A stretch of DNA of 64,000 bases from Strigamia acuminata (Eukaryota > Arthropoda > Chilopoda > Geophilomorpha > Linotaeniidae): the NCBI GenBank assembly GCA_949358305.1, contig OX442314.1, forward strand, positions 65,357,369 through 65,421,368, written 5' to 3'. This document shows positions 1 through 64,000 of this stretch, in pieces. Position numbers and translations under genes: made by a program. Each line of letters starts with the position of its first letter. Positions within the stretch are counted from its first letter, which is position 1. A model generated the notes under the pieces. That model was not told where the DNA came from. It did no database searches and saw only the letters and a program-made list of their open reading frames with translations.

Positions 1-3000
1 GATGTCTCTAAAACTTACATTGGAGCCTTCTACTAAGGTTTAAACACTATTTCTGAACATTCAGAGACATTGGTCTTGTGGTGTTTGTGCTAAGTCAACT
101 GTGATGAGATCAAAAGTCTATTCTCCCAAATCATTGGTTGGATGTTTCTAAAATTTACATTGGAGCCTTCTACTAAGGTTTAAACACTATTTCTGAACAT
201 TCAGAGACATTGGTCTTGTGGTGTTTGTGCTAAGTCAACTGTGATGAGATCAAAAGTCTATTCTCCTAAATCAATGGTTGAATGTTTCTAAAACTTACAT
301 TGGAGCCTTCTACTAAGGTTTAAACACTATTTCTGAACATTCAGAGACATTGGACTTGTGGTGTTTGTGCTAAGTCAACTGTGATGAGATCAAAAGTCTA
401 TTCTCCCAAATCATTGGTTGGATGTTTCTAAAACTTACATTGGAGCCTTCTACTAAGGTTTAAACACTATTTCTGAACATTCAGAGACATTGGACTTGTG
501 GTGTTTGTGGTAAGTCAACTGTGATGAGATCAAAAGTCTATTCTCCCAAATCATTGGTTGGATGTTTCTAAAACTTACATTGGAGCCTTCTACTAAGGTT
601 TAAACACTATTTCTAAACATTCAGAGACATTGGTGTTTGTGCTAAGTCAACTGCGATCTGAAATGAGCTCAAAATTTTTTTTTCAAAATTTATTGCTTGG
701 GTGTCGCTAAAACTTACATTTAAGGCTTCTACAAAGGTTTAAACACTATTTATAAACATTCAGACACATTGGACTTGTGGTGTTTGTGCTAAGTCAACTG
801 TGATGAGATCAAAAGTCTATTCTCCCAAATCATTGGTTGGATGTCTCTAAAACTTACATTGGAGCCTTCTACTAAGGTTTAAACACTATTTCTGAACATT
901 CAGAGACATTGGTCTTGTGGTGTTTGTGCTAAGTCAACTGTGATTAGATCAAAAGTCTATTCTCCCAAATCATTGGTTGGATGTCTCTAAAACTTACATT
1001 GGAGCCTTCTACTAAGGTTTAAACACTATTTCTGAACATTCAGAGACATTGGTCTTGTGGTGTTTGTGCTAAGTCAACTGTGATGAGATCAAAAGTCTAT
1101 TCTCCCAAATCATTGGTTGGATGTTTCTAAAATTTACATTGGAGCCTTCTACTAAGGTTTAAACACTATTTCTGAACATTCAGAGACATTGGTCTTGTGG
1201 TGTTTGTGCTAAGTCAACTGTGATGAGATCAAAAGTCTATTCTCCTAAATCAATGGTTGAATGTTTCTAAAACTTACATTGGAGCCTTCTACTAAGGTTT
1301 AAACACTATTTCTGAACATTCAGAGACATTGGACTTGTGGTGTTTGTGCTAAGTCAACTGTGATGAGATCAAAAGTCTATTCTCCCAAATCATTGGTTGG
1401 ATGTTTCTAAAACTTACATTGGAGCCTTCTACTAAGGTTTAAACACTATTTCTGAACATTCAGAGACATTGGACTTGTGGTGTTTGTGCTAAGTCAACTG
1501 TGATGAGATCAAAAGTCTATTCTCCCAAATCATTGGTTGGATGTTTCTAAAACTTACATTGGAGCCTTCTACTAAGGTTTAAACACTATTTCTGAACATT
1601 CAGAGACATTGGTGTTTGTGCTAAGTCAACTGCGATCTGAAATGAGCTCAAAATTTTTTTTTCAAAATTTATTGCTTGGGTGTTGCTAAAACTTACATCT
1701 ACAAAGGTTTAAACACTATTTATAAACATTCAGACACATTGGACTTGTGGTGTTTGTGCTAAGTCAACTGTGATGAGATCAAAAGTCTATTCTCCCAAAT
1801 CATTGGTTGGATGTTTCTAAAACTTACATTAGAGCCTTCTACTAAGGTTTAAACACTATTTCTAAACATTCAGAGACATTGGTCTTGTGGTGTTTGTGCT
1901 AAGTCAACTGTGATTAGATCAAAAGTCTATTCTCCCAAATCATTGGTTGGATGTTTCTAAAACTTACATTGGAGCCTTCTACTAAGGTTTAAACACTATT
2001 TCTGAACATTCAGAGACATTGGTCTTGTGGTGTTTGTGCTAAGTCAACTGTGATGAGATCAAAAGTCTATTCTCCTAAATCAATGGTTGAATGTTTCTAA
2101 AACTTACATTGGAGCCTTCTACTAAGGTTTAAACACTATTTCTGAACATTCAGAGACATTGGACTTGTGGTGTTTGTGCTAAGTCAACTGTGATGAGATC
2201 AAAAGTCTATTCTCCCAAATCATTGGTTGGATGTTTCTAAAACTTACATTGGAGCCTTCTACTAAGGTTTAAACACTATTTCTGAACATTCAGAGACATT
2301 GGACTTGTGGTGTTTGTGCTAAGTCAACTGTGATGAGATCAAAAGTCTATTCTCCCAAATCATTGGTTGGATGTTTCTAAAACTTACATTGGAGCCTTCT
2401 ACTAAGGTTTAAACACTATTTCTGAACATTCAGAGACATTGGTGTTTGTGCTAAGTCAACTGCGATCTGAAATGAGCTCAAAATTTTTTTTTCAAAATTT
2501 ATTGCTTGGGTGTTGCTAAAACTTACATTTAAGGCTTCTACAAAGGTTTAAACACTATTTATAAACATTCAGACACATTGGACTTGTGGTGTTTGTGCTA
2601 AGTCAACTGTGATGAGATCAAAAGTCTATTCTTCCAAATCATTGGTTGGATGTTTCTAAAACTTACATTGGAGCCTTCTACTAAGGTTTAAACACTATTT
2701 CTGAACATTCAGAGACATTGGTGTTTGTGCTAAGTCAACTGCGATCTGAAATGAGCTCAAAATTTTTTTTTCAAAATTTATTGCTTGGGTGTTGCTAAAA
2801 CTTACATCTACAAAGGTTTAAACACTATTTATAAACATTCAGACACATTGGACTTGTGGTGTTTGTGCTAAGTCAACTGTGATGAGATCAAAAGTCTATT
2901 CTCCCAAATCATTGGTTGGATGTTTCTAAAACTTACATTAGAGCCTTCTACTAAGGTTTAAACACTATTTCTAAACATTCAGAGACATTGGTTTTGTGGT

Positions 3001-3521
3001 GTTTGTGCTAAGTCAACTGTGATTAGATCAAAAGTCTATTCTCCCAAATCATTGGTTGGATGTTTCTAAAACTTACATTGGAGCCTTCTACTAAGGTTTA
3101 AACACTATTTCTGAACATTCAGAGACATTGGTCTTGTGGTGTTTGTGCTAAGTCAACTGTGATGAGATCAAAAGTCTATTCTCCTAAATCAATGGTTGAA
3201 TGTTTCTAAAACTTACATTGGAGCCTTCTACTAAGGTTTAAACACTATTTCTGAACATTCAGAGACATTGGACTTGTGGTGTTTGTGCTAAGTCAACTGT
3301 GATGAGATCAAAAGTCTATTCTCCCAAATCATTGGTTGGATGTTTCTAAAACTTACATTGGAGCCTTCTACTAAGGTTTAAACACTATTTCTGAACATTC
3401 AGAGACATTGGACTTGTGGTGTTTGTGCTAAGTCAACTGTGATGAGATCAAAAGTCTATTCTCCCAAATCATTGGTTGGATGTTTCTAAAACTTACATTG
3501 GAGCCTTCTACTAAGGTTTAA
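1..3521. repeat. Satellite array, 140-bp monomer (left array, part 1)
   Basis: Head-to-tail tandem repeat with a 140-bp unit; successive units start at 1, 141 and 281. Two variant classes are interspersed. One lacks the 8 bp TCTTGTGG (or ACTTGTGG) and is 132 bp long. The other is divergent, with CGATCTGAAATGAGCTC followed by a T run and TTGCTTGGGTG. Monomers are otherwise nearly identical, so the array was homogenised recently. There are no unique spacers and no ORF. It ends at the TTAA target of the MITE. Long near-identical satellite of this kind is typical of (peri)centromeric or other heterochromatin; which one is not shown by the sequence. Confidence 0.97.
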
Positions 3522-4153
3522 CACTAGAACGGCCGGAATTTCGGCCTACCTAGAACGGCCGAAACCGGTTAAAATGACCGGTTGCAATAACGTGAACAGT
3601 ACGTGCACCAAATGTGCAAAATACTTTTACAATACGTGCACAATACGTGTAAACAACGTTTTGGCATCAAATTGATTCAATAACACGCAAAATATGCGAA
3701 GAAAATACCAAAACAAAAATTGATGGTTATTATAAAACCTGATAAAATTAAATTTCCGTTTTTAATTTTATCAGATTTTATAAAAGCCATCAATTTTTGT
3801 TTTGGTATTTTCTTCGCAAGTTTCGCGTGTTACTGAATCAGTTTGATGCCAAAACGTTGTATGCACATATTGTGCACGTTTGGTGCACGTTTGGTGCACG
3901 TTTAGTGCAGTTTGGTGCACGTATTGTTCAGGTGATTTCAACCGGTCATTTTAACCGGTTTCGGCCGTTCTAGGTCAATTCACTTTTTTTTTATTATTTC
4001 TTAAGAAAAATTCAACTTTGGATGATTTATGACATAAAGCATCATAAATCAGCTAAAGTCACAAATTAGCAGCACCGTAAACCCATTGGGTTTATTGCTG
4101 CAGCTGTTTAAACAGCTGTTCCGGTCAAAATGACCGGTCTGGCCGTTCTAGTG
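3522..4153. mobile_element. Non-autonomous piggyBac-like foldback MITE in satellite
   Basis: A 632-bp non-satellite block interrupts a monomer precisely. It is flanked by TTAA on both sides (3518-3521 and 4154-4157), where the uninterrupted satellite has a single TTAA. The ends are inverted repeats, CACTAGAACGGCC and GGCCGTTCTAGTG. TTAA duplication plus short terminal inverted repeats is the hallmark of piggyBac-type transposition. There is no transposase ORF. Most of the interior is a large imperfect palindrome (about 3549-3974) whose arms carry a second copy of the tip, CTAGAACGGCC, at 3550 and 3963. Smaller hairpins lie at about 4021-4056 and 4099-4117. Family assignment rests on the target site and ends only. 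Confidence 0.85.
3549..3974. repeat. Long inverted repeat (inner foldback) of the MITE
   Basis: The left arm runs from CCTAGAACGGCCGAAACCGG and the right arm ends CCGGTTTCGGCCGTTCTAGG. The arms pair imperfectly over roughly 200 bp, meeting near TTTCCG at about 3755. Tandem GTGCAC-containing units occur in the right arm (about 3877-3920). As RNA this would form a long hairpin. Confidence 0.8.
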
Positions 4154-7100
4154 TTAAACACTATTTCTGAACATTCAGAGACATTGGTGTTTGTGCTAAG
4201 TCAACTGTGATGAGATCAAAAGTCTATTCTCCCAAATCATTGGTTGGATGTTTCTAAAACTTACATTGGAGCCTTCTACTAAGGTTTAAACACTATTTCT
4301 GAACATTCAGAGACATTGGTCTTGTGGTGTTTGTGCTAAGTCAACTGCAATGTGAAATGAACTCAAAATTTTTTTTTCAAAATTTATTGCTTGGGTGTTG
4401 CTAAAACTTATATTGAAGGCTTCTACTAAGGTTTAAACACTATTTCTGAACGTTCAGAGACATTGGACTTGTGGTGTTTGTGCTAAGTCAACTGTGATGA
4501 GATCAAAAGTCTATTCTCTCAAATCATTGGTTGGATGTTTCTAAAACTTACATTGGAGCCTTCTACTAAGGTTTAAACACTATTTCTGAACATTCAGAGA
4601 CATTGGTCTTGTGGTGTTTGTGCTAAGTCAACTGTGATGAGATCAAAAGTCTATTCTCCTAAATCATTGGTTGAATGTTTCTAAAACTTACATTGGAGCC
4701 TTCTACTAAGGTTTAAACACTATTTCTGAACATTCAGAGACATTGGACTTGTGGTGTTTCTGCTAAGTCAACTGTGATGAGATCAAAAGTCTATTCTCCC
4801 AAATCATTGGTTGGATGTTTCTAAAACTTACATTGGAGCCTTCTACTAAGGTTTAAACACTATTTCTGAACATTCAGAGACATTGGACTTGTGGTGTTTG
4901 TGCTAAGTCAACTGTGATGAGATCAAAAGTCTATTCTCCCAAATCATTGGTTGGATGTTTCTAAAACTTACATTGGAGCCTTCTACTAAGGTTTAAACAC
5001 TATTTCTGAACATTCAGAGACATTGGTGTTTGTGCTAAGTCAACTGTGATGAGATCAAAAGTCTATTCTCCCAAATCATTGGTTGGATGTTTCTAAAACT
5101 TACATTGGAGCCTTCTACTAAGGTTTAAACACTATTTCTGAACATTCAGAGACATTGGACTTGTGGTGTTTGTGCTAAGTCAACTGTGATGAGATCAAAA
5201 GTCTATTCTCCCAAATCATTGGTTGGATGTTTCTAAAACTTACATTGGAGCCTTCTACTAAGGTTTAAACACTATTTCTGAACATTCAGAGACATTGGAC
5301 TTGTGGTGTTTGTGCTAAGTCAACTGTGATGAGATCAAAAGTCTATTCTCCCAAATCATTGGTTGGATGTTTCTAAAACTTACATTGGAGCCTTCTACTA
5401 AGGTTTAAACACTATTTCTGAACATTCAGAGACATTGGTGTTTGTGCTAAGTCAACTGTGATGAGATCAAAAGTCTATTCTCCCAAATCATTGATTGGAT
5501 GTTTCTAAAACTTACATTGGAGCCTTCTACTAAGGTTTAAACACTATTTCTGAACATTCAGAGACATTGGACTTGTGGTGTTTGTGCTAAGTCAACTGTG
5601 ATTAGATCAAAAGTCTATTCTCCCAAATCATTGGTTGGATGTCTCTAAAACTTACATTGGAGCCTTCTACTAAGGTTTAAACACTATTTCTGAACATTCA
5701 GAGACATTGGTCTTGTGGTGTTTGTGCTAAGTCAACTGTGATGAGATCAAAAGTCTATTCTCCCAAATCATTGGTTGGATGTTTCTAAAATTTACATTGG
5801 AGCCTTCTACTAAGGTTTAAACACTATTTCTGAACATTCAGAGACATTGGTCTTGTGGTGTTTGTGCTAAGTCAACTGTGATGAGATCAAAAGTCTATTC
5901 TCCTAAATCAATGGTTGAATGTTTCTAAAACTTACATTGGAGCCTTCTACTAAGGTTTAAACACTATTTCTGAACATTCAGAGACATTGGACTTGTGGTG
6001 TTTGTGCTAAGTCAACTGTGATGAGATCAAAAGTCTATTCTCCCAAATCATTGGTTGGATGTTTCTAAAACTTACATTGGAGCCTTCTACTAAGGTTTAA
6101 ACACTATTTCTGAACATTCAGAGACATTGGTGTTTGTGCTAAGTCAACTGCGATCTGAAATGAGCTCAAAATTTTTTTTTCAAAATTTATTGCTTGGGTG
6201 TTGCTAAAACTTACATCTACAAAGGTTTAAACACTATTTATAAACATTCAGACACATTGGACTTGTGGTGTTTGTGCTAAGTCAACTGTGATGAGATCAA
6301 AAGTCTATTCTCCCAAATCATTGGTTGGATGTTTCTAAAACTTACATTAGAGCCTTCTACTAAGGTTTAAACACTATTTCTAAACATTCAGAGACATTGG
6401 TCTTGTGGTGTTTGTGCTAAGTCAACTGTGATTAGATCAAAAGTCTATTCTCCCAAATCATTGGTTGGATGTTTCTAAAACTTACATTGGAGCCTTCTAC
6501 TAAGGTTTAAACACTATTTCTGAACATTCAGAGACATTGGTCTTGTGGTGTTTGTGCTAAGTCAACTGTGATGAGATCAAAAGTCTATTCTCCTAAATCA
6601 ATGGTTGAATGTTTCTAAAACTTACATTGGAGCCTTCTACTAAGGTTTAAACACTATTTCTGAACATTCAGAGACATTGGACTTGTGGTGTTTGTGCTAA
6701 GTCAACTGTGATGAGATCAAAAGTCTATTCTCCCAAATCATTGGTTGGATGTTTCTAAAACTTACATTGGAGCCTTCTACTAAGGTTTAAACACTATTTC
6801 TGAACATTCAGAGACATTGGACTTGTGGTGTTTGTGCTAAGTCAACTGTGATGAGATCAAAAGTCTATTCTCCCAAATCATTGGTTGGATGTTTCTAAAA
6901 CTTACATTGGAGCCTTCTACTAAGGTTTAAACACTATTTCTGAACATTCAGAGACATTGGTGTTTGTGCTAAGTCAACTGCGATCTGAAATGAGCTCAAA
7001 ATTTTTTTTTCAAAATTTATTGCTTGGGTGTTGCTAAAACTTACATCTACAAAGGTTTAAACACTATTTATAAACATTCAGACACATTGGACTTGTGGTG

Positions 7101-10100
7101 TTTGTGCTAAGTCAACTGTGATGAGATCAAAAGTCTATTCTCCCAAATCATTGGTTGGATGTTTCTAAAACTTACATTAGAGCCTTCTACTAAGGTTTAA
7201 ACACTATTTCTAAACATTCAGAGACATTGGTCTTGTGGTGTTTGTGCTAAGTCAACTGTGATTAGATCAAAAGTCTATTCTCCTAAATCAATGGTTGAAT
7301 GTTTCTAAAACTTACATTGGAGCCTTCTACTAAGGTTTAAACACTATTTCTGAACATTCAGAGACATTGGACTTGTGGTGTTTGTGCTAAGTCAACTGTG
7401 ATGAGATCAAAAGTCTATTCTCCCAAATCATTGGTTGGATGTTTCTAAAACTTACATTGGAGCCTTCTACTAAGGTTTAAACACTATTTCTGAACATTCA
7501 GAGACATTGGACTTGTGGTGTTTGTGCTAAGTCAACTGTGATGAGATCAAAAGTCTATTCTCCCAAATCATTGGTTGGATGTTTCTAAAACTTACATTGG
7601 AGCCTTCTACTAAGGTTTAAACACTATTTCTGAACATTCAGAGACATTGGTGTTTGTGCTAAGTCAACTGCGATCTGAAATGAGCTCAAAATTTTTTTTT
7701 CAAAATTTATTGCTTGGGTGTTGCTAAAACTTACATTTAAGGCTTCTACAAAGGTTTAAACACTATTTATAAACATTCAGACACATTGGACTTGTGGTGT
7801 TTGTGCTAAGTCAACTGTGATGAGATCAAAAGTCTATTCTTCCAAATCATTGGTTGGATGTTTCTAAAACTTACATTGGAGCCTTCTACTAAGGTTTAAA
7901 CACTATTTCTGAACATTCAGAGACATTGGTGTTTGTGCTAAGTCAACTGCGATCTGAAATGAGCTCAAAATTTTTTTTTCAAAATTTATTGCTTGGGTGT
8001 TGCTAAAACTTACATCTACAAAGGTTTAAACACTATTTATAAACATTCAGACACATTGGACTTGTGGTGTTTGTGCTAAGTCAACTGTGATGAGATCAAA
8101 AGTCTATTCTCCCAAATCATTGGTTGGATGTTTCTAAAACTTACATTAGAGCCTTCTACTAAGGTTTAAACACTATTTCTAAACATTCAGAGACATTGGT
8201 CTTGTGGTGTTTGTGCTAAGTCAACTGTGATTAGATCAAAAGTCTATTCTCCCAAATCATTGGTTGGATGTTTCTAAAACTTACATTGGAGCCTTCTACT
8301 AAGGTTTAAACACTATTTCTGAACATTCAGAGACATTGGTCTTGTGGTGTTTGTGCTAAGTCAACTGTGATGAGATCAAAAGTCTATTCTCCTAAATCAA
8401 TGGTTGAATGTTTCTAAAACTTACATTGGAGCCTTCTACTAAGGTTTAAACACTATTTCTGAACATTCAGAGACATTGGACTTGTGGTGTTTGTGCTAAG
8501 TCAACTGTGATGAGATCAAAAGTCTATTTTCCCAAATCATTGGTTGGATGTTTCTAAAACTTACATTGGAGCCTTCTACTAAGGTTTAAACACTATTTCT
8601 GAACATTCAGAGACATTGGACTTGTGGTGTTTGTGCTAAGTCAACTGTGATGAGATCAAAAGTCTATTCTCCCAAATCATTGGTTGGATGTTTCTAAAAC
8701 TTACATTGGAGCCTTCTACTAAGGTTTAAACACTATTTCTGAACATTCAGAGACATTGGTCTTGTGGTGTTTGTGCTAAGTCAACTGCAATGTGAAATGA
8801 ACTCAAAATTTTTTTTTCAAAATTTATTGCTTGGGTGTTGCTAAAACTTATATTGAAGGCTTCTACTAAGGTTTAAACACTATTTCTGAACGTTCAGAGA
8901 CATTGGACTTGTGGTGTTTGTGCTAAGTCAACTGTGATGAGATCAAAAGTCTATTCTCTCAAATCATTGGTTGGATGTTTCTAAAACTTACATTGGAGCC
9001 TTCTACTAAGGTTTAAACACTATTTCTGAACATTCAGAGACATTGGTCTTGTGGTGTTTGTGCTAAGTCAACTGTGATGAGATCAAAAGTCTATTCTCCT
9101 AAATCATTGGTTGAATGTTTCTAAAACTTACATTGGAGCCTTCTACTAAGGTTTAAACACTATTTCTGAACATTCAGAGACATTGGACTTGTGGTGTTTC
9201 TGCTAAGTCAACTGTGATGAGATCAAAAGTCTATTCTCCCAAATCATTGGTTGGATGTTTCTAAAACTTACATTGGAGCCTTCTACTAAGGTTTAAACAC
9301 TATTTCTGAACATTCAGAGACATTGGTGTTTGTGCTAAGTCAACTGTGATGAGATCAAAAGTCTATTCTCCCAAATCATTGGTTGGATGTTTCTAAAACT
9401 TACATTGGAGCCTTCTACTAAGGTTTAAACACTATTTCTGAACATTCAGAGACATTGGACTTGTGGTGTTTGTGCTAAGTCAACTGTGATGAGATCAAAA
9501 GTCTATTCTCCCAAATCATTGGTTGGATGTTTCTAAAACTTACATTGGAGCCTTCTACTAAGGTTTAAACACTATTTCTGAACATTCAGAGACATTGGAC
9601 TTGTGGTGTTTGTGCTAAGTCAACTGTGATGAGATCAAAAGTCTATTCTCCCAAATCATTGGTTGGATGTTTCTAAAACTTACATTGGAGCCTTCTACTA
9701 AGGTTTAAACACTATTTCTGAACATTCAGAGACATTGGTGTTTGTGCTAAGTCAACTGTGATGAGATCAAAAGTCTATTCTCCCAAATCATTGATTGGAT
9801 GTTTCTAAAACTTACATTGGAGCCTTCTACTAAGGTTTAAACACTATTTCTGAACATTCAGAGACATTGGACTTGTGGTGTTTGTGCTAAGTCAACTGTG
9901 ATTAGATCAAAAGTCTATTCTCCCAAATCATTGGTTGGATGTCTCTAAAACTTACATTGGAGCCTTCTACTAAGGTTTAAACACTATTTCTGAACATTCA
10001 GAGACATTGGTCTTGTGGTGTTTGTGCTAAGTCAACTGTGATGAGATCAAAAGTCTATTCTCCCAAATCATTGGTTGGATGTTTCTAAAACTTACATTGG

Positions 10101-13100
10101 AGCCTTCTACTAAGGTTTAAACACTATTTCTGAACATTCAGAGACATTGGACTTGTGGTGTTTGTGCTAAGTCAACTGTGATGAGATCAAAAGTTTATTC
10201 TCCCAAATCATTGGTTGGATGTTTCTAAAACTTACATTGGAGCCTTCTACTAAGGTTTAAACACTATTTCTGAACATTCAGAGACATTGGTGTTTGTGCT
10301 AAGTCAACTGTGATGAGATCAAAAGTCTATTCTCCCAAATCATTGGTTGGATGTTTCTAAAACTTACATTGGAGCCTTCTACTAAGGTTTAAACACTATT
10401 TCTGAACATTCAGAGACATTGGTCTTGTGGTGTTTGTGCTAAGTCAACTGCAATGTGAAATGAACTCAAAATTTTTTTTTCAAAATTTATTGCTTGGGTG
10501 TTGCTAAAACTTATATTGAAGGCTTCTACTAAGGTTTAAACACTATTTCTGAACGTTCAGAGACATTGGACTTGTGGTGTTTGTGCTAAGTCAACTGTGA
10601 TGAGATCAAAAGTCTATTCTCTCAAATCATTGGTTGGATGTTTCTAAAACTTACATTGGAGCCTTCTACTAAGGTTTAAACACTATTTCTGAACATTCAG
10701 AGACATTGGTCTTGTGGTGTTTGTGCTAAGTCAACTGTGATGAGATCAAAAGTCTATTCTCCTAAATCATTAGTTGAATGTTTCTAAAACTTACATTGGA
10801 GCCTTCTACTAAGGTTTAAACACTATTTCTGAACATTCAGAGACATTGGACTTGTGGTGTTTCTGCTAAGTCAACTGTGATGAGATCAAAAGTCTATTCT
10901 CCCAAATCATTGGTTGGATGTTTCTAAAACTTACATTGGAGCCTTCTACTAAGGTTTAAACACTATTTCTGAACATTCAGAGACATTGGACTTGTGGTGT
11001 TTGTGCTAAGTCAACTGTGATGAGATCAAAAGTCTATTCTCCCAAATCATTGGTTGGATGTTTCTAAAACTTACATTGGAGCCTTCTACTAAGGTTTAAA
11101 CACTATTTCTGAACATTCAGAGACATTGGTGTTTGTGCTAAGTCAACTGTGATGAGATCAAAAGTCTATTCTCCCAAATCATTGGTTGGATGTTTCTAAA
11201 ACTTACATTGGAGCCTTCTACTAAGGTTTAAACACTATTTCTGAACATTCAGAGACATTGGACTTGTGGTGTTTGTGCTAAGTCAACTGTGATGAGATCA
11301 AAAGTCTATTCTCCCAAATCATTGGTTGGATGTTTCTAAAACTTACATTGGAGCCTTCTACTAAGGTTTAAACACTATTTCTGAACATTCAGAGACATTG
11401 GACTTGTGGTGTTTGTGCTAAGTCAACTGTGATTAGATCAAAAGTCTATTCTCCCAAATCATTGGTTGGATGTCTCTAAAACTTACATTGGAGCCTTCTA
11501 CTAAGGTTTAAACACTATTTCTGAACATTCAGAGACATTGGTCTTGTGGTGTTTGTGCTAAGTCAACTGTGATGAGATCAAAAGTCTATTCTCCCAAATC
11601 ATTGGTTGGATGTTTCTAAAATTTACATTGGAGCCTTCTACTAAGGTTTAAACACTATTTCTGAACATTCAGAGACATTGGTCTTGTGGTGTTTGTGCTA
11701 AGTCAACTGTGATGAGATCAAAAGTCTATTCTCCTAAATCAATGGTTGAATGTTTCTAAAACTTACATTGGAGCCTTCTACTAAGGTTTAAACACTATTT
11801 CTGAACATTCAGAGACATTGGACTTGTGGTGTTTGTGCTAAGTCAACTGTGATGAGATCAAAAGTCTATTCTCCCAAATCATTGGTTGGATGTTTCTAAA
11901 ACTTACATTGGAGCCTTCTACTAAGGTTTAAACACTATTTCTGAACATTCAGAGACATTGGTGTTTGTGCTAAGTCAACTGCGATCTGAAATGAGCTCAA
12001 AATTTTTTTTTCAAAATTTATTGCTTGGGTGTTGCTAAAACTTACATCTACAAAGGTTTAAACACTATTTATAAACATTCAGACACATTGGACTTGTGGT
12101 GTTTGTGCTAAGTCAACTGTGATGAGATCAAAAGTCTATTCTCCCAAATCATTGGTTGGATGTTTCTAAAACTTACATTAGAGCCTTCTACTAAGGTTTA
12201 AACACTATTTCTAAACATTCAGAGACATTGGTCTTGTGGTGTTTGTGCTAAGTCAACTGTGATTAGATCAAAAGTCTATTCTCCCAAATCATTGGTTGGA
12301 TGTTTCTAAAACTTACATTGGAGCCTTCTACTAAGGTTTAAACACTATTTCTGAACATTCAGAGACATTGGTCTTGTGGTGTTTGTGCTAAGTCAACTGT
12401 GATGAGATCAAAAGTCTATTCTCCTAAATCAATGGTTGAATGTTTCTAAAACTTACATTGGAGCCTTCTACTAAGGTTTAAACACTATTTCTGAACATTC
12501 AGAGACATTGGACTTGTGGTGTTTGTGCTAAGTCAACTGTGATGAGATCAAAAGTCTATTCTCCCAAATCATTGGTTGGATGTTTCTAAAACTTACATTG
12601 GAGCCTTCTACTAAGGTTTAAACACTATTTCTGAACATTCAGAGACATTGGACTTGTGGTGTTTGTGCTAAGTCAACTGTGATGAGATCAAAAGTCTATT
12701 CTCCCAAATCATTGGTTGGATGTTTCTAAAACTTACATTGGAGCCTTCTACTAAGGTTTAAACACTATTTCTGAACATTCAGAGACATTGGTGTTTGTGC
12801 TAAGTCAACTGCGATCTGAAATGAGCTCAAAATTTTTTTTTCAAAATTTATTGCTTGGGTGTTGCTAAAACTTACATCTACAAAGGTTTAAACACTATTT
12901 ATAAACATTCAGACACATTGGACTTGTGGTGTTTGTGCTAAGTCAACTGTGATGAGATCAAAAGTCTATTCTCCCAAATCATTGGTTGGATGTTTCTAAA
13001 ACTTACATTAGAGCCTTCTACTAAGGTTTAAACACTATTTCTAAACATTCAGAGACATTGGTCTTGTGGTGTTTGTGCTAAGTCAACTGTGATTAGATCA

Positions 13101-16100
13101 AAAGTCTATTCTCCTAAATCAATGGTTGAATGTTTCTAAAACTTACATTGGAGCCTTCTACTAAGGTTTAAACACTATTTCTGAACATTCAGAGACATTG
13201 GACTTGTGGTGTTTGTGCTAAGTCAACTGTGATGAGATCAAAAGTCTATTCTCCCAAATCATTGGTTGGATGTTTCTAAAACTTACATTGGAGCCTTCTA
13301 CTAAGGTTTAAACACTATTTCTGAACATTCAGAGACATTGGACTTGTGGTGTTTGTGCTAAGTCAACTGTGATGAGATCAAAAGTCTATTCTCCCAAATC
13401 ATTGGTTGGATGTTTCTAAAACTTACATTGGAGCCTTCTACTAAGGTTTAAACACTATTTCTGAACATTCAGAGACATTGGTGTTTGTGCTAAGTCAACT
13501 GCGATCTGAAATGAGCTCAAAATTTTTTTTTCAAAATTTATTGCTTGGGTGTTGCTAAAACTTACATTTAAGGCTTCTACAAAGGTTTAAACACTATTTA
13601 TAAACATTCAGACACATTGGACTTGTGGTGTTTGTGCTAAGTCAACTGTGATGAGATCAAAAGTCTATTCTTCCAAATCATTGGTTGGATGTTTCTAAAA
13701 CTTACATTGGAGCCTTCTACTAAGGTTTAAACACTATTTCTGAACATTCAGAGACATTGGTGTTTGTGCTAAGTCAACTGCGATCTGAAATGAGCTCAAA
13801 ATTTTTTTTTCAAAATTTATTGCTTGGGTGTTGCTAAAACTTACATCTACAAAGGTTTAAACACTATTTATAAACATTCAGACACATTGGACTTGTGGTG
13901 TTTGTGCTAAGTCAACTGTGATGAGATCAAAAGTCTATTCTCCCAAATCATTGGTTGGATGTTTCTAAAACTTACATTAGAGCCTTCTACTAAGGTTTAA
14001 ACACTATTTCTAAACATTCAGAGACATTGGTCTTGTGGTGTTTGTGCTAAGTCAACTGTGATTAGATCAAAAGTCTATTCTCCCAAATCATTGGTTGGAT
14101 GTTTCTAAAACTTACATTGGAGCCTTCTACTAAGGTTTAAACACTATTTCTGAACATTCAGAGACATTGGTCTTGTGGTGTTTGTGCTAAGTCAACTGTG
14201 ATGAGATCAAAAGTCTATTCTCCTAAATCAATGGTTGAATGTTTCTAAAACTTACATTGGAGCCTTCTACTAAGGTTTAAACACTATTTCTGAACATTCA
14301 GAGACATTGGACTTGTGGTGTTTGTGCTAAGTCAACTGTGATGAGATCAAAAGTCTATTTTCCCAAATCATTGGTTGGATGTTTCTAAAACTTACATTGG
14401 AGCCTTCTACTAAGGTTTAAACACTATTTCTGAACATTCAGAGACATTGGACTTGTGGTGTTTGTGCTAAGTCAACTGTGATGAGATCAAAAGTCTATTC
14501 TCCCAAATCATTGGTTGGATGTTTCTAAAACTTACATTGGAGCCTTCTACTAAGGTTTAAACACTATTTCTGAACATTCAGAGACATTGGTGTTTGTGCT
14601 AAGTCAACTGTGATGAGATCAAAAGTCTATTCTCCCAAATCATTGGTTGGATGTTTCTAAAACTTACATTGGAGCCTTCTACTAAGGTTTAAACACTATT
14701 TCTGAACATTCAGAGACATTGGTCTTGTGGTGTTTGTGCTAAGTCAACTGCAATGTGAAATGAACTCAAAATTTTTTTTTCAAAATTTATTGCTTGGGTG
14801 TTGCTAAAACTTATATTGAAGGCTTCTACTAAGGTTTAAACACTATTTCTGAACGTTCAGAGACATTGGACTTGTGGTGTTTGTGCTAAGTCAACTGTGA
14901 TGAGATCAAAAGTCTATTCTCTCAAATCATTGGTTGGATGTTTCTAAAACTTACATTGGAGCCTTCTACTAAGGTTTAAACACTATTTCTGAACATTCAG
15001 AGACATTGGTCTTGTGGTGTTTGTGCTAAGTCAACTGTGATGAGATCAAAAGTCTATTCTCCTAAATCATTGGTTGAATGTTTCTAAAACTTACATTGGA
15101 GCCTTCTACTAAGGTTTAAACACTATTTCTGAACATTCAGAGACATTGGACTTGTGGTGTTTCTGCTAAGTCAACTGTGATGAGATCAAAAGTCTATTCT
15201 CCCAAATCATTGGTTGGATGTTTCTAAAACTTACATTGGAGCCTTCTACTAAGGTTTAAACACTATTTCTGAACATTCAGAGACATTGGACTTGTGGTGT
15301 TTGTGCTAAGTCAACTGTGATGAGATCAAAAGTCTATTCTCCCAAATCATTGGTTGGATGTTTCTAAAACTTACATTGGAGCCTTCTACTAAGGTTTAAA
15401 CACTATTTCTGAACATTCAGAGACATTGGTGTTTGTGCTAAGTCAACTGTGATGAGATCAAAAGTCTATTCTCCCAAATCATTGGTTGGATGTTTCTAAA
15501 ACTTACATTGGAGCCTTCTACTAAGGTTTAAACACTATTTCTGAACATTCAGAGACATTGGACTTGTGGTGTTTGTGCTAAGTCAACTGTGATGAGATCA
15601 AAAGTCTATTCTCCCAAATCATTGGTTGGATGTTTCTAAAACTTACATTGGAGCCTTCTACTAAGGTTTAAACACTATTTCTGAACATTCAGAGACATTG
15701 GACTTGTGGTGTTTGTGCTAAGTCAACTGTGATGAGATCAAAAGTCTATTCTCCCAAATCATTGGTTGGATGTTTCTAAAACTTACATTGGAGCCTTCTA
15801 CTAAGGTTTAAACACTATTTCTGAACATTCAGAGACATTGGTGTTTGTGCTAAGTCAACTGTGATGAGATCAAAAGTCTATTCTCCCAAATCATTGATTG
15901 GATGTTTCTAAAACTTACATTGGAGCCTTCTACTAAGGTTTAAACACTATTTCTGAACATTCAGAGACATTGGACTTGTGGTGTTTGTGCTAAGTCAACT
16001 GTGATTAGATCAAAAGTCTATTCTCCCAAATCATTGGTTGGATGTCTCTAAAACTTACATTGGAGCCTTCTACTAAGGTTTAAACACTATTTCTGAACAT

Positions 16101-17527
16101 TCAGAGACATTGGTCTTGTGGTGTTTGTGCTAAGTCAACTGTGATGAGATCAAAAGTCTATTCTCCCAAATCATTGGTTGGATGTTTCTAAAACTTACAT
16201 TGGAGCCTTCTACTAAGGTTTAAACACTATTTCTGAACATTCAGAGACATTGGACTTGTGGTGTTTGTGCTAAGTCAACTGTGATGAGATCAAAAGTTTA
16301 TTCTCCCAAATCATTGGTTGGATGTTTCTAAAACTTACATTGGAGCCTTCTACTAAGGTTTAAACACTATTTCTGAACATTCAGAGACATTGGTGTTTGT
16401 GCTAAGTCAACTGTGATGAGATCAAAAGTCTATTCTCCCAAATCATTGGTTGGATGTTTCTAAAACTTACATTGGAGCCTTCTACTAAGGTTTAAACACT
16501 ATTTCTGAACATTCAGAGACATTGGTCTTGTGGTGTTTGTGCTAAGTCAACTGCAATGTGAAATGAACTCAAAATTTTTTTTTCAAAATTTATTGCTTGG
16601 GTGTTGCTAAAACTTATATTGAAGGCTTCTACTAAGGTTTAAACACTATTTCTGAACGTTCAGAGACATTGGACTTGTGGTGTTTGTGCTAAGTCAACTG
16701 TGATGAGATCAAAAGTCTATTCTCTCAAATCATTGGTTGGATGTTTCTAAAACTTACATTGGAGCCTTCTACTAAGGTTTAAACACTATTTCTGAACATT
16801 CAGAGACATTGGTCTTGTGGTGTTTGTGCTAAGTCAACTGTGATGAGATCAAAAGTCTATTCTCCTAAATCATTAGTTGAATGTTTCTAAAACTTACATT
16901 GGAGCCTTCTACTAAGGTTTAAACACTATTTCTGAACATTCAGAGACATTGGACTTGTGGTGTTTCTGCTAAGTCAACTGTGATGAGATCAAAAGTCTAT
17001 TCTCCCAAATCATTGGTTGGATGTTTCTAAAACTTACATTGGAGCCTTCTACTAAGGTTTAAACACTATTTCTGAACATTCAGAGACATTGGACTTGTGG
17101 TGTTTGTGCTAAGTCAACTGTGATGAGATCAAAAGTCTATTCTCCCAAATCATTGGTTGGATGTTTCTAAAACTTACATTGGAGCCTTCTACTAAGGTTT
17201 AAACACTATTTCTGAACATTCAGAGACATTGGTGTTTGTGCTAAGTCAACTGTGATGAGATCAAAAGTCTATTCTCCCAAATCATTGGTTGGATGTTTCT
17301 AAAACTTACATTGGAGCCTTCTACTAAGGTTTAAACACTATTTCTGAACATTCAGAGACATTGGACTTGTGGTGTTTGTGCTAAGTCAACTGTGATGAGA
17401 TCAAAAGTCTATTCTCCCAAATCATTGGTTGGATGTTTCTAAAACTTACATTGGAGCCTTCTACTAAGGTTTAAACACTATTTCTGAACATTCAGAGACA
17501 TTGGTGTTTGTGCTAAGTCAACTGTGA
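4154..17527. repeat. Satellite array, 140-bp monomer (left array, part 2), with about 6.1-kb super-repeat
   Basis: Continuation of the 140-bp satellite to the BEL-A target site GTGA (17524-17527). A rare variant monomer containing CAATGTGAAATGAACTC marks a higher-order structure. It occurs at about 4348, 8788, 10451, 14751 and 16554. The offsets 4348 to 10451 and 10451 to 16554 are both 6103 bp, and 8788 to 14751 is 5963 bp. The region from 4.3 to 10.4 kb is therefore essentially repeated as 10.4 to 16.5 kb, with loss or gain of a monomer. No gene is present. Confidence 0.95.
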
Positions 17528-19099
17528 TGTTGCGAGCAAGAACGCAACAAAAAGATCTGGAGATTTCACGTTGTTTATTTTCTGAAAGAGAGAAAAGGCT
17601 TTTTAATTTTGTTGTCAAGTTTGAATAGATTTGCAACTCTTATCTGACATGTCCAGTTGGTTTGCTGCCTTGTTGTCACGATCCTGGAAGTTCAAGGGGG
17701 TTGTCACTTCGCTTGCCACACCTGGAATGTTTGGAAGTTGTGTTTTTAGTCTTTTGGCATTGTTTTATGTGTCTTTTTCACTTGTTTGTGTTATTTCTAG
17801 TATTTATAAGTTTTCTCCTGTTTCCAGTTCACTTGTGAGAGAGATAGGCGTGCATCGGCAAGATGGCCGCCATAGCATAAGTGAGCTGGGAAACAGGAGA
17901 ACTTGAAATAAGCACAATTGCAGTTTTAGTGCTTGTTTCACTGGTAATTTAATTTATACTAACTTGTATTGGTGTTTAAGGTAGTCCACAGGTGTCTTGG
18001 GTCGCTGGATGGACGTTGGACATCGTTTGTGAGCGTTTGCGAGCGTCGGGCGTGAGCGCACGCCTTGCGACGCCTCTCGTGGTCGTATGGGTCCTGCAAA
18101 TGAGTTGAATCGGTCGGGTTTCAATGTCCAAGCACTGGGAAAGTTGTACTGACCGTTCTAGGACGCAGATCCATCGTTGAGAAGGCCTGTGAGTCGCTCG
18201 CGACCTTGTCTGGCTCCATTCACGTCATTTTAGCAGTTGCATGGTCGCCATCTTAGATTTGGTGCTGCACTGGTGCCCTGTCATTGTTTCTTTTGGGGTT
18301 TTAATGGAACCTGGACATAGGGAATATTTACTAGTTATTGTTTGTATATTTACCAATATTAGTTGTTGTTAATCTAAGCGTTTACCTTTGTTATTGCATG
18401 GTTGTTAAGGGGTTAAAACTGTGACACGTTGCGCCCTCTTTTGGTGGTGATTGGGTTTGGGCTCAGCATTGTGTTTTGAGTGTAACTAATGTTAGTTTTA
18501 GCCTTTGAATTATTTGTTAAGTTTAAGTGAAGTGCTGTTTGCACAGGTCATACTGTTATCAAGGTGTTAGGTTAAGTTTTGTCTTTATTTATGTTAAGTT
18601 TGACATCTGTTGTAGATATACGGAAACCTTGTCGGCACTATTGTTATTATTCAAATCTGTATTGTTTGGTCACTGACATTTATTGTAATCAGGTGACCAG
18701 TTGTTAAGAGTAGGTTGCTAAAGAAGCAACAGTTGTTATCAGTTGTTAAGTATTAAAACCAGTTGATATTTTTCCTCCTTCTTTGGATAATTTATTCCTG
18801 TGTTTCTTTTACTTCAACATTCATGATGACTTGTGAGTAGAGAGCTTTGCCTGCTCTCCTCCTCCCTGGGAGCACGGAATTTCTACCCCGCAGCTAAAGA
18901 GGTTTTGCCAATCACTTCATCTAAATGCAGTCAGGCCTAGTTTCATGCAGTCAGGCCTAACCCTTCTTCAAGTTAGGCTTATGCTCAGAGAGAGGATTTC
19001 AACTTGTCTCTTCAACCACTATACAGTCTCGGGCGGTTTCCAGAGTTTGGTGACCAATTCGCCAGTTTTTTCCTGTGAGATCCAAGGTTGTTTGCTACA
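17528..19099 (+). repeat. BEL-A 5' LTR (1572 bp)
   Basis: Begins TGTTGCG and ends TTGCTACA. The first 22 bases form an inverted repeat, TGTTGCG...CGCAACA, with an 8-nt loop. The LTR carries two YY1/Pho-like elements: AAGATGGCCGCCAT at 17860-17873 and GTCGCCATCTT near 18244-18254. An ATTAAA polyadenylation-like hexamer lies near 18752. A 91-codon open frame inside is judged incidental because it is duplicated only as part of the LTR. Confidence 0.95.
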
Positions 19100-19112
19100 G
19101 GGAGCTGTTTTT

Positions 19113-19131
19113 TGGTGCCGTGACCAGGATT
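19113..19131 (+). other. BEL-A primer binding site, tRNA-His
   Basis: TGGTGCCGTGACCAGGATT lies 13 nt downstream of the 5' LTR. From memory it is a 19/19 complement to the 3' end of animal tRNA-His (acceptor stem GCCGTGA/TCACGGC, discriminator A, CCA). It would prime minus-strand cDNA synthesis. The other three BEL elements have interrupted versions of the same site. Confidence 0.85.
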
Positions 19132-19132
19132 T

Positions 19133-19157
19133 CATGCGCGTGTGTACAGCGCGCATG
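19133..19157 (+). other. Stem-loop just after the PBS
   Basis: CATGCGCG, a 9-nt loop and CGCGCATG make a perfect 8-bp GC-rich stem starting 2 nt after the PBS. It is a plausible structural element of the genomic RNA leader (primer annealing or packaging). The function is inferred from position only. Confidence 0.5.
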
Positions 19158-19314
19158 AAAAAGAGGTCATTCGGACGTTCAGCAAGTGATTCAAGTGGTT
19201 TGGTGCGTGCCAGTTGGTTTGTTTGTACGGCTGGTTCCGTGAGCGACCGGCATCAAGTGCGCATGCCAGAGAGTCACGTGAGAGCGGCCATTGACGTCCT
19301 GAGTCTGCCAAGTC

Positions 19315-19332
19315 AAACACAACGCAATGTGC
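19315..19332 (+). promoter_or_regulatory. Conserved leader motif AAACACAACGCAATGTGC
   Basis: This 18-mer recurs with 17-18 matches in the leaders of BEL-B (27645) and BEL-C (34999), and with 14/18 in BEL-D (46396-46413, minus). The rest of the leaders do not align by eye. It lies about 180 nt after the PBS. Reading frame is not conserved among the copies, so an RNA-level role such as packaging, dimerisation or splicing is more likely than coding. Confidence 0.6.
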
Positions 19333-19840
19333 AAGTTGAACCGCTACAGCCTGAAAGAAGAAGAACAGTTTTAGTTTATAAAGTGTATTTTGGTGGGCTG
19401 TTTTTTGGGTTTTTTGATGTGTCCCTTCTGGGGGGAGGGGAAGTGTGCATTTTCGTGTTTAAGTTAAAGTTTAAGTTTTTCTCCACTATAACTGCTTAGG
19501 CAGGGGAGAATTAGATAGCCTAGTAGTTAAAAGGGTCTGCTTGACAGCTTAGAGTTTTTGGGTGTTGCATCACTCAAATCCTTAGGAGTTTAGAGAGTTT
19601 AGCAGTTAACAGGAATTAGTCTACTATAGGAATTAGAGACTGGGTGTTGCGCCACTCAGATCTTTAGTAGCATAGAGTTTACAGTGAGTCTGTCTGTATA
19701 TCATTCAGATCACTAGCGGTTTAGTTGAGCAGTTAGTGTACTTGGTCATTGTTTGTCCAAATATCACCTGTGTTTAGAGTTGTGTGTCTTTGGTTTTTGA
19801 CTGACTGATTGTCTTCACTTTCTGCCATTCCAGGTTTGAC

Positions 19841-22800
19841 ATGGCTACAGGAGGTGGATCAAGGTCAGGTTCAGGGAGAACAACGCCAACAACGGTTGAG
19901 CAACAACCGCCGGAAGAAATGGACGTGTTGTCTGGGAGGTTCACGACTTTGGGGATCTCTTTGGACGCGCTTTTGAGAAGGTCCTTGACACTAAAAGATA
20001 CCGGCGAGCTGGAAGCTGTAGAAATGGCTGCAGATGAACAGATGATGAGAATGATAAACGACCTGAACACGATGCAGCCCAATCTGACAAGAGATCAGTA
20101 CTTGGCAAATCTAAGGGAAATCGAAGAGTTAGAGACACCGATTTCGGTTCTTAAGCACAGAACCCGAATGTCAAAGAAGTTCGTGACGCATTGGTCAGCA
20201 AATCCAGCAAATGCTTCAGCGTTGACGACCAGTACGTCTCAGAGTTCGATTTTGAACCAGACCTTGTCGCAATCGACAAGAAGGCATAATAATGCAAAGC
20301 TTCCTAAGTTGGAAATGCGGAAATTCAATGGAGATGTGACGACATTTCGTCCCTTCCTAAGCAGCTTTGATTCTGCTGTTCACAGCAACCCTGATTTATC
20401 AGAAATTGAGAAGTTGCAATACTTGCAGTCGCTGTGCACGGGAGAAGCTGCCATGCTGATCTCTGCATTCCCTTTAGTGGACGGTAATTACAATTTGGCA
20501 AGAGAAGAGTTGGAACGTTCCTACGGGGACGATGAAGCCCAGAGAGTGGCATTGGTCAAGTCCATAAGGGATATGAGACAGGTTACGGAATTGCATCCGG
20601 TCAAAGCTGTCCGTACACAGTTGACCAAGGTGTCCACTGCTATCCGCTTGCTGGAGCAGTTGAGCGTTCCAGTACAGACTGCTGGTCTGCTTCTGGCACC
20701 CGACGTGCTGAGGAAATTTCCACCTGCCATGGTGATGAGGTTTTACCAGCAGCAAGGGGCTAAGACCTCAAATTTAGTGACAATCTTGAATTTTTTTGCG
20801 GCTGAAGTTCAGCTCTTGGAGCAGATGGAAGATGTCATGGGGGCAGGAGGTCTTGCAACTAAAAAAGACAAGTCTGGAAGTTCCGACAAGGATAAGGATC
20901 AACGCAAGGGCACGATGTCCACCTGCGCCACGTCCAAAAAAGCCAAAGAGTCTTTTAGCCCAAAGCTGACCGTGGGAAGCGCAATTTGCATTTTTTGCAA
21001 AGAAGGTCATGCTAACACTTTCTGTAGGAAGGAAATGAGCGTGGCAGAGAAGACCACGATCATTCAACAGAACCGACTTTGCTTCAATTGCCTGCAAGAA
21101 GGACACAGGGCAATGCGGTGCCAGGTTAAAACCAGCTGCAGGACTTGCGGCGGACGCCATCATTCGTCCATCTGCAGGAAATTGAACACAGGAAGTGGAG
21201 GTGGGATAGAGAAGCCCAAGGACGTGAGCGCGAACGTTTCCTTGGCGATCTCCTCAACACTTCAGTTGATGATATTCACAGCGGAGTTAAAAACAAAGTC
21301 TGGAGGTTCGCACGCGATACGTGGCATGTTAGATCCGGGCAGCCATCGGTCCTACATTTTAAAGAGTGTAGCCGACCGGATACGGTTGAAGAGTTGCGGG
21401 TCAATAGAAGCCACAGCCCAACGCCTCAATGAAGAGGATAATGCTGGATCGACGTCTTACGACGTTTACAAGCTACTCCTTCAGTCTAGACACGGAGCCA
21501 GAGAGCTCAAGGTGACGGCTTTAAGTGCAAGAAGCCTACCGCATGTGTATGGGATAGCCAGCCCTGATACCATTCAGAAGGTTAAAGATTTGGGGTTCGA
21601 ATTGGCTGAAGACTTACCTTCGACTGCAGGCAATGTTGATATCTTGCTTGGAGTTGATGTTTGGTGGGAAATCTGCCTTGACGGACGGAAACGTCTTGAT
21701 AACCGCTTGGGTTTGGTCAATACCATTTTTGGTTGGGTGTTGTCAGGAGCCGCTGGGTCGACAGATGTCTTCTCCGAGAGCTCGCGTGACGTTTCTTGCT
21801 GCAACACCTGTGAGATTAAGACTGACCGTGACTTGGAAAAGCTTTGGAGTCTGGAGGCTGTTGGAATTACAGCAGGCGAACGCGATTCAGATTTTGTTCG
21901 AGATCGCTTTGAGAAGTCGCACAAGCGAATGGAGGATGGTCGCTACCAGGTTTGCTTGCCCTTTAACGATAAGATCGGGGCTTTGGAGTCAAACTGGGAG
22001 TTGGCTCTGAACCAACTATCACATACGCTTAGGCGAATTGATAGTAACAGCGACCACAAGGAACGTTATAACAAAGCCATGTGGGACTACGTCAAGGAAG
22101 AGCACGCGGAAGTAGTACCTCTTGCAGAGAGATACAAGAAAACTGGAGTTTATGTTATTCCGCACCATCCAGTGATCAAGGAGGACCGGGAAACGACCAA
22201 GTTCCGTGTCGTTTTCAACGCGTCGTCGGCGAAGAAGGGGCTACCTTCGCTGAACGACTGTCTGTATCCTGGCCCTTCTTTAAATCCGGATATTGTCCCA
22301 GTTATGATCCGTTTTCGCCTTTTTTGTGTAGTGGCGATAGCAGACATCAAGCAGGCTTTCCTGCAAGTGCTGATTAATCCTGACCACTGCGATTTTTTGC
22401 GGTTCCTTTGGGTTTCAGAAGAATATTTCCAAGAAGGATATTCTTGGCAGAATTTGTGGGATCACCTGGTCGTTTTAAGAATGATAGTCGTCCCTTTCGG
22501 GGTGAATTCTTCGCCATTCTTGTTGTGCGCTGTCATCCGCGCGCAAGGGCGATTGTATTTGGTGCTTTTCCCCAAAGAGGCAGACGCCCTCGATAAGGGC
22601 ATCTACATGGACGACTTGACGTCCGGGGCCGATGGAACCCAAGAGACAGTTACGCACTGTGTCAATCTACGCAGGATCCTTGACGAGGGAAAGATGCCTC
22701 TCGTCAAGTGGGCATCATCAAAGGCAGATGTCTTTGACGCACTCAAAGACAAGGATTTCCACATGCGTGCAGACAAGTTTGAAGATCTAGGAGTTGTCAA

Positions 22801-25117
22801 GATGCTGGGCATCCTTTGGAGCGTCCAAGATGATACGCTAATGTTCAGGATCCCAACCGGTGTTGAGATTCCCCAGTCAAGGAGGGGCATTCTGTCATTA
22901 TTGGCATCAGTCTTCGACCCCTTGGGGTTGATAGCTCCAGTCATTTTGCGGATGAAGCTACTTTTACAGAGTATGTGGGGTCGCGACATCAAATGGGACG
23001 ACATAATCTCAGAAGAGAACCGAGAGATAGTGGCCAAATGGTACGCCGATCTTCAGCGCCTCACCGAAGCCCGGGTGAAGCGTTGGATGGGGACGTACTC
23101 GAGCCAAGAAATGGACATTGACGTCTTTTGCGACGCAAGTCCACAGGCGTACGGGTGCGCAATCTACGTTCGAGCTGCGTCAGGCGCGACCCAACTGCTC
23201 TTGAGCAAAAGCCGAATTGCCCCCACCACCAAATTGACTTTGCCACGCCTAGAATTGACCGCAACTGTTGTTGGAGTCCGGATGGTGGAGTACATCCTAG
23301 AGGATTTCCTACCAGGTTATCCAGTTGGGAAGATAAGGTATTACTCGGACTCAATGGTTGCGCTCGGGTGGTTGAAGTCTGATAAGAACAGGTGGAAGCC
23401 ATATGTCTCCAACAGAGTGGCAGAAGTTCTTGAAAAGTCAAGTCCGAGTCAGTGGGCATACGTCCCGACGGACAGGAATCCAGCGGACGTATTGACACGC
23501 CCATGCGAGGCAAAGAACCTTTTGGCCAACCGTCTCTGGTGGGACGGGCCCGGTCAGTTGGAAGACCTCGCGGACGAACCTGAGGACGTTGACCTCCCAA
23601 TGGAAGAGGCAAAAAAGGAAAAGGTAGCTTTGGTTGCGTCAGATGGAGAAGCGCATATGTGCGAGGTTTTCAAGCGATTTAGTAGTTTTAATCGCCTCGT
23701 GCGAGTTGTCGCGCTCATGCGGCGCTGGCTTCCTTTTTTCGCCCGCGGGAGGGACCTCGAGGTTCTCGAGATAGAAGTTGCCGAAGAAAGAGTCATCCGC
23801 TTGGCCCAGGTCTTGAGTTTTCCAGACGAAAGACAAGCCGCAATGTTGAAAGAGAAAGTGGCAAAGGGCTCTATCCTGAAAAATTTCGACGTTTTTCTGG
23901 ATGAGAGAGATTTACTAAGACTAAGGAGCCGTCTAGGGAAGTCAGCGCTTCCCTTCGACGAGGCATTTCCCATCATTTTACACCCGGATAGTTGGGTAAC
24001 AAGACTAATCATCAAGAAGGTCCACTTACAGCTCCTGCATGGTGAGCTGAGTGAGACGTTTTACCGGTTGAGAGACAAGTATTGGATTGTAAGAGGACGC
24101 CGAACGGTCAAGGCTGTGATCCGGAGTTGCTTGGTCTGCAAACGAGAGCGGTTGGAACGCAATAACCCAGCCACTGGTGACCCTCCTATGGAGCGCGTCA
24201 CGCCGGCAGCCCCGTTCCAGCATACAGGAATTGACCACCTCGGCCCTCTCACAGTCAAGCATAAGGAGAAAGGAAGAAAAGTCTATATTCTGTTGTTTAC
24301 CTGCCTAGTAACACGAGCGATCCATTTGGAAGTCTCTGAGAACCTTTCGGTGGAAAAGTTCCTTCTGGCCTTCCGTCGTTTCGGCGCCAGATTTGGGTAC
24401 CCGGCGAAAGTGTTCTCCGACAACTCCAAAACTTTCGAGCGAGGAAGCCAGGAGATACAGTCGTGGGGTAAATTGCTGACCAAGGATGGGATCCGGACGT
24501 TCCTTTCGGAGAAGAGAGTGGTTTGGTCGTTCATCCCACCATTGTCACCTTGGGCTGGAGGAGCCTGGGAGAGACTTGTGCGTTCGGTGAAAGATAAACT
24601 ACGTAAGATGCTGCTGCGTAGGACGGTAGACTTGGAGACGCTTCAGACGCTAGCCGTCGAGATAAGCTCCGTGCTTAACTCAAGGCCCCTGTCTTACGTG
24701 CATGAGGAGGTTGACGGCGGGAGAATTCTCAGCCCTGAGAACTTTCTCACTGGAGGAATGCCCAAGTGGGTTATCAACCGTCCACTGCACGCGATACAGA
24801 AGAAAGACCTACGGAGATTGGATAGAAAAAGACGACTTTTCATTTGGGAGTTCTGGCGGATTTGGCGCGAGAGTTACCTGAAACAGCTAAGAAATTTTCA
24901 TGAAGTCAAGGGTGACTCCCGTTTCAAGAATCCGGAAGTCGACCAGATAGTATTGTTGGAAAAGGTCGGCTGCAATCCGTACTTCTGGCCGCTGGCACGG
25001 GTCATCGAAGTCCTACCAGGCGAAGATGGTTTTGTGCGCGTCGTGAGAGTGGTTACAGCCAATGGAAAGGAATATCGACGCTCGGTCAAACACGTAAGGG
25101 CTTTGGAGCTGGACTAG
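19841..25117 (+). CDS. gag-pol: BEL-A gag-pol polyprotein (1758 aa)
   Basis: A single uninterrupted frame carries everything needed for retrotransposition. The N-terminal gag (about residues 1-380) has the DUF1759-like core (LPKLEMRKFNGD, then SLCTGEAAMLISAFP). CCHC/Cys-rich knuckles start at C383 and run to about 450. The DUF1758-type aspartic protease has DPGS with D498. The reverse transcriptase has YMDD at 922-925 and PFGVNSSPF upstream. RNase H has D1098 (VFCDAS) and PRLELTATV. The integrase has an HHCC domain, then D1465 (GIDHLGP), D1527 (FSDNSK) and E1577 (GGAWERL), followed by a C-terminal DUF5641-like domain ending RALELD. This order and the SPWAGGAWERLVR box are diagnostic of BEL/Pao. 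The length is normal for the family and no frame damage is visible. The start is the first ATG after the leader, MATGGG. Confidence 0.97.
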   Translation: MATGGGSRSGSGRTTPTTVEQQPPEEMDVLSGRFTTLGISLDALLRRSLTLKDTGELEAVEMAADEQMMRMINDLNTMQPNLTRDQYLANLREIEELETPISVLKHRTRMSKKFVTHWSANPANASALTTSTSQSSILNQTLSQSTRRHNNAKLPKLEMRKFNGDVTTFRPFLSSFDSAVHSNPDLSEIEKLQYLQSLCTGEAAMLISAFPLVDGNYNLAREELERSYGDDEAQRVALVKSIRDMRQVTELHPVKAVRTQLTKVSTAIRLLEQLSVPVQTAGLLLAPDVLRKFPPAMVMRFYQQQGAKTSNLVTILNFFAAEVQLLEQMEDVMGAGGLATKKDKSGSSDKDKDQRKGTMSTCATSKKAKESFSPKLTVGSAICIFCKEGHANTFCRKEMSVAEKTTIIQQNRLCFNCLQEGHRAMRCQVKTSCRTCGGRHHSSICRKLNTGSGGGIEKPKDVSANVSLAISSTLQLMIFTAELKTKSGGSHAIRGMLDPGSHRSYILKSVADRIRLKSCGSIEATAQRLNEEDNAGSTSYDVYKLLLQSRHGARELKVTALSARSLPHVYGIASPDTIQKVKDLGFELAEDLPSTAGNVDILLGVDVWWEICLDGRKRLDNRLGLVNTIFGWVLSGAAGSTDVFSESSRDVSCCNTCEIKTDRDLEKLWSLEAVGITAGERDSDFVRDRFEKSHKRMEDGRYQVCLPFNDKIGALESNWELALNQLSHTLRRIDSNSDHKERYNKAMWDYVKEEHAEVVPLAERYKKTGVYVIPHHPVIKEDRETTKFRVVFNASSAKKGLPSLNDCLYPGPSLNPDIVPVMIRFRLFCVVAIADIKQAFLQVLINPDHCDFLRFLWVSEEYFQEGYSWQNLWDHLVVLRMIVVPFGVNSSPFLLCAVIRAQGRLYLVLFPKEADALDKGIYMDDLTSGADGTQETVTHCVNLRRILDEGKMPLVKWASSKADVFDALKDKDFHMRADKFEDLGVVKMLGILWSVQDDTLMFRIPTGVEIPQSRRGILSLLASVFDPLGLIAPVILRMKLLLQSMWGRDIKWDDIISEENREIVAKWYADLQRLTEARVKRWMGTYSSQEMDIDVFCDASPQAYGCAIYVRAASGATQLLLSKSRIAPTTKLTLPRLELTATVVGVRMVEYILEDFLPGYPVGKIRYYSDSMVALGWLKSDKNRWKPYVSNRVAEVLEKSSPSQWAYVPTDRNPADVLTRPCEAKNLLANRLWWDGPGQLEDLADEPEDVDLPMEEAKKEKVALVASDGEAHMCEVFKRFSSFNRLVRVVALMRRWLPFFARGRDLEVLEIEVAEERVIRLAQVLSFPDERQAAMLKEKVAKGSILKNFDVFLDERDLLRLRSRLGKSALPFDEAFPIILHPDSWVTRLIIKKVHLQLLHGELSETFYRLRDKYWIVRGRRTVKAVIRSCLVCKRERLERNNPATGDPPMERVTPAAPFQHTGIDHLGPLTVKHKEKGRKVYILLFTCLVTRAIHLEVSENLSVEKFLLAFRRFGARFGYPAKVFSDNSKTFERGSQEIQSWGKLLTKDGIRTFLSEKRVVWSFIPPLSPWAGGAWERLVRSVKDKLRKMLLRRTVDLETLQTLAVEISSVLNSRPLSYVHEEVDGGRILSPENFLTGGMPKWVINRPLHAIQKKDLRRLDRKRRLFIWEFWRIWRESYLKQLRNFHEVKGDSRFKNPEVDQIVLLEKVGCNPYFWPLARVIEVLPGEDGFVRVVRVVTANGKEYRRSVKHVRALELD

Positions 25118-25147
25118 CGTGGTCGAGTCGCTTAGGCCGGCTGTCCG

Positions 25148-25169
25148 CTTCTTTTTCGGCTGGCAGCGA
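25148..25169 (+). other. BEL-A 3' terminal tract (PPT position)
   Basis: CTTCTTTTTCGGCTGGCAGC plus GA sits directly before the 3' LTR, 30 nt after the gag-pol stop. A polypurine tract is expected here for plus-strand priming, but the sequence is pyrimidine-rich with a GGC(T/C)GGCA core. The same arrangement occurs in BEL-B, BEL-C and BEL-D. Confidence 0.6.
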
Positions 25170-25998
25170 TGTTGCGAGCAAGAACGCAACAAAAAGATCT
25201 GGAGATTTCACGTTGTTTATTTTCTGAAAGAGAGAAAAGGCTTTTTAATTTTGTTGTCAAGTTTGAATAGATTTGCAACTCTTATCTGACATGTCCAGTT
25301 GGTTTGCTGCCTTGTTGTCACGATCCTGGAAGTTCAAGGGGGTTGTCACTTCGCTTGCCACACCTGGAATGTTTGGAAGTTGTGTTTTTAGTCTTTTGGC
25401 ATTGTTTTATGTGTCTTTTTCACTTGTTTGTGTTATTTCTAGTATTTATAAGTTTTCTCCTGTTTCCAGTTCACTTGTGAGAGAGATAGGCGTGCATCGG
25501 CAAGATGGCCGCCATAGCATAAGTGAGCTGGGAAACAGGAGAACTTGAAATAAGCACAATTGCAGTTTTAGTGCTTGTTTCACTGGTAATTTAATTTATA
25601 CTAACTTGTATTGGTGTTTAAGGTAGTCCACAGGTGTCTTGGGTCGCTGGATGGACGTTGGACATCGTTTGTGAGCGTTTGCGAGCGTCGGGCGTGAGCG
25701 CACGCCTTGCGACGCCTCTCGTGGTCGTATGGGTCCTGCAAATGAGTTGAATCGGTCGGGTTTCAATGTCCAAGCACTGGGAAAGTTGTACTGACCGTTC
25801 TAGGACGCAGATCCATCGTTGAGAAGGCCTGTGAGTCGCTCGCGACCTTGTCTGGCTCCATTCACGTCATTTTAGCAGTTGCATGGTCGCCATCTTAGAT
25901 TTGGTGCTGCACTGGTGCCCTGTCATTGTTTCTTTTGGGGTTTTAATGGAACCTGGACATAGGGAATATTTACTAGTTATTGTTTGTATATTTACCAA
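25170..25998 (+). repeat. BEL-A 3' LTR, first part (829 bp)
   Basis: Matches 17528-18356 of the 5' LTR. It is interrupted after TTTACCAA by BEL-B; CCAA (25995-25998) is the left target duplication of that insertion. Confidence 0.95.
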
Positions 25999-27355
25999 TG
26001 TTGCTAGCAACATAAAGGAAAGTTGCTAAACGTCTTAAAAATTAGTCATCTGGAATTATTAAAAAGGGTTTTTAATATTTATCTTAGATTGGGAATTTAA
26101 TTAGGCACTTATCTGAATATAAGTCTTCTTTGAGTTAGTTTGAGTGAATTTCTCAGTACTGGTTGATCTGACCGGATAAATCTGGGAAGAAAAGAGTTTT
26201 ACATTAGTTATTTTTCCACTTAGAATTTATTTTCTATCTTGTTTACCTGTGTTATACATGTTTTGATGTTTCCAAGTGTTTTCCTGTTTCCAGTCCACTA
26301 CTGTCAATGTAGTGACAAGGTGTAGTGATGCTTTCAGACAGCAAAAGTGTACTAGAATGAGAAATGTATGTTATTATCAGTTTTAAGCTGTTTCAATCAA
26401 TTTCTGTGAGTTTTCTGTATATTACTAACCAATTAAGCGTTTTGTTAACTTAGATTGTGTGTAGCCTGTCTAGTGAGCTAATTTCAAGCCTTTTTATCCT
26501 CCTGCAAGTGATCTCTGTTTACATTGTCGGCCATTACTGTGGGAGTGGTCTACTTGTATCTGTAAAGAGAGGAGATAATGTTTAATCCCAAAGAGTTTTT
26601 GTGGGTTCTGATTAATAATTAATCACTTAATTATTATGCAATGTAAAAGTGTTAAGTTTAAGATTTATCTGTGTTGATTTATAACTTAACTTCTGCACTT
26701 ACTGTAAAGTTGCCAGCTCATTGGTCTAAAATGTCTTTACTTATTCTTTTCTCTATTTTATGAGTTGTTCAGTGTGTTTTAGAGTGAATAATTTAGTTCT
26801 CAATGAGCATTGTGTTTAGAGACTGTTGTTAATGTATACTTTTGCATTTAATGTCAAATACTTGCTGTTAGGCTTATGTGTTTTCAACTATTAACTTCTA
26901 CGGTAGTTTTGTTGTGCCAGCAGTACTTATTTCTCTTTACAAGCACTTAGAGACCTCTGTAACTTTAAGTGCAAGTGTCCTTATACAATGTGGAGATAGT
27001 TACACTTGTTGTTTCTTATTATTGTTAAAGTGTGACTTCTTTGTAAAATCCTCGTGATTCAATTGTAGTAGTGTTGTTAAGAATTTAGAGAATAAAATGG
27101 TTGCTTTTTATTTCTCTCCAAGTCTCATTTCTCTATACAACCAGAAAGCAATGTGCAGTGAGTAGAAAAATCCTCCTTCCTCCTCCTTGAACTCACCAGT
27201 GGCAGATCATCATGTGAAGCAGCAAGTTCAAGTCCAGTGTTTGCATTTCTTCAAGTCTTTGGCCAACTTCTGTGTATCAATTTTAGCCAAGCAGCAGTCA
27301 AGTATTGCCGCCCCTCCTTCTGGCCTGGTTGTCGCCTGCGACCTTGCCAGAAACA
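25999..27355 (+). repeat. BEL-B 5' LTR (1357 bp)
   Basis: Starts with the perfect 14-bp palindrome TGTTGCTAGCAACA and ends AGAAACA. An AATAAA polyadenylation hexamer lies at 27091-27096. It is AT-rich relative to the ORF. No gene lies within; small open frames near its 3' end (27187 onwards) are judged incidental. Confidence 0.95.
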
Positions 27356-27358
27356 ATT

Positions 27359-27378
27359 TGGTACCGTGAACCAAGGAT
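27359..27378 (+). other. BEL-B primer binding site, interrupted tRNA-His type
   Basis: TGGTACCGTGAACCAAGG lies 3 nt after the LTR. Aligned to the BEL-A site it has one substitution (A for G) and two single-A insertions. It keeps the TGGT start, CCGTGA and CCA/AGGATT blocks, so pairing with tRNA-His would include bulges. Confidence 0.6.
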
Positions 27379-27644
27379 TTCTTCCAGTTATCTCAGTGGA
27401 CCTTCATGTGTGCTGCAAAATTCATCAGTGGGTTTTGTTCTCAAGCTGTGCAAAGCTTTTATGTGTAAAGTGCCATTGAAGCTGTGCCACTACAGTGAAG
27501 TGTATGCTCTCGTCCGCCTTTCACAGGCAAAAAAGTGGGTTTTTCAAGTTGGATTCTCAAATTGTCAAGATGGTCAAGAGGTTTTTCAACTTGGATCAAG
27601 CAAGGCTTCGAGAGTACGAGCGATCCTGCACGACAATCAATTCC

Positions 27645-27662
27645 AAACACAACGCAATGTAC
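27645..27662 (+). promoter_or_regulatory. Conserved leader motif, BEL-B copy
   Basis: AAACACAACGCAATGTAC, about 286 nt after the PBS start. It is shared by an element that lacks RT and integrase, as expected of a cis-acting RNA signal used for mobilisation in trans. Confidence 0.6.
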
Positions 27663-28166
27663 ATCCTACAAGAAGATTTGAAGAAATAATTATTAAGAAT
27701 TATTATTTAAATAGAATAATATCCGAATTTGCTGCTGTAATCATTTCAAAAGAGTTTTTGATTAGAAACTGGTGTAGTTGGGGGGAGAAGAAGTTTAAGT
27801 CTTAACAGTTTGAATAAATTCTCGATTCCAGTTTGTGGAATTTAGAGAATATCCAGTGAATTAGTGAATAATACTAAGCTTTAGTGTTGGTATCCCAATT
27901 TAAAACGAGTATCTAGTCAGAAACTCAATTGTGAAAATAAGAGAATTGTCAATTACCTTTAATTATTGAATTTTGGGGGTTAATTTGCCAATCCTTTTAA
28001 CATCTCGTGTGTTTCAATCCTGTTAACAGCTTGTGGATATCCATCCTGTTTTTGTGTGTTCAGTAAATCCTAGAGTGTAAAAGAATTAGACAAATTCTTG
28101 TTAACCAATTTAGTCAGTTAAGTTGAGTTTGAATCCTGAACTGATCCTTGAATTCTTCATTTCTCG

Positions 28167-31100
28167 GTGAGGATTATGGCTACATTATCCGCTGCTGATC
28201 TCGAGGAAAAGGAGGTCATTTGGAAAGCAAAGGCTCAAGGAGCCGAGGATCTGCTGGGATCTTCAGTCAACATTCTAGACGGAGGAGAGCTGGAAGCCAT
28301 GCAAATAACGGTTGACCAGCAATTGAGTGATCTCGCCGACGAATTGAAAGCTCTTAAAGACGAGTCAAAAAGAGAGGACTATTTAGCAGGGCTTCAACGA
28401 ATTGAAGACATTAGAACCAGAGTTAATTTATTGAAACAAAGAGCCAAAGTGTCTGGAAAAATGGCAGGGCAATTTGGTTCCCATCCGGGACAGAATTCCA
28501 GTTTAAACCAGACGTCCGCTTCATCTAGGAGAAACACGAGATTGCCGAAAACCGACATTGCCAAATTTAGTGGCGATGCAACTGAATATAGAGGTTTTGC
28601 GAATTTATTCGAATCAGCAGTTGATCAGAACACGGAGCTTTCGAACGTGGAAAAGCTTATATATCTGAGGTCATGCTGCACTGGGGCTGCAGAATCCGCA
28701 ATCAAGTCGTACCCGATAACTGATGACGCCTACCCATTAGCGAAAAATACATTGGAGAGTCTATTCGGATCTGAAAACACGCAGAGAAATGCGATTTCAA
28801 AGATGATTAGGGAGTCGAAACCCGTTTTCGATCTCTACCCAATCGAGCCACTCAAAGCTCTATTCACGTCATTGGCATCTGCTGTCCGGACCATGGCGCA
28901 ACTGTCTGTGTCAGTTGACACTACTGGAACGTACCTTATTCCAGAACTACTTAGAAAATTTCCACCGGAGATCTCCCAACGTTTTTACCGAAAGCATCAA
29001 GGAAAAGTTGATGATGTTAACGTTTTTCTGGACTTCGTAGCAACCGAGATACAACTGGCTGAATTGTCGGAAGAAAGCGTTCTCCTTAAGCGCGCTCATC
29101 TGAAGAAGTCAGAAAAATTTGAGAAAACTTCAAAGGAAACAAGAGAAAGACCAACTGGAACCATGTCCTCATTCGTGACTTCCGAGAATGGAAAATTGAG
29201 TATGAATTCCAAGTCGAATCCAAACCGCAAACCCGCTTGCGCTTATTGTGATGGTGATCACGCACACGCAAACTGTGACGCCGATCTAGATGTACCGGCG
29301 AGGATCGAAATAGTGAAGAAGAAACGACTTTGTTTCAACTGCTTGAGATATAACCACACAGCCAAAGAATGTACCGTGAAGTTTTGTTGTCGCTTGTGTG
29401 GTGGAAGACATCACACATCGATCTGCAACAAAAACAACAAAGAAAAAGCGATTACACCAAAAGAAGAAAACGTGTCTACTAATGTATCGCTTACCGAGTC
29501 GGTGGAGATTCAACTGATGGTCTTCACTGCTCTTTTTGTGAAGAAAAATGGAGACATGTACCCCGTCCGCGGATTACTAGATCCAGGAAGCCATCGCTCC
29601 TACGTCACGAAGAGACTAGTAAATAAATTCCGGATGCAAAAGATCGAGACACTACACACGATGACACAGTGTCTGCTCAACAAAAAGCCAGTTCCGACGA
29701 CACATGATGTCTTTAGATTCGAACTACAATCAAGACACGGAACAAAAAAGACATCAATCCTTGCATTAGAAACCGACACACTCCCGAAAGTCAAAGGGAT
29801 AATTGGAGCAGAAGCCATAAAGCAGGTCCAATCACTCGGACTTGAGATGGCTGAGATACATCCGTCAGAATCGGAAGACATTGACGTCTTATTAGGAAGC
29901 AACGCATGGTGGAAGATTTGTCAAGGTGGAAGCCGAAAAATCAACGACGAGTTGGGATTAATGCAGACAATTTTTGGGTGGATTCTAAACGGTCGACTGA
30001 GACCAAACAACCCGCTTGAAGAAAACATGGCAGCGTGCAACATTTCTTGCATGGCGGTCGAGTCCAAAGAAGAAGTGATCTCAAATCAACCTGAAAATGA
30101 CGAAAACAAAATAGTCCAGTTAATTCCGAAATCACCGTCCGACATGAATGGCGAACCCGGTGTGAATAAACAGACAGACGTCACACTTTCTTGTTTTGCC
30201 GCGAGCCTCTCCAGTGGTCTGGAGAAAGAGGAACTGGATACCACCCTCCAAAAAACGAAAAAGTCGTTCAAGGATGGAGGATTGGCCAACAGAACTTCAA
30301 GCTCGGACATGAAGCCGGAATTACGAGGGCGAAATCAGTCGGAGTCACTGAGAAAGAAAGCAAACCAAGTGCCCAGTTTACCCAAATTGTGTGCAATCTT
30401 GAGATGGACCGGAGAATTGATTTTCAATTTCTGGAAAAAGAAAAATGTCTTATCGAACAATCAAAGAGGAATTCACCTTATCCTTGGTCCAATGTATGCC
30501 GGGAAAACGACCAAGTTATTGAAGATCTTAGAAAAAGAAGAGAAGACGTCGTCCTTGCTCATTAAGCACTCCAATGACGAACGTTACAGTAAATCCGACG
30601 TCGTGACCCACGATGGTCATCGACGAGAAGCAATCGCGACCAGTAGCCTAACCAATGCTGTGAAAAAAACGAAATTAATGAAGACAATCGGAATTGATGA
30701 AGGACAGTTTTTTCCCGACATTTTTACTTTTTCAAATGAAATGGCTGAGCAAAAGAAAAAGGTAATAGTCGCCGCATTAGACGTCGACTTCAAGAGGAAG
30801 CCATTTGATCAGATATCCAAGTTAGTTCCACTAGCCGAGTCTGTTGTGAAACTACAAGCAAAATGTTATTTTTGCGGAGATAAAGCTGAATTTTCAAGAC
30901 GAATTTCGCACGAAACCAGAGTCAAGATGATAGGAGGGATCGACAAATACAAACCAACCTGTCGAGTATGTTTCTCAAAGCCCATGAAGTCCCTAGAGAC
31001 GAAAAGGAAAATCATCAACGGAATTATTCGACTTAGTTGTATGATTGTCAACCGAAGAATACCTCCGTGGATACCAAATTTGATCCGTCAAAGAATCATG

Positions 31101-31181
31101 CCACCCAGAGTGGAATACAAAAAAGTGAAAGAGGTCTCCCAAATATTATCATCAAAGACCAGAATTAATCAAACTAAATGA
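28167..31181 (+). CDS. Gag-protease-thymidine kinase fusion polyprotein (1004 aa)
   Basis: Residues 1 to about 350 are BEL gag: LPKTDIAKFSGDATEYRGF and SCCTGAAESAI match the DUF1759-like region. Cys/His knuckles start at C358 and extend to about 425 (CFNCLRYNH, CGGRHHTSIC). The protease follows with D472 in LLDPGSHRS. Similarity to BEL pol ends near G609 (TIFGWILNG), before any RT motif. After a charged linker (about 610-766) comes a TK1-type thymidine kinase, about 767-945. Its P-loop is GPMYAGKT (774-781). The DEGQFF box has D844 and the presumed catalytic E845. A lasso/nucleotide-site segment resembles the TK1 signature (FKRKPF, LVPLAESVVKL). Zinc ligands are C900/C903 and C932/C935. About 60 basic residues follow. 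The family phosphorylates thymidine to dTMP. There is no intron, stop or frameshift. One oddity is Val in ALDVDF, where TK1 proteins usually have Gly. Activity is inferred. Confidence 0.93.
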   Translation: MRIMATLSAADLEEKEVIWKAKAQGAEDLLGSSVNILDGGELEAMQITVDQQLSDLADELKALKDESKREDYLAGLQRIEDIRTRVNLLKQRAKVSGKMAGQFGSHPGQNSSLNQTSASSRRNTRLPKTDIAKFSGDATEYRGFANLFESAVDQNTELSNVEKLIYLRSCCTGAAESAIKSYPITDDAYPLAKNTLESLFGSENTQRNAISKMIRESKPVFDLYPIEPLKALFTSLASAVRTMAQLSVSVDTTGTYLIPELLRKFPPEISQRFYRKHQGKVDDVNVFLDFVATEIQLAELSEESVLLKRAHLKKSEKFEKTSKETRERPTGTMSSFVTSENGKLSMNSKSNPNRKPACAYCDGDHAHANCDADLDVPARIEIVKKKRLCFNCLRYNHTAKECTVKFCCRLCGGRHHTSICNKNNKEKAITPKEENVSTNVSLTESVEIQLMVFTALFVKKNGDMYPVRGLLDPGSHRSYVTKRLVNKFRMQKIETLHTMTQCLLNKKPVPTTHDVFRFELQSRHGTKKTSILALETDTLPKVKGIIGAEAIKQVQSLGLEMAEIHPSESEDIDVLLGSNAWWKICQGGSRKINDELGLMQTIFGWILNGRLRPNNPLEENMAACNISCMAVESKEEVISNQPENDENKIVQLIPKSPSDMNGEPGVNKQTDVTLSCFAASLSSGLEKEELDTTLQKTKKSFKDGGLANRTSSSDMKPELRGRNQSESLRKKANQVPSLPKLCAILRWTGELIFNFWKKKNVLSNNQRGIHLILGPMYAGKTTKLLKILEKEEKTSSLLIKHSNDERYSKSDVVTHDGHRREAIATSSLTNAVKKTKLMKTIGIDEGQFFPDIFTFSNEMAEQKKKVIVAALDVDFKRKPFDQISKLVPLAESVVKLQAKCYFCGDKAEFSRRISHETRVKMIGGIDKYKPTCRVCFSKPMKSLETKRKIINGIIRLSCMIVNRRIPPWIPNLIRQRIMPPRVEYKKVKEVSQILSSKTRINQTK

Positions 31182-31192
31182 TGGGTTGTTCG

Positions 31193-31216
31193 CACTTTCT
31201 TTTCGCCGGCAATCTA
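31193..31216 (+). other. BEL-B 3' terminal tract (PPT position)
   Basis: CACTTTCTTTTCGCCGGCAA plus TCTA lies between the stop codon and the 3' LTR. Like BEL-A it is a pyrimidine run followed by a GCCGGCA core, with no polypurine run. Confidence 0.6.
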
Positions 31217-32573
31217 TGTTGCTAGCAACATAAAGGAAAGTTGCTAAACGTCTTAAAAATTAGTCATCTGGAATTATTAAAAAGGGTTTTTAATATTTAT
31301 CTTAGATTGGGAATTTAATTAGGCACTTATCTGAATATAAGTCTTCTTTGAGTTAGTTTGAGTGAATTTCTCAGTACTGGTTGATCTGACCGGATAAATC
31401 TGGGAAGAAAAGAGTTTTACATTAGTTATTTTTCCACTTAGAATTTATTTTCTATCTTGTTTACCTGTGTTATACATGTTTTGATGTTTCCAAGTGTTTT
31501 CCTGTTTCCAGTCCACTACTGTCAATGTAGTGACAAGGTGTAGTGATGCTTTCAGACAGCAAAAGTGTACTAGAATGAGAAATGTATGTTATTATCAGTT
31601 TTAAGCTGTTTCAATCAATTTCTGTGAGTTTTCTGTATATTACTAACCAATTAAGCGTTTTGTTAACTTAGATTGTGTGTAGCCTGTCTAGTGAGCTAAT
31701 TTCAAGCCTTTTTATCCTCCTGCAAGTGATCTCTGTTTACATTGTCGGCCATTACTGTGGGAGTGGTCTACTTGTATCTGTAAAGAGAGGAGATAATGTT
31801 TAATCCCAAAGAGTTTTTGTGGGTTCTGATTAATAATTAATCACTTAATTATTATGCAATGTAAAAGTGTTAAGTTTAAGATTTATCTGTGTTGATTTAT
31901 AACTTAACTTCTGCACTTACTGTAAAGTTGCCAGCTCATTGGTCTAAAATGTCTTTACTTATTCTTTTCTCTATTTTATGAGTTGTTCAGTGTGTTTTAG
32001 AGTGAATAATTTAGTTCTCAATGAGCATTGTGTTTAGAGACTGTTGTTAATGTATACTTTTGCATTTAATGTCAAATACTTGCTGTTAGGCTTATGTGTT
32101 TTCAACTATTAACTTCTACGGTAGTTTTGTTGTGCCAGCAGTACTTATTTCTCTTTACAAGCACTTAGAGACCTCTGTAACTTTAAGTGCAAGTGTCCTT
32201 ATACAATGTGGAGATAGTTACACTTGTTGTTTCTTATTATTGTTAAAGTGTGACTTCTTTGTAAAATCCTCGTGATTCAATTGTAGTAGTGTTGTTAAGA
32301 ATTTAGAGAATAAAATGGTTGCTTTTTATTTCTCTCCAAGTCTCATTTCTCTATACAACCAGAAAGCAATGTGCAGTGAGTAGAAAAATCCTCCTTCCTC
32401 CTCCTTGAACTCACCAGTGGCAGATCATCATGTGAAGCAGCAAGTTCAAGTCCAGTGTTTGCATTTCTTCAAGTCTTTGGCCAACTTCTGTGTATCAATT
32501 TTAGCCAAGCAGCAGTCAAGTATTGCCGCCCCTCCTTCTGGCCTGGTTGTCGCCTGCGACCTTGCCAGAAACA
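31217..32573 (+). repeat. BEL-B 3' LTR (1357 bp)
   Basis: Same length and, where compared, same sequence as 25999-27355. It is followed by the CCAA target duplication and the remainder of the BEL-A LTR. Confidence 0.95.
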
Positions 32574-32577
32574 CCAA

Positions 32578-33320
32578 TATTAGTTGTTGTTAATCTAAGC
32601 GTTTACCTTTGTTATTGCATGGTTGTTAAGGGGTTAAAACTGTGACACGTTGCGCCCTCTTTTGGTGGTGATTGGGTTTGGGCTCAGCATTGTGTTTTGA
32701 GTGTAACTAATGTTAGTTTTAGCCTTTGAATTATTTGTTAAGTTTAAGTGAAGTGCTGTTTGCACAGGTCATACTGTTATCAAGGTGTTAGGTTAAGTTT
32801 TGTCTTTATTTATGTTAAGTTTGACATCTGTTGTAGATATACGGAAACCTTGTCGGCACTATTGTTATTATTCAAATCTGTATTGTTTGGTCACTGACAT
32901 TTATTGTAATCAGGTGACCAGTTGTTAAGAGTAGGTTGCTAAAGAAGCAACAGTTGTTATCAGTTGTTAAGTATTAAAACCAGTTGATATTTTTCCTCCT
33001 TCTTTGGATAATTTATTCCTGTGTTTCTTTTACTTCAACATTCATGATGACTTGTGAGTAGAGAGCTTTGCCTGCTCTCCTCCTCCCTGGGAGCACGGAA
33101 TTTCTACCCCGCAGCTAAAGAGGTTTTGCCAATCACTTCATCTAAATGCAGTCAGGCCTAGTTTCATGCAGTCAGGCCTAACCCTTCTTCAAGTTAGGCT
33201 TATGCTCAGAGAGAGGATTTCAACTTGTCTCTTCAACCACTACACAGTCTCGGGCGGTTTCCAGAGTTTGGTGACCAATTCGCCAGTTTTTTCCTGTGAG
33301 ATCCAAGGTTGTTTGCTACA
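32578..33320 (+). repeat. BEL-A 3' LTR, second part (743 bp)
   Basis: Continues the BEL-A LTR from TATTAGTTGTTG to TTGCTACA and matches 18357-19099. It differs from the 5' LTR at 33243 (C for T). It is followed by GTGA and resumption of the satellite. Confidence 0.95.
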
Positions 33321-33685
33321 GTGATGAGATCAAAAGTCTATTCTCCCAAATCATTGATTGGATGTTTCTAAAACTTACATTGGAGCCTTCTACTAAGGTT
33401 TAAACACTATTTCTGAACATTCAGAGACATTGGACTTGTGGTGTTTGTGCTAAGTCAACTGTGATTAGATCAAAAGTCTATTCTCCCAAATCATTGGTTG
33501 GATGTCTCTAAAACTTACATTGGAGCCTTCTACTAAGGTTTAAACACTATTTCTGAACATTCAGAGACATTGGTCTTGTGGTGTTTGTGCTAAGTCAACT
33601 GTGATGAGATCAAAAGTCTATTCTCCCAAATCATTGGTTGGATGTTTCTAAAATTTACATTGGAGCCTTCTACTAAGGTTTAAAC
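33321..33685. repeat. Satellite segment between BEL-A and BEL-C
   Basis: 365 bp of the same 140-bp satellite, in phase with the sequence left of BEL-A. It ends at the BEL-C target AAAC (33682-33685). Confidence 0.95.
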
Positions 33686-34446
33686 TGTTGCGAGCACGCG
33701 CAACATGGATTTTTTGCTATCGCAATAGCGGATTTGCTTGAATTGATCAATTATTTAAGTTTGTGTTTAGTTAATAGTGCAGCTTAAGTTTTGGCTAAAT
33801 GTTAAATGAATTTCGTGTAGTTTGTGACGTGGGAGTTATGTTTTACCTGATTTAAGCTGTCTTTCTTAAGGTAATCTTGTATTTTTCCTTTGATTCTTTG
33901 GAGTTTTACTGCTTGGATTCGTCCAAAGAGTCGCTGCTGTTAGTTCCTAAGTTAGTTCATTTATTTGAAACACTTTGGCTTAATGTATTACGGTTTTGTG
34001 CCTTTTGTAATGATTTTATACTTGAAACTGTGTATTTTCTTGTATACGCTTTATCATTTTGTCACTAGAGGGACAATTCGCCTCTTGCGAGTGATTGTTG
34101 CCACTCGTTGCTCTAATTGTTGTAGGTTGCGCAGCAACTACACTGTGACTGTTATGTAGATTTCTAGGGTTAAGATATGTAATTTTCTCCTCTCTTTTCT
34201 GTGTACTTTTGATAGATATTAACTTTACATTAAATTCGGTTTGTTTATGTGTTATTTGGCATATTAGTGGTGAGTTCTTCCAGACACTTATTAGGCCACT
34301 TTGCACGGATTTCAAGCAGGATTTCTCCTGCAATGCATCATCTCTTTTGGAGCTCATCACAAGTTCTAGTAAGTAGGTTTATTTGTTATAAGCTTTTTCT
34401 GTTGTCTTCTAGAGTGCCACACGGCCACAAAGCATTGCTAGAAACA
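33686..34446 (+). repeat. BEL-C 5' LTR (761 bp)
   Basis: Starts TGTTGCG with its inverted copy CGCAACA after a 6-nt spacer, and ends GCTAGAAACA. The last bases resemble the BEL-B LTR end (CCAGAAACA). Confidence 0.95.
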
Positions 34447-34450
34447 TTTT

Positions 34451-34475
34451 TGGTGCCGTTTTGCTTGACCAGGAT
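34451..34475 (+). other. BEL-C primer binding site, split tRNA-His type
   Basis: TGGTGCCG, then a 7-nt insert TTTTGCT, then TGACCAGGAT. The two blocks together give the tRNA-His complement seen intact in BEL-A. It starts 4 nt after the LTR. Confidence 0.6.
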
Positions 34476-34998
34476 GCTAGCCAAGTGTCGTCAGGTTGCC
34501 GTGAGTTCGAAAATGGGTGACATCGCCGCCATTTTCGGAAACAAGATCGGTAATTGCAGTGGAGGCTGCCAGCGCTTAGTGACGACAGACGCATCGTGTG
34601 AAGCCAGCGCATTCACAAGCGCAATGCGTGTGGCTGTCGGTCAAATCGAGAATTGCTGCTCGGGATGGCGAAATTCGTCTCAGATTCGCCCAGTACGAGT
34701 GCGTCGTATGGCGGAATGCAGCGACCACTTCAGGATCGTCGATGGAGAGAGTTTCGGCAAGATTTTCCCGGATTTCGTGTGCCCAGTTCGTTGGACAGTA
34801 CGAGGCTGTGTCCACACAGACGTGCGCCGTCTCACAAGCGACGCGGTCAAGATTCCAGTCGAGTTGTTTCGTCTTCAGCAGAGCCAGTTTTCTCAGGCAG
34901 AATGGACGATCCAGCAAAGAGATTCGTGCCGTCAGCGCACACAGAATGGTCACCGAGTTTGGAAGAGTCACTCTTCAAGCGTCAGTCGACCGCCAGTT

Positions 34999-35016
34999 AA
35001 ACACAACGCAATGTAC
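34999..35016 (+). promoter_or_regulatory. Conserved leader motif, BEL-C copy
   Basis: AAACACAACGCAATGTAC, identical over 18 nt to BEL-B, lies about 550 nt after the PBS. Its retention in an element with no genes argues for a cis-acting role. Confidence 0.6.
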
Positions 35017-38000
35017 TAGAATCGGCAATGAAGATTTTGTTTTTTTTGTCGATTATATTTTCTCGTTTTCATCAAATGTTAATTTTAAGGTTTTTGGGGG
35101 ATATTCTGGTTGTTTTGGGAGTTTTGGGGCGTTAGTTCTGTTTCATGCTTCTGCATACGTCGTTGTGCAAGTGTAGCTAGTTTCCACGCCTATTTGCGCC
35201 TTGTTTGGAGTCCCCTTAAACTCTAAACTTCTGTTTTTGTCCTCCTCGAATGCGTTTTCTAGTATTAATGTCATGAGTTTCTTGTTAAAGATACTAAAGA
35301 GTAGCTTATATGAATTTATTGGCTTTTTTGTCGGAAATTAATTAGGGAGTTCCTGTCTTTAATTGTCTACAGTTAGACCTGCGGTTTTTTAAGTAGCTTG
35401 CACACGTTTTATTGAGAATTTTTGGCCCAATCCGTGCATACGGTAGTTAGTTGTATTTGAATTTTCTTTAATCCACTCCCTTTTAATTTGAAATCGCCAA
35501 CTTATTATACAATAAGCTCTTTGGTCTTGAGTTCTTGTAATTTCCCAGGGTTTTTCCCTTGTTACGTGTAAACTCTTTGAGAGTTTTTTTAGGCTTACTG
35601 ACAGGAGCGTCGTCACATTTGCAGATTTTTAGTGGTGTTGGCCAGTTAGTCGTCAGCTTGGGGTCGATTAACTCCCGCTTTTAGCTTTCTGCCCTACGCT
35701 AAAGTTAAATTACTAGCTATTGTGGGCCAACCAGTTCCCTCTTCTCGTCCTTCCCGCCTATCAGAGCGGCGGTCAGGGGGGTCCTTGAGTGATCTAGCTT
35801 CTTCTCGTCATGTGAGCCTGCTCTTGTGTTTGGAATGTGGACGACCTCTGGTCTTTACGTTTTGTGTCCAATGTCTTTCATGTGTTGCACGAGTTTCCTC
35901 GTGAGCTCTGGTGTCGGTCATCTCTCCGCTTCGGGAGAGGGCACACCCGTTTGTATTCGTGTGTCTGTAGAACGTTTCTTGTTTTTAGAACGAGATTCGT
36001 TCTTTTGCTGCTCATGTCAAGCTGAGCGAGCGCTGGCCCGTGAGGTCAGTCGGTTCTTATCTGTCCGTCAAATTTCTGTTCGGTTAGATTGTGTTACGAC
36101 TTGTTTGCAAGTGGGTTTGGATTTAGATAGGCGTGTGACTTCTGTCGGTGCTGGAAGTTTAGAGCAGCCGATCCGCACCGCCCACTGGGCAAGTCCAGTT
36201 TCTGTTGTTGACTGCTGCACCCAGTGTCTACCGCTGGTGATGTACGTTCTGCATTTTCGCTTTCTCTTCGTGGAAACGTCCGTAGCGTTTCATGAGTCTT
36301 CATTAGTGATTAGTCTCGCCTTTTATCGTTTAAAAAAGGGAGTTTAGTTATTCTAGTTCTTTGGGGCAACCTTAGAATTTGGACATTTTAGCTTATTCGT
36401 TTAGGAAATAGCTTGCTTGCTATTTTTGGGTTGTGGCTAGCTAGCGTGGCGTTAGGGTATAGGTACTTGTTTTGGATGGTCGTTTTTGCTGTGCACAGCA
36501 GGGACTGCCATTCGATGTGTTACAGAGGGCAGGTTTGCACTGCCATACTCTGTTAGATGTCGTGTCCGAGACAAAGTCCCTGCGCCTTTTGGCGGCCCCT
36601 ATTTCTACGTTTGCTTCCCGCGACTGAGTAGTTGTTGTTAGTCTTTCATTCCTAGCTCTGCAGTGAGGCAGACATGCACTAGGCAGGGAGCCCACTCTAG
36701 GATGGGTCGAAGGACGTGTGTGTGCGGCCTTCTTGGCGCCGGCACTCGGCAACACGTTTTAGTCATTGGACAACACGTGCTTTCAGTAAAGTGGCGATTT
36801 CCGGAAGTCGGCTTGCTGATCGACGATGTGGTCAATGGGTATGTGAGCGAGTCAATTGTCGACTTGCAGTTGCTTACCGGTTCCAGTAATGCGGTTGGCA
36901 ACTGGCAAGTCCTTGTGCTCATGTCTATGTGTGACGCCCCTCGCAATCAGGGACGTCAAGCAACCCTCCCTCTTCTCTCGTTTTTCGGTTCAATCATATT
37001 GGTTCCGACTCGGGGTGGGCCAAGCGTTCATACGGTAGCCTCCTTATTGGAGCATGGGGTTTTAACTAGATCTAGTTTCTATTTCCCCCTCGGTTAAAGA
37101 AGTTTCAGTCTTCGTGGTAGTCTGCTCACAACAGGCTACACGGTGGCCCGAGTGCGGACGTGCAGTCCATCGGGTACCTCTTTGTTCAAGGCGCATTCGT
37201 AAAGCGCAGCTCGGTTGAAAGAAAGCCACCGGTTTTAATTTCTTTTCAACGACGTGATTAGTTTTCGTGAAGGAAGTGTAGCTTCGTTTCATTTGGTTGC
37301 AGTTGCACTGCTTCCAACGTTTTTCAGTATCATATGACACCTGTTGATCTTCAAAAAGAAGCAGGTCCCTTTCCTTTCTTTTCTCGTGGGGAGGAAATGG
37401 ATTGATTATTTGGGTACGGACTTGTTCCCTCTTCGGAAAAAAAAGCAGAAGTTTAGTGTTTTGGAATTCTTGCTGGTTTTCACAGTTCCGGTTTGCTAGT
37501 TTCCTTTGTGAGGCCATACTTGGCCAATAGCTTTAGTGATAATATTGACGTTTTAGCCGGTATTTATTTGCACGGAACGTGCTCGTTCTGTTTAGATAAT
37601 TGAACCGTTTTTCTCTTGTTAGTTAGATAAAGTTGTGGTTGATGGGTCAGCGTGCGCGTGTTTCCTTGTCGCTGTGGACAAGAGGTCGCAGATGGTTTAC
37701 ACAGTCACCTGACTAAGTCTTTCCTTTTTTCTTTATTCTCTGCTCTTAGCGGTTTCGTGGGTTCATGTCAAGTCAGGGTGCGGTCAACGCCTTTGCGTGG
37801 CAGTTGCTGCGAATGGTTCGCATTGCCTGAGCTTCATGCCTTCTCGTTCTCTTTTTCCTCTTTCTGGCGTGATCATGTTAGCTAGGTGGTCATGGCTTTG
37901 GGTAAGTTGTTAGTTGGTCACTCTTTGCAAAAGAGTGGTGCCTAGGTCTTGACGGCATTTTCTAGTTCTTCGTACGAATGCTGGGTGGTTGGTCAGACGA

Positions 38001-38744
38001 TAGGTCTGGGTCAACGCATTCATTCCCTTATTTTAAATTTTTCTTGTTTTCTAGAAAAGGGTCGTCCTTAATAGTTTATTAAGTTTGAGTTCGCAGCTCG
38101 TGTTTTCGTGCGGACGGAGGTTTCCGTGGCACGTTGCCACTTGAGCGCTGGCTCGAGGACAACGAGGCGGTGAAGCCTGCCGTGTCTCAAGTTTGTTCTT
38201 TTTTGCGTTTCAAGTTTCTTCTAGTCTTCATGTATGTCATGTTCCTTGCGAGGCCATGCTCGATCAAGAGTTTTTGTCACAGTTTTCCTTTTTTCGACGA
38301 CGTTTAGTTTTCGGTTCTGAGACTTCTAACCTCGGTGTTTGGTTGGACGATTGTTTTGGACCAGCGCCTTTCCTCTCTGACAAGGATTTCTGTTCTCCCA
38401 TTTTTAGTTTCCGTTTAGTTTAAGCGTCTGTCTACGGGTTGACAGACTGAGTTTTCGGACAAGCTCCCGCAATAATCTCACGTCGTTTTGGTTAGAAAAC
38501 CCCTTCAGTCGGATTTTCTGAAGGTTCTTGCGTGTGCGCCACGTGTCTATTGGCGACGCCGTAGCCCCTTGGTGTCTGGACTAGGTCATCATGGCACGGC
38601 CCTTCTCTTTCTTCTCTCGTGTTCTAAGTTTCTTTTAGTGTCTATGGTTTTGCCTTCGCGACTTTCACAAAGTCAAGCTTGGCTTCGATACTTTTTCTTT
38701 CCGTGCTCTTGGTTTTGATGGGGAATTCCTTCAAAAGTTTTCTG

Positions 38745-38777
38745 CCTTGCCTTCCCTTCTTCTTTGGCCGGCAACGC
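38745..38777 (+). other. BEL-C 3' terminal tract (PPT position)
   Basis: A long pyrimidine run (CCTTGCCTTCCCTTCTTCTT) followed by TGGCCGGCAACGC directly abuts the 3' LTR. It shares the pyrimidine plus GGCCGGCA layout with the other BEL elements. Confidence 0.6.
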
Positions 38778-38963
38778 TGTTGCGAGCACGCGCAACATGG
38801 ATTTTTTGCTATCGCAATAGCGGATTTGCTTGAATTGATCAATTATTTAAGTTTGTGTTTAGTTAATAGTGCAGCTTAAGTTTTGGCTAAATGTTAAATG
38901 AATTTCGTGTAGTTTGTGACGTGGGAGTTATGTTTTACCTGATTTAAGCTGTCTTTCTTAAGG
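38778..38963 (+). repeat. BEL-C 3' LTR, first part (186 bp)
   Basis: Matches 33686-33871. It ends in AAGG (38960-38963), the left target duplication of BEL-D. Confidence 0.93.
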
Positions 38964-40434
38964 TGTTGCGGTCAGTCAACAGGAACAGAGAAGAACTGAG
39001 ATGTGGCGATTCGAAACTCCCGCCAACAAACTCAAACGATCGTATAGTGAAATTCGTACGTGTACCGTGTGGAAATGCACTTGATTCGCCTCAAAATCTC
39101 CTGTTACATGAAGGTTTAACTGTTGGAAACACTTTTGCATGGTATCCAAAGTGTTTGCTGATCCATTGGCCAGTCTGGGAAAATGGTTTTCTACTCAGGA
39201 CACATTGGAAATGGGTCAAAAGCAGAAAAGGTAAGAGTTAACATTAACACGACTATTTTAATCAAATATAAAATGGCAACTCAATAATTACACATTATCA
39301 ATCAAAAGGCACGCAACAAGCCAATTGTCGTCAAAGTACAATAAAGAAAATACTCCGTTGCCACGGAACGGAGGAAATGCAATTTCAAGCAAAGACAACA
39401 AATTACGAGAAATGTATTAAAAATAATGTGTAATAGCTCAAAATGAGCACAAAAAACTCAGGAATAATAAAGTCTATCGTAACAACAAAATTCGTTAATC
39501 AAAACACTGAGAAAACAGCGAAAACAGTGATCGCTAGGCAGACAATTGGGCCTAACCAATCAAAGACAAGCAAAATGACATAATCATCAAGTTTGAATTC
39601 AAAGTCACACACAAAACCAAATAAGTAAAGATTTTGCATTGAAATACATTAAAACTAAATAGTACTAACACCAATTGAGATATAAAAACAAAGCGACATG
39701 AAAGATTTACAAATCATCGGCAAAATCCAACATGGCGTCCGGTAAACTCTACATTGGCGGCAAAACACAAGGTTTGAATTTCAACACAAGAAATAACTTA
39801 TGTAAACACTTTGAAATAAGTAAATAAGTTCAGGGAATGTAATTTCCCGCAAAACAAGACACTTTTTAATGAAAGAACACTTGAAATCAACCGCAAACCG
39901 AACGAAACGATCTTGGACGGCAACGCACATGCGGGGTCCGTCACGATCGCTCGTAGCAGAAAAACGGCTGTTCCGGGACGAAATTAGAGTGCACGAATCA
40001 ACAGATCACCCCCAAATTAGTCTAAAACAATGTCAAAAACAATTCTAACCATCAAAATTCCATCCAAACGGAAGGTTAGAAGTTTGAACAAAAACCGAAC
40101 TAGAACTTGAAATATGACGTCACGTCAATAACACTAGTGAACTGTTCAACGACAAATGCACCAAATTTCACCCGAAATCACACAAATTGATAGAAAATGA
40201 ATAAAGTAACACAAAATCACGCAATAAACACTAGAAATAAATGCAATAAACAATGGAATATCACATTTCATCAAACATCAGTATCTGAAAGCACTAAAAA
40301 CATTTTAATAATGCAAAAATCCTTTAAATAAAAACTGAAATGTTATGCAAAATAAAACACACTTTGGAAACATTTATTCAGACACAAATTGGCAATAAAA
40401 GTAGTTTCTAAATTATTCCACGTTGTTTGCAACA
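38964..40434 (-). repeat. BEL-D 3' LTR (1471 bp)
   Basis: Read on the minus strand it begins TGTTGCAAACAACG and ends ACCGCAACA. It contains a perfect CRE-like palindrome TGACGTCA (40115-40122). A 92-codon plus-strand frame here (38963-39241) recurs in the other LTR and is antisense to the element, so it is not called. Confidence 0.95.
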
Positions 40435-40477
40435 ACGAATTGCCAGCGAGAAAGAGAGAGAAGAGAGATGAGAGAAG
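40435..40477 (-). other. BEL-D 3' terminal tract (PPT position)
   Basis: In element orientation a CTCTCTTCTCTCTCTTTCTC-type pyrimidine run leads into GCTGGCAATTCGT and then the LTR. The coding strand is pyrimidine, not purine. Confidence 0.6.
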
Positions 40478-40492
40478 TCTGCAAAACACACA

Positions 40493-43400
40493 TCAATCAA
40501 GTTCAAGGGCTCTAATATGCCTTACAGAACGACGCAACTCTCTTCCATCGGGAAGCACAACACTGACGATGCGAATTAGTCCATCATCACCAGGAAAAAC
40601 TTGTTTTATTCTGGCAAGAGGCCAAAAGTAAGGGTTGGTTCCCATCTTTTCAAGAAGAACAATCTGATCAATTTTGGGGTTTTGAAAAGATTTATCTCCT
40701 TTAGTCTCATAAAAGTTTCTTAACTGCATCAAGTAACTGTGTTTCCATATACTCCAAAAATCCCAAATGAACTGTCTTCTTTTCTTGTCGAGTTTTCGAA
40801 GGTCACTTTTCTTGATTGCATTCAAGGTCTTGTTGATCATGTATTTCGGCATACCTCCCGTTAAAAAGTTTTCAGGTGAAAGGATTCTGCCGCCGTCTAT
40901 ATTTTCGTGTACATACGACAAAGGTCGTGAATTCAACACGGAGCTGATCTCAAGAACCAAGGTTTGTAAATTTTCTAAATCCACAGTGTGTCTCAATAAA
41001 GTTTTCCGCAATTTATCCTTTACTGAACGGACTAGTCTCTCCCAAGCTCCTCCCATCCACGGTGAAAGTGGAGGGATAAATGTCCATACAATCCTTTTCT
41101 CAGACAGAAATGTTTTTATGTCCGAACGGCCAATCAGTTTTCCCCATGACTGAATTTGTGTACTTCCTTTTTCAAAGGTTTTACTGTTGTCCGAGAAGAC
41201 TTTTGCTGGACAACCGTAACGAGCACAAAATCTTCTGAATGCCAATAAGAATTTCTCAGTGGATAAATCTTCGGACACTTCGAGATGTAAACTTCGTGTA
41301 ACCATACAAGTGAATAATAAAATGTATGTTTTCTTCAATCGTTTTTTGTCCTTTCCCACAAAAATAGGTCCTAAATGATCGATTCCGGTGTGTTGAAAAG
41401 GAGCTGCTGGGGTTACTCTTTCTTTCGGTAATTCTCCAGTAGACGGATTATTTCTTGCAAGTTTAGTCCTTCTGCAAACGGAACATTCTCTTATCACAGT
41501 CTGAATGGTCCTGCGTCCTCGGAGAACCCAAAATTTCTCACGAATTCGGTAAAGTGTTTCACTCAAATCTCCATGCATGAGATCAAGATGAGTCTTGCGA
41601 ATAATTAGTCTAGTTACCCAACTTTCGTTATGCAAAAGAATCGGGTATTTTTCGTCAAATGAAAGCAAAGACAATCTCAGTCTGCTGCGCAAACGTAAAA
41701 GCCCATCCTCATCTAAGAAATATTCGAAATTTTTCAAAGGGGATGATCTCTCAACTTCAGTCTTGTTTTTCACAGCTTCGATCTCTTCTCGAAAATAGAT
41801 TTCCTGTGAAAATTGAAGAATCCTAATTTGACTAGATTCCATTTCGCGTTGCGCGAGATCTTCGCCGCGAAAACGATGAGATTTCCAGCGCAAAATGTAC
41901 GAAAATACTCTAACTAGACGGTTGAAGTTGCGAAATCTTTTGAAAAATTTGCTCAAAAACGTTTCTTTAACTTGAACATTCATAACCACAATCTTTATTT
42001 CTTCTTCGGGTAGTTTTTCTTGCACGACCTCGACTTTTTCGATTTTAGAAACGTCCACGCCGTTCCACCAAAGTTTATTTGTCATTAATGTTTTTGCATC
42101 GTGTGGTCGTGTAAGTAGATCTGCAGGATTGAACTCTGTCGGAATATGTGACCATTGGCTTGCGTCAGACGATGAAACAATTTCCTGAACGCGGTTAGAA
42201 ACATAAGGCTTCCACTCATTTTTCTTCGAGTTGATCCAAGCCAAAGTTATGGTGGAATCAGAAAAATATTGAATGGTTTTGATTGGATAACCTGGCAGAA
42301 AGTTATTTGTCAAATACTGACACATCCGTACACCAACGACCGCAGCAGTTAATTCAAGTCTAGGCAAGGTAATCTTTTTTGCAGGGGCTAGTCTACATTT
42401 GCTGAGTAGCAAAGTTCTTTTTCCTTTGTTGTTGACGATGAAAATTGCACATCCAAAGGCTTTAGTGCTGGCATCACAGAAAACTTCAATACTCAACTCT
42501 TCATTAGAATAGGTTTCTAACCATCGAGGTACCTTATAGCCTTTTAATTTCTGGATGTCTCGACTCCATTCGTCAATCTCTTGCTTTTCTGAGTCCGAAA
42601 TTCTTCCGTCCCAGTTCTTTGTACGTAGACAAATGTCTTGAAGAAGGAGTCTCATTTTCAAAACGACTGGAGAAATGAGTCCCATCGGGTCGAAAATAGA
42701 GGCTACCAAAGAGAGAACTTCACGTCTTGTGTTCGGAATAATGTCCATTTGTGGAATCCTGAAAATGAGGACGTCTTCTTGCGTGTCCCATAAGATTCCA
42801 AGCATTTTTATAACTCCTTGTTCACAGAATTCGTCACTTCTCATGTGAAATCCCTTTTCTTTGATGTCATTGAAAACCTTTTCATTGGCTGTCGCCCATT
42901 TAACAAGTGAGAGTTTCCCGTCATCCAAAATCATTTTTAATTCTTCACAATGCTTTGTTGTGTCTGTCGTGTGATCACCTCCAGAAGTTAAATCATCCAT
43001 GTATATCCCGGCGTCCAGTGCATCAACTTCTTTCGGATGTGTCTCCTTGTATTGATCAGCTTGTTTCCGAATTGTTGCGCACAGGAGAAAAGGAGAGGAA
43101 ATAACTCCAAATGGTACGACTATCATCCTCAAAATCATAATATTATTCCACAAATTTCTCCACGAATAGGGGTTCTTGAAATATTGCCTCGAGACCCACA
43201 AAAAACGCAGAAAGTTCCTATGTGTGGGGTTTATCATTACTTGGAGGAATGCTTGTTTAATGTCAGCAATGATTGGAATGCAATACAATCTGAATCTGAC
43301 CATCACCAATATCAAATCTGGATTCAAAGATGGTCCAGGAAAAAGGCAGTCATTTAATGAGCGTTTTCCTTTTTTCGCAGACGACGCATTGAATACGACT

Positions 43401-45745
43401 CTGAATTTCGTTGTTTCCCGGTCCTCTTTGATCACTGGATGATGTGGAATGTTATATATTCCTTTCTTTAGGAACCGGTCTTCAGTTGGAACTTCCTCAG
43501 CGTGGTTTTCTTCAATGTATTGCCACATTGAGTCGTCATATCGCTTCTTATAATCGTCATTTGAGTCGATTCTCTTCAATGTGTTGGCTAATTGGTTAAG
43601 TGCGAGCTCCCAGTTTGAGTCCAAGTCAGTTTCTTGTCCATTAAAAGGCAGCATCACCTCGTATCTTCCGTCATCGAGACGTTTTGTCGTGGCTTCAAAT
43701 CGATCTCTTGTGAAATCGGATTCTTTTTCACCAGCATTAATCCCAATTGCCTCTAAGTTCCAAAGTTTGTCTAATTGTTCATGGATTTCAATGTTGCAAG
43801 TATTACAACATGAAGTCAAATCAGCTTCATCTTCGAATAAATCCGTATTTCCGGCTGCTCCGATAAGCACCCATCCAAATAACGTATTTATGAGTCCAAG
43901 ATCGTCGTTGATTTTCTTTTTGCCATCTTTAATGACTTTCCACCAGGCATCAACTCCCAAAAGAATGTCTATTTGAGATGTCTTGGCTGGCAGATCTTCG
44001 GCAAGTTCAAGATTCAGCTTCTTCACCTTTTCTATTACCGATGCATTCAAAATGCCCTGCACTTTCGGCAAATTTTCCACTGAAAGCATTGATAATTTGA
44101 AGTTTTGTGCGTCATTCTTGCTTTGAAGAGTAACGTTGTATACGTCGTAATCAGTGGCAGCAGGCATAGAATCGTTGAACCGTTGTGTGGTCGCAGAAAT
44201 ACTGCCGCACTTCTTCAGTTTTAGTCGGTTCACCAGTTCAGTTGTAATGAATGACCGATGGCTACCCGGGTCAATCATGCCTCTGATGTGGTGTGAACCT
44301 CCAGATTTGGTTTTGAGGTCAGCAACAAAAATCATAAGTTGAAGAGAAGTGGATATCGCGCACGAGACGTGTGTGGTCACTTGCGACTCCTTTGGCTTCT
44401 CTGTCGGACTTGGAGAATTGTTCACCTCAGACTTCTTACAAATGGTTGAATGGTGTCTTCCGCCACAATGCTTGCAGGAAAACTTCACTTTGCAGTCACC
44501 AACGCGATGACCTGTTCGAAAACAATTAAAGCAAAGTCTGTTTTTCTTTATCAATTCAATCTTTGCATTGATTTCGAACTCCTTTTTGCAAGAACCGCTC
44601 AAATGGTCTTCTTGACAAAAAATGCACTTGAGTGCCTTGGAATTCGCAGACTTGTTCTCTTGTCTCGACTCTGTCTTCACTTTGGAGCTTGAAGACGATT
44701 TTGAGTCTTGCGTCGCGGTGCAAGTCGTCATGGATCCTTTAACTTTAGCCTTTTCAACTTCAGACTTTTCCTTCTTTGCTTTTTCAGATGGAGAAACAGC
44801 TTCAGTGCGTTCTGCCATAGCTACTTCCTTTTGAAAAAAGTCAAGCAAAGTCAAAATGTTCTTGCAAGACAGTCCATGGACTTGGTAAAAACGCAAAGTC
44901 ATTGGAGCAGGAAACTTGCTAAGAATGTCCGGCATCAGAAATGCACCAGATGTCCGTACAGGAATCTTCAGTTGCTCAAGAAGTCGTATTGTTGAAGAAA
45001 TTTTCGTCAAATTTGCTTTCAACACCTTTGTCGGGTATATGCTTGAAACAGTCTTCAAGTCTCGAATGGATTGGATGAGAGCCGTCTGTTGCGCATCCTC
45101 ATCGCCATAGTTACGATCAAGTTCTTCCCGTGCCAAGTCATAGGATTCCTCGATCAAAGGAAAGGTGGAAATCAAAGCCGCAGCCTCACCTGTACACATA
45201 GTTTGAAGGTATTGCAACTTTTCAACACTGCTCAGATCTGGGTCATTATGAACAGAAGTTTCAAAGTTGCTCTTAAACGTCTTGTATTTGATTATCTCCC
45301 CGTCAAACTTTACAGATTCAAGTTTGGGCAACTTGGAATTCTTGCGGAAAGAAGTCGAAGTATTCAAGGATGTATTTGCACCGGAAACTGTAGACATGTT
45401 GAGTCTTCCTCCAAGGGTTGGAAGAGACCGCTTTGAAACCTCCCACCTTCTTCGGAGAAGTTCCACTCTCGTTTGTGATGATTCCAGTTTCTCGACACTC
45501 TCAAGGTAAAACGCGTGCTCACAGTAGACTTGAAGCTCGTTCAGGCCATTTACAACGCGTGTCTCTTTCAGATTTGCAGTAAGCAGAAGCGCTTCTAACT
45601 CTCCTGGATCGCTCGTCTTCTCCGACAAAGACAGCAAGTCGTTGAGAGATGAAAGTTGTGCTTCCCACCTGGTCTCTAGTATTTCAATTTGCTCCACAGT
45701 GAGTAAATCGTGTTCGGAAGTTTCTGTATCTCTATCTCTCTCCAT
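40493..45745 (-). CDS. gag-pol: BEL-D gag-pol polyprotein (1750 aa)
   Basis: A single open frame parallels BEL-A throughout and is clearly homologous. Gag comes first (LPKLESVKFDGEI, MCTGEAAALISTFP), then CCHC/Cys-rich knuckles around CIFCQEDH, CFNCFRTGH and CGGRHHSTIC. The protease has D492 in MIDPGSHRS. The reverse transcriptase has YMDD from Y915 (GIYMDDLTSGG). RNase H has VFCDAST and PRLELTAAVVG. The integrase has D1456 (GIDHLGP), then VFSDNSK and SPWMGGAWERLVR, and a DUF5641-like C-terminus ends RALELD. The start MERDRDTE follows an in-frame leader, with TTTACAG resembling a 3' splice site 13 nt upstream. The length matches BEL-A (1758) and no damage is visible. Enzymes from this ORF or a relative could mobilise BEL-B and BEL-C. 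Confidence 0.97.
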   Translation of the reverse strand: MERDRDTETSEHDLLTVEQIEILETRWEAQLSSLNDLLSLSEKTSDPGELEALLLTANLKETRVVNGLNELQVYCEHAFYLESVEKLESSQTRVELLRRRWEVSKRSLPTLGGRLNMSTVSGANTSLNTSTSFRKNSKLPKLESVKFDGEIIKYKTFKSNFETSVHNDPDLSSVEKLQYLQTMCTGEAAALISTFPLIEESYDLAREELDRNYGDEDAQQTALIQSIRDLKTVSSIYPTKVLKANLTKISSTIRLLEQLKIPVRTSGAFLMPDILSKFPAPMTLRFYQVHGLSCKNILTLLDFFQKEVAMAERTEAVSPSEKAKKEKSEVEKAKVKGSMTTCTATQDSKSSSSSKVKTESRQENKSANSKALKCIFCQEDHLSGSCKKEFEINAKIELIKKNRLCFNCFRTGHRVGDCKVKFSCKHCGGRHHSTICKKSEVNNSPSPTEKPKESQVTTHVSCAISTSLQLMIFVADLKTKSGGSHHIRGMIDPGSHRSFITTELVNRLKLKKCGSISATTQRFNDSMPAATDYDVYNVTLQSKNDAQNFKLSMLSVENLPKVQGILNASVIEKVKKLNLELAEDLPAKTSQIDILLGVDAWWKVIKDGKKKINDDLGLINTLFGWVLIGAAGNTDLFEDEADLTSCCNTCNIEIHEQLDKLWNLEAIGINAGEKESDFTRDRFEATTKRLDDGRYEVMLPFNGQETDLDSNWELALNQLANTLKRIDSNDDYKKRYDDSMWQYIEENHAEEVPTEDRFLKKGIYNIPHHPVIKEDRETTKFRVVFNASSAKKGKRSLNDCLFPGPSLNPDLILVMVRFRLYCIPIIADIKQAFLQVMINPTHRNFLRFLWVSRQYFKNPYSWRNLWNNIMILRMIVVPFGVISSPFLLCATIRKQADQYKETHPKEVDALDAGIYMDDLTSGGDHTTDTTKHCEELKMILDDGKLSLVKWATANEKVFNDIKEKGFHMRSDEFCEQGVIKMLGILWDTQEDVLIFRIPQMDIIPNTRREVLSLVASIFDPMGLISPVVLKMRLLLQDICLRTKNWDGRISDSEKQEIDEWSRDIQKLKGYKVPRWLETYSNEELSIEVFCDASTKAFGCAIFIVNNKGKRTLLLSKCRLAPAKKITLPRLELTAAVVGVRMCQYLTNNFLPGYPIKTIQYFSDSTITLAWINSKKNEWKPYVSNRVQEIVSSSDASQWSHIPTEFNPADLLTRPHDAKTLMTNKLWWNGVDVSKIEKVEVVQEKLPEEEIKIVVMNVQVKETFLSKFFKRFRNFNRLVRVFSYILRWKSHRFRGEDLAQREMESSQIRILQFSQEIYFREEIEAVKNKTEVERSSPLKNFEYFLDEDGLLRLRSRLRLSLLSFDEKYPILLHNESWVTRLIIRKTHLDLMHGDLSETLYRIREKFWVLRGRRTIQTVIRECSVCRRTKLARNNPSTGELPKERVTPAAPFQHTGIDHLGPIFVGKDKKRLKKTYILLFTCMVTRSLHLEVSEDLSTEKFLLAFRRFCARYGCPAKVFSDNSKTFEKGSTQIQSWGKLIGRSDIKTFLSEKRIVWTFIPPLSPWMGGAWERLVRSVKDKLRKTLLRHTVDLENLQTLVLEISSVLNSRPLSYVHENIDGGRILSPENFLTGGMPKYMINKTLNAIKKSDLRKLDKKRRQFIWDFWSIWKHSYLMQLRNFYETKGDKSFQNPKIDQIVLLEKMGTNPYFWPLARIKQVFPGDDGLIRIVSVVLPDGRELRRSVRHIRALELD

Positions 45746-46395
45746 CTCAAATTCACGGCTGTAAATTATGAAACAGAAGATAATATTTTGAACAACAAAA
45801 CACTTCGCTTTAAACTTAAAAGGAATAAATTATAAACTTTACACTTGAAAAGAATAAAATTCACAATCATTTACTTTAAAAGAACAGAATTTTTCAAAGT
45901 TTTCTTGCCCAAACGACAAAAAACCTTGAAAATGCACAAGAATATCGAGTGTTTTAGCAATCAAGGATGCCAAAACAAACGAGCGACCTTGATCACGGAT
46001 TAAAAAACGTGACTCAGAAAGTCCTACACAAGTTTGAATTATTTCTGCTGTTCGTACGGAACGAATCTAGCCAGAAAATCACTATCAGATTCACGATAAT
46101 AACTGACAGCTCTTGCAATGAGAGACTGAACAGTTTCTAACTCCAAAAAATCTAAACCTCCCCTGGTTAAGCCAGTTATATGGAGATGCATGCACAAAAT
46201 TCAAGAAAGCACTTGAAAAATTCACAATAAAATACACTTTCAGTGAATTTTCCCTCAAAACTAGCTTAGGAAACAGCAAAAACAGCTTTGAAATACCCAA
46301 TACAATACCCTCATGCAACCAAAATCTTAAAAATACAAGCACTGAATGCAAAACACAAGAATAAGCAATTATTTCAGGGGCAAATCGGCTTTCCA

Positions 46396-46413
46396 GCACA
46401 GCGCGTTGTGTAA
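46396..46413 (-). promoter_or_regulatory. Leader motif, divergent BEL-D copy
   Basis: TTACACAACGCGCTGTGC on the minus strand matches the BEL-A motif at 14 of 18 positions and keeps the ACACAACGC core. It lies about 230 nt after the PBS start. Confidence 0.45.
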
Positions 46414-46623
46414 TCCAAGATGTCGACCGAAGAATCTCGTTGCTTGCACAGAAATGTTCGTGATCGACGCCAAATAAATCCCCGTTGTGGCTGTTGCCAC
46501 GTTGAACGACGACCATTCTAGCAGACGACGACTCACGGACGTAATTTCCGTCAATCGCACCAGACGCACGGTTGAACGTATCAAATGATGAACCGGAAAA
46601 AACCCACAAGAAGCAGACGAAAT

Positions 46624-46641
46624 CCATGGTCACGTGCACCA
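46624..46641 (-). other. BEL-D primer binding site, tRNA-His type with one insertion
   Basis: On the minus strand TGGTGCACGTGACCA matches the tRNA-His complement with one extra A after TGGTGC. It lies 15 nt from the LTR. Confidence 0.65.
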
Positions 46642-46656
46642 AAAATTCTTATTCGA

Positions 46657-48127
46657 TGTTGCGGTCAGTCAACAGGAACAGAGAAGAACTGAGATGTGGC
46701 GATTCGAAACTCCCGCCAACAAACTCAAACGATCGTATAGTGAAATTCGTACGTGTACCGTGTGGAAATGCACTTGATTCGCCTCAAAATCTCCTGTTAC
46801 ATGAAGGTTTAACTGTTGGAAACACTTTTGCATGGTATCCAAAGTGTTTGCTGATCCATTGGCCAGTCTGGGAAAATGGTTTTCTACTCAGGACACATTG
46901 GAAATGGGTCAAAAGCAGAAAAGGTAAGAGTTAACATTAACACGACTATTTTAATCAAATATAAAATGGCAACTCAATAATTACACATTATCAATCAAAA
47001 GGCACGCAACAAGCCAATTGTCGTCAAAGTACAATAAAGAAAATACTCCGTTGCCACGGAACGGAGGAAATGCAATTTCAAGCAAAGACAACAAATTACG
47101 AGAAATGTATTAAAAATAATGTGTAATAGCTCAAAATGAGCACAAAAAACTCAGGAATAATAAAGTCTATCGTAACAACAAAATTCGTTAATCAAAACAC
47201 TGAGAAAACAGCGAAAACAGTGATCGCTAGGCAGACAATTGGGCCTAACCAATCAAAGACAAGCAAAATGACATAATCATCAAGTTTGAATTCAAAGTCA
47301 CACACAAAACCAAATAAGTAAAGATTTTGCATTGAAATACATTAAAACTAAATAGTACTAACACCAATTGAGATATAAAAACAAAGCGACATGAAAGATT
47401 TACAAATCATCGGCAAAATCCAACATGGCGTCCGGTAAACTCTACATTGGCGGCAAAACACAAGGTTTGAATTTCAACACAAGAAATAACTTATGTAAAC
47501 ACTTTGAAATAAGTAAATAAGTTCAGGGAATGTAATTTCCCGCAAAACAAGACACTTTTTAATGAAAGAACACTTGAAATCAACCGCAAACCGAACGAAA
47601 CGATCTTGGACGGCAACGCACATGCGGGGTCCGTCACGATCGCTCGTAGCAGAAAAACGGCTGTTCCGGGACGAAATTAGAGTGCACGAATCAACAGATC
47701 ACCCCCAAATTAGTCTAAAACAATGTCAAAAACAATTCTAACCATCAAAATTCCATCCAAACGGAAGGTTAGAAGTTTGAACAAAAACCGAACTAGAACT
47801 TGAAATATGACGTCACGTCAATAACACTAGTGAACTGTTCAACGACAAATGCACCAAATTTCACCCGAAATCACACAAATTGATAGAAAATGAATAAAGT
47901 AACACAAAATCACGCAATAAACACTAGAAATAAATGCAATAAACAATGGAATATCACATTTCATCAAACATCAGTATCTGAAAGCACTAAAAACATTTTA
48001 ATAATGCAAAAATCCTTTAAATAAAAACTGAAATGTTATGCAAAATAAAACACACTTTGGAAACATTTATTCAGACACAAATTGGCAATAAAAGTAGTTT
48101 CTAAATTATTCCACGTTGTTTGCAACA
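46657..48127 (-). repeat. BEL-D 5' LTR (1471 bp)
   Basis: Offset of 7693 from the left LTR is constant from end to end, so the two copies have equal length with no net indel. In element orientation it starts at 48127 with TGTTGCAAAC. Confidence 0.95.
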
Positions 48128-48131
48128 AAGG

Positions 48132-48706
48132 TAATCTTGTATTTTTCCTTTGATTCTTTGGAGTTTTACTGCTTGGATTCGTCCAAAGAGTCGCTGCTGT
48201 TAGTTCCTAAGTTAGTTCATTTATTTGAAACACTTTGGCTTAATGTATTACGGTTTTGTGCCTTTTGTAATGATTTTATACTTGAAACTGTGTATTTTCT
48301 TGTATACGCTTTATCATTTTGTCACTAGAGGGACAATTCGCCTCTTGCGAGTGATTGTTGCCACTCGTTGCTCTAATTGTTGTAGGTTGCGCAGCAACTA
48401 CACTGTGACTGTTATGTAGATTTCTAGGGTTAAGATATGTAATTTTCTCCTCTCTTTTCTGTGTACTTTTGATAGATATTAACTTTACATTAAATTCGGT
48501 TTGTTTATGTGTTATTTGGCATATTAGTGGTGAGTTCTTCCAGACACTTATTAGGCCACTTTGCACGGATTTCAAGCAGGATTTCTCCTGCAATGCATCA
48601 TCTCTTTTGGAGCTCATCACAAGTTCTAGTAAGTAGGTTTATTTGTTATAAGCTTTTTCTGTTGTCTTCTAGAGTGCCACACGGCCACAAAGCATTGCTA
48701 GAAACA
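48132..48706 (+). repeat. BEL-C 3' LTR, second part (575 bp)
   Basis: Matches 33872-34446, ends GAAACA, and is followed by AAAC and the satellite. Confidence 0.93.
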
Positions 48707-51700
48707 AAACACTATTTCTGAACATTCAGAGACATTGGTCTTGTGGTGTTTGTGCTAAGTCAACTGTGATGAGATCAAAAGTCTATTCTCCTAAATCAAT
48801 GGTTGAATGTTTCTAAAACTTACATTGGAGCCTTCTACTAAGGTTTAAACACTATTTCTGAACATTCAGAGACATTGGACTTGTGGTGTTTGTGCTAAGT
48901 CAACTGTGATGAGATCAAAAGTCTATTCTCCCAAATCATTGGTTGGATGTTTCTAAAACTTACATTGGAGCCTTCTACTAAGGTTTAAACACTATTTCTG
49001 AACATTCAGAGACATTGGTGTTTGTGCTAAGTCAACTGCGATCTGAAATAAGCTCAAAATTTTTTTTTCAAAATTTATTGCTTGGGTGTTGCTAAAACTT
49101 ACATCTACAAAGGTTTAAACACTATTTATAAACATTCAGACACATTGGACTTGTGGTGTTTGTGCTAAGTCAACTGTGATGAGATCAAAAGTCTATTCTC
49201 CCAAATCATTGGTTGGATGTTTCTAAAACTTACATTAGAGCCTTCTACTAAGGTTTAAACACTATTTCTAAACATTCAGAGACATTGGTCTTGTGGTGTT
49301 TGTGCTAAGTCAACTGTGATTAGATCAAAAGTCTATTCTCCCAAATCATTGGTTGGATGTTTCTAAAACTTACATTGGAGCCTTCTACTAAGGTTTAAAC
49401 ACTATTTCTGAACATTCAGAGACATTGGTCTTGTGGTGTTTGTGCTAAGTCAACTGTGATGAGATCAAAAGTCTATTCTCCTAAATCAATGGTTGAATGT
49501 TTCTAAAACTTACATTGGAGCCTTCTACTAAGGTTTAAACACTATTTCTGAACATTCAGAGACATTGGTCTTGTGGTGTTTGTGCTAAGTCAACTGTGAT
49601 GAGATCAAAAGTCTATTCTCCTAAATCATTGGTTGAATGTTTCTAAAACTTACATTGGAGCCTTCTACTAAGGTTTAAACACTATTTCTGAACATTCAGA
49701 GACATTGGACTTGTGGTGTTTCTGCTAAGTCAACTGTGATGAGATCAAAAGTCTATTCTCCCAAATCATTGGTTGGATGTTTCTAAAACTTACATTGGAG
49801 CCTTCTACTAAGGTTTAAACACTATTTCTGAACATTCAGAGACATTGGACTTGTGGTGTTTGTGCTAAGTCAACTGTGATGAGATCAAAAGTCTATTCTC
49901 CCAAATCATTGGTTGGATGTTTCTAAAACTTACATTGGAGCCTTCTACTAAGGTTTAAACACTATTTCTGAACATTCAGAGACATTGGTGTTTGTGCTAA
50001 GTCAACTGTGATGAGATCAAAAGTCTATTCTCCCAAATCATTGGTTGGATGTTTCTAAAACTTACATTGGAGCCTTCTACTAAGGTTTAAACACTATTTC
50101 TGAACATTCAGAGACATTGGACTTGTGGTGTTTGTGCTAAGTCAACTGTGATGAGATCAAAAGTCTATTCTCCCAAATCATTGGTTGGATGTTTCTAAAA
50201 CTTACATTGGAGCCTTCTACTAAGGTTTAAACACTATTTCTGAACATTCAGAGACATTGGACTTGTGGTGTTTGTGCTAAGTCAACTGTGATGAGATCAA
50301 AAGTCTATTCTCCCAAATCATTGGTTGGATGTTTCTAAAACTTACATTGGAGCCTTCTACTAAGGTTTAAACACTATTTCTGAACATTCAGAGACATTGG
50401 TGTTTGTGCTAAGTCAACTGTGATGAGATCAAAAGTCTATTCTCCCAAATCATTGATTGGATGTTTCTAAAACTTACATTGGAGCCTTCTACTAAGGTTT
50501 AAACACTATTTCTGAACATTCAGAGACATTGGACTTGTGGTGTTTGTGCTAAGTCAACTGTGATTAGATCAAAAGTCTATTCTCCCAAATCATTGGTTGG
50601 ATGTCTCTAAAACTTACATTGGAGCCTTCTACTAAGGTTTAAACACTATTTCTGAACATTCAGAGACATTGGACTTGTGGTGTTTGTGCTAAGTCAACTG
50701 TGATGAGATCAAAAGTCTATTCTCCCAAATCATTGGTTGGATGTTTCTAAAACTTACATTGGAGCCTTCTACTAAGGTTTAAACACTATTTCTGAACATT
50801 CAGAGACATTGGTGTTTGTGCTAAGTCAACTGTGATGAGATCAAAAGTCTATTCTCCCAAATCATTGGTTGGATGTTTCTAAAACTTACATTGGAGCCTT
50901 CTACTAAGGTTTAAACACTATTTCTGAACATTCAGAGACATTGGTCTTGTGGTGTTTGTGCTAAGTCAACTGCAATGTGAAATGAACTCAAAATTTTTTT
51001 TTCAAAATTTATTGCTTGGGTGTTGCTAAAACTTATATTGAAGGCTTCTACTAAGGTTTAAACACTATTTCTGAACGTTCAGAGACATTGGACTTGTGGT
51101 GTTTGTGCTAAGTCAACTGTGATGAGATCAAAAGTCTATTCTCTCAAATCATTGGTTGGATGTTTCTAAAACTTACATTGGAGCCTTCTACTAAGGTTTA
51201 AACACTATTTCTGAACATTCAGAGACATTGGTCTTGTGGTGTTTGTGCTAAGTCAACTGTGATGAGATCAAAAGTCTATTCTCCTAAATCATTGGTTGAA
51301 TGTTTCTAAAACTTACATTGGAGCCTTCTACTAAGGTTTAAACACTATTTCTGAACATTCAGAGACATTGGACTTGTGGTGTTTCTGCTAAGTCAACTGT
51401 GATGAGATCAAAAGTCTATTCTCCCAAATCATTGGTTGGATGTTTCTAAAACTTACATTGGAGCCTTCTACTAAGGTTTAAACACTATTTCTGAACATTC
51501 AGAGACATTGGACTTGTGGTGTTTGTGCTAAGTCAACTGTGATGAGATCAAAAGTCTATTCTCCCAAATCATTGGTTGGATGTTTCTAAAACTTACATTG
51601 GAGCCTTCTACTAAGGTTTAAACACTATTTCTGAACATTCAGAGACATTGGTGTTTGTGCTAAGTCAACTGTGATGAGATCAAAAGTCTATTCTCCCAAA

Positions 51701-54700
51701 TCATTGGTTGGATGTTTCTAAAACTTACATTGGAGCCTTCTACTAAGGTTTAAACACTATTTCTGAACATTCAGAGACATTGGACTTGTGGTGTTTGTGC
51801 TAAGTCAACTGTGATGAGATCAAAAGTCTATTCTCCCAAATCATTGGTTGGATGTTTCTAAAACTTACATTGGAGCCTTCTACTAAGGTTTAAACACTAT
51901 TTCTGAACATTCAGAGACATTGGACTTGTGGTGTTTGTGCTAAGTCAACTGTGATGAGATCAAAAGTCTATTCTCCCAAATCATTGGTTGGATGTTTCTA
52001 AAACTTACATTGGAGCCTTCTACTAAGGTTTAAACACTATTTCTGAACATTCAGAGACATTGGTGTTTGTGCTAAGTCAACTGTGATGAGATCAAAAGTC
52101 TATTCTCCCAAATCATTGATTGGATGTTTCTAAAACTTACATTGGAGCCTTCTACTAAGGTTTAAACACTATTTCTGAACATTCAGAGACATTGGACTTG
52201 TGGTGTTTGTGCTAAGTCAACTGTGATTAGATCAAAAGTCTATTCTCCCAAATCATTGGTTGGATGTCTCTAAAACTTACATTGGAGCCTTTTACTAAGG
52301 TTTAAACACTATTTCTGAACATTCAGAGACATTGGTCTTGTGGTGTTTGTGCTAAGTCAACTGTGATGAGATCAAAAGTCTATTCTCCCAAATCATTGGT
52401 TGGATGTTTCTAAAACTTACATTGGAGCCTTCTACTAAGGTTTAAACACTATTTCTGAACATTCAGAGACATTGGTGTTTGTGCTAAGTCAACTGTGATG
52501 AGATCAAAAGTCTATTCTCCCAAATCATTGATTGGATGTTTCTAAAACTTACATTGGAGCCTTCTACTAAGGTTTAAACACTATTTCTGAACATTCAGAG
52601 ACATTGGACTTGTGGTGTTTGTGCTAAGTCAACTGTGATGAGATCAAAAGTCTATTCTCCCAAATCATTGGTTGGATGTTTCTAAAACTTACATTGGAGC
52701 CTTCTACTAAGGTTTAAACACTATTTCTGAACATTCAGAGACATTGGTGTTTGTGCTAAGTCAACTGTGATGAGATCAAAAGTCTATTCTCCCAAATCAT
52801 TGATTGGATGTTTCTAAAACTTACATTGGAGCCTTCTACTAAGGTTTAAACACTATTTCTGAACATTCAGAGACATTGGACTTGTGGTGTTTGTGCTAAG
52901 TCAACTGTGATTAGATCAAAAGTCTATTCTCCCAAATCATTGGTTGGATGTCTCTAAAACTTACATTGGAGCCTTCTACTAAGGTTTAAACACTATTTCT
53001 GAACATTCAGAGACATTGGACTTGTGGTGTTTGTGCTAAGTCAACTGTGATGAGATCAAAAGTCTATTCTCCCAAATCATTGGTTGGATGTTTCTAAAAC
53101 TTACATTGGAGCCTTCTACTAAGGTTTAAACACTATTTCTGAACATTCAGAGACATTGGTGTTTGTGCTAAGTCAACTGTGATGAGATCAAAAGTCTATT
53201 CTCCCAAATCATTGGTTGGATGTTTCTAAAACTTACATTGGAGCCTTCTACTAAGGTTTAAACACTATTTCTGAACATTCAGAGACATTGGTCTTGTGGT
53301 GTTTGTGCTAAGTCAACTGCAATGTGAAATGAACTCAAAATTTTTTTTTCAAAATTTATTGCTTGGGTGTTGCTAAAACTTATATTGAAGGCTTCTACTA
53401 AGGTTTAAACACTATTTCTGAACGTTCAGAGACATTGGACTTGTGGTGTTTGTGCTAAGTCAACTGTGATGAGATCAAAAGTCTATTCTCTCAAATCATT
53501 GGTTGGATGTTTCTAAAACTTACATTGGAGCCTTCTACTAAGGTTTAAACACTATTTCTGAACATTCAGAGACATTGGTCTTGTGGTGTTTGTGCTAAGT
53601 CAACTGTGATGAGATCAAAAGTCTATTCTCCTAAATCATTGGTTGAATGTTTCTAAAACTTACATTGGAGCCTTCTACTAAGGTTTAAACACTATTTCTG
53701 AACATTCAGAGACATTGGACTTGTGGTGTTTCTGCTAAGTCAACTGTGATGAGATCAAAAGTCTATTCTCCCAAATCATTGGTTGGATGTTTCTAAAACT
53801 TACATTGGAGCCTTCTACTAAGGTTTAAACACTATTTCTGAACATTCAGAGACATTGGACTTGTGGTGTTTGTGCTAAGTCAACTGTGATGAGATCAAAA
53901 GTCTATTCTCCCAAATCATTGGTTGGATGTTTCTAAAACTTACATTGGAGCCTTCTACTAAGGTTTAAACACTATTTCTGAACATTCAGAGACATTGGTG
54001 TTTGTGCTAAGTCAACTGTGATGAGATCAAAAGTCTATTCTCCCAAATCATTGGTTGGATGTTTCTAAAACTTACATTGGAGCCTTCTACTAAGGTTTAA
54101 ACACTATTTCTGAACATTCAGAGACATTGGACTTGTGGTGTTTGTGCTAAGTCAACTGTGATGAGATCAAAAGTCTATTCTCCCAAATCATTGGTTGGAT
54201 GTTTCTAAAACTTACATTGGAGCCTTCTACTAAGGTTTAAACACTATTTCTGAACATTCAGAGACATTGGACTTGTGGTGTTTGTGCTAAGTCAACTGTG
54301 ATGAGATCAAAAGTCTATTCTCCCAAATCATTGGTTGGATGTTTCTAAAACTTACATTGGAGCCTTCTACTAAGGTTTAAACACTATTTCTGAACATTCA
54401 GAGACATTGGTGTTTGTGCTAAGTCAACTGTGATGAGATCAAAAGTCTATTCTCCCAAATCATTGATTGGATGTTTCTAAAACTTACATTGGAGCCTTCT
54501 ACTAAGGTTTAAACACTATTTCTGAACATTCAGAGACATTGGACTTGTGGTGTTTGTGCTAAGTCAACTGTGATTAGATCAAAAGTCTATTCTCCCAAAT
54601 CATTGGTTGGATGTCTCTAAAACTTACATTGGAGCCTTTTACTAAGGTTTAAACACTATTTCTGAACATTCAGAGACATTGGTCTTGTGGTGTTTGTGCT

Positions 54701-56246
54701 AAGTCAACTGTGATGAGATCAAAAGTCTATTCTCCCAAATCATTGGTTGGATGTTTCTAAAATTTACATTGGAGCCTTCTACTAAGGTTTAAACACTATT
54801 TCTGAACATTCAGAGACATTGGTCTTGTGGTGTTTGTGCTAAGTCAACTGTGATGAGATCAAAAGTCTATTCTCCTAAATCAATGGTTGAATGTTTCTAA
54901 AACTTACATTGGAGCCTTCTACTAAGGTTTAAACACTATTTCTGAACATTCAGAGACATTGGACTTGTGGTGTTTGTGCTAAGTCAACTGTGATGAGATC
55001 AAAAGTCTATTCTCCCAAATCATTGGTTGGATGTTTCTAAAACTTACATTGGAGCCTTCTACTAAGGTTTAAACACTATTTCTGAACATTCAGAGACATT
55101 GGTGTTTGTGCTAAGTCAACTGCGATCTGAAATGAGCTCAAAATTTTTTTTTCAAAATTTATTGCTTGGGTGTTGCTAAAACTTACATCTACAAAGGTTT
55201 AAACACTATTTATAAACATTCAGACACATTGGACTTGTGGTGTTTGTGCTAAGTCAACTGTGATGAGATCAAAAGTCTATTCTCCCAAATCATTGGTTGG
55301 ATGTTTCTAAAACTTACATTAGAGCCTTCTACTAAGGTTTAAACACTATTTCTAAACATTCAGAGACATTGGTCTTGTGGTGTTTGTGCTAAGTCAACTG
55401 TGATTAGATCAAAAGTCTATTCTCCCAAATCATTGGTTGGATGTTTCTAAAACTTACATTGGAGCCTTCTACTAAGGTTTAAACACTATTTCTGAACATT
55501 CAGAGACATTGGTCTTGTGGTGTTTGTGCTAAGTCAACTGTGATGAGATCAAAAGTCTATTCTCCTAAATCAATGGTTGAATGTTTCTAAAACTTACATT
55601 GGAGCCTTCTACTAAGGTTTAAACACTATTTCTGAACATTCAGAGACATTGGACTTGTGGTGTTTGTGCTAAGTCAACTGTGATGAGATCAAAAGTCTAT
55701 TCTCCCAAATCATTGGTTGGATGTTTCTAAAACTTACATTGGAGCCTTCTACTAAGGTTTAAACACTATTTCTGAACATTCAGAGACATTGGACTTGTGG
55801 TGTTTGTGCTAAGTCAACTGTGATGAGATCAAAAGTCTATTCTCCCAAATCATTGGTTGGATGTTTCTAAAACTTACATTGGAGCCTTCTACTAAGGTTT
55901 AAACACTATTTCTGAACATTCAGAGACATTGGTGTTTGTGCTAAGTCAACTGCGATCTGAAATGAGCTCAAAATTTTTTTTTCAAAATTTATTGCTTGGG
56001 TGTTGCTAAAACTTACATCTACAAAGGTTTAAACACTATTTATAAACATTCAGACACATTGGACTTGTGGTGTTTGTGCTAAGTCAACTGTGATGAGATC
56101 AAAAGTCTATTCTCCCAAATCATTGGTTGGATGTTTCTAAAACTTACATTAGAGCCTTCTACTAAGGTTTAAACACTATTTCTAAACATTCAGAGACATT
56201 GGTCTTGTGGTGTTTGTGCTAAGTCAACTGTGATTAGATCAAAAGT
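48707..56246. repeat. Satellite array, 140-bp monomer (right array)
   Basis: Same 140-bp and 132-bp monomer classes as the left array. The rare CAATGTGAAATGAACTC monomer occurs at about 50973 and 53320, an offset of 2347 bp, so the super-repeat here is shorter than the 6.1 kb on the left. It stops at AAAAGT, where the Ty3/Gypsy LTR begins. No genes. Confidence 0.96.
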
Positions 56247-56318
56247 TGTCGTGATTCGACTTTGCGGTTAAAGATAATAAATAATACACTCGGGAATACA
56301 ATATACTTCAAATACTAC

Positions 56319-56324
56319 TTTATT
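56319..56324 (-). terminator. AATAAA polyadenylation signal in the Ty3/Gypsy LTR
   Basis: AATAAA on the minus strand, about 70 nt before the LTR end and downstream of the TATA box, as expected for R/U5. Confidence 0.6.
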
Positions 56325-56705
56325 AAACACGCTTACTAATACAACTATAAGTTAAGATGTTTCCTGTGGTGGTCCTCGGATTCGGCTGCGAATACGAGTT
56401 GCCGCTAAACAATGGCGGATCCAATTGTTTAGTCCTACGCGTGGTCTGTGTTTGTTGTCTAGGGTATTTCCACGTGTTATTATGAACACGCGAGAATTCG
56501 CTTTCTCGTGCGAATTAAACGAATATCGTTCGGATATTTATTCTAGCGTAGATTGGCTACGCTAAATAAATGTGGCTGTTGTACAGTTGAAATGGTCAGC
56601 GGGCACCGGTCCTCGATCAATCCGTGAAACGGCCTGAAAGGTGAGGTAAATGGTGCTCTTGCTGAGATTGGTAACTGTCGTGTCGTTTCCGGTCAAGTGT
56701 TGACG

Positions 56706-56740
56706 TTATATATTAACCGGAAATGACGTCATATGCAAAT
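56706..56740 (-). promoter_or_regulatory. Ty3/Gypsy U3 promoter cluster: octamer, CRE, ETS-like, TATA
   Basis: Read on the minus strand within 35 nt: ATTTGCAT (56740-56733), TGACGTCA (56731-56724), TTTCCGG (56723-56717) and TAATATATAA (56715-56706). These match the POU octamer, CRE, an ETS-type core and a TATA box, spaced as in a compact enhancer-promoter. Factor binding is inferred. Confidence 0.6.
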
Positions 56741-56875
56741 CCTTCTGATTATGCAGGTTCGCAGAAACACGAGACTAGTCAGTCTAGTCTGTATTTCTAG
56801 CGCGCTCTAGTGGCGAGAATCAATAACATGATAATCGTCACCAATTACTTCTTCAGGTGATGCCGAATCACCACA

Positions 56876-56889
56876 CGTCCCTCCCCGAG
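56876..56889 (-). other. Ty3/Gypsy polypurine tract
   Basis: CTCGGGGAGGGACG on the minus strand directly abuts the LTR and would prime plus-strand synthesis. A second run, AAAGGGGGGC, lies about 20-30 nt further upstream. This canonical PPT contrasts with the BEL elements in this window. Confidence 0.8.
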
Positions 56890-57069
56890 AATAAATCATC
56901 GGGGGCCCCCCTTTAAATAAAGGTGGAACAGTATCTTTAATCATAAATAATCTTTTTATTAAATGATGATGAATGATGAACAAAATATTTTACATTCTTG
57001 AAATTGATACATAAATAATTTCAGGGTTTTTTAGAGAAGACAGTCTTCTCGTTATGAATTTGTAATTAA
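56890..57069 (-). other. Ty3/Gypsy 3' untranslated stretch
   Basis: 180 nt between the 3' ORF stop and the PPT, AT-rich, with no coding signal. Confidence 0.6.
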
Positions 57070-60000
57070 TTATTTCTTCAAGTTATCGGCGTAACTTGGC
57101 TTATCTTCCGAACTTGGTTCGTCCAGGTTGGGAGATGTGGTCAATTTTGAGGAGTAGTCCGAGGGGTCTTCGCTCTCGTTCAAGTAGAAACGTAGGTGAC
57201 CTGGCGCTTCCAGCGGATTTCCCGTTCGTTCGTGGGCCCAAATCGGCGGCAAAAAGGGCGACATCCCCTGATTGGTGTGATGAATTCTTTGGGCTTCGGC
57301 AATGCTGGTTGGCGCGCGATGAGCTCGGAGCAGTCGTTGATGTTGGATGAAGCGATCGCTTCCGGCTCCGGCTTCGATAGCGTTCTTCATCCAGACATAA
57401 AGAGAATAGCCACGGTCTGGGGTTTGGAGTAATTTTGTTTCAGTGTCCTTCGTCAAGGACAACCCCGGGAAGTACATCCGGAGTCTGGCGGCGATCTGAG
57501 GTTCTGCCGTCTTTGAAACCTTCATGCTCGATTTTGGGCGGAGCATTTTTCTTTTTGGTTCCTTCTTTTTGAGCGAGACTGGTTCGGCCAGTGACTCGGA
57601 AGGTCTATTTTCCTTCGGCGGAGGCGGAGGAGGAGGCGTAGGATCCCTGGGAGTCGGAGTTCCCACGACTGGTGTGGTCACCGAAGATGACGGGAGCGGA
57701 TGTTGAATGATCGCTCGAACGTTCTGGTACGAGGCCTCTGGATCCGGGTCCTGGGCCACCATTTGAGCTCGAATTACTGCCGCGGAGGGCACCAGGCGTG
57801 CCCAGCTGTCTACGAGAGCCGGCGGGACTTGGAAACCCTCGTGGGCCACTACGATCCAGGCTGCTACAGCAACACGTGCGTTTCGGAAGGTGGCGGCGGC
57901 CAGCAAAATCGACATCAAGTCGGTAATGGCAACCACGATCCTCGTATTCCAATTTGGATGATCCCGATTCTTGTTCTGCGTATATTCAATCGAGATCCGC
58001 TGAAGATTTGTGATGACGTTCTGGATCACGTTTTGTTGGTACGAATCCATTTCGCACAAAAGTGCTCTGGCCTGCTCCACGGTTGTGACATCCAGGAATT
58101 GTTGCAACGTTACTTCCGAAGGGTTGATTGGAGTCGAGGCTTGGACGACTGCTGGGGCTGGCAACATCGGATTGGGTCCCGTGGATGTCGTTGGCTGAGG
58201 CACAGATCTGACCAGACGTCTTGATTTTTCCGGTTCGGGCTTGTCCCAAACAATTGGAGTTCTCGTTGAAGTTGAAGCTTCGGGGATAGTTGGGAGAGGT
58301 TCGACTTTGGCTGGTCCAAAGCGAGCCTCTCGATGTTTGAGTTGTTCTTCAGAACTCAGTGTCGGTGCGCCGATTATCACTTTCTTGCGAAAGGCGCTTG
58401 GGAGGCTGACGCTGGAGGTTACGCTTCCCGTCTTCGAGAGTTCTGGCTTGATGAAAGCGCTTGGCGCCGTTTCTAGACTCGAGGCGGTAGAGGGAGTCGG
58501 GCGGTAGATTGGTTTCGGCTGCATTTGCTGGTATTTCATAACCACCGCGAGGAGATCCGCCTGAGTATACATCTTCTTCTGCTCGGGGACCTCGTCGATA
58601 ATTACCTCGTCGTCGATCTTCATTGGTTCGGGACTGTCCCGAATTGATCGTGTATCTTCGTAGCGTTTCCTGTCTCGCTGTCGTATTTCCTCTTCACGAT
58701 ACGCTTTCCATGAACGTGTGCGACTCTCCGATCCTCTCCTTCTTCGATCGTCTTGTAGACGGAGGTTCTCTCGTTCACGTCGGGCTTTCTCATCACGTTC
58801 GCGTAGGAACTCCTCTCGGTGTCTGTTCCACGATTCTCTGTTTTCCTCCCGCCGTCTGAAGTAATTTCTACGATAATCGTCCCAACTTTCTTGGTTCTTA
58901 TCGCGTCGGCGCTGATCTTCTCGGCAGTCGGGGCGTTCGCGTACATTCTCTCTTCCTCGGCTGTATGACGGGGCGTCCCTGGATTGAAATCGTGATGTTT
59001 TTGGGATCTCAGTCTTCCCTAGGCGAGAGAAAGCGCTTGGTTTGGCCAGGCGTTTCTTTGTCGCGGGTTTCTTGTTCTGCGCGCTGCTGGAAGTGCTTGG
59101 CTTGTCCAGGCATTGTTTCTTTGCTGAGCAGCCTCCTTCGTCGTGCTCGTTGGAAAGACGTTTCTCGGCCTTCTGGCGTTTGCGGCCAAAGAAACCTAAA
59201 AAGTGCAATTGGTGCATTGCTCGTTGCGAGGAAATAAAACCATGTCTTGGCCTCCAATCTGGGCGGTCGGGTCGATCGTCTCGGATTTGCTGGAGCCAAA
59301 TCTTAATTTCCTCGGTCGAGTAACCGTCCGGCTGCAGATAATCGAAAACTTCGTCATGAGCGGTCCGCCTCACCTCTTCGTAATACGCCATATGGATTTC
59401 GTGTTTTTCTTCTTCCGTTTCGGCGTCGCGCCATTGCTCGTACACTTCCCATCCCCGTTGGTCGTCTGGAAAGGCGGCTCGGATTAGTGGATTTGGGATT
59501 GGCGCCGGCGGATCCATATTTCTAGAAATTACCGCCCGTAAAGCTGCTTGGTATTGGCGCGGCATGTAGTGGATCAACGTTTGCTGGCTAGACCAGTAGC
59601 GGCTGATCGCACGAGATAATAAAAGGCGAATTTTCCATGGTTCAAAGTCGACCGATTCTTCGAGCGCTTGTCGGAACAGTATGGGGATGACTTCACGCCA
59701 TAAGCTGCCTGCGGAAACTCTTTTCGGGTCGATTTGCCCCCACGTAGTGCGATATCCGTCCTAAATATTAGAATATTAATGAATATATTAGGATCGTTGA
59801 TTAATTTGTCATATTTTTTAGAGATTCTTTCGTCTAACACAAGATGGCGTCATGGTCGGCCATGTGCTTTTCGACCACGTGTCTTGAAGTTACTTTTTCT
59901 TTCGGTATTTAATCAATTTTGACAATTTGTCACTTAAAGTTAAATTCTTTCTTCGTTCGTGGTCAGTCCACGGACTTATTTCGTATTTTTAATTATCGAT

Positions 60001-60178
60001 AATTGAATTTTTTCTATTTTTTACTTACGTCGGGTTGGGCATCGGGTTCATTGGGTTCGTCCCAATTTCCCTCTTCGTTGTTTACGACTATTTGTAACAA
60101 ATCCACTTGATCTTCATCGTCATCCTCGGAAGCGTTGTTTACGGCCCGTTCAATTTCTTTCTTCCAATCATTTCTCAT
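57070..60178 (-). CDS. Third ORF of the Ty3/Gypsy element, two exons (about 946 aa), unknown function
   Basis: Exon 1 (60178-60029) has 50 codons, is very acidic, and begins MRNDWKKE. It ends GAC followed by GTAAGT. Exon 2 (59760-57070) follows TTCTAATATTTAG and stays open for 896 codons; the junction is phase 0 on both sides. The ORF lies after integrase, where envelope genes sit in errantiviruses. However, I see no signal peptide, no membrane segment near the C-terminus and few cysteines, so an envelope is unlikely. Visible parts are an N-terminal region rich in Trp, Tyr and acidic residues, basic stretches that could serve as nuclear signals (KRQKAEKR), and a long Arg/Glu/Asp/Ser-rich tract like RNA-binding proteins (around RRRRGSESRTRSWK). 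Pro/Ser/Thr-rich linkers, a poly-Pro run (TPPPPPPPK) and a helical region near the poly-Pro tract (TRIVVAITDLMSILLAAA) follow. There is no CCHC knuckle. I do not recognise the family. Confidence 0.7.
59761..60028 (-). other. Predicted 268-nt intron in the third ORF
   Basis: The donor is GAC|GTAAGT and the acceptor TTCTAATATTTAG|GAC. It is AT-rich compared with the flanking coding sequence. It contains in-frame stops, whereas removal keeps one frame open across both exons. A TTCTAAT element near the acceptor could serve as branch point. Confidence 0.7.
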
Positions 60179-60396
60179 TTTTTGAAAATTAATTTGATAC
60201 TTTGATTTACGGCTGCCTCGAGGTGATCGTCGCTTAGTCGGAGATGACAGTGATAAGTGTGGGTCGGGTTAGAGGTTAACTATTAGTCTCATGTCGTCTT
60301 TGATTGGTTTGGCCAATTAAGACGCATTGTGGGACGTAACAGGTGTCCCCCCTGTGGTTGTTTTTATCGATTGTTTGAGACAATGGCCGGAGTCGC
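60179..60396 (-). other. Spacer between pol and the third ORF
   Basis: 218 nt without coding signal. It contains CCAAT in both orientations (around TTGGCCAAACCAAT) and a purine run, ACAGGGGGGACACC on the minus strand near 60350, which could be an internal PPT or a regulatory site for a separate transcript. Both roles are speculative. Confidence 0.4.
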
Positions 60397-62325
60397 TTAT
60401 TGTTTTCCGACGAGTTTCCCGTCTTTTATGAACGGGTTTGGCTTGTGTCGACGCATACCGTATATTTTATCAGGTTTGAGGATTCTTGTAGTCTTATTTT
60501 TGTTTGATTGCTTTCCTTTTTTAGGAGATTCTTCGACTATTTCCTCCCTCTCCGAAATCTCATCCGGGGCGTCGGCCGCTTCGCGTAACTCATCTTGAAC
60601 TAAATTGGTTGGGCCAGTTTGTTCATCTAAAAACATGTCGCGAATAATTGGATTTTGCGCTGGTTTCGTCTGATATTCCGTCCAAGCCTCTTGAGGAAAC
60701 TCAGGTAAGTATGGAGTTAATTCTCGGGCGTGGATCGATCTAAATTTAACGTTGTCTGCCAATCTTTTTAGCTTGAAAGCGTTTCCGCCGTGGGCTTCGA
60801 GTATGACGTACGGGCCGTCGCGTTTGTCTGCTAGGCCTGCGTGGATCCCCTTATCGGCGCTGGACTGAATGTGTGTGTCTTTCCAGACGAGGTCATTGAC
60901 TTTAAAATTGCAGAAGGGCCGATCCTTTCCAGCAATGCTAATACGATCTCTCATGTCGAATATGTGAGACATCATGTGTTGATAAGTGGCCGAAATTATT
61001 TGCTCCAATCTATCGACATAAATATGAGGCTTCTCGGGATCGATTTCCAGTATTTCCTCCGGTATTCGCGGGTCCCAGGGCACTCTGAGTTCCCGAGCGA
61101 AGTTTAGAAACGCGGGAGAAAATTTGCGGTTCCTCGAGATCGTCGTGCGGATGCTGAAGGCAATTTCACGAAGATATTCGTCCCAGCTGGAGTGAACATC
61201 AGTGAAAATTGCCAGCGCATATTTTATGTCGCGATTTAACCTTTCGACGGGATTGGCCCGTGGATTATAGGTTGATGTGTATGATGTCTCGATGTCGAAT
61301 TTTTTACAGAAGTCTTTATACAAATTTGACGCAAACTGTGGTCCATTATCGGAAATTAGTTTCCGAGGGAATCCGAAATGAAGCGCCACTTCGTACAAAC
61401 ATCGAATGATTTTCTGCTTAGTTGGTCTCTCCATTGGAAAGAGCTCGGGCCATCCGGTCGCGACATCCATGATTACTAAAATATATTTGTTTTTATTGGA
61501 TGACGTGGGTTTTGGGCCCATTAAATCCACGCTCCAGCAGTCGAAGGGTGCGAAGGGGCCGAGTGAGATTCTTTCGTAATTCTTGGGCGTCCTAGGTTTG
61601 CACGCTTGGCATCTGGGGCAGTGGTGAATGAAACGAACAATATCTCGGGTCATTTTGGGCCAAAAATAGAGTTGGTTCGCACGGTAGATTGTTCTGGCCA
61701 CTCCAGAATGTCCGGCGAGTGGGTGTCCGTGGACCATCCACAGAAACCTTGTTAGCAGACTCCTGGGTATAACGACTTTCATCGAAGTACCTGTCTCCGT
61801 CAGATCATCGCGGAAATTCGGGTGGTGTTTTAGTAGAAGTCCATCCTCGATTAAGTACGTGGAGGCTTCTCTTTCGAATTCTTCGCGTTGGATTTCGTCG
61901 AAATTCTTGTCGGGAAATTTTTTATCTGTGATGAAGTCTCGATAAGTTTTACAGAAGTCGTCTGTCATTTGGGCGGCTATTAATTCGTCCCTGGTGGGTG
62001 GCTTGCTGTTCGTCCCCTTGCTTACGTGGGCGACGAATGCTCGGACGTACTTGTCGGAGATTCGAGGTTCTATTGTTAGCTCGTAATTTGGGTGAGCGTC
62101 CTTGACAGACTGGTACGCTCGGAGCCAATAATTGTAATAATTTTGGTCTCCTGACTCGAGTTTCTCCTTGGGTAATTCGTTTAGCTTCTTAAATTCCCAT
62201 TTTCGAACGGGGTTCGGACAGTAGAAGAGGCGTGAGTCGTCCTCTCCGCAGTCGGTCTCGTCTTCGGGGTCTGAAGCTGGGGCTCGTGAGAGGGCGTCTG
62301 CCACGACGTTGAATTTTCCGGGTCG
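60397..62325 (-). CDS. pol: Ty3/Gypsy pol, downstream part: integrase
   Basis: The frame continues directly from the in-frame stop at 62328-62326, with the usual VVADALSR that follows RNase H. After a linker comes the HHCC zinc domain (HPLAGHSG through CPRCQ) and the catalytic triad. The triad is D in WSVDLMGP (61527-61525), D in LISDNGP (61350-61348) and E in NPVERLN (61245-61243). Spacing is 58 and 34 residues, close to the D,D(35)E pattern. The C-terminal part (KVNDLVWK, GPYVILEA) is the DNA-binding region, and a basic tail ends KLVGKQ. Without suppression of the upstream stop it would not be made from the pol start in this copy. Confidence 0.88.
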   Translation of the reverse strand, partial: RPGKFNVVADALSRAPASDPEDETDCGEDDSRLFYCPNPVRKWEFKKLNELPKEKLESGDQNYYNYWLRAYQSVKDAHPNYELTIEPRISDKYVRAFVAHVSKGTNSKPPTRDELIAAQMTDDFCKTYRDFITDKKFPDKNFDEIQREEFEREASTYLIEDGLLLKHHPNFRDDLTETGTSMKVVIPRSLLTRFLWMVHGHPLAGHSGVARTIYRANQLYFWPKMTRDIVRFIHHCPRCQACKPRTPKNYERISLGPFAPFDCWSVDLMGPKPTSSNKNKYILVIMDVATGWPELFPMERPTKQKIIRCLYEVALHFGFPRKLISDNGPQFASNLYKDFCKKFDIETSYTSTYNPRANPVERLNRDIKYALAIFTDVHSSWDEYLREIAFSIRTTISRNRKFSPAFLNFARELRVPWDPRIPEEILEIDPEKPHIYVDRLEQIISATYQHMMSHIFDMRDRISIAGKDRPFCNFKVNDLVWKDTHIQSSADKGIHAGLADKRDGPYVILEAHGGNAFKLKRLADNVKFRSIHARELTPYLPEFPQEAWTEYQTKPAQNPIIRDMFLDEQTGPTNLVQDELREAADAPDEISEREEIVEESPKKGKQSNKNKTTRILKPDKIYGMRRHKPNPFIKDGKLVGKQ

Positions 62326-64000
62326 TTATTCAATGATTAAGTCACAAGCCATTAATTCTAGCTGCCAGCGAGCCATTCTTCCGGACGGTTCCTTCAACGC
62401 CATTAACCATTTTAGTGCTTCGTGGTCGGTTTGTACGTTGAACTTGGTAAATTCCAGGTACGGTCTGAATTTTCGGATTGCCCAGACAACGGCTAGACAT
62501 TCTAACTCTGTCGCATTATAATTCTTTTCGGCTGCTTGTAACTTCCGGCTGATGAACATCGTCGGGACCTCTAATACTACTCCGTCGATGTCATGCTTTT
62601 GAAGCAACGCAGCACCTAGGCCAATTCGACTGGCGTCGGTGTGGAGAGTGAATTCTCGATTAAGATCTGGTAGGGGAATCCGCTTTACATCGATCAGCAT
62701 TTGTTTTATTTTGTTAAACGATGTTTCGCAGTGGTCAGTCCACTCGAAATCTTTATCGTTGCGTAACAGATCTGTGATGGGCGCCGCGACGTCTGCCAAA
62801 TTTGGGAGCAATCGATTGAAGAAATTCACCATGCCCATGAAACGTTGGACTCCTTTTACATCTTCCGGGGCGGGGAACTGGCTAATGGCCTGGGTCTTTT
62901 TCGGGTCGATGGATAGGCCACCTGTTCCGACTGTGTAACCCAGGAATGCCAATTCTTTGCGGCAAAATTTACTTTTCCCTGGATGGATGTTTAGTCCGGC
63001 CTTTGTGAGTCGCTCCATGACGTCATTCACATGCATCAAGTGGTCTGTAAAGGTCTGAGAGACTATTACTATGTCGTCAAGATAAGCCCATGCGTATTTG
63101 TGTAAGGCATCGCCGAGAACTTTTTCTATTAATTTTTGAAAGGTGGCGGGTGCGTTTACTAACCCGAAGGGCATTACATTAAACATCAGTCGACCCTGTG
63201 GTGCCCAAAAAGCTGTTTTCTCCTTATCCTCTTCCCGCAATTCAACCTGCCAGTAACCCTTGGACAAGTCCATGGTCGTGACCCAGTTAAATGGGGCGAG
63301 TTCTCGTAAAATTGCTTCTATTGATGGCATTTGGATGGGGTCAATGACGGTTATGGCGTTTAAAGGTCTATAATCGATGCAGAGGCGCGGTTCGGAGCCT
63401 GGTCGCATGACGAGGACAATCCTCATTCCATACTCTCCGATGGCGTGCGACACGATCCCTTTTTCGAGCAGCTCATTGCACATTGTTCTTACGATGTGTC
63501 TCTTCTGGGGATTCATAGTCTTAAAAGGCACTCGTACCGGTTTGCCCGTAACCAATTCGATCTCGTGCATTACGTAACTTGTCTTCCCTGGATCCTTATT
63601 TAAGTTCTTCGAGTGCTTCTTGAGCATTTCTTCGAGGAGTTTCGTTTGTTCTTCTCCAAGATTGGCGTCTACTGCCAGATTATGTATTAAATTCTCCTCC
63701 TGGAGGATAGTATTAAATGATTTAAAATTATAGTCTTGGATGAACTTTTTAATTTCGCCTCCTCCCCATTCCTCGTCGTCCTTAGCTTTGTCTAGGAGTT
63801 CCGGAGGTATTATGGGTAGTCGTGGGTCCTCGTGGTTGTCGATGTAATTCCACGAACGTGTGACTGGGTTGGGCTGGATGTTCATCCGTTCCATCAAATC
63901 CATTCCTATCAGCAGGATTGTGTCTCGGGTTGGTAACACGATGAAGAAATGCTTAATCGTGCCTCCTTCCCATACGAAATCGGTTGATAACGTCCCCACT
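62326..64000 (-). CDS. pol: Ty3/Gypsy pol, upstream part: protease C-terminus, RT, RNase H (truncated by window and by a stop)
   Basis: It enters from beyond 64000. The end of the aspartic protease (LLIGMDLM) is followed by reverse transcriptase with LCIDYRPLN, DLSKGYWQ, FNVMPFGLVNAPATF and YLDD (63084-63073, in AYLDDIVIV). The connection domain (FLGYTVG) and RNase H follow, with D in HTDASRIG, E in TELECLAV and D in TDHEALKW. The frame ends in TAA immediately after MACDLIIE. In this family a Tyr-containing segment normally continues into the integrase region, so the stop is a likely nonsense change. The rest of the domain looks undamaged. Confidence 0.92.
   Translation of the reverse strand, partial: VGTLSTDFVWEGGTIKHFFIVLPTRDTILLIGMDLMERMNIQPNPVTRSWNYIDNHEDPRLPIIPPELLDKAKDDEEWGGGEIKKFIQDYNFKSFNTILQEENLIHNLAVDANLGEEQTKLLEEMLKKHSKNLNKDPGKTSYVMHEIELVTGKPVRVPFKTMNPQKRHIVRTMCNELLEKGIVSHAIGEYGMRIVLVMRPGSEPRLCIDYRPLNAITVIDPIQMPSIEAILRELAPFNWVTTMDLSKGYWQVELREEDKEKTAFWAPQGRLMFNVMPFGLVNAPATFQKLIEKVLGDALHKYAWAYLDDIVIVSQTFTDHLMHVNDVMERLTKAGLNIHPGKSKFCRKELAFLGYTVGTGGLSIDPKKTQAISQFPAPEDVKGVQRFMGMVNFFNRLLPNLADVAAPITDLLRNDKDFEWTDHCETSFNKIKQMLIDVKRIPLPDLNREFTLHTDASRIGLGAALLQKHDIDGVVLEVPTMFISRKLQAAEKNYNATELECLAVVWAIRKFRPYLEFTKFNVQTDHEALKWLMALKEPSGRMARWQLELMACDLIIE

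What the first reader, a model, noticed from the sequence alone, without database searches (positions are those of the whole stretch)
28167..31181. A BEL/Pao retrotransposon that has replaced reverse transcriptase and integrase with a thymidine kinase
One uninterrupted 1004-codon frame between matched LTRs reads gag, zinc knuckles, aspartic protease (D472), then a TK1-type thymidine kinase. The kinase has an intact P-loop (774-781), DEGQFF with E845, and four zinc cysteines (C900, C903, C932, C935). The layout parallels gag-onc fusions of transducing retroviruses: the pol part after the protease is gone and an intronless cellular-type gene has taken its place. Thymidine kinase supplies dTMP and could raise dTTP for cDNA synthesis in non-dividing cells, much as retroviral dUTPases act on nucleotide pools. 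Packaging through the gag fusion would place the enzyme inside the particle. I know of no described retroelement with a thymidine kinase.
Basis: partly seen in the sequence, partly recalled or inferred. Interest (0 to 1): 0.96.

Follow-up and report, generated by a model that had tools for sequence, protein, structure and literature searches.

The report
Jumping gene carrying a thymidine kinase
In a centipede genome, dozens of copies of a jumping gene have lost their own copying and pasting enzymes and carry instead an intact, selectively preserved gene for an enzyme that makes a DNA building block, and they sit near a related complete element that could do the copying for them.

Summary
Window 25999-32573 is an LTR element: two identical 1357-bp LTRs, TG...CA ends, 4-bp target duplication. 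It has one frame, gag-zinc knuckles-protease-linker-TK1 kinase (ATG at 28176), with no reverse transcriptase, RNase H or integrase found. The genome is that of the centipede Strigamia acuminata.

It is not a one-off. Of 85 scored gag matches, 77 lie in full-length 995-1013-codon frames, in two families (A and B) whose gag-protease (59%) and kinase (55%) are about equally diverged, with a shared extra C-terminal tail. This indicates one old fusion. The kinase is under purifying selection (omega 0.12-0.22 in three informative pairs; linker 0.39-0.72) and is predicted to fold like human TK1.

The element is inserted in the 3' LTR of element E, the closest gag-pol BEL element of five compared. E shares its PBS motif, and 66 of 70 placed E-type loci lie within 0.5 Mb of a TK element, against 2 of 145 other BEL loci.

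Best reading: a non-autonomous BEL/Pao lineage moved by E-type helpers and carrying a maintained thymidine kinase that probably supplies dTMP for reverse transcription. Helper role and benefit are inferred; the kinase donor is unresolved. No such retroelement appeared in my paper searches.

The parts
25995..25998 (+). 5' copy of the target site duplication CCAA (lies in the 3' LTR of element E)
25999..27355 (+). 5' LTR, 1357 bp, TG...CA, identical to the 3' LTR
27357..27369 (+). PBS-like motif TTTGGTACCGTGA right after the 5' LTR, shared with element E (19111-19123) and with family B; primer tRNA not identified
28566..28991 (+). DUF1759 part of gag
29238..29426 (+). three cysteine-histidine knuckle-like motifs
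   Evidence: recognised by eye
29574..29603 (+). aspartic protease motif LLDPGSHRSY with D472
   Evidence: alignable to element E and families B and D
29970..30470 (+). junction: last motif shared with gag-pol element E, IFGWILNG (29970-29993), then fast-evolving linker where E continues into RT
30471..30974 (+). TK1-type thymidine kinase domain: P-loop 30486-30509, DEGQFF 30696-30713, zinc cysteines 30864-30875 and 30960-30971
30975..31178 (+). C-terminal tail, predicted helical, its first part shared with family B (51% over 41 residues); beyond the Pfam TK match
31190..31216 (+). stretch before the 3' LTR resembling those of family B and element E
   Evidence: by eye
31217..32573 (+). 3' LTR
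32574..32577 (+). 3' copy of the target site duplication CCAA
17528..19099 (+). 5' LTR of element E, candidate helper
19841..25117 (+). element E gag-pol frame, 1758 residues, with BEL/Pao-type pol domains
25170..25998 (+). 3' LTR of element E, first part; the TK element is inserted in it
32578..33320 (+). 3' LTR of element E, second part; 1 difference of 1572 to its 5' LTR over both parts; duplication GTGA at 17524-17527 and 33321-33324

Best explanation
This is a non-autonomous BEL/Pao LTR retrotransposon lineage of the centipede Strigamia acuminata that lost RT, RNase H and integrase and carries in their place, in the same frame as gag and protease, a TK1-type thymidine kinase kept by selection. 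It encodes its own Gag, protease and kinase. Reverse transcription and integration are supplied in trans by complete elements of the E type, of which one is the very element it is inserted in. The kinase, made at one per Gag and probably freed by the protease, most likely phosphorylates thymidine and so raises the dTTP available for cDNA synthesis, in the particle or in the cell, when host thymidine kinase is low. Shown: anatomy, copy number, recent and RNA-mediated spread, one old fusion, selection on the kinase, predicted fold, nearest gag-pol relative among those compared, and co-location. Inferred: E as helper (about 0.75), catalytic activity (about 0.85), dTTP supply for cDNA synthesis as the benefit (about 0.5).
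For: Anatomy. Copies: 85 scored gag matches (of 1288 first-look candidates), 51 of family A and 34 of family B by identity, 77 with frames of 995-1013 codons, all 77 with a full TK match next to the gag match (matched by eye). Retro-insertion: 16 of 18 complete LTR pairs have equal scores within the pair; different target duplications CCAA, ACCC, GTTGA in the three copies examined. One fusion: gag-protease 59%, kinase 55% and C-tail 51% identical between A and B; kinases of A and B form one clade, 97/95. Selection: kinase omega 0.12 (0.07-0.18) B against B', 0.15 (0.06-0.34) A against L013, 0.22 (0.10-0.41) A against L043; linker 0.39 (0.24-0.64), 0.72 (0.36-1.78), 0.50 (0.28-0.91) for the same pairs. 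Fold: kinase core pLDDT mostly over 90, 1.0 A to human TK1 1xbt, target TM-score 0.95. Helper: E gag-protease 38-39% identical to A, B and D, four other gag-pol elements 21-25%; same PBS motif, similar LTR starts; 66 of 70 placed E-type loci within 0.5 Mb of a TK element against 2 of 145 other BEL loci, in a zone of 6.7% of the chromosomes.
Against: No expression, protein or enzyme data. A and E share only short terminal motifs: their LTRs do not align as a whole, the best match being 26 bp at 88% (E 5e-4). Co-location could reflect accumulation in heterochromatin instead of a shared integrase; the zone was defined by the A and B copies themselves, and the other BEL rows are only the best-scoring 150 of 1068 candidates. 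Two of seven A kinases aligned have GLMYAGKT for GPMYAGKT, and L030 has an insertion in the kinase. A second method (YN00, where it ran) gave higher kinase values: 0.24 for A against L013, 0.38 for A against L043. For A against L043 the intervals of kinase and linker overlap. Very recent pairs show weak or no constraint in the kinase (omega 0.83 and 0.69 for A against L023 and L044; 2 non-synonymous and 0 synonymous for B against L047), though counts are tiny. Family B has T where human TK1 has an aspartate that I recall as active-site.
Confidence: 0.72

Rival explanations
1. The kinase serves the host or the host cell more than the element: this genome has no intron-bearing thymidine kinase that I could find, so multicopy TK loci, retroelement copies included, may be its thymidine salvage enzymes, and selection acts at host level.
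For: All 150 scored thymidine-kinase places (of 199 candidates) match over nearly the whole domain in one open frame, one of them with a stop inside; stand-alone intronless TK families exist as well.
Against: The kinase is fused to gag-protease in the 77 full-length frames and has moved with it since before A and B split; stand-alone TKs already exist in the genome; selection on gag-protease is about as strong or stronger in the same copies. 49 candidates were not scored.
Confidence: 0.12
2. The domain is kept as a structural or NTP-binding part of the Gag polyprotein, for assembly or RNA release, and no longer acts on thymidine.
For: One frame with Gag, no frameshift, so one kinase per Gag; the extra tail, predicted helical in A, is 51% identical between A and B over 41 residues.
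Against: P-loop lysine, DEGQFF and the zinc cysteines are kept in the 12 A and B sequences aligned (the stretch fetched for L046 ends before the last two cysteines); predicted fold matches human TK1 to 1.0 A.
Confidence: 0.13
3. A passive passenger: pol was lost, a kinase was captured by chance and hitch-hikes on helper-driven spread without function.
For: [quoted passage not shown] some very recent pairs here show no constraint.
Against: Kinase omega 0.12-0.22 with upper bounds below 0.42 in three pairs, under the linker values next to it; 77 of 85 frames full length.
Confidence: 0.03

Closest known systems
BEL/Pao LTR retrotransposons (element E here; survey PMC3118150, of which I saw the abstract's start and a term search that found none of six terms, kinase and dUTPase among them)
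   Same: DUF1759 gag, knuckles, DPGS protease, single long frame, LTRs, PBS motif
   Different: no RT, RNase H or integrase; a thymidine kinase after the protease
dUTPase-bearing LTR elements and retroviruses (bdelloid Juno, Vesta, TelKA; PMC5408684, abstract and passages)
   Same: a nucleotide-metabolism enzyme placed after the protease; that it shapes the nucleotide pool of reverse transcription is recalled
   Different: there the enzyme sits between protease and RT; here the enzyme stands in place of pol, and it is a kinase of another fold
Orchid Ty3/Gypsy elements with an AlkB RNA demethylase (PMC9289625, abstract)
   Same: a host-type enzyme fixed in an LTR-element lineage
   Different: 25-kb element with an additional frame; not described in the abstract as a pol replacement
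Gag-only non-autonomous LTR elements (TR-GAG of plants; search listing only; otherwise recalled)
   Same: keep gag, depend on helpers
   Different: carry no captured enzyme, as I recall; plant elements
Gag-onc transducing retroviruses, and maize Bs1 (recalled)
   Same: gag fused to a captured cellular-type gene in place of pol
   Different: those captures are young and need not serve the element; this one is old, selected and present in at least 77 full-length frames

Membership tests
BEL/Pao LTR retrotransposon | paired LTRs with TG...CA ends and short target site duplication | tested here: met
BEL/Pao LTR retrotransposon | BEL-type gag and protease | tested here: met
   DUF1759; alignment with element E through IFGWxLxG; tree of gag-protease
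BEL/Pao LTR retrotransposon | own RT, RNase H and integrase | tested here: not met
   no such Pfam match in the frame and linker and kinase occupy the place: filed as a non-autonomous derivative, not as an autonomous member
BEL/Pao LTR retrotransposon | tRNA primer binding site | tested here: inconclusive
   motif shared with E and B; primer tRNA not identified
TK1 (type II) thymidine kinase | profile match over the whole domain | tested here: met
   PF00265 3-176 of 176; human TK1 structures, best E 7e-42
TK1 (type II) thymidine kinase | P-loop, catalytic glutamate in DEGQFF, four zinc cysteines (roles recalled) | tested here: met
TK1 (type II) thymidine kinase | TK1 fold | tested here: met
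   predicted model, 1xbt 1.0 A
TK1 (type II) thymidine kinase | thymidine phosphorylation | not testable with these tools
   needs an assay
Non-autonomous element with a trans-acting helper | recent copies without own RT and integrase | tested here: met
Non-autonomous element with a trans-acting helper | identified helper with matching ends and site preference | tested here: inconclusive
   E fits by kinship, PBS motif and co-location but its LTRs do not align to those of A beyond short stretches; trans-action itself untested
Gene transduction (gag-onc type) | captured gene of known cellular donor | tested here: inconclusive
   tree does not resolve the donor; A and B kinases are outside a starred 37-row cluster of unnamed proteins

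The most novel reading that the evidence does not exclude
A two-part retrotransposon partnership: complete E-type elements supply RT and integrase, and pol-less A and B elements supply Gag, protease and a particle-borne thymidine kinase that fuels cDNA synthesis outside S phase. Both parts are aimed at the same zones of the chromosomes and have lasted through the divergence of two TK families and of E subfamilies 68-100% identical in the segment searched.
Probability: 0.35. Interest if true: 0.93.

Novelty: new variant of a known kind. Interest (0 to 1): 0.86.

Why it matters
LTR elements with dUTPase suggest that the nucleotide pool matters to reverse transcription. A retroelement that dropped its polymerase but kept a thymidine kinase would show that nucleotide supply itself can be the trait under selection, and that a non-autonomous element may contribute to its helper instead of only exploiting it. 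It offers a natural test of whether dTTP limits retrotransposition in non-dividing or germ cells of an animal. It also shows that a captured enzyme gene can stand in place of pol and persist.

Tried and rejected
One-off chimera: rejected, 77 of 85 full-length frames. Degenerate passenger: rejected by dN/dS, with the exceptions told in the Against line. Viral donor: not supported, but not excluded. The closest hits with a named organism are animal TK1s at 42-49% (Acropora, Ischnura), one named virus (Kaumoebavirus) stands at 37%, and the top hit P0003 (50%) and most others are unnamed. The tree places no donor (its bootstrap had not settled and several long branches are doubtful; I left out P0002 and five near-identical or cut-off copies of A and B). 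Kinase fused to gag in another species: a search limited by the tool to proteins of about 552-1757 residues gave one hit, a thymidine kinase of Trypanosoma congolense of 849 residues; the word-based search can miss relatives. Segmental duplication instead of retro-insertion: rejected by differing target duplications (3 of 3 copies) and by 16 of 18 equal-scoring LTR pairs. The two other pairs are C127 (1 difference) and C8:6954287/6959505, which looks like two elements sharing an LTR. Intron-bearing host TK: none among 150 scored of 199 candidates. Open frames of 1118 and 1999 residues with TK on C130 looked like larger fusions but run through stretches of N. tRNA scan of the window: none. Gag-pol comparison: I asked for 12 further BEL gags and could fetch 4. 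Print: ten paper searches were answered (two were on other questions); their listings held no paper that by title or abstract start describes a retroelement with a thymidine kinase. The library holds only openly licensed PMC papers. The Strigamia maritima genome paper has no mention of thymidine in its main text.
Full report
What is there. The frame 28167-31181 is open for 1004 codons; its first ATG is at 28176. Pfam finds a BEL-type gag domain (DUF1759) and a complete thymidine kinase domain (PF00265, 181 bits against a cut-off of 20.6) and none of the pol domains it finds in the neighbouring complete element. The LTRs are 25999-27355 and 31217-32573, 1357 bp, identical, TG...CA, flanked by CCAA.

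Where. The assembly has the longest scaffold (66,985,994 bp) and, to within about 17 kb, the span of Strigamia acuminata qcStrAcum1.1 (passages of PMC10556566; lengths). Its COX1 is closest to a geophilomorph centipede, Mecistocephalus marmoratus, 84%. By length C13 is the Y chromosome. The element lies in the last 2 Mb of chromosome 1, among tandem repeats of about 140 bp, and is inserted in the 3' LTR of a complete BEL element, E (5' LTR 17528-19099, frame 19841-25117, 3' LTR 25170-25998 plus 32578-33320, 1 LTR difference of 1572, duplication GTGA).

Copies. A search of the genome with gag-protease scored 85 of 1288 candidates. Of these, 51 are family A (97-100% identical to the window) and 34 family B (57-58%); 47 and 30 of them, 77 of 85, have frames of 995-1013 codons, and each of the 77 has a full TK profile match beside it (positions compared by eye). 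The search with the TK profile scored 150 of 205 candidates. By frame length and score I assign 92 to the gag-linked families and 58 to stand-alone TKs; only the copies fetched were checked in sequence. LTR search scored 40 of 122 candidates; 36 form 18 pairs and 16 pairs have equal scores within the pair. LTR differences in copies examined: 0 of 1357 (window), 0 of 1358 (L013) and 1 of 1358 (L030); the partial LTR pairs in L023 (1212 bp) and L009 (950 bp) are also identical. All copy counts are lower bounds, because the tool scores only its best candidates.

One old fusion. A and B align through gag, knuckles, protease and the motif IFGWxLxG. Element E continues from there into RT, while A, B and a third family, D, continue into a linker that starts alike. 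In A and B this leads to the kinase and to a tail beyond the Pfam TK match. Identities A to B: gag-protease 59%, linker 25%, kinase 55%, tail 51% over 41 residues. The kinases of A and B form one clade, 97/95. D has no kinase but a hydrophobic C-terminal segment, so pol may have been lost before the kinase arrived, or D lost the kinase; the gag tree leaves the order of A, B, D and E open.

Selection and fold. Counting by Nei-Gojobori with codon bootstrap: B against B' (L041) kinase omega 0.12 (0.07-0.18), gag-protease 0.14, linker 0.39 (0.24-0.64). A against L043: kinase 0.22 (0.10-0.41), linker 0.50 (0.28-0.91). A against L013: kinase 0.15 (0.06-0.34), linker 0.72 (0.36-1.78). A against L042, nearly the same as L043: kinase 0.21. 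YN00, where it ran, gave 0.24 for A-L013 and 0.38 for A-L043 in the kinase. Very recent pairs have too few changes and give higher or undefined values (0.83, 0.69; 2 non-synonymous, 0 synonymous). P-loop lysine, DEGQFF and zinc cysteines are kept in the 12 A and B sequences aligned, save that the stretch fetched for L046 ends before the last two cysteines; two A copies have a proline-to-leucine change in the P-loop. The AlphaFold model has a kinase core of pLDDT mostly above 90 and matches human TK1 (1xbt) at 1.0 A.

Helper. Among five gag-pol elements compared, E is by far the nearest in gag-protease (38-39% to A, B and D; the other four 21-25%), and A, B, D and E form a clade at 100/100. A and E have the motif TTTGGTNCCGTGA after the 5' LTR, both without mismatch; 2 of 100 shuffles of the window had two matches at up to one mismatch. 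B has it too, and the LTR starts and the stretch before the 3' LTR look alike. The LTRs of A and E otherwise do not align; the best match is 26 bp at 88%. Of 70 placed E-type loci, 66 lie within 0.5 Mb of an A or B copy, but only 2 of 145 other BEL loci do; that zone is 15.0 of 224.4 Mb. For this count I dropped rows on unplaced contigs: 16 of 85 A and B rows, 16 of 87 E rows (two rows of one E locus were counted once) and 5 of 150 others. 26 of the 87 E rows have an open frame of 1770 codons.

Mechanism. Shown by sequence: the element encodes Gag, protease and kinase, has spread recently by copying of RNA, and has no RT or integrase of its own. Inferred: E-type proteins copy and insert it; the kinase makes dTMP and thereby dTTP for cDNA synthesis. 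From general knowledge (recalled), TK1 is scarce outside S phase, so a supplied kinase would matter most in resting cells, and large DNA viruses carry TK for a like reason. One frame without a frameshift makes one kinase per Gag, so the kinase may be packaged. All of this needs tests.

Origin. The nearest relatives with a named organism are animal TK1s (Acropora 49%, Ischnura 42%), behind an unnamed protein at 50%; the stand-alone TKs of the same genome are 48-56% identical to family A. The tree does not resolve the donor. A search for longer proteins with this kinase found no gag fusion elsewhere.

Known and new. Captured enzymes in LTR elements are known: dUTPase between protease and RT in bdelloid elements (passages of PMC5408684) and an RNA demethylase in orchid elements (abstract of PMC9289625). 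A thymidine kinase, and one standing in place of pol, did not appear in the listings of the searches named under Tried and rejected. I rate it a new variant of a known kind, namely the non-autonomous LTR element with a captured enzyme.

Noticed in passing
L036 3-2468 (-) and L039; C14 about 38100-43347: Third pol-less BEL-like family D: gag-protease with the same linker start but a hydrophobic, membrane-segment-like C-terminus instead of a kinase; direct repeats 99.3% identical over at least 576 bp flank it; only one close copy was among the 71 matches scored of 1284 candidates.
   Followed up: partly
L022, L032, L033, L037, L038 (type C1); L011, L012, L016-L018, L020 (C2); L014, L015, L026 (C3): Stand-alone intronless TK genes in large dispersed repeats: 40, 13 and 5 of the 150 rows by frame length and score. 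The C1 repeat spans more than 20 kb; C1 and C2 are alike only in the TK frame (79% DNA over 523 bp, omega 0.13). Carrier unidentified.
   Followed up: partly
G000 as a whole: No intron-bearing thymidine kinase among 150 scored of 199 candidates; the genome may rely on multicopy intronless TKs.
   Followed up: partly
C1 64.6-66.5, C5 12.3-15.6, C8 6.8-7.9, C9 0.1-1.4, C13 (Y) 7.5-10.3 Mb: TK elements and E-type elements share a few zones that other BEL elements largely avoid; 19 of 85 A and B rows are on the Y chromosome.
   Followed up: partly
window 1-3526, 4154-17529, 33318-33737, 48707-56246: Long arrays of a roughly 140-bp tandem repeat, perhaps centromeric or pericentromeric satellite.
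   Followed up: no
C8:6954287-6963587: Two A elements appear to share a middle LTR, a tandem arrangement.
   Followed up: no
L041 3-2321 and 3099-5540: B' TK frame lies just downstream of a partial BEL pol frame; probably nested or truncated elements, but a joint element was not excluded.
   Followed up: no
L030 5146-6221: An A copy whose kinase is interrupted by an insertion of about 1.1 kb.
   Followed up: no
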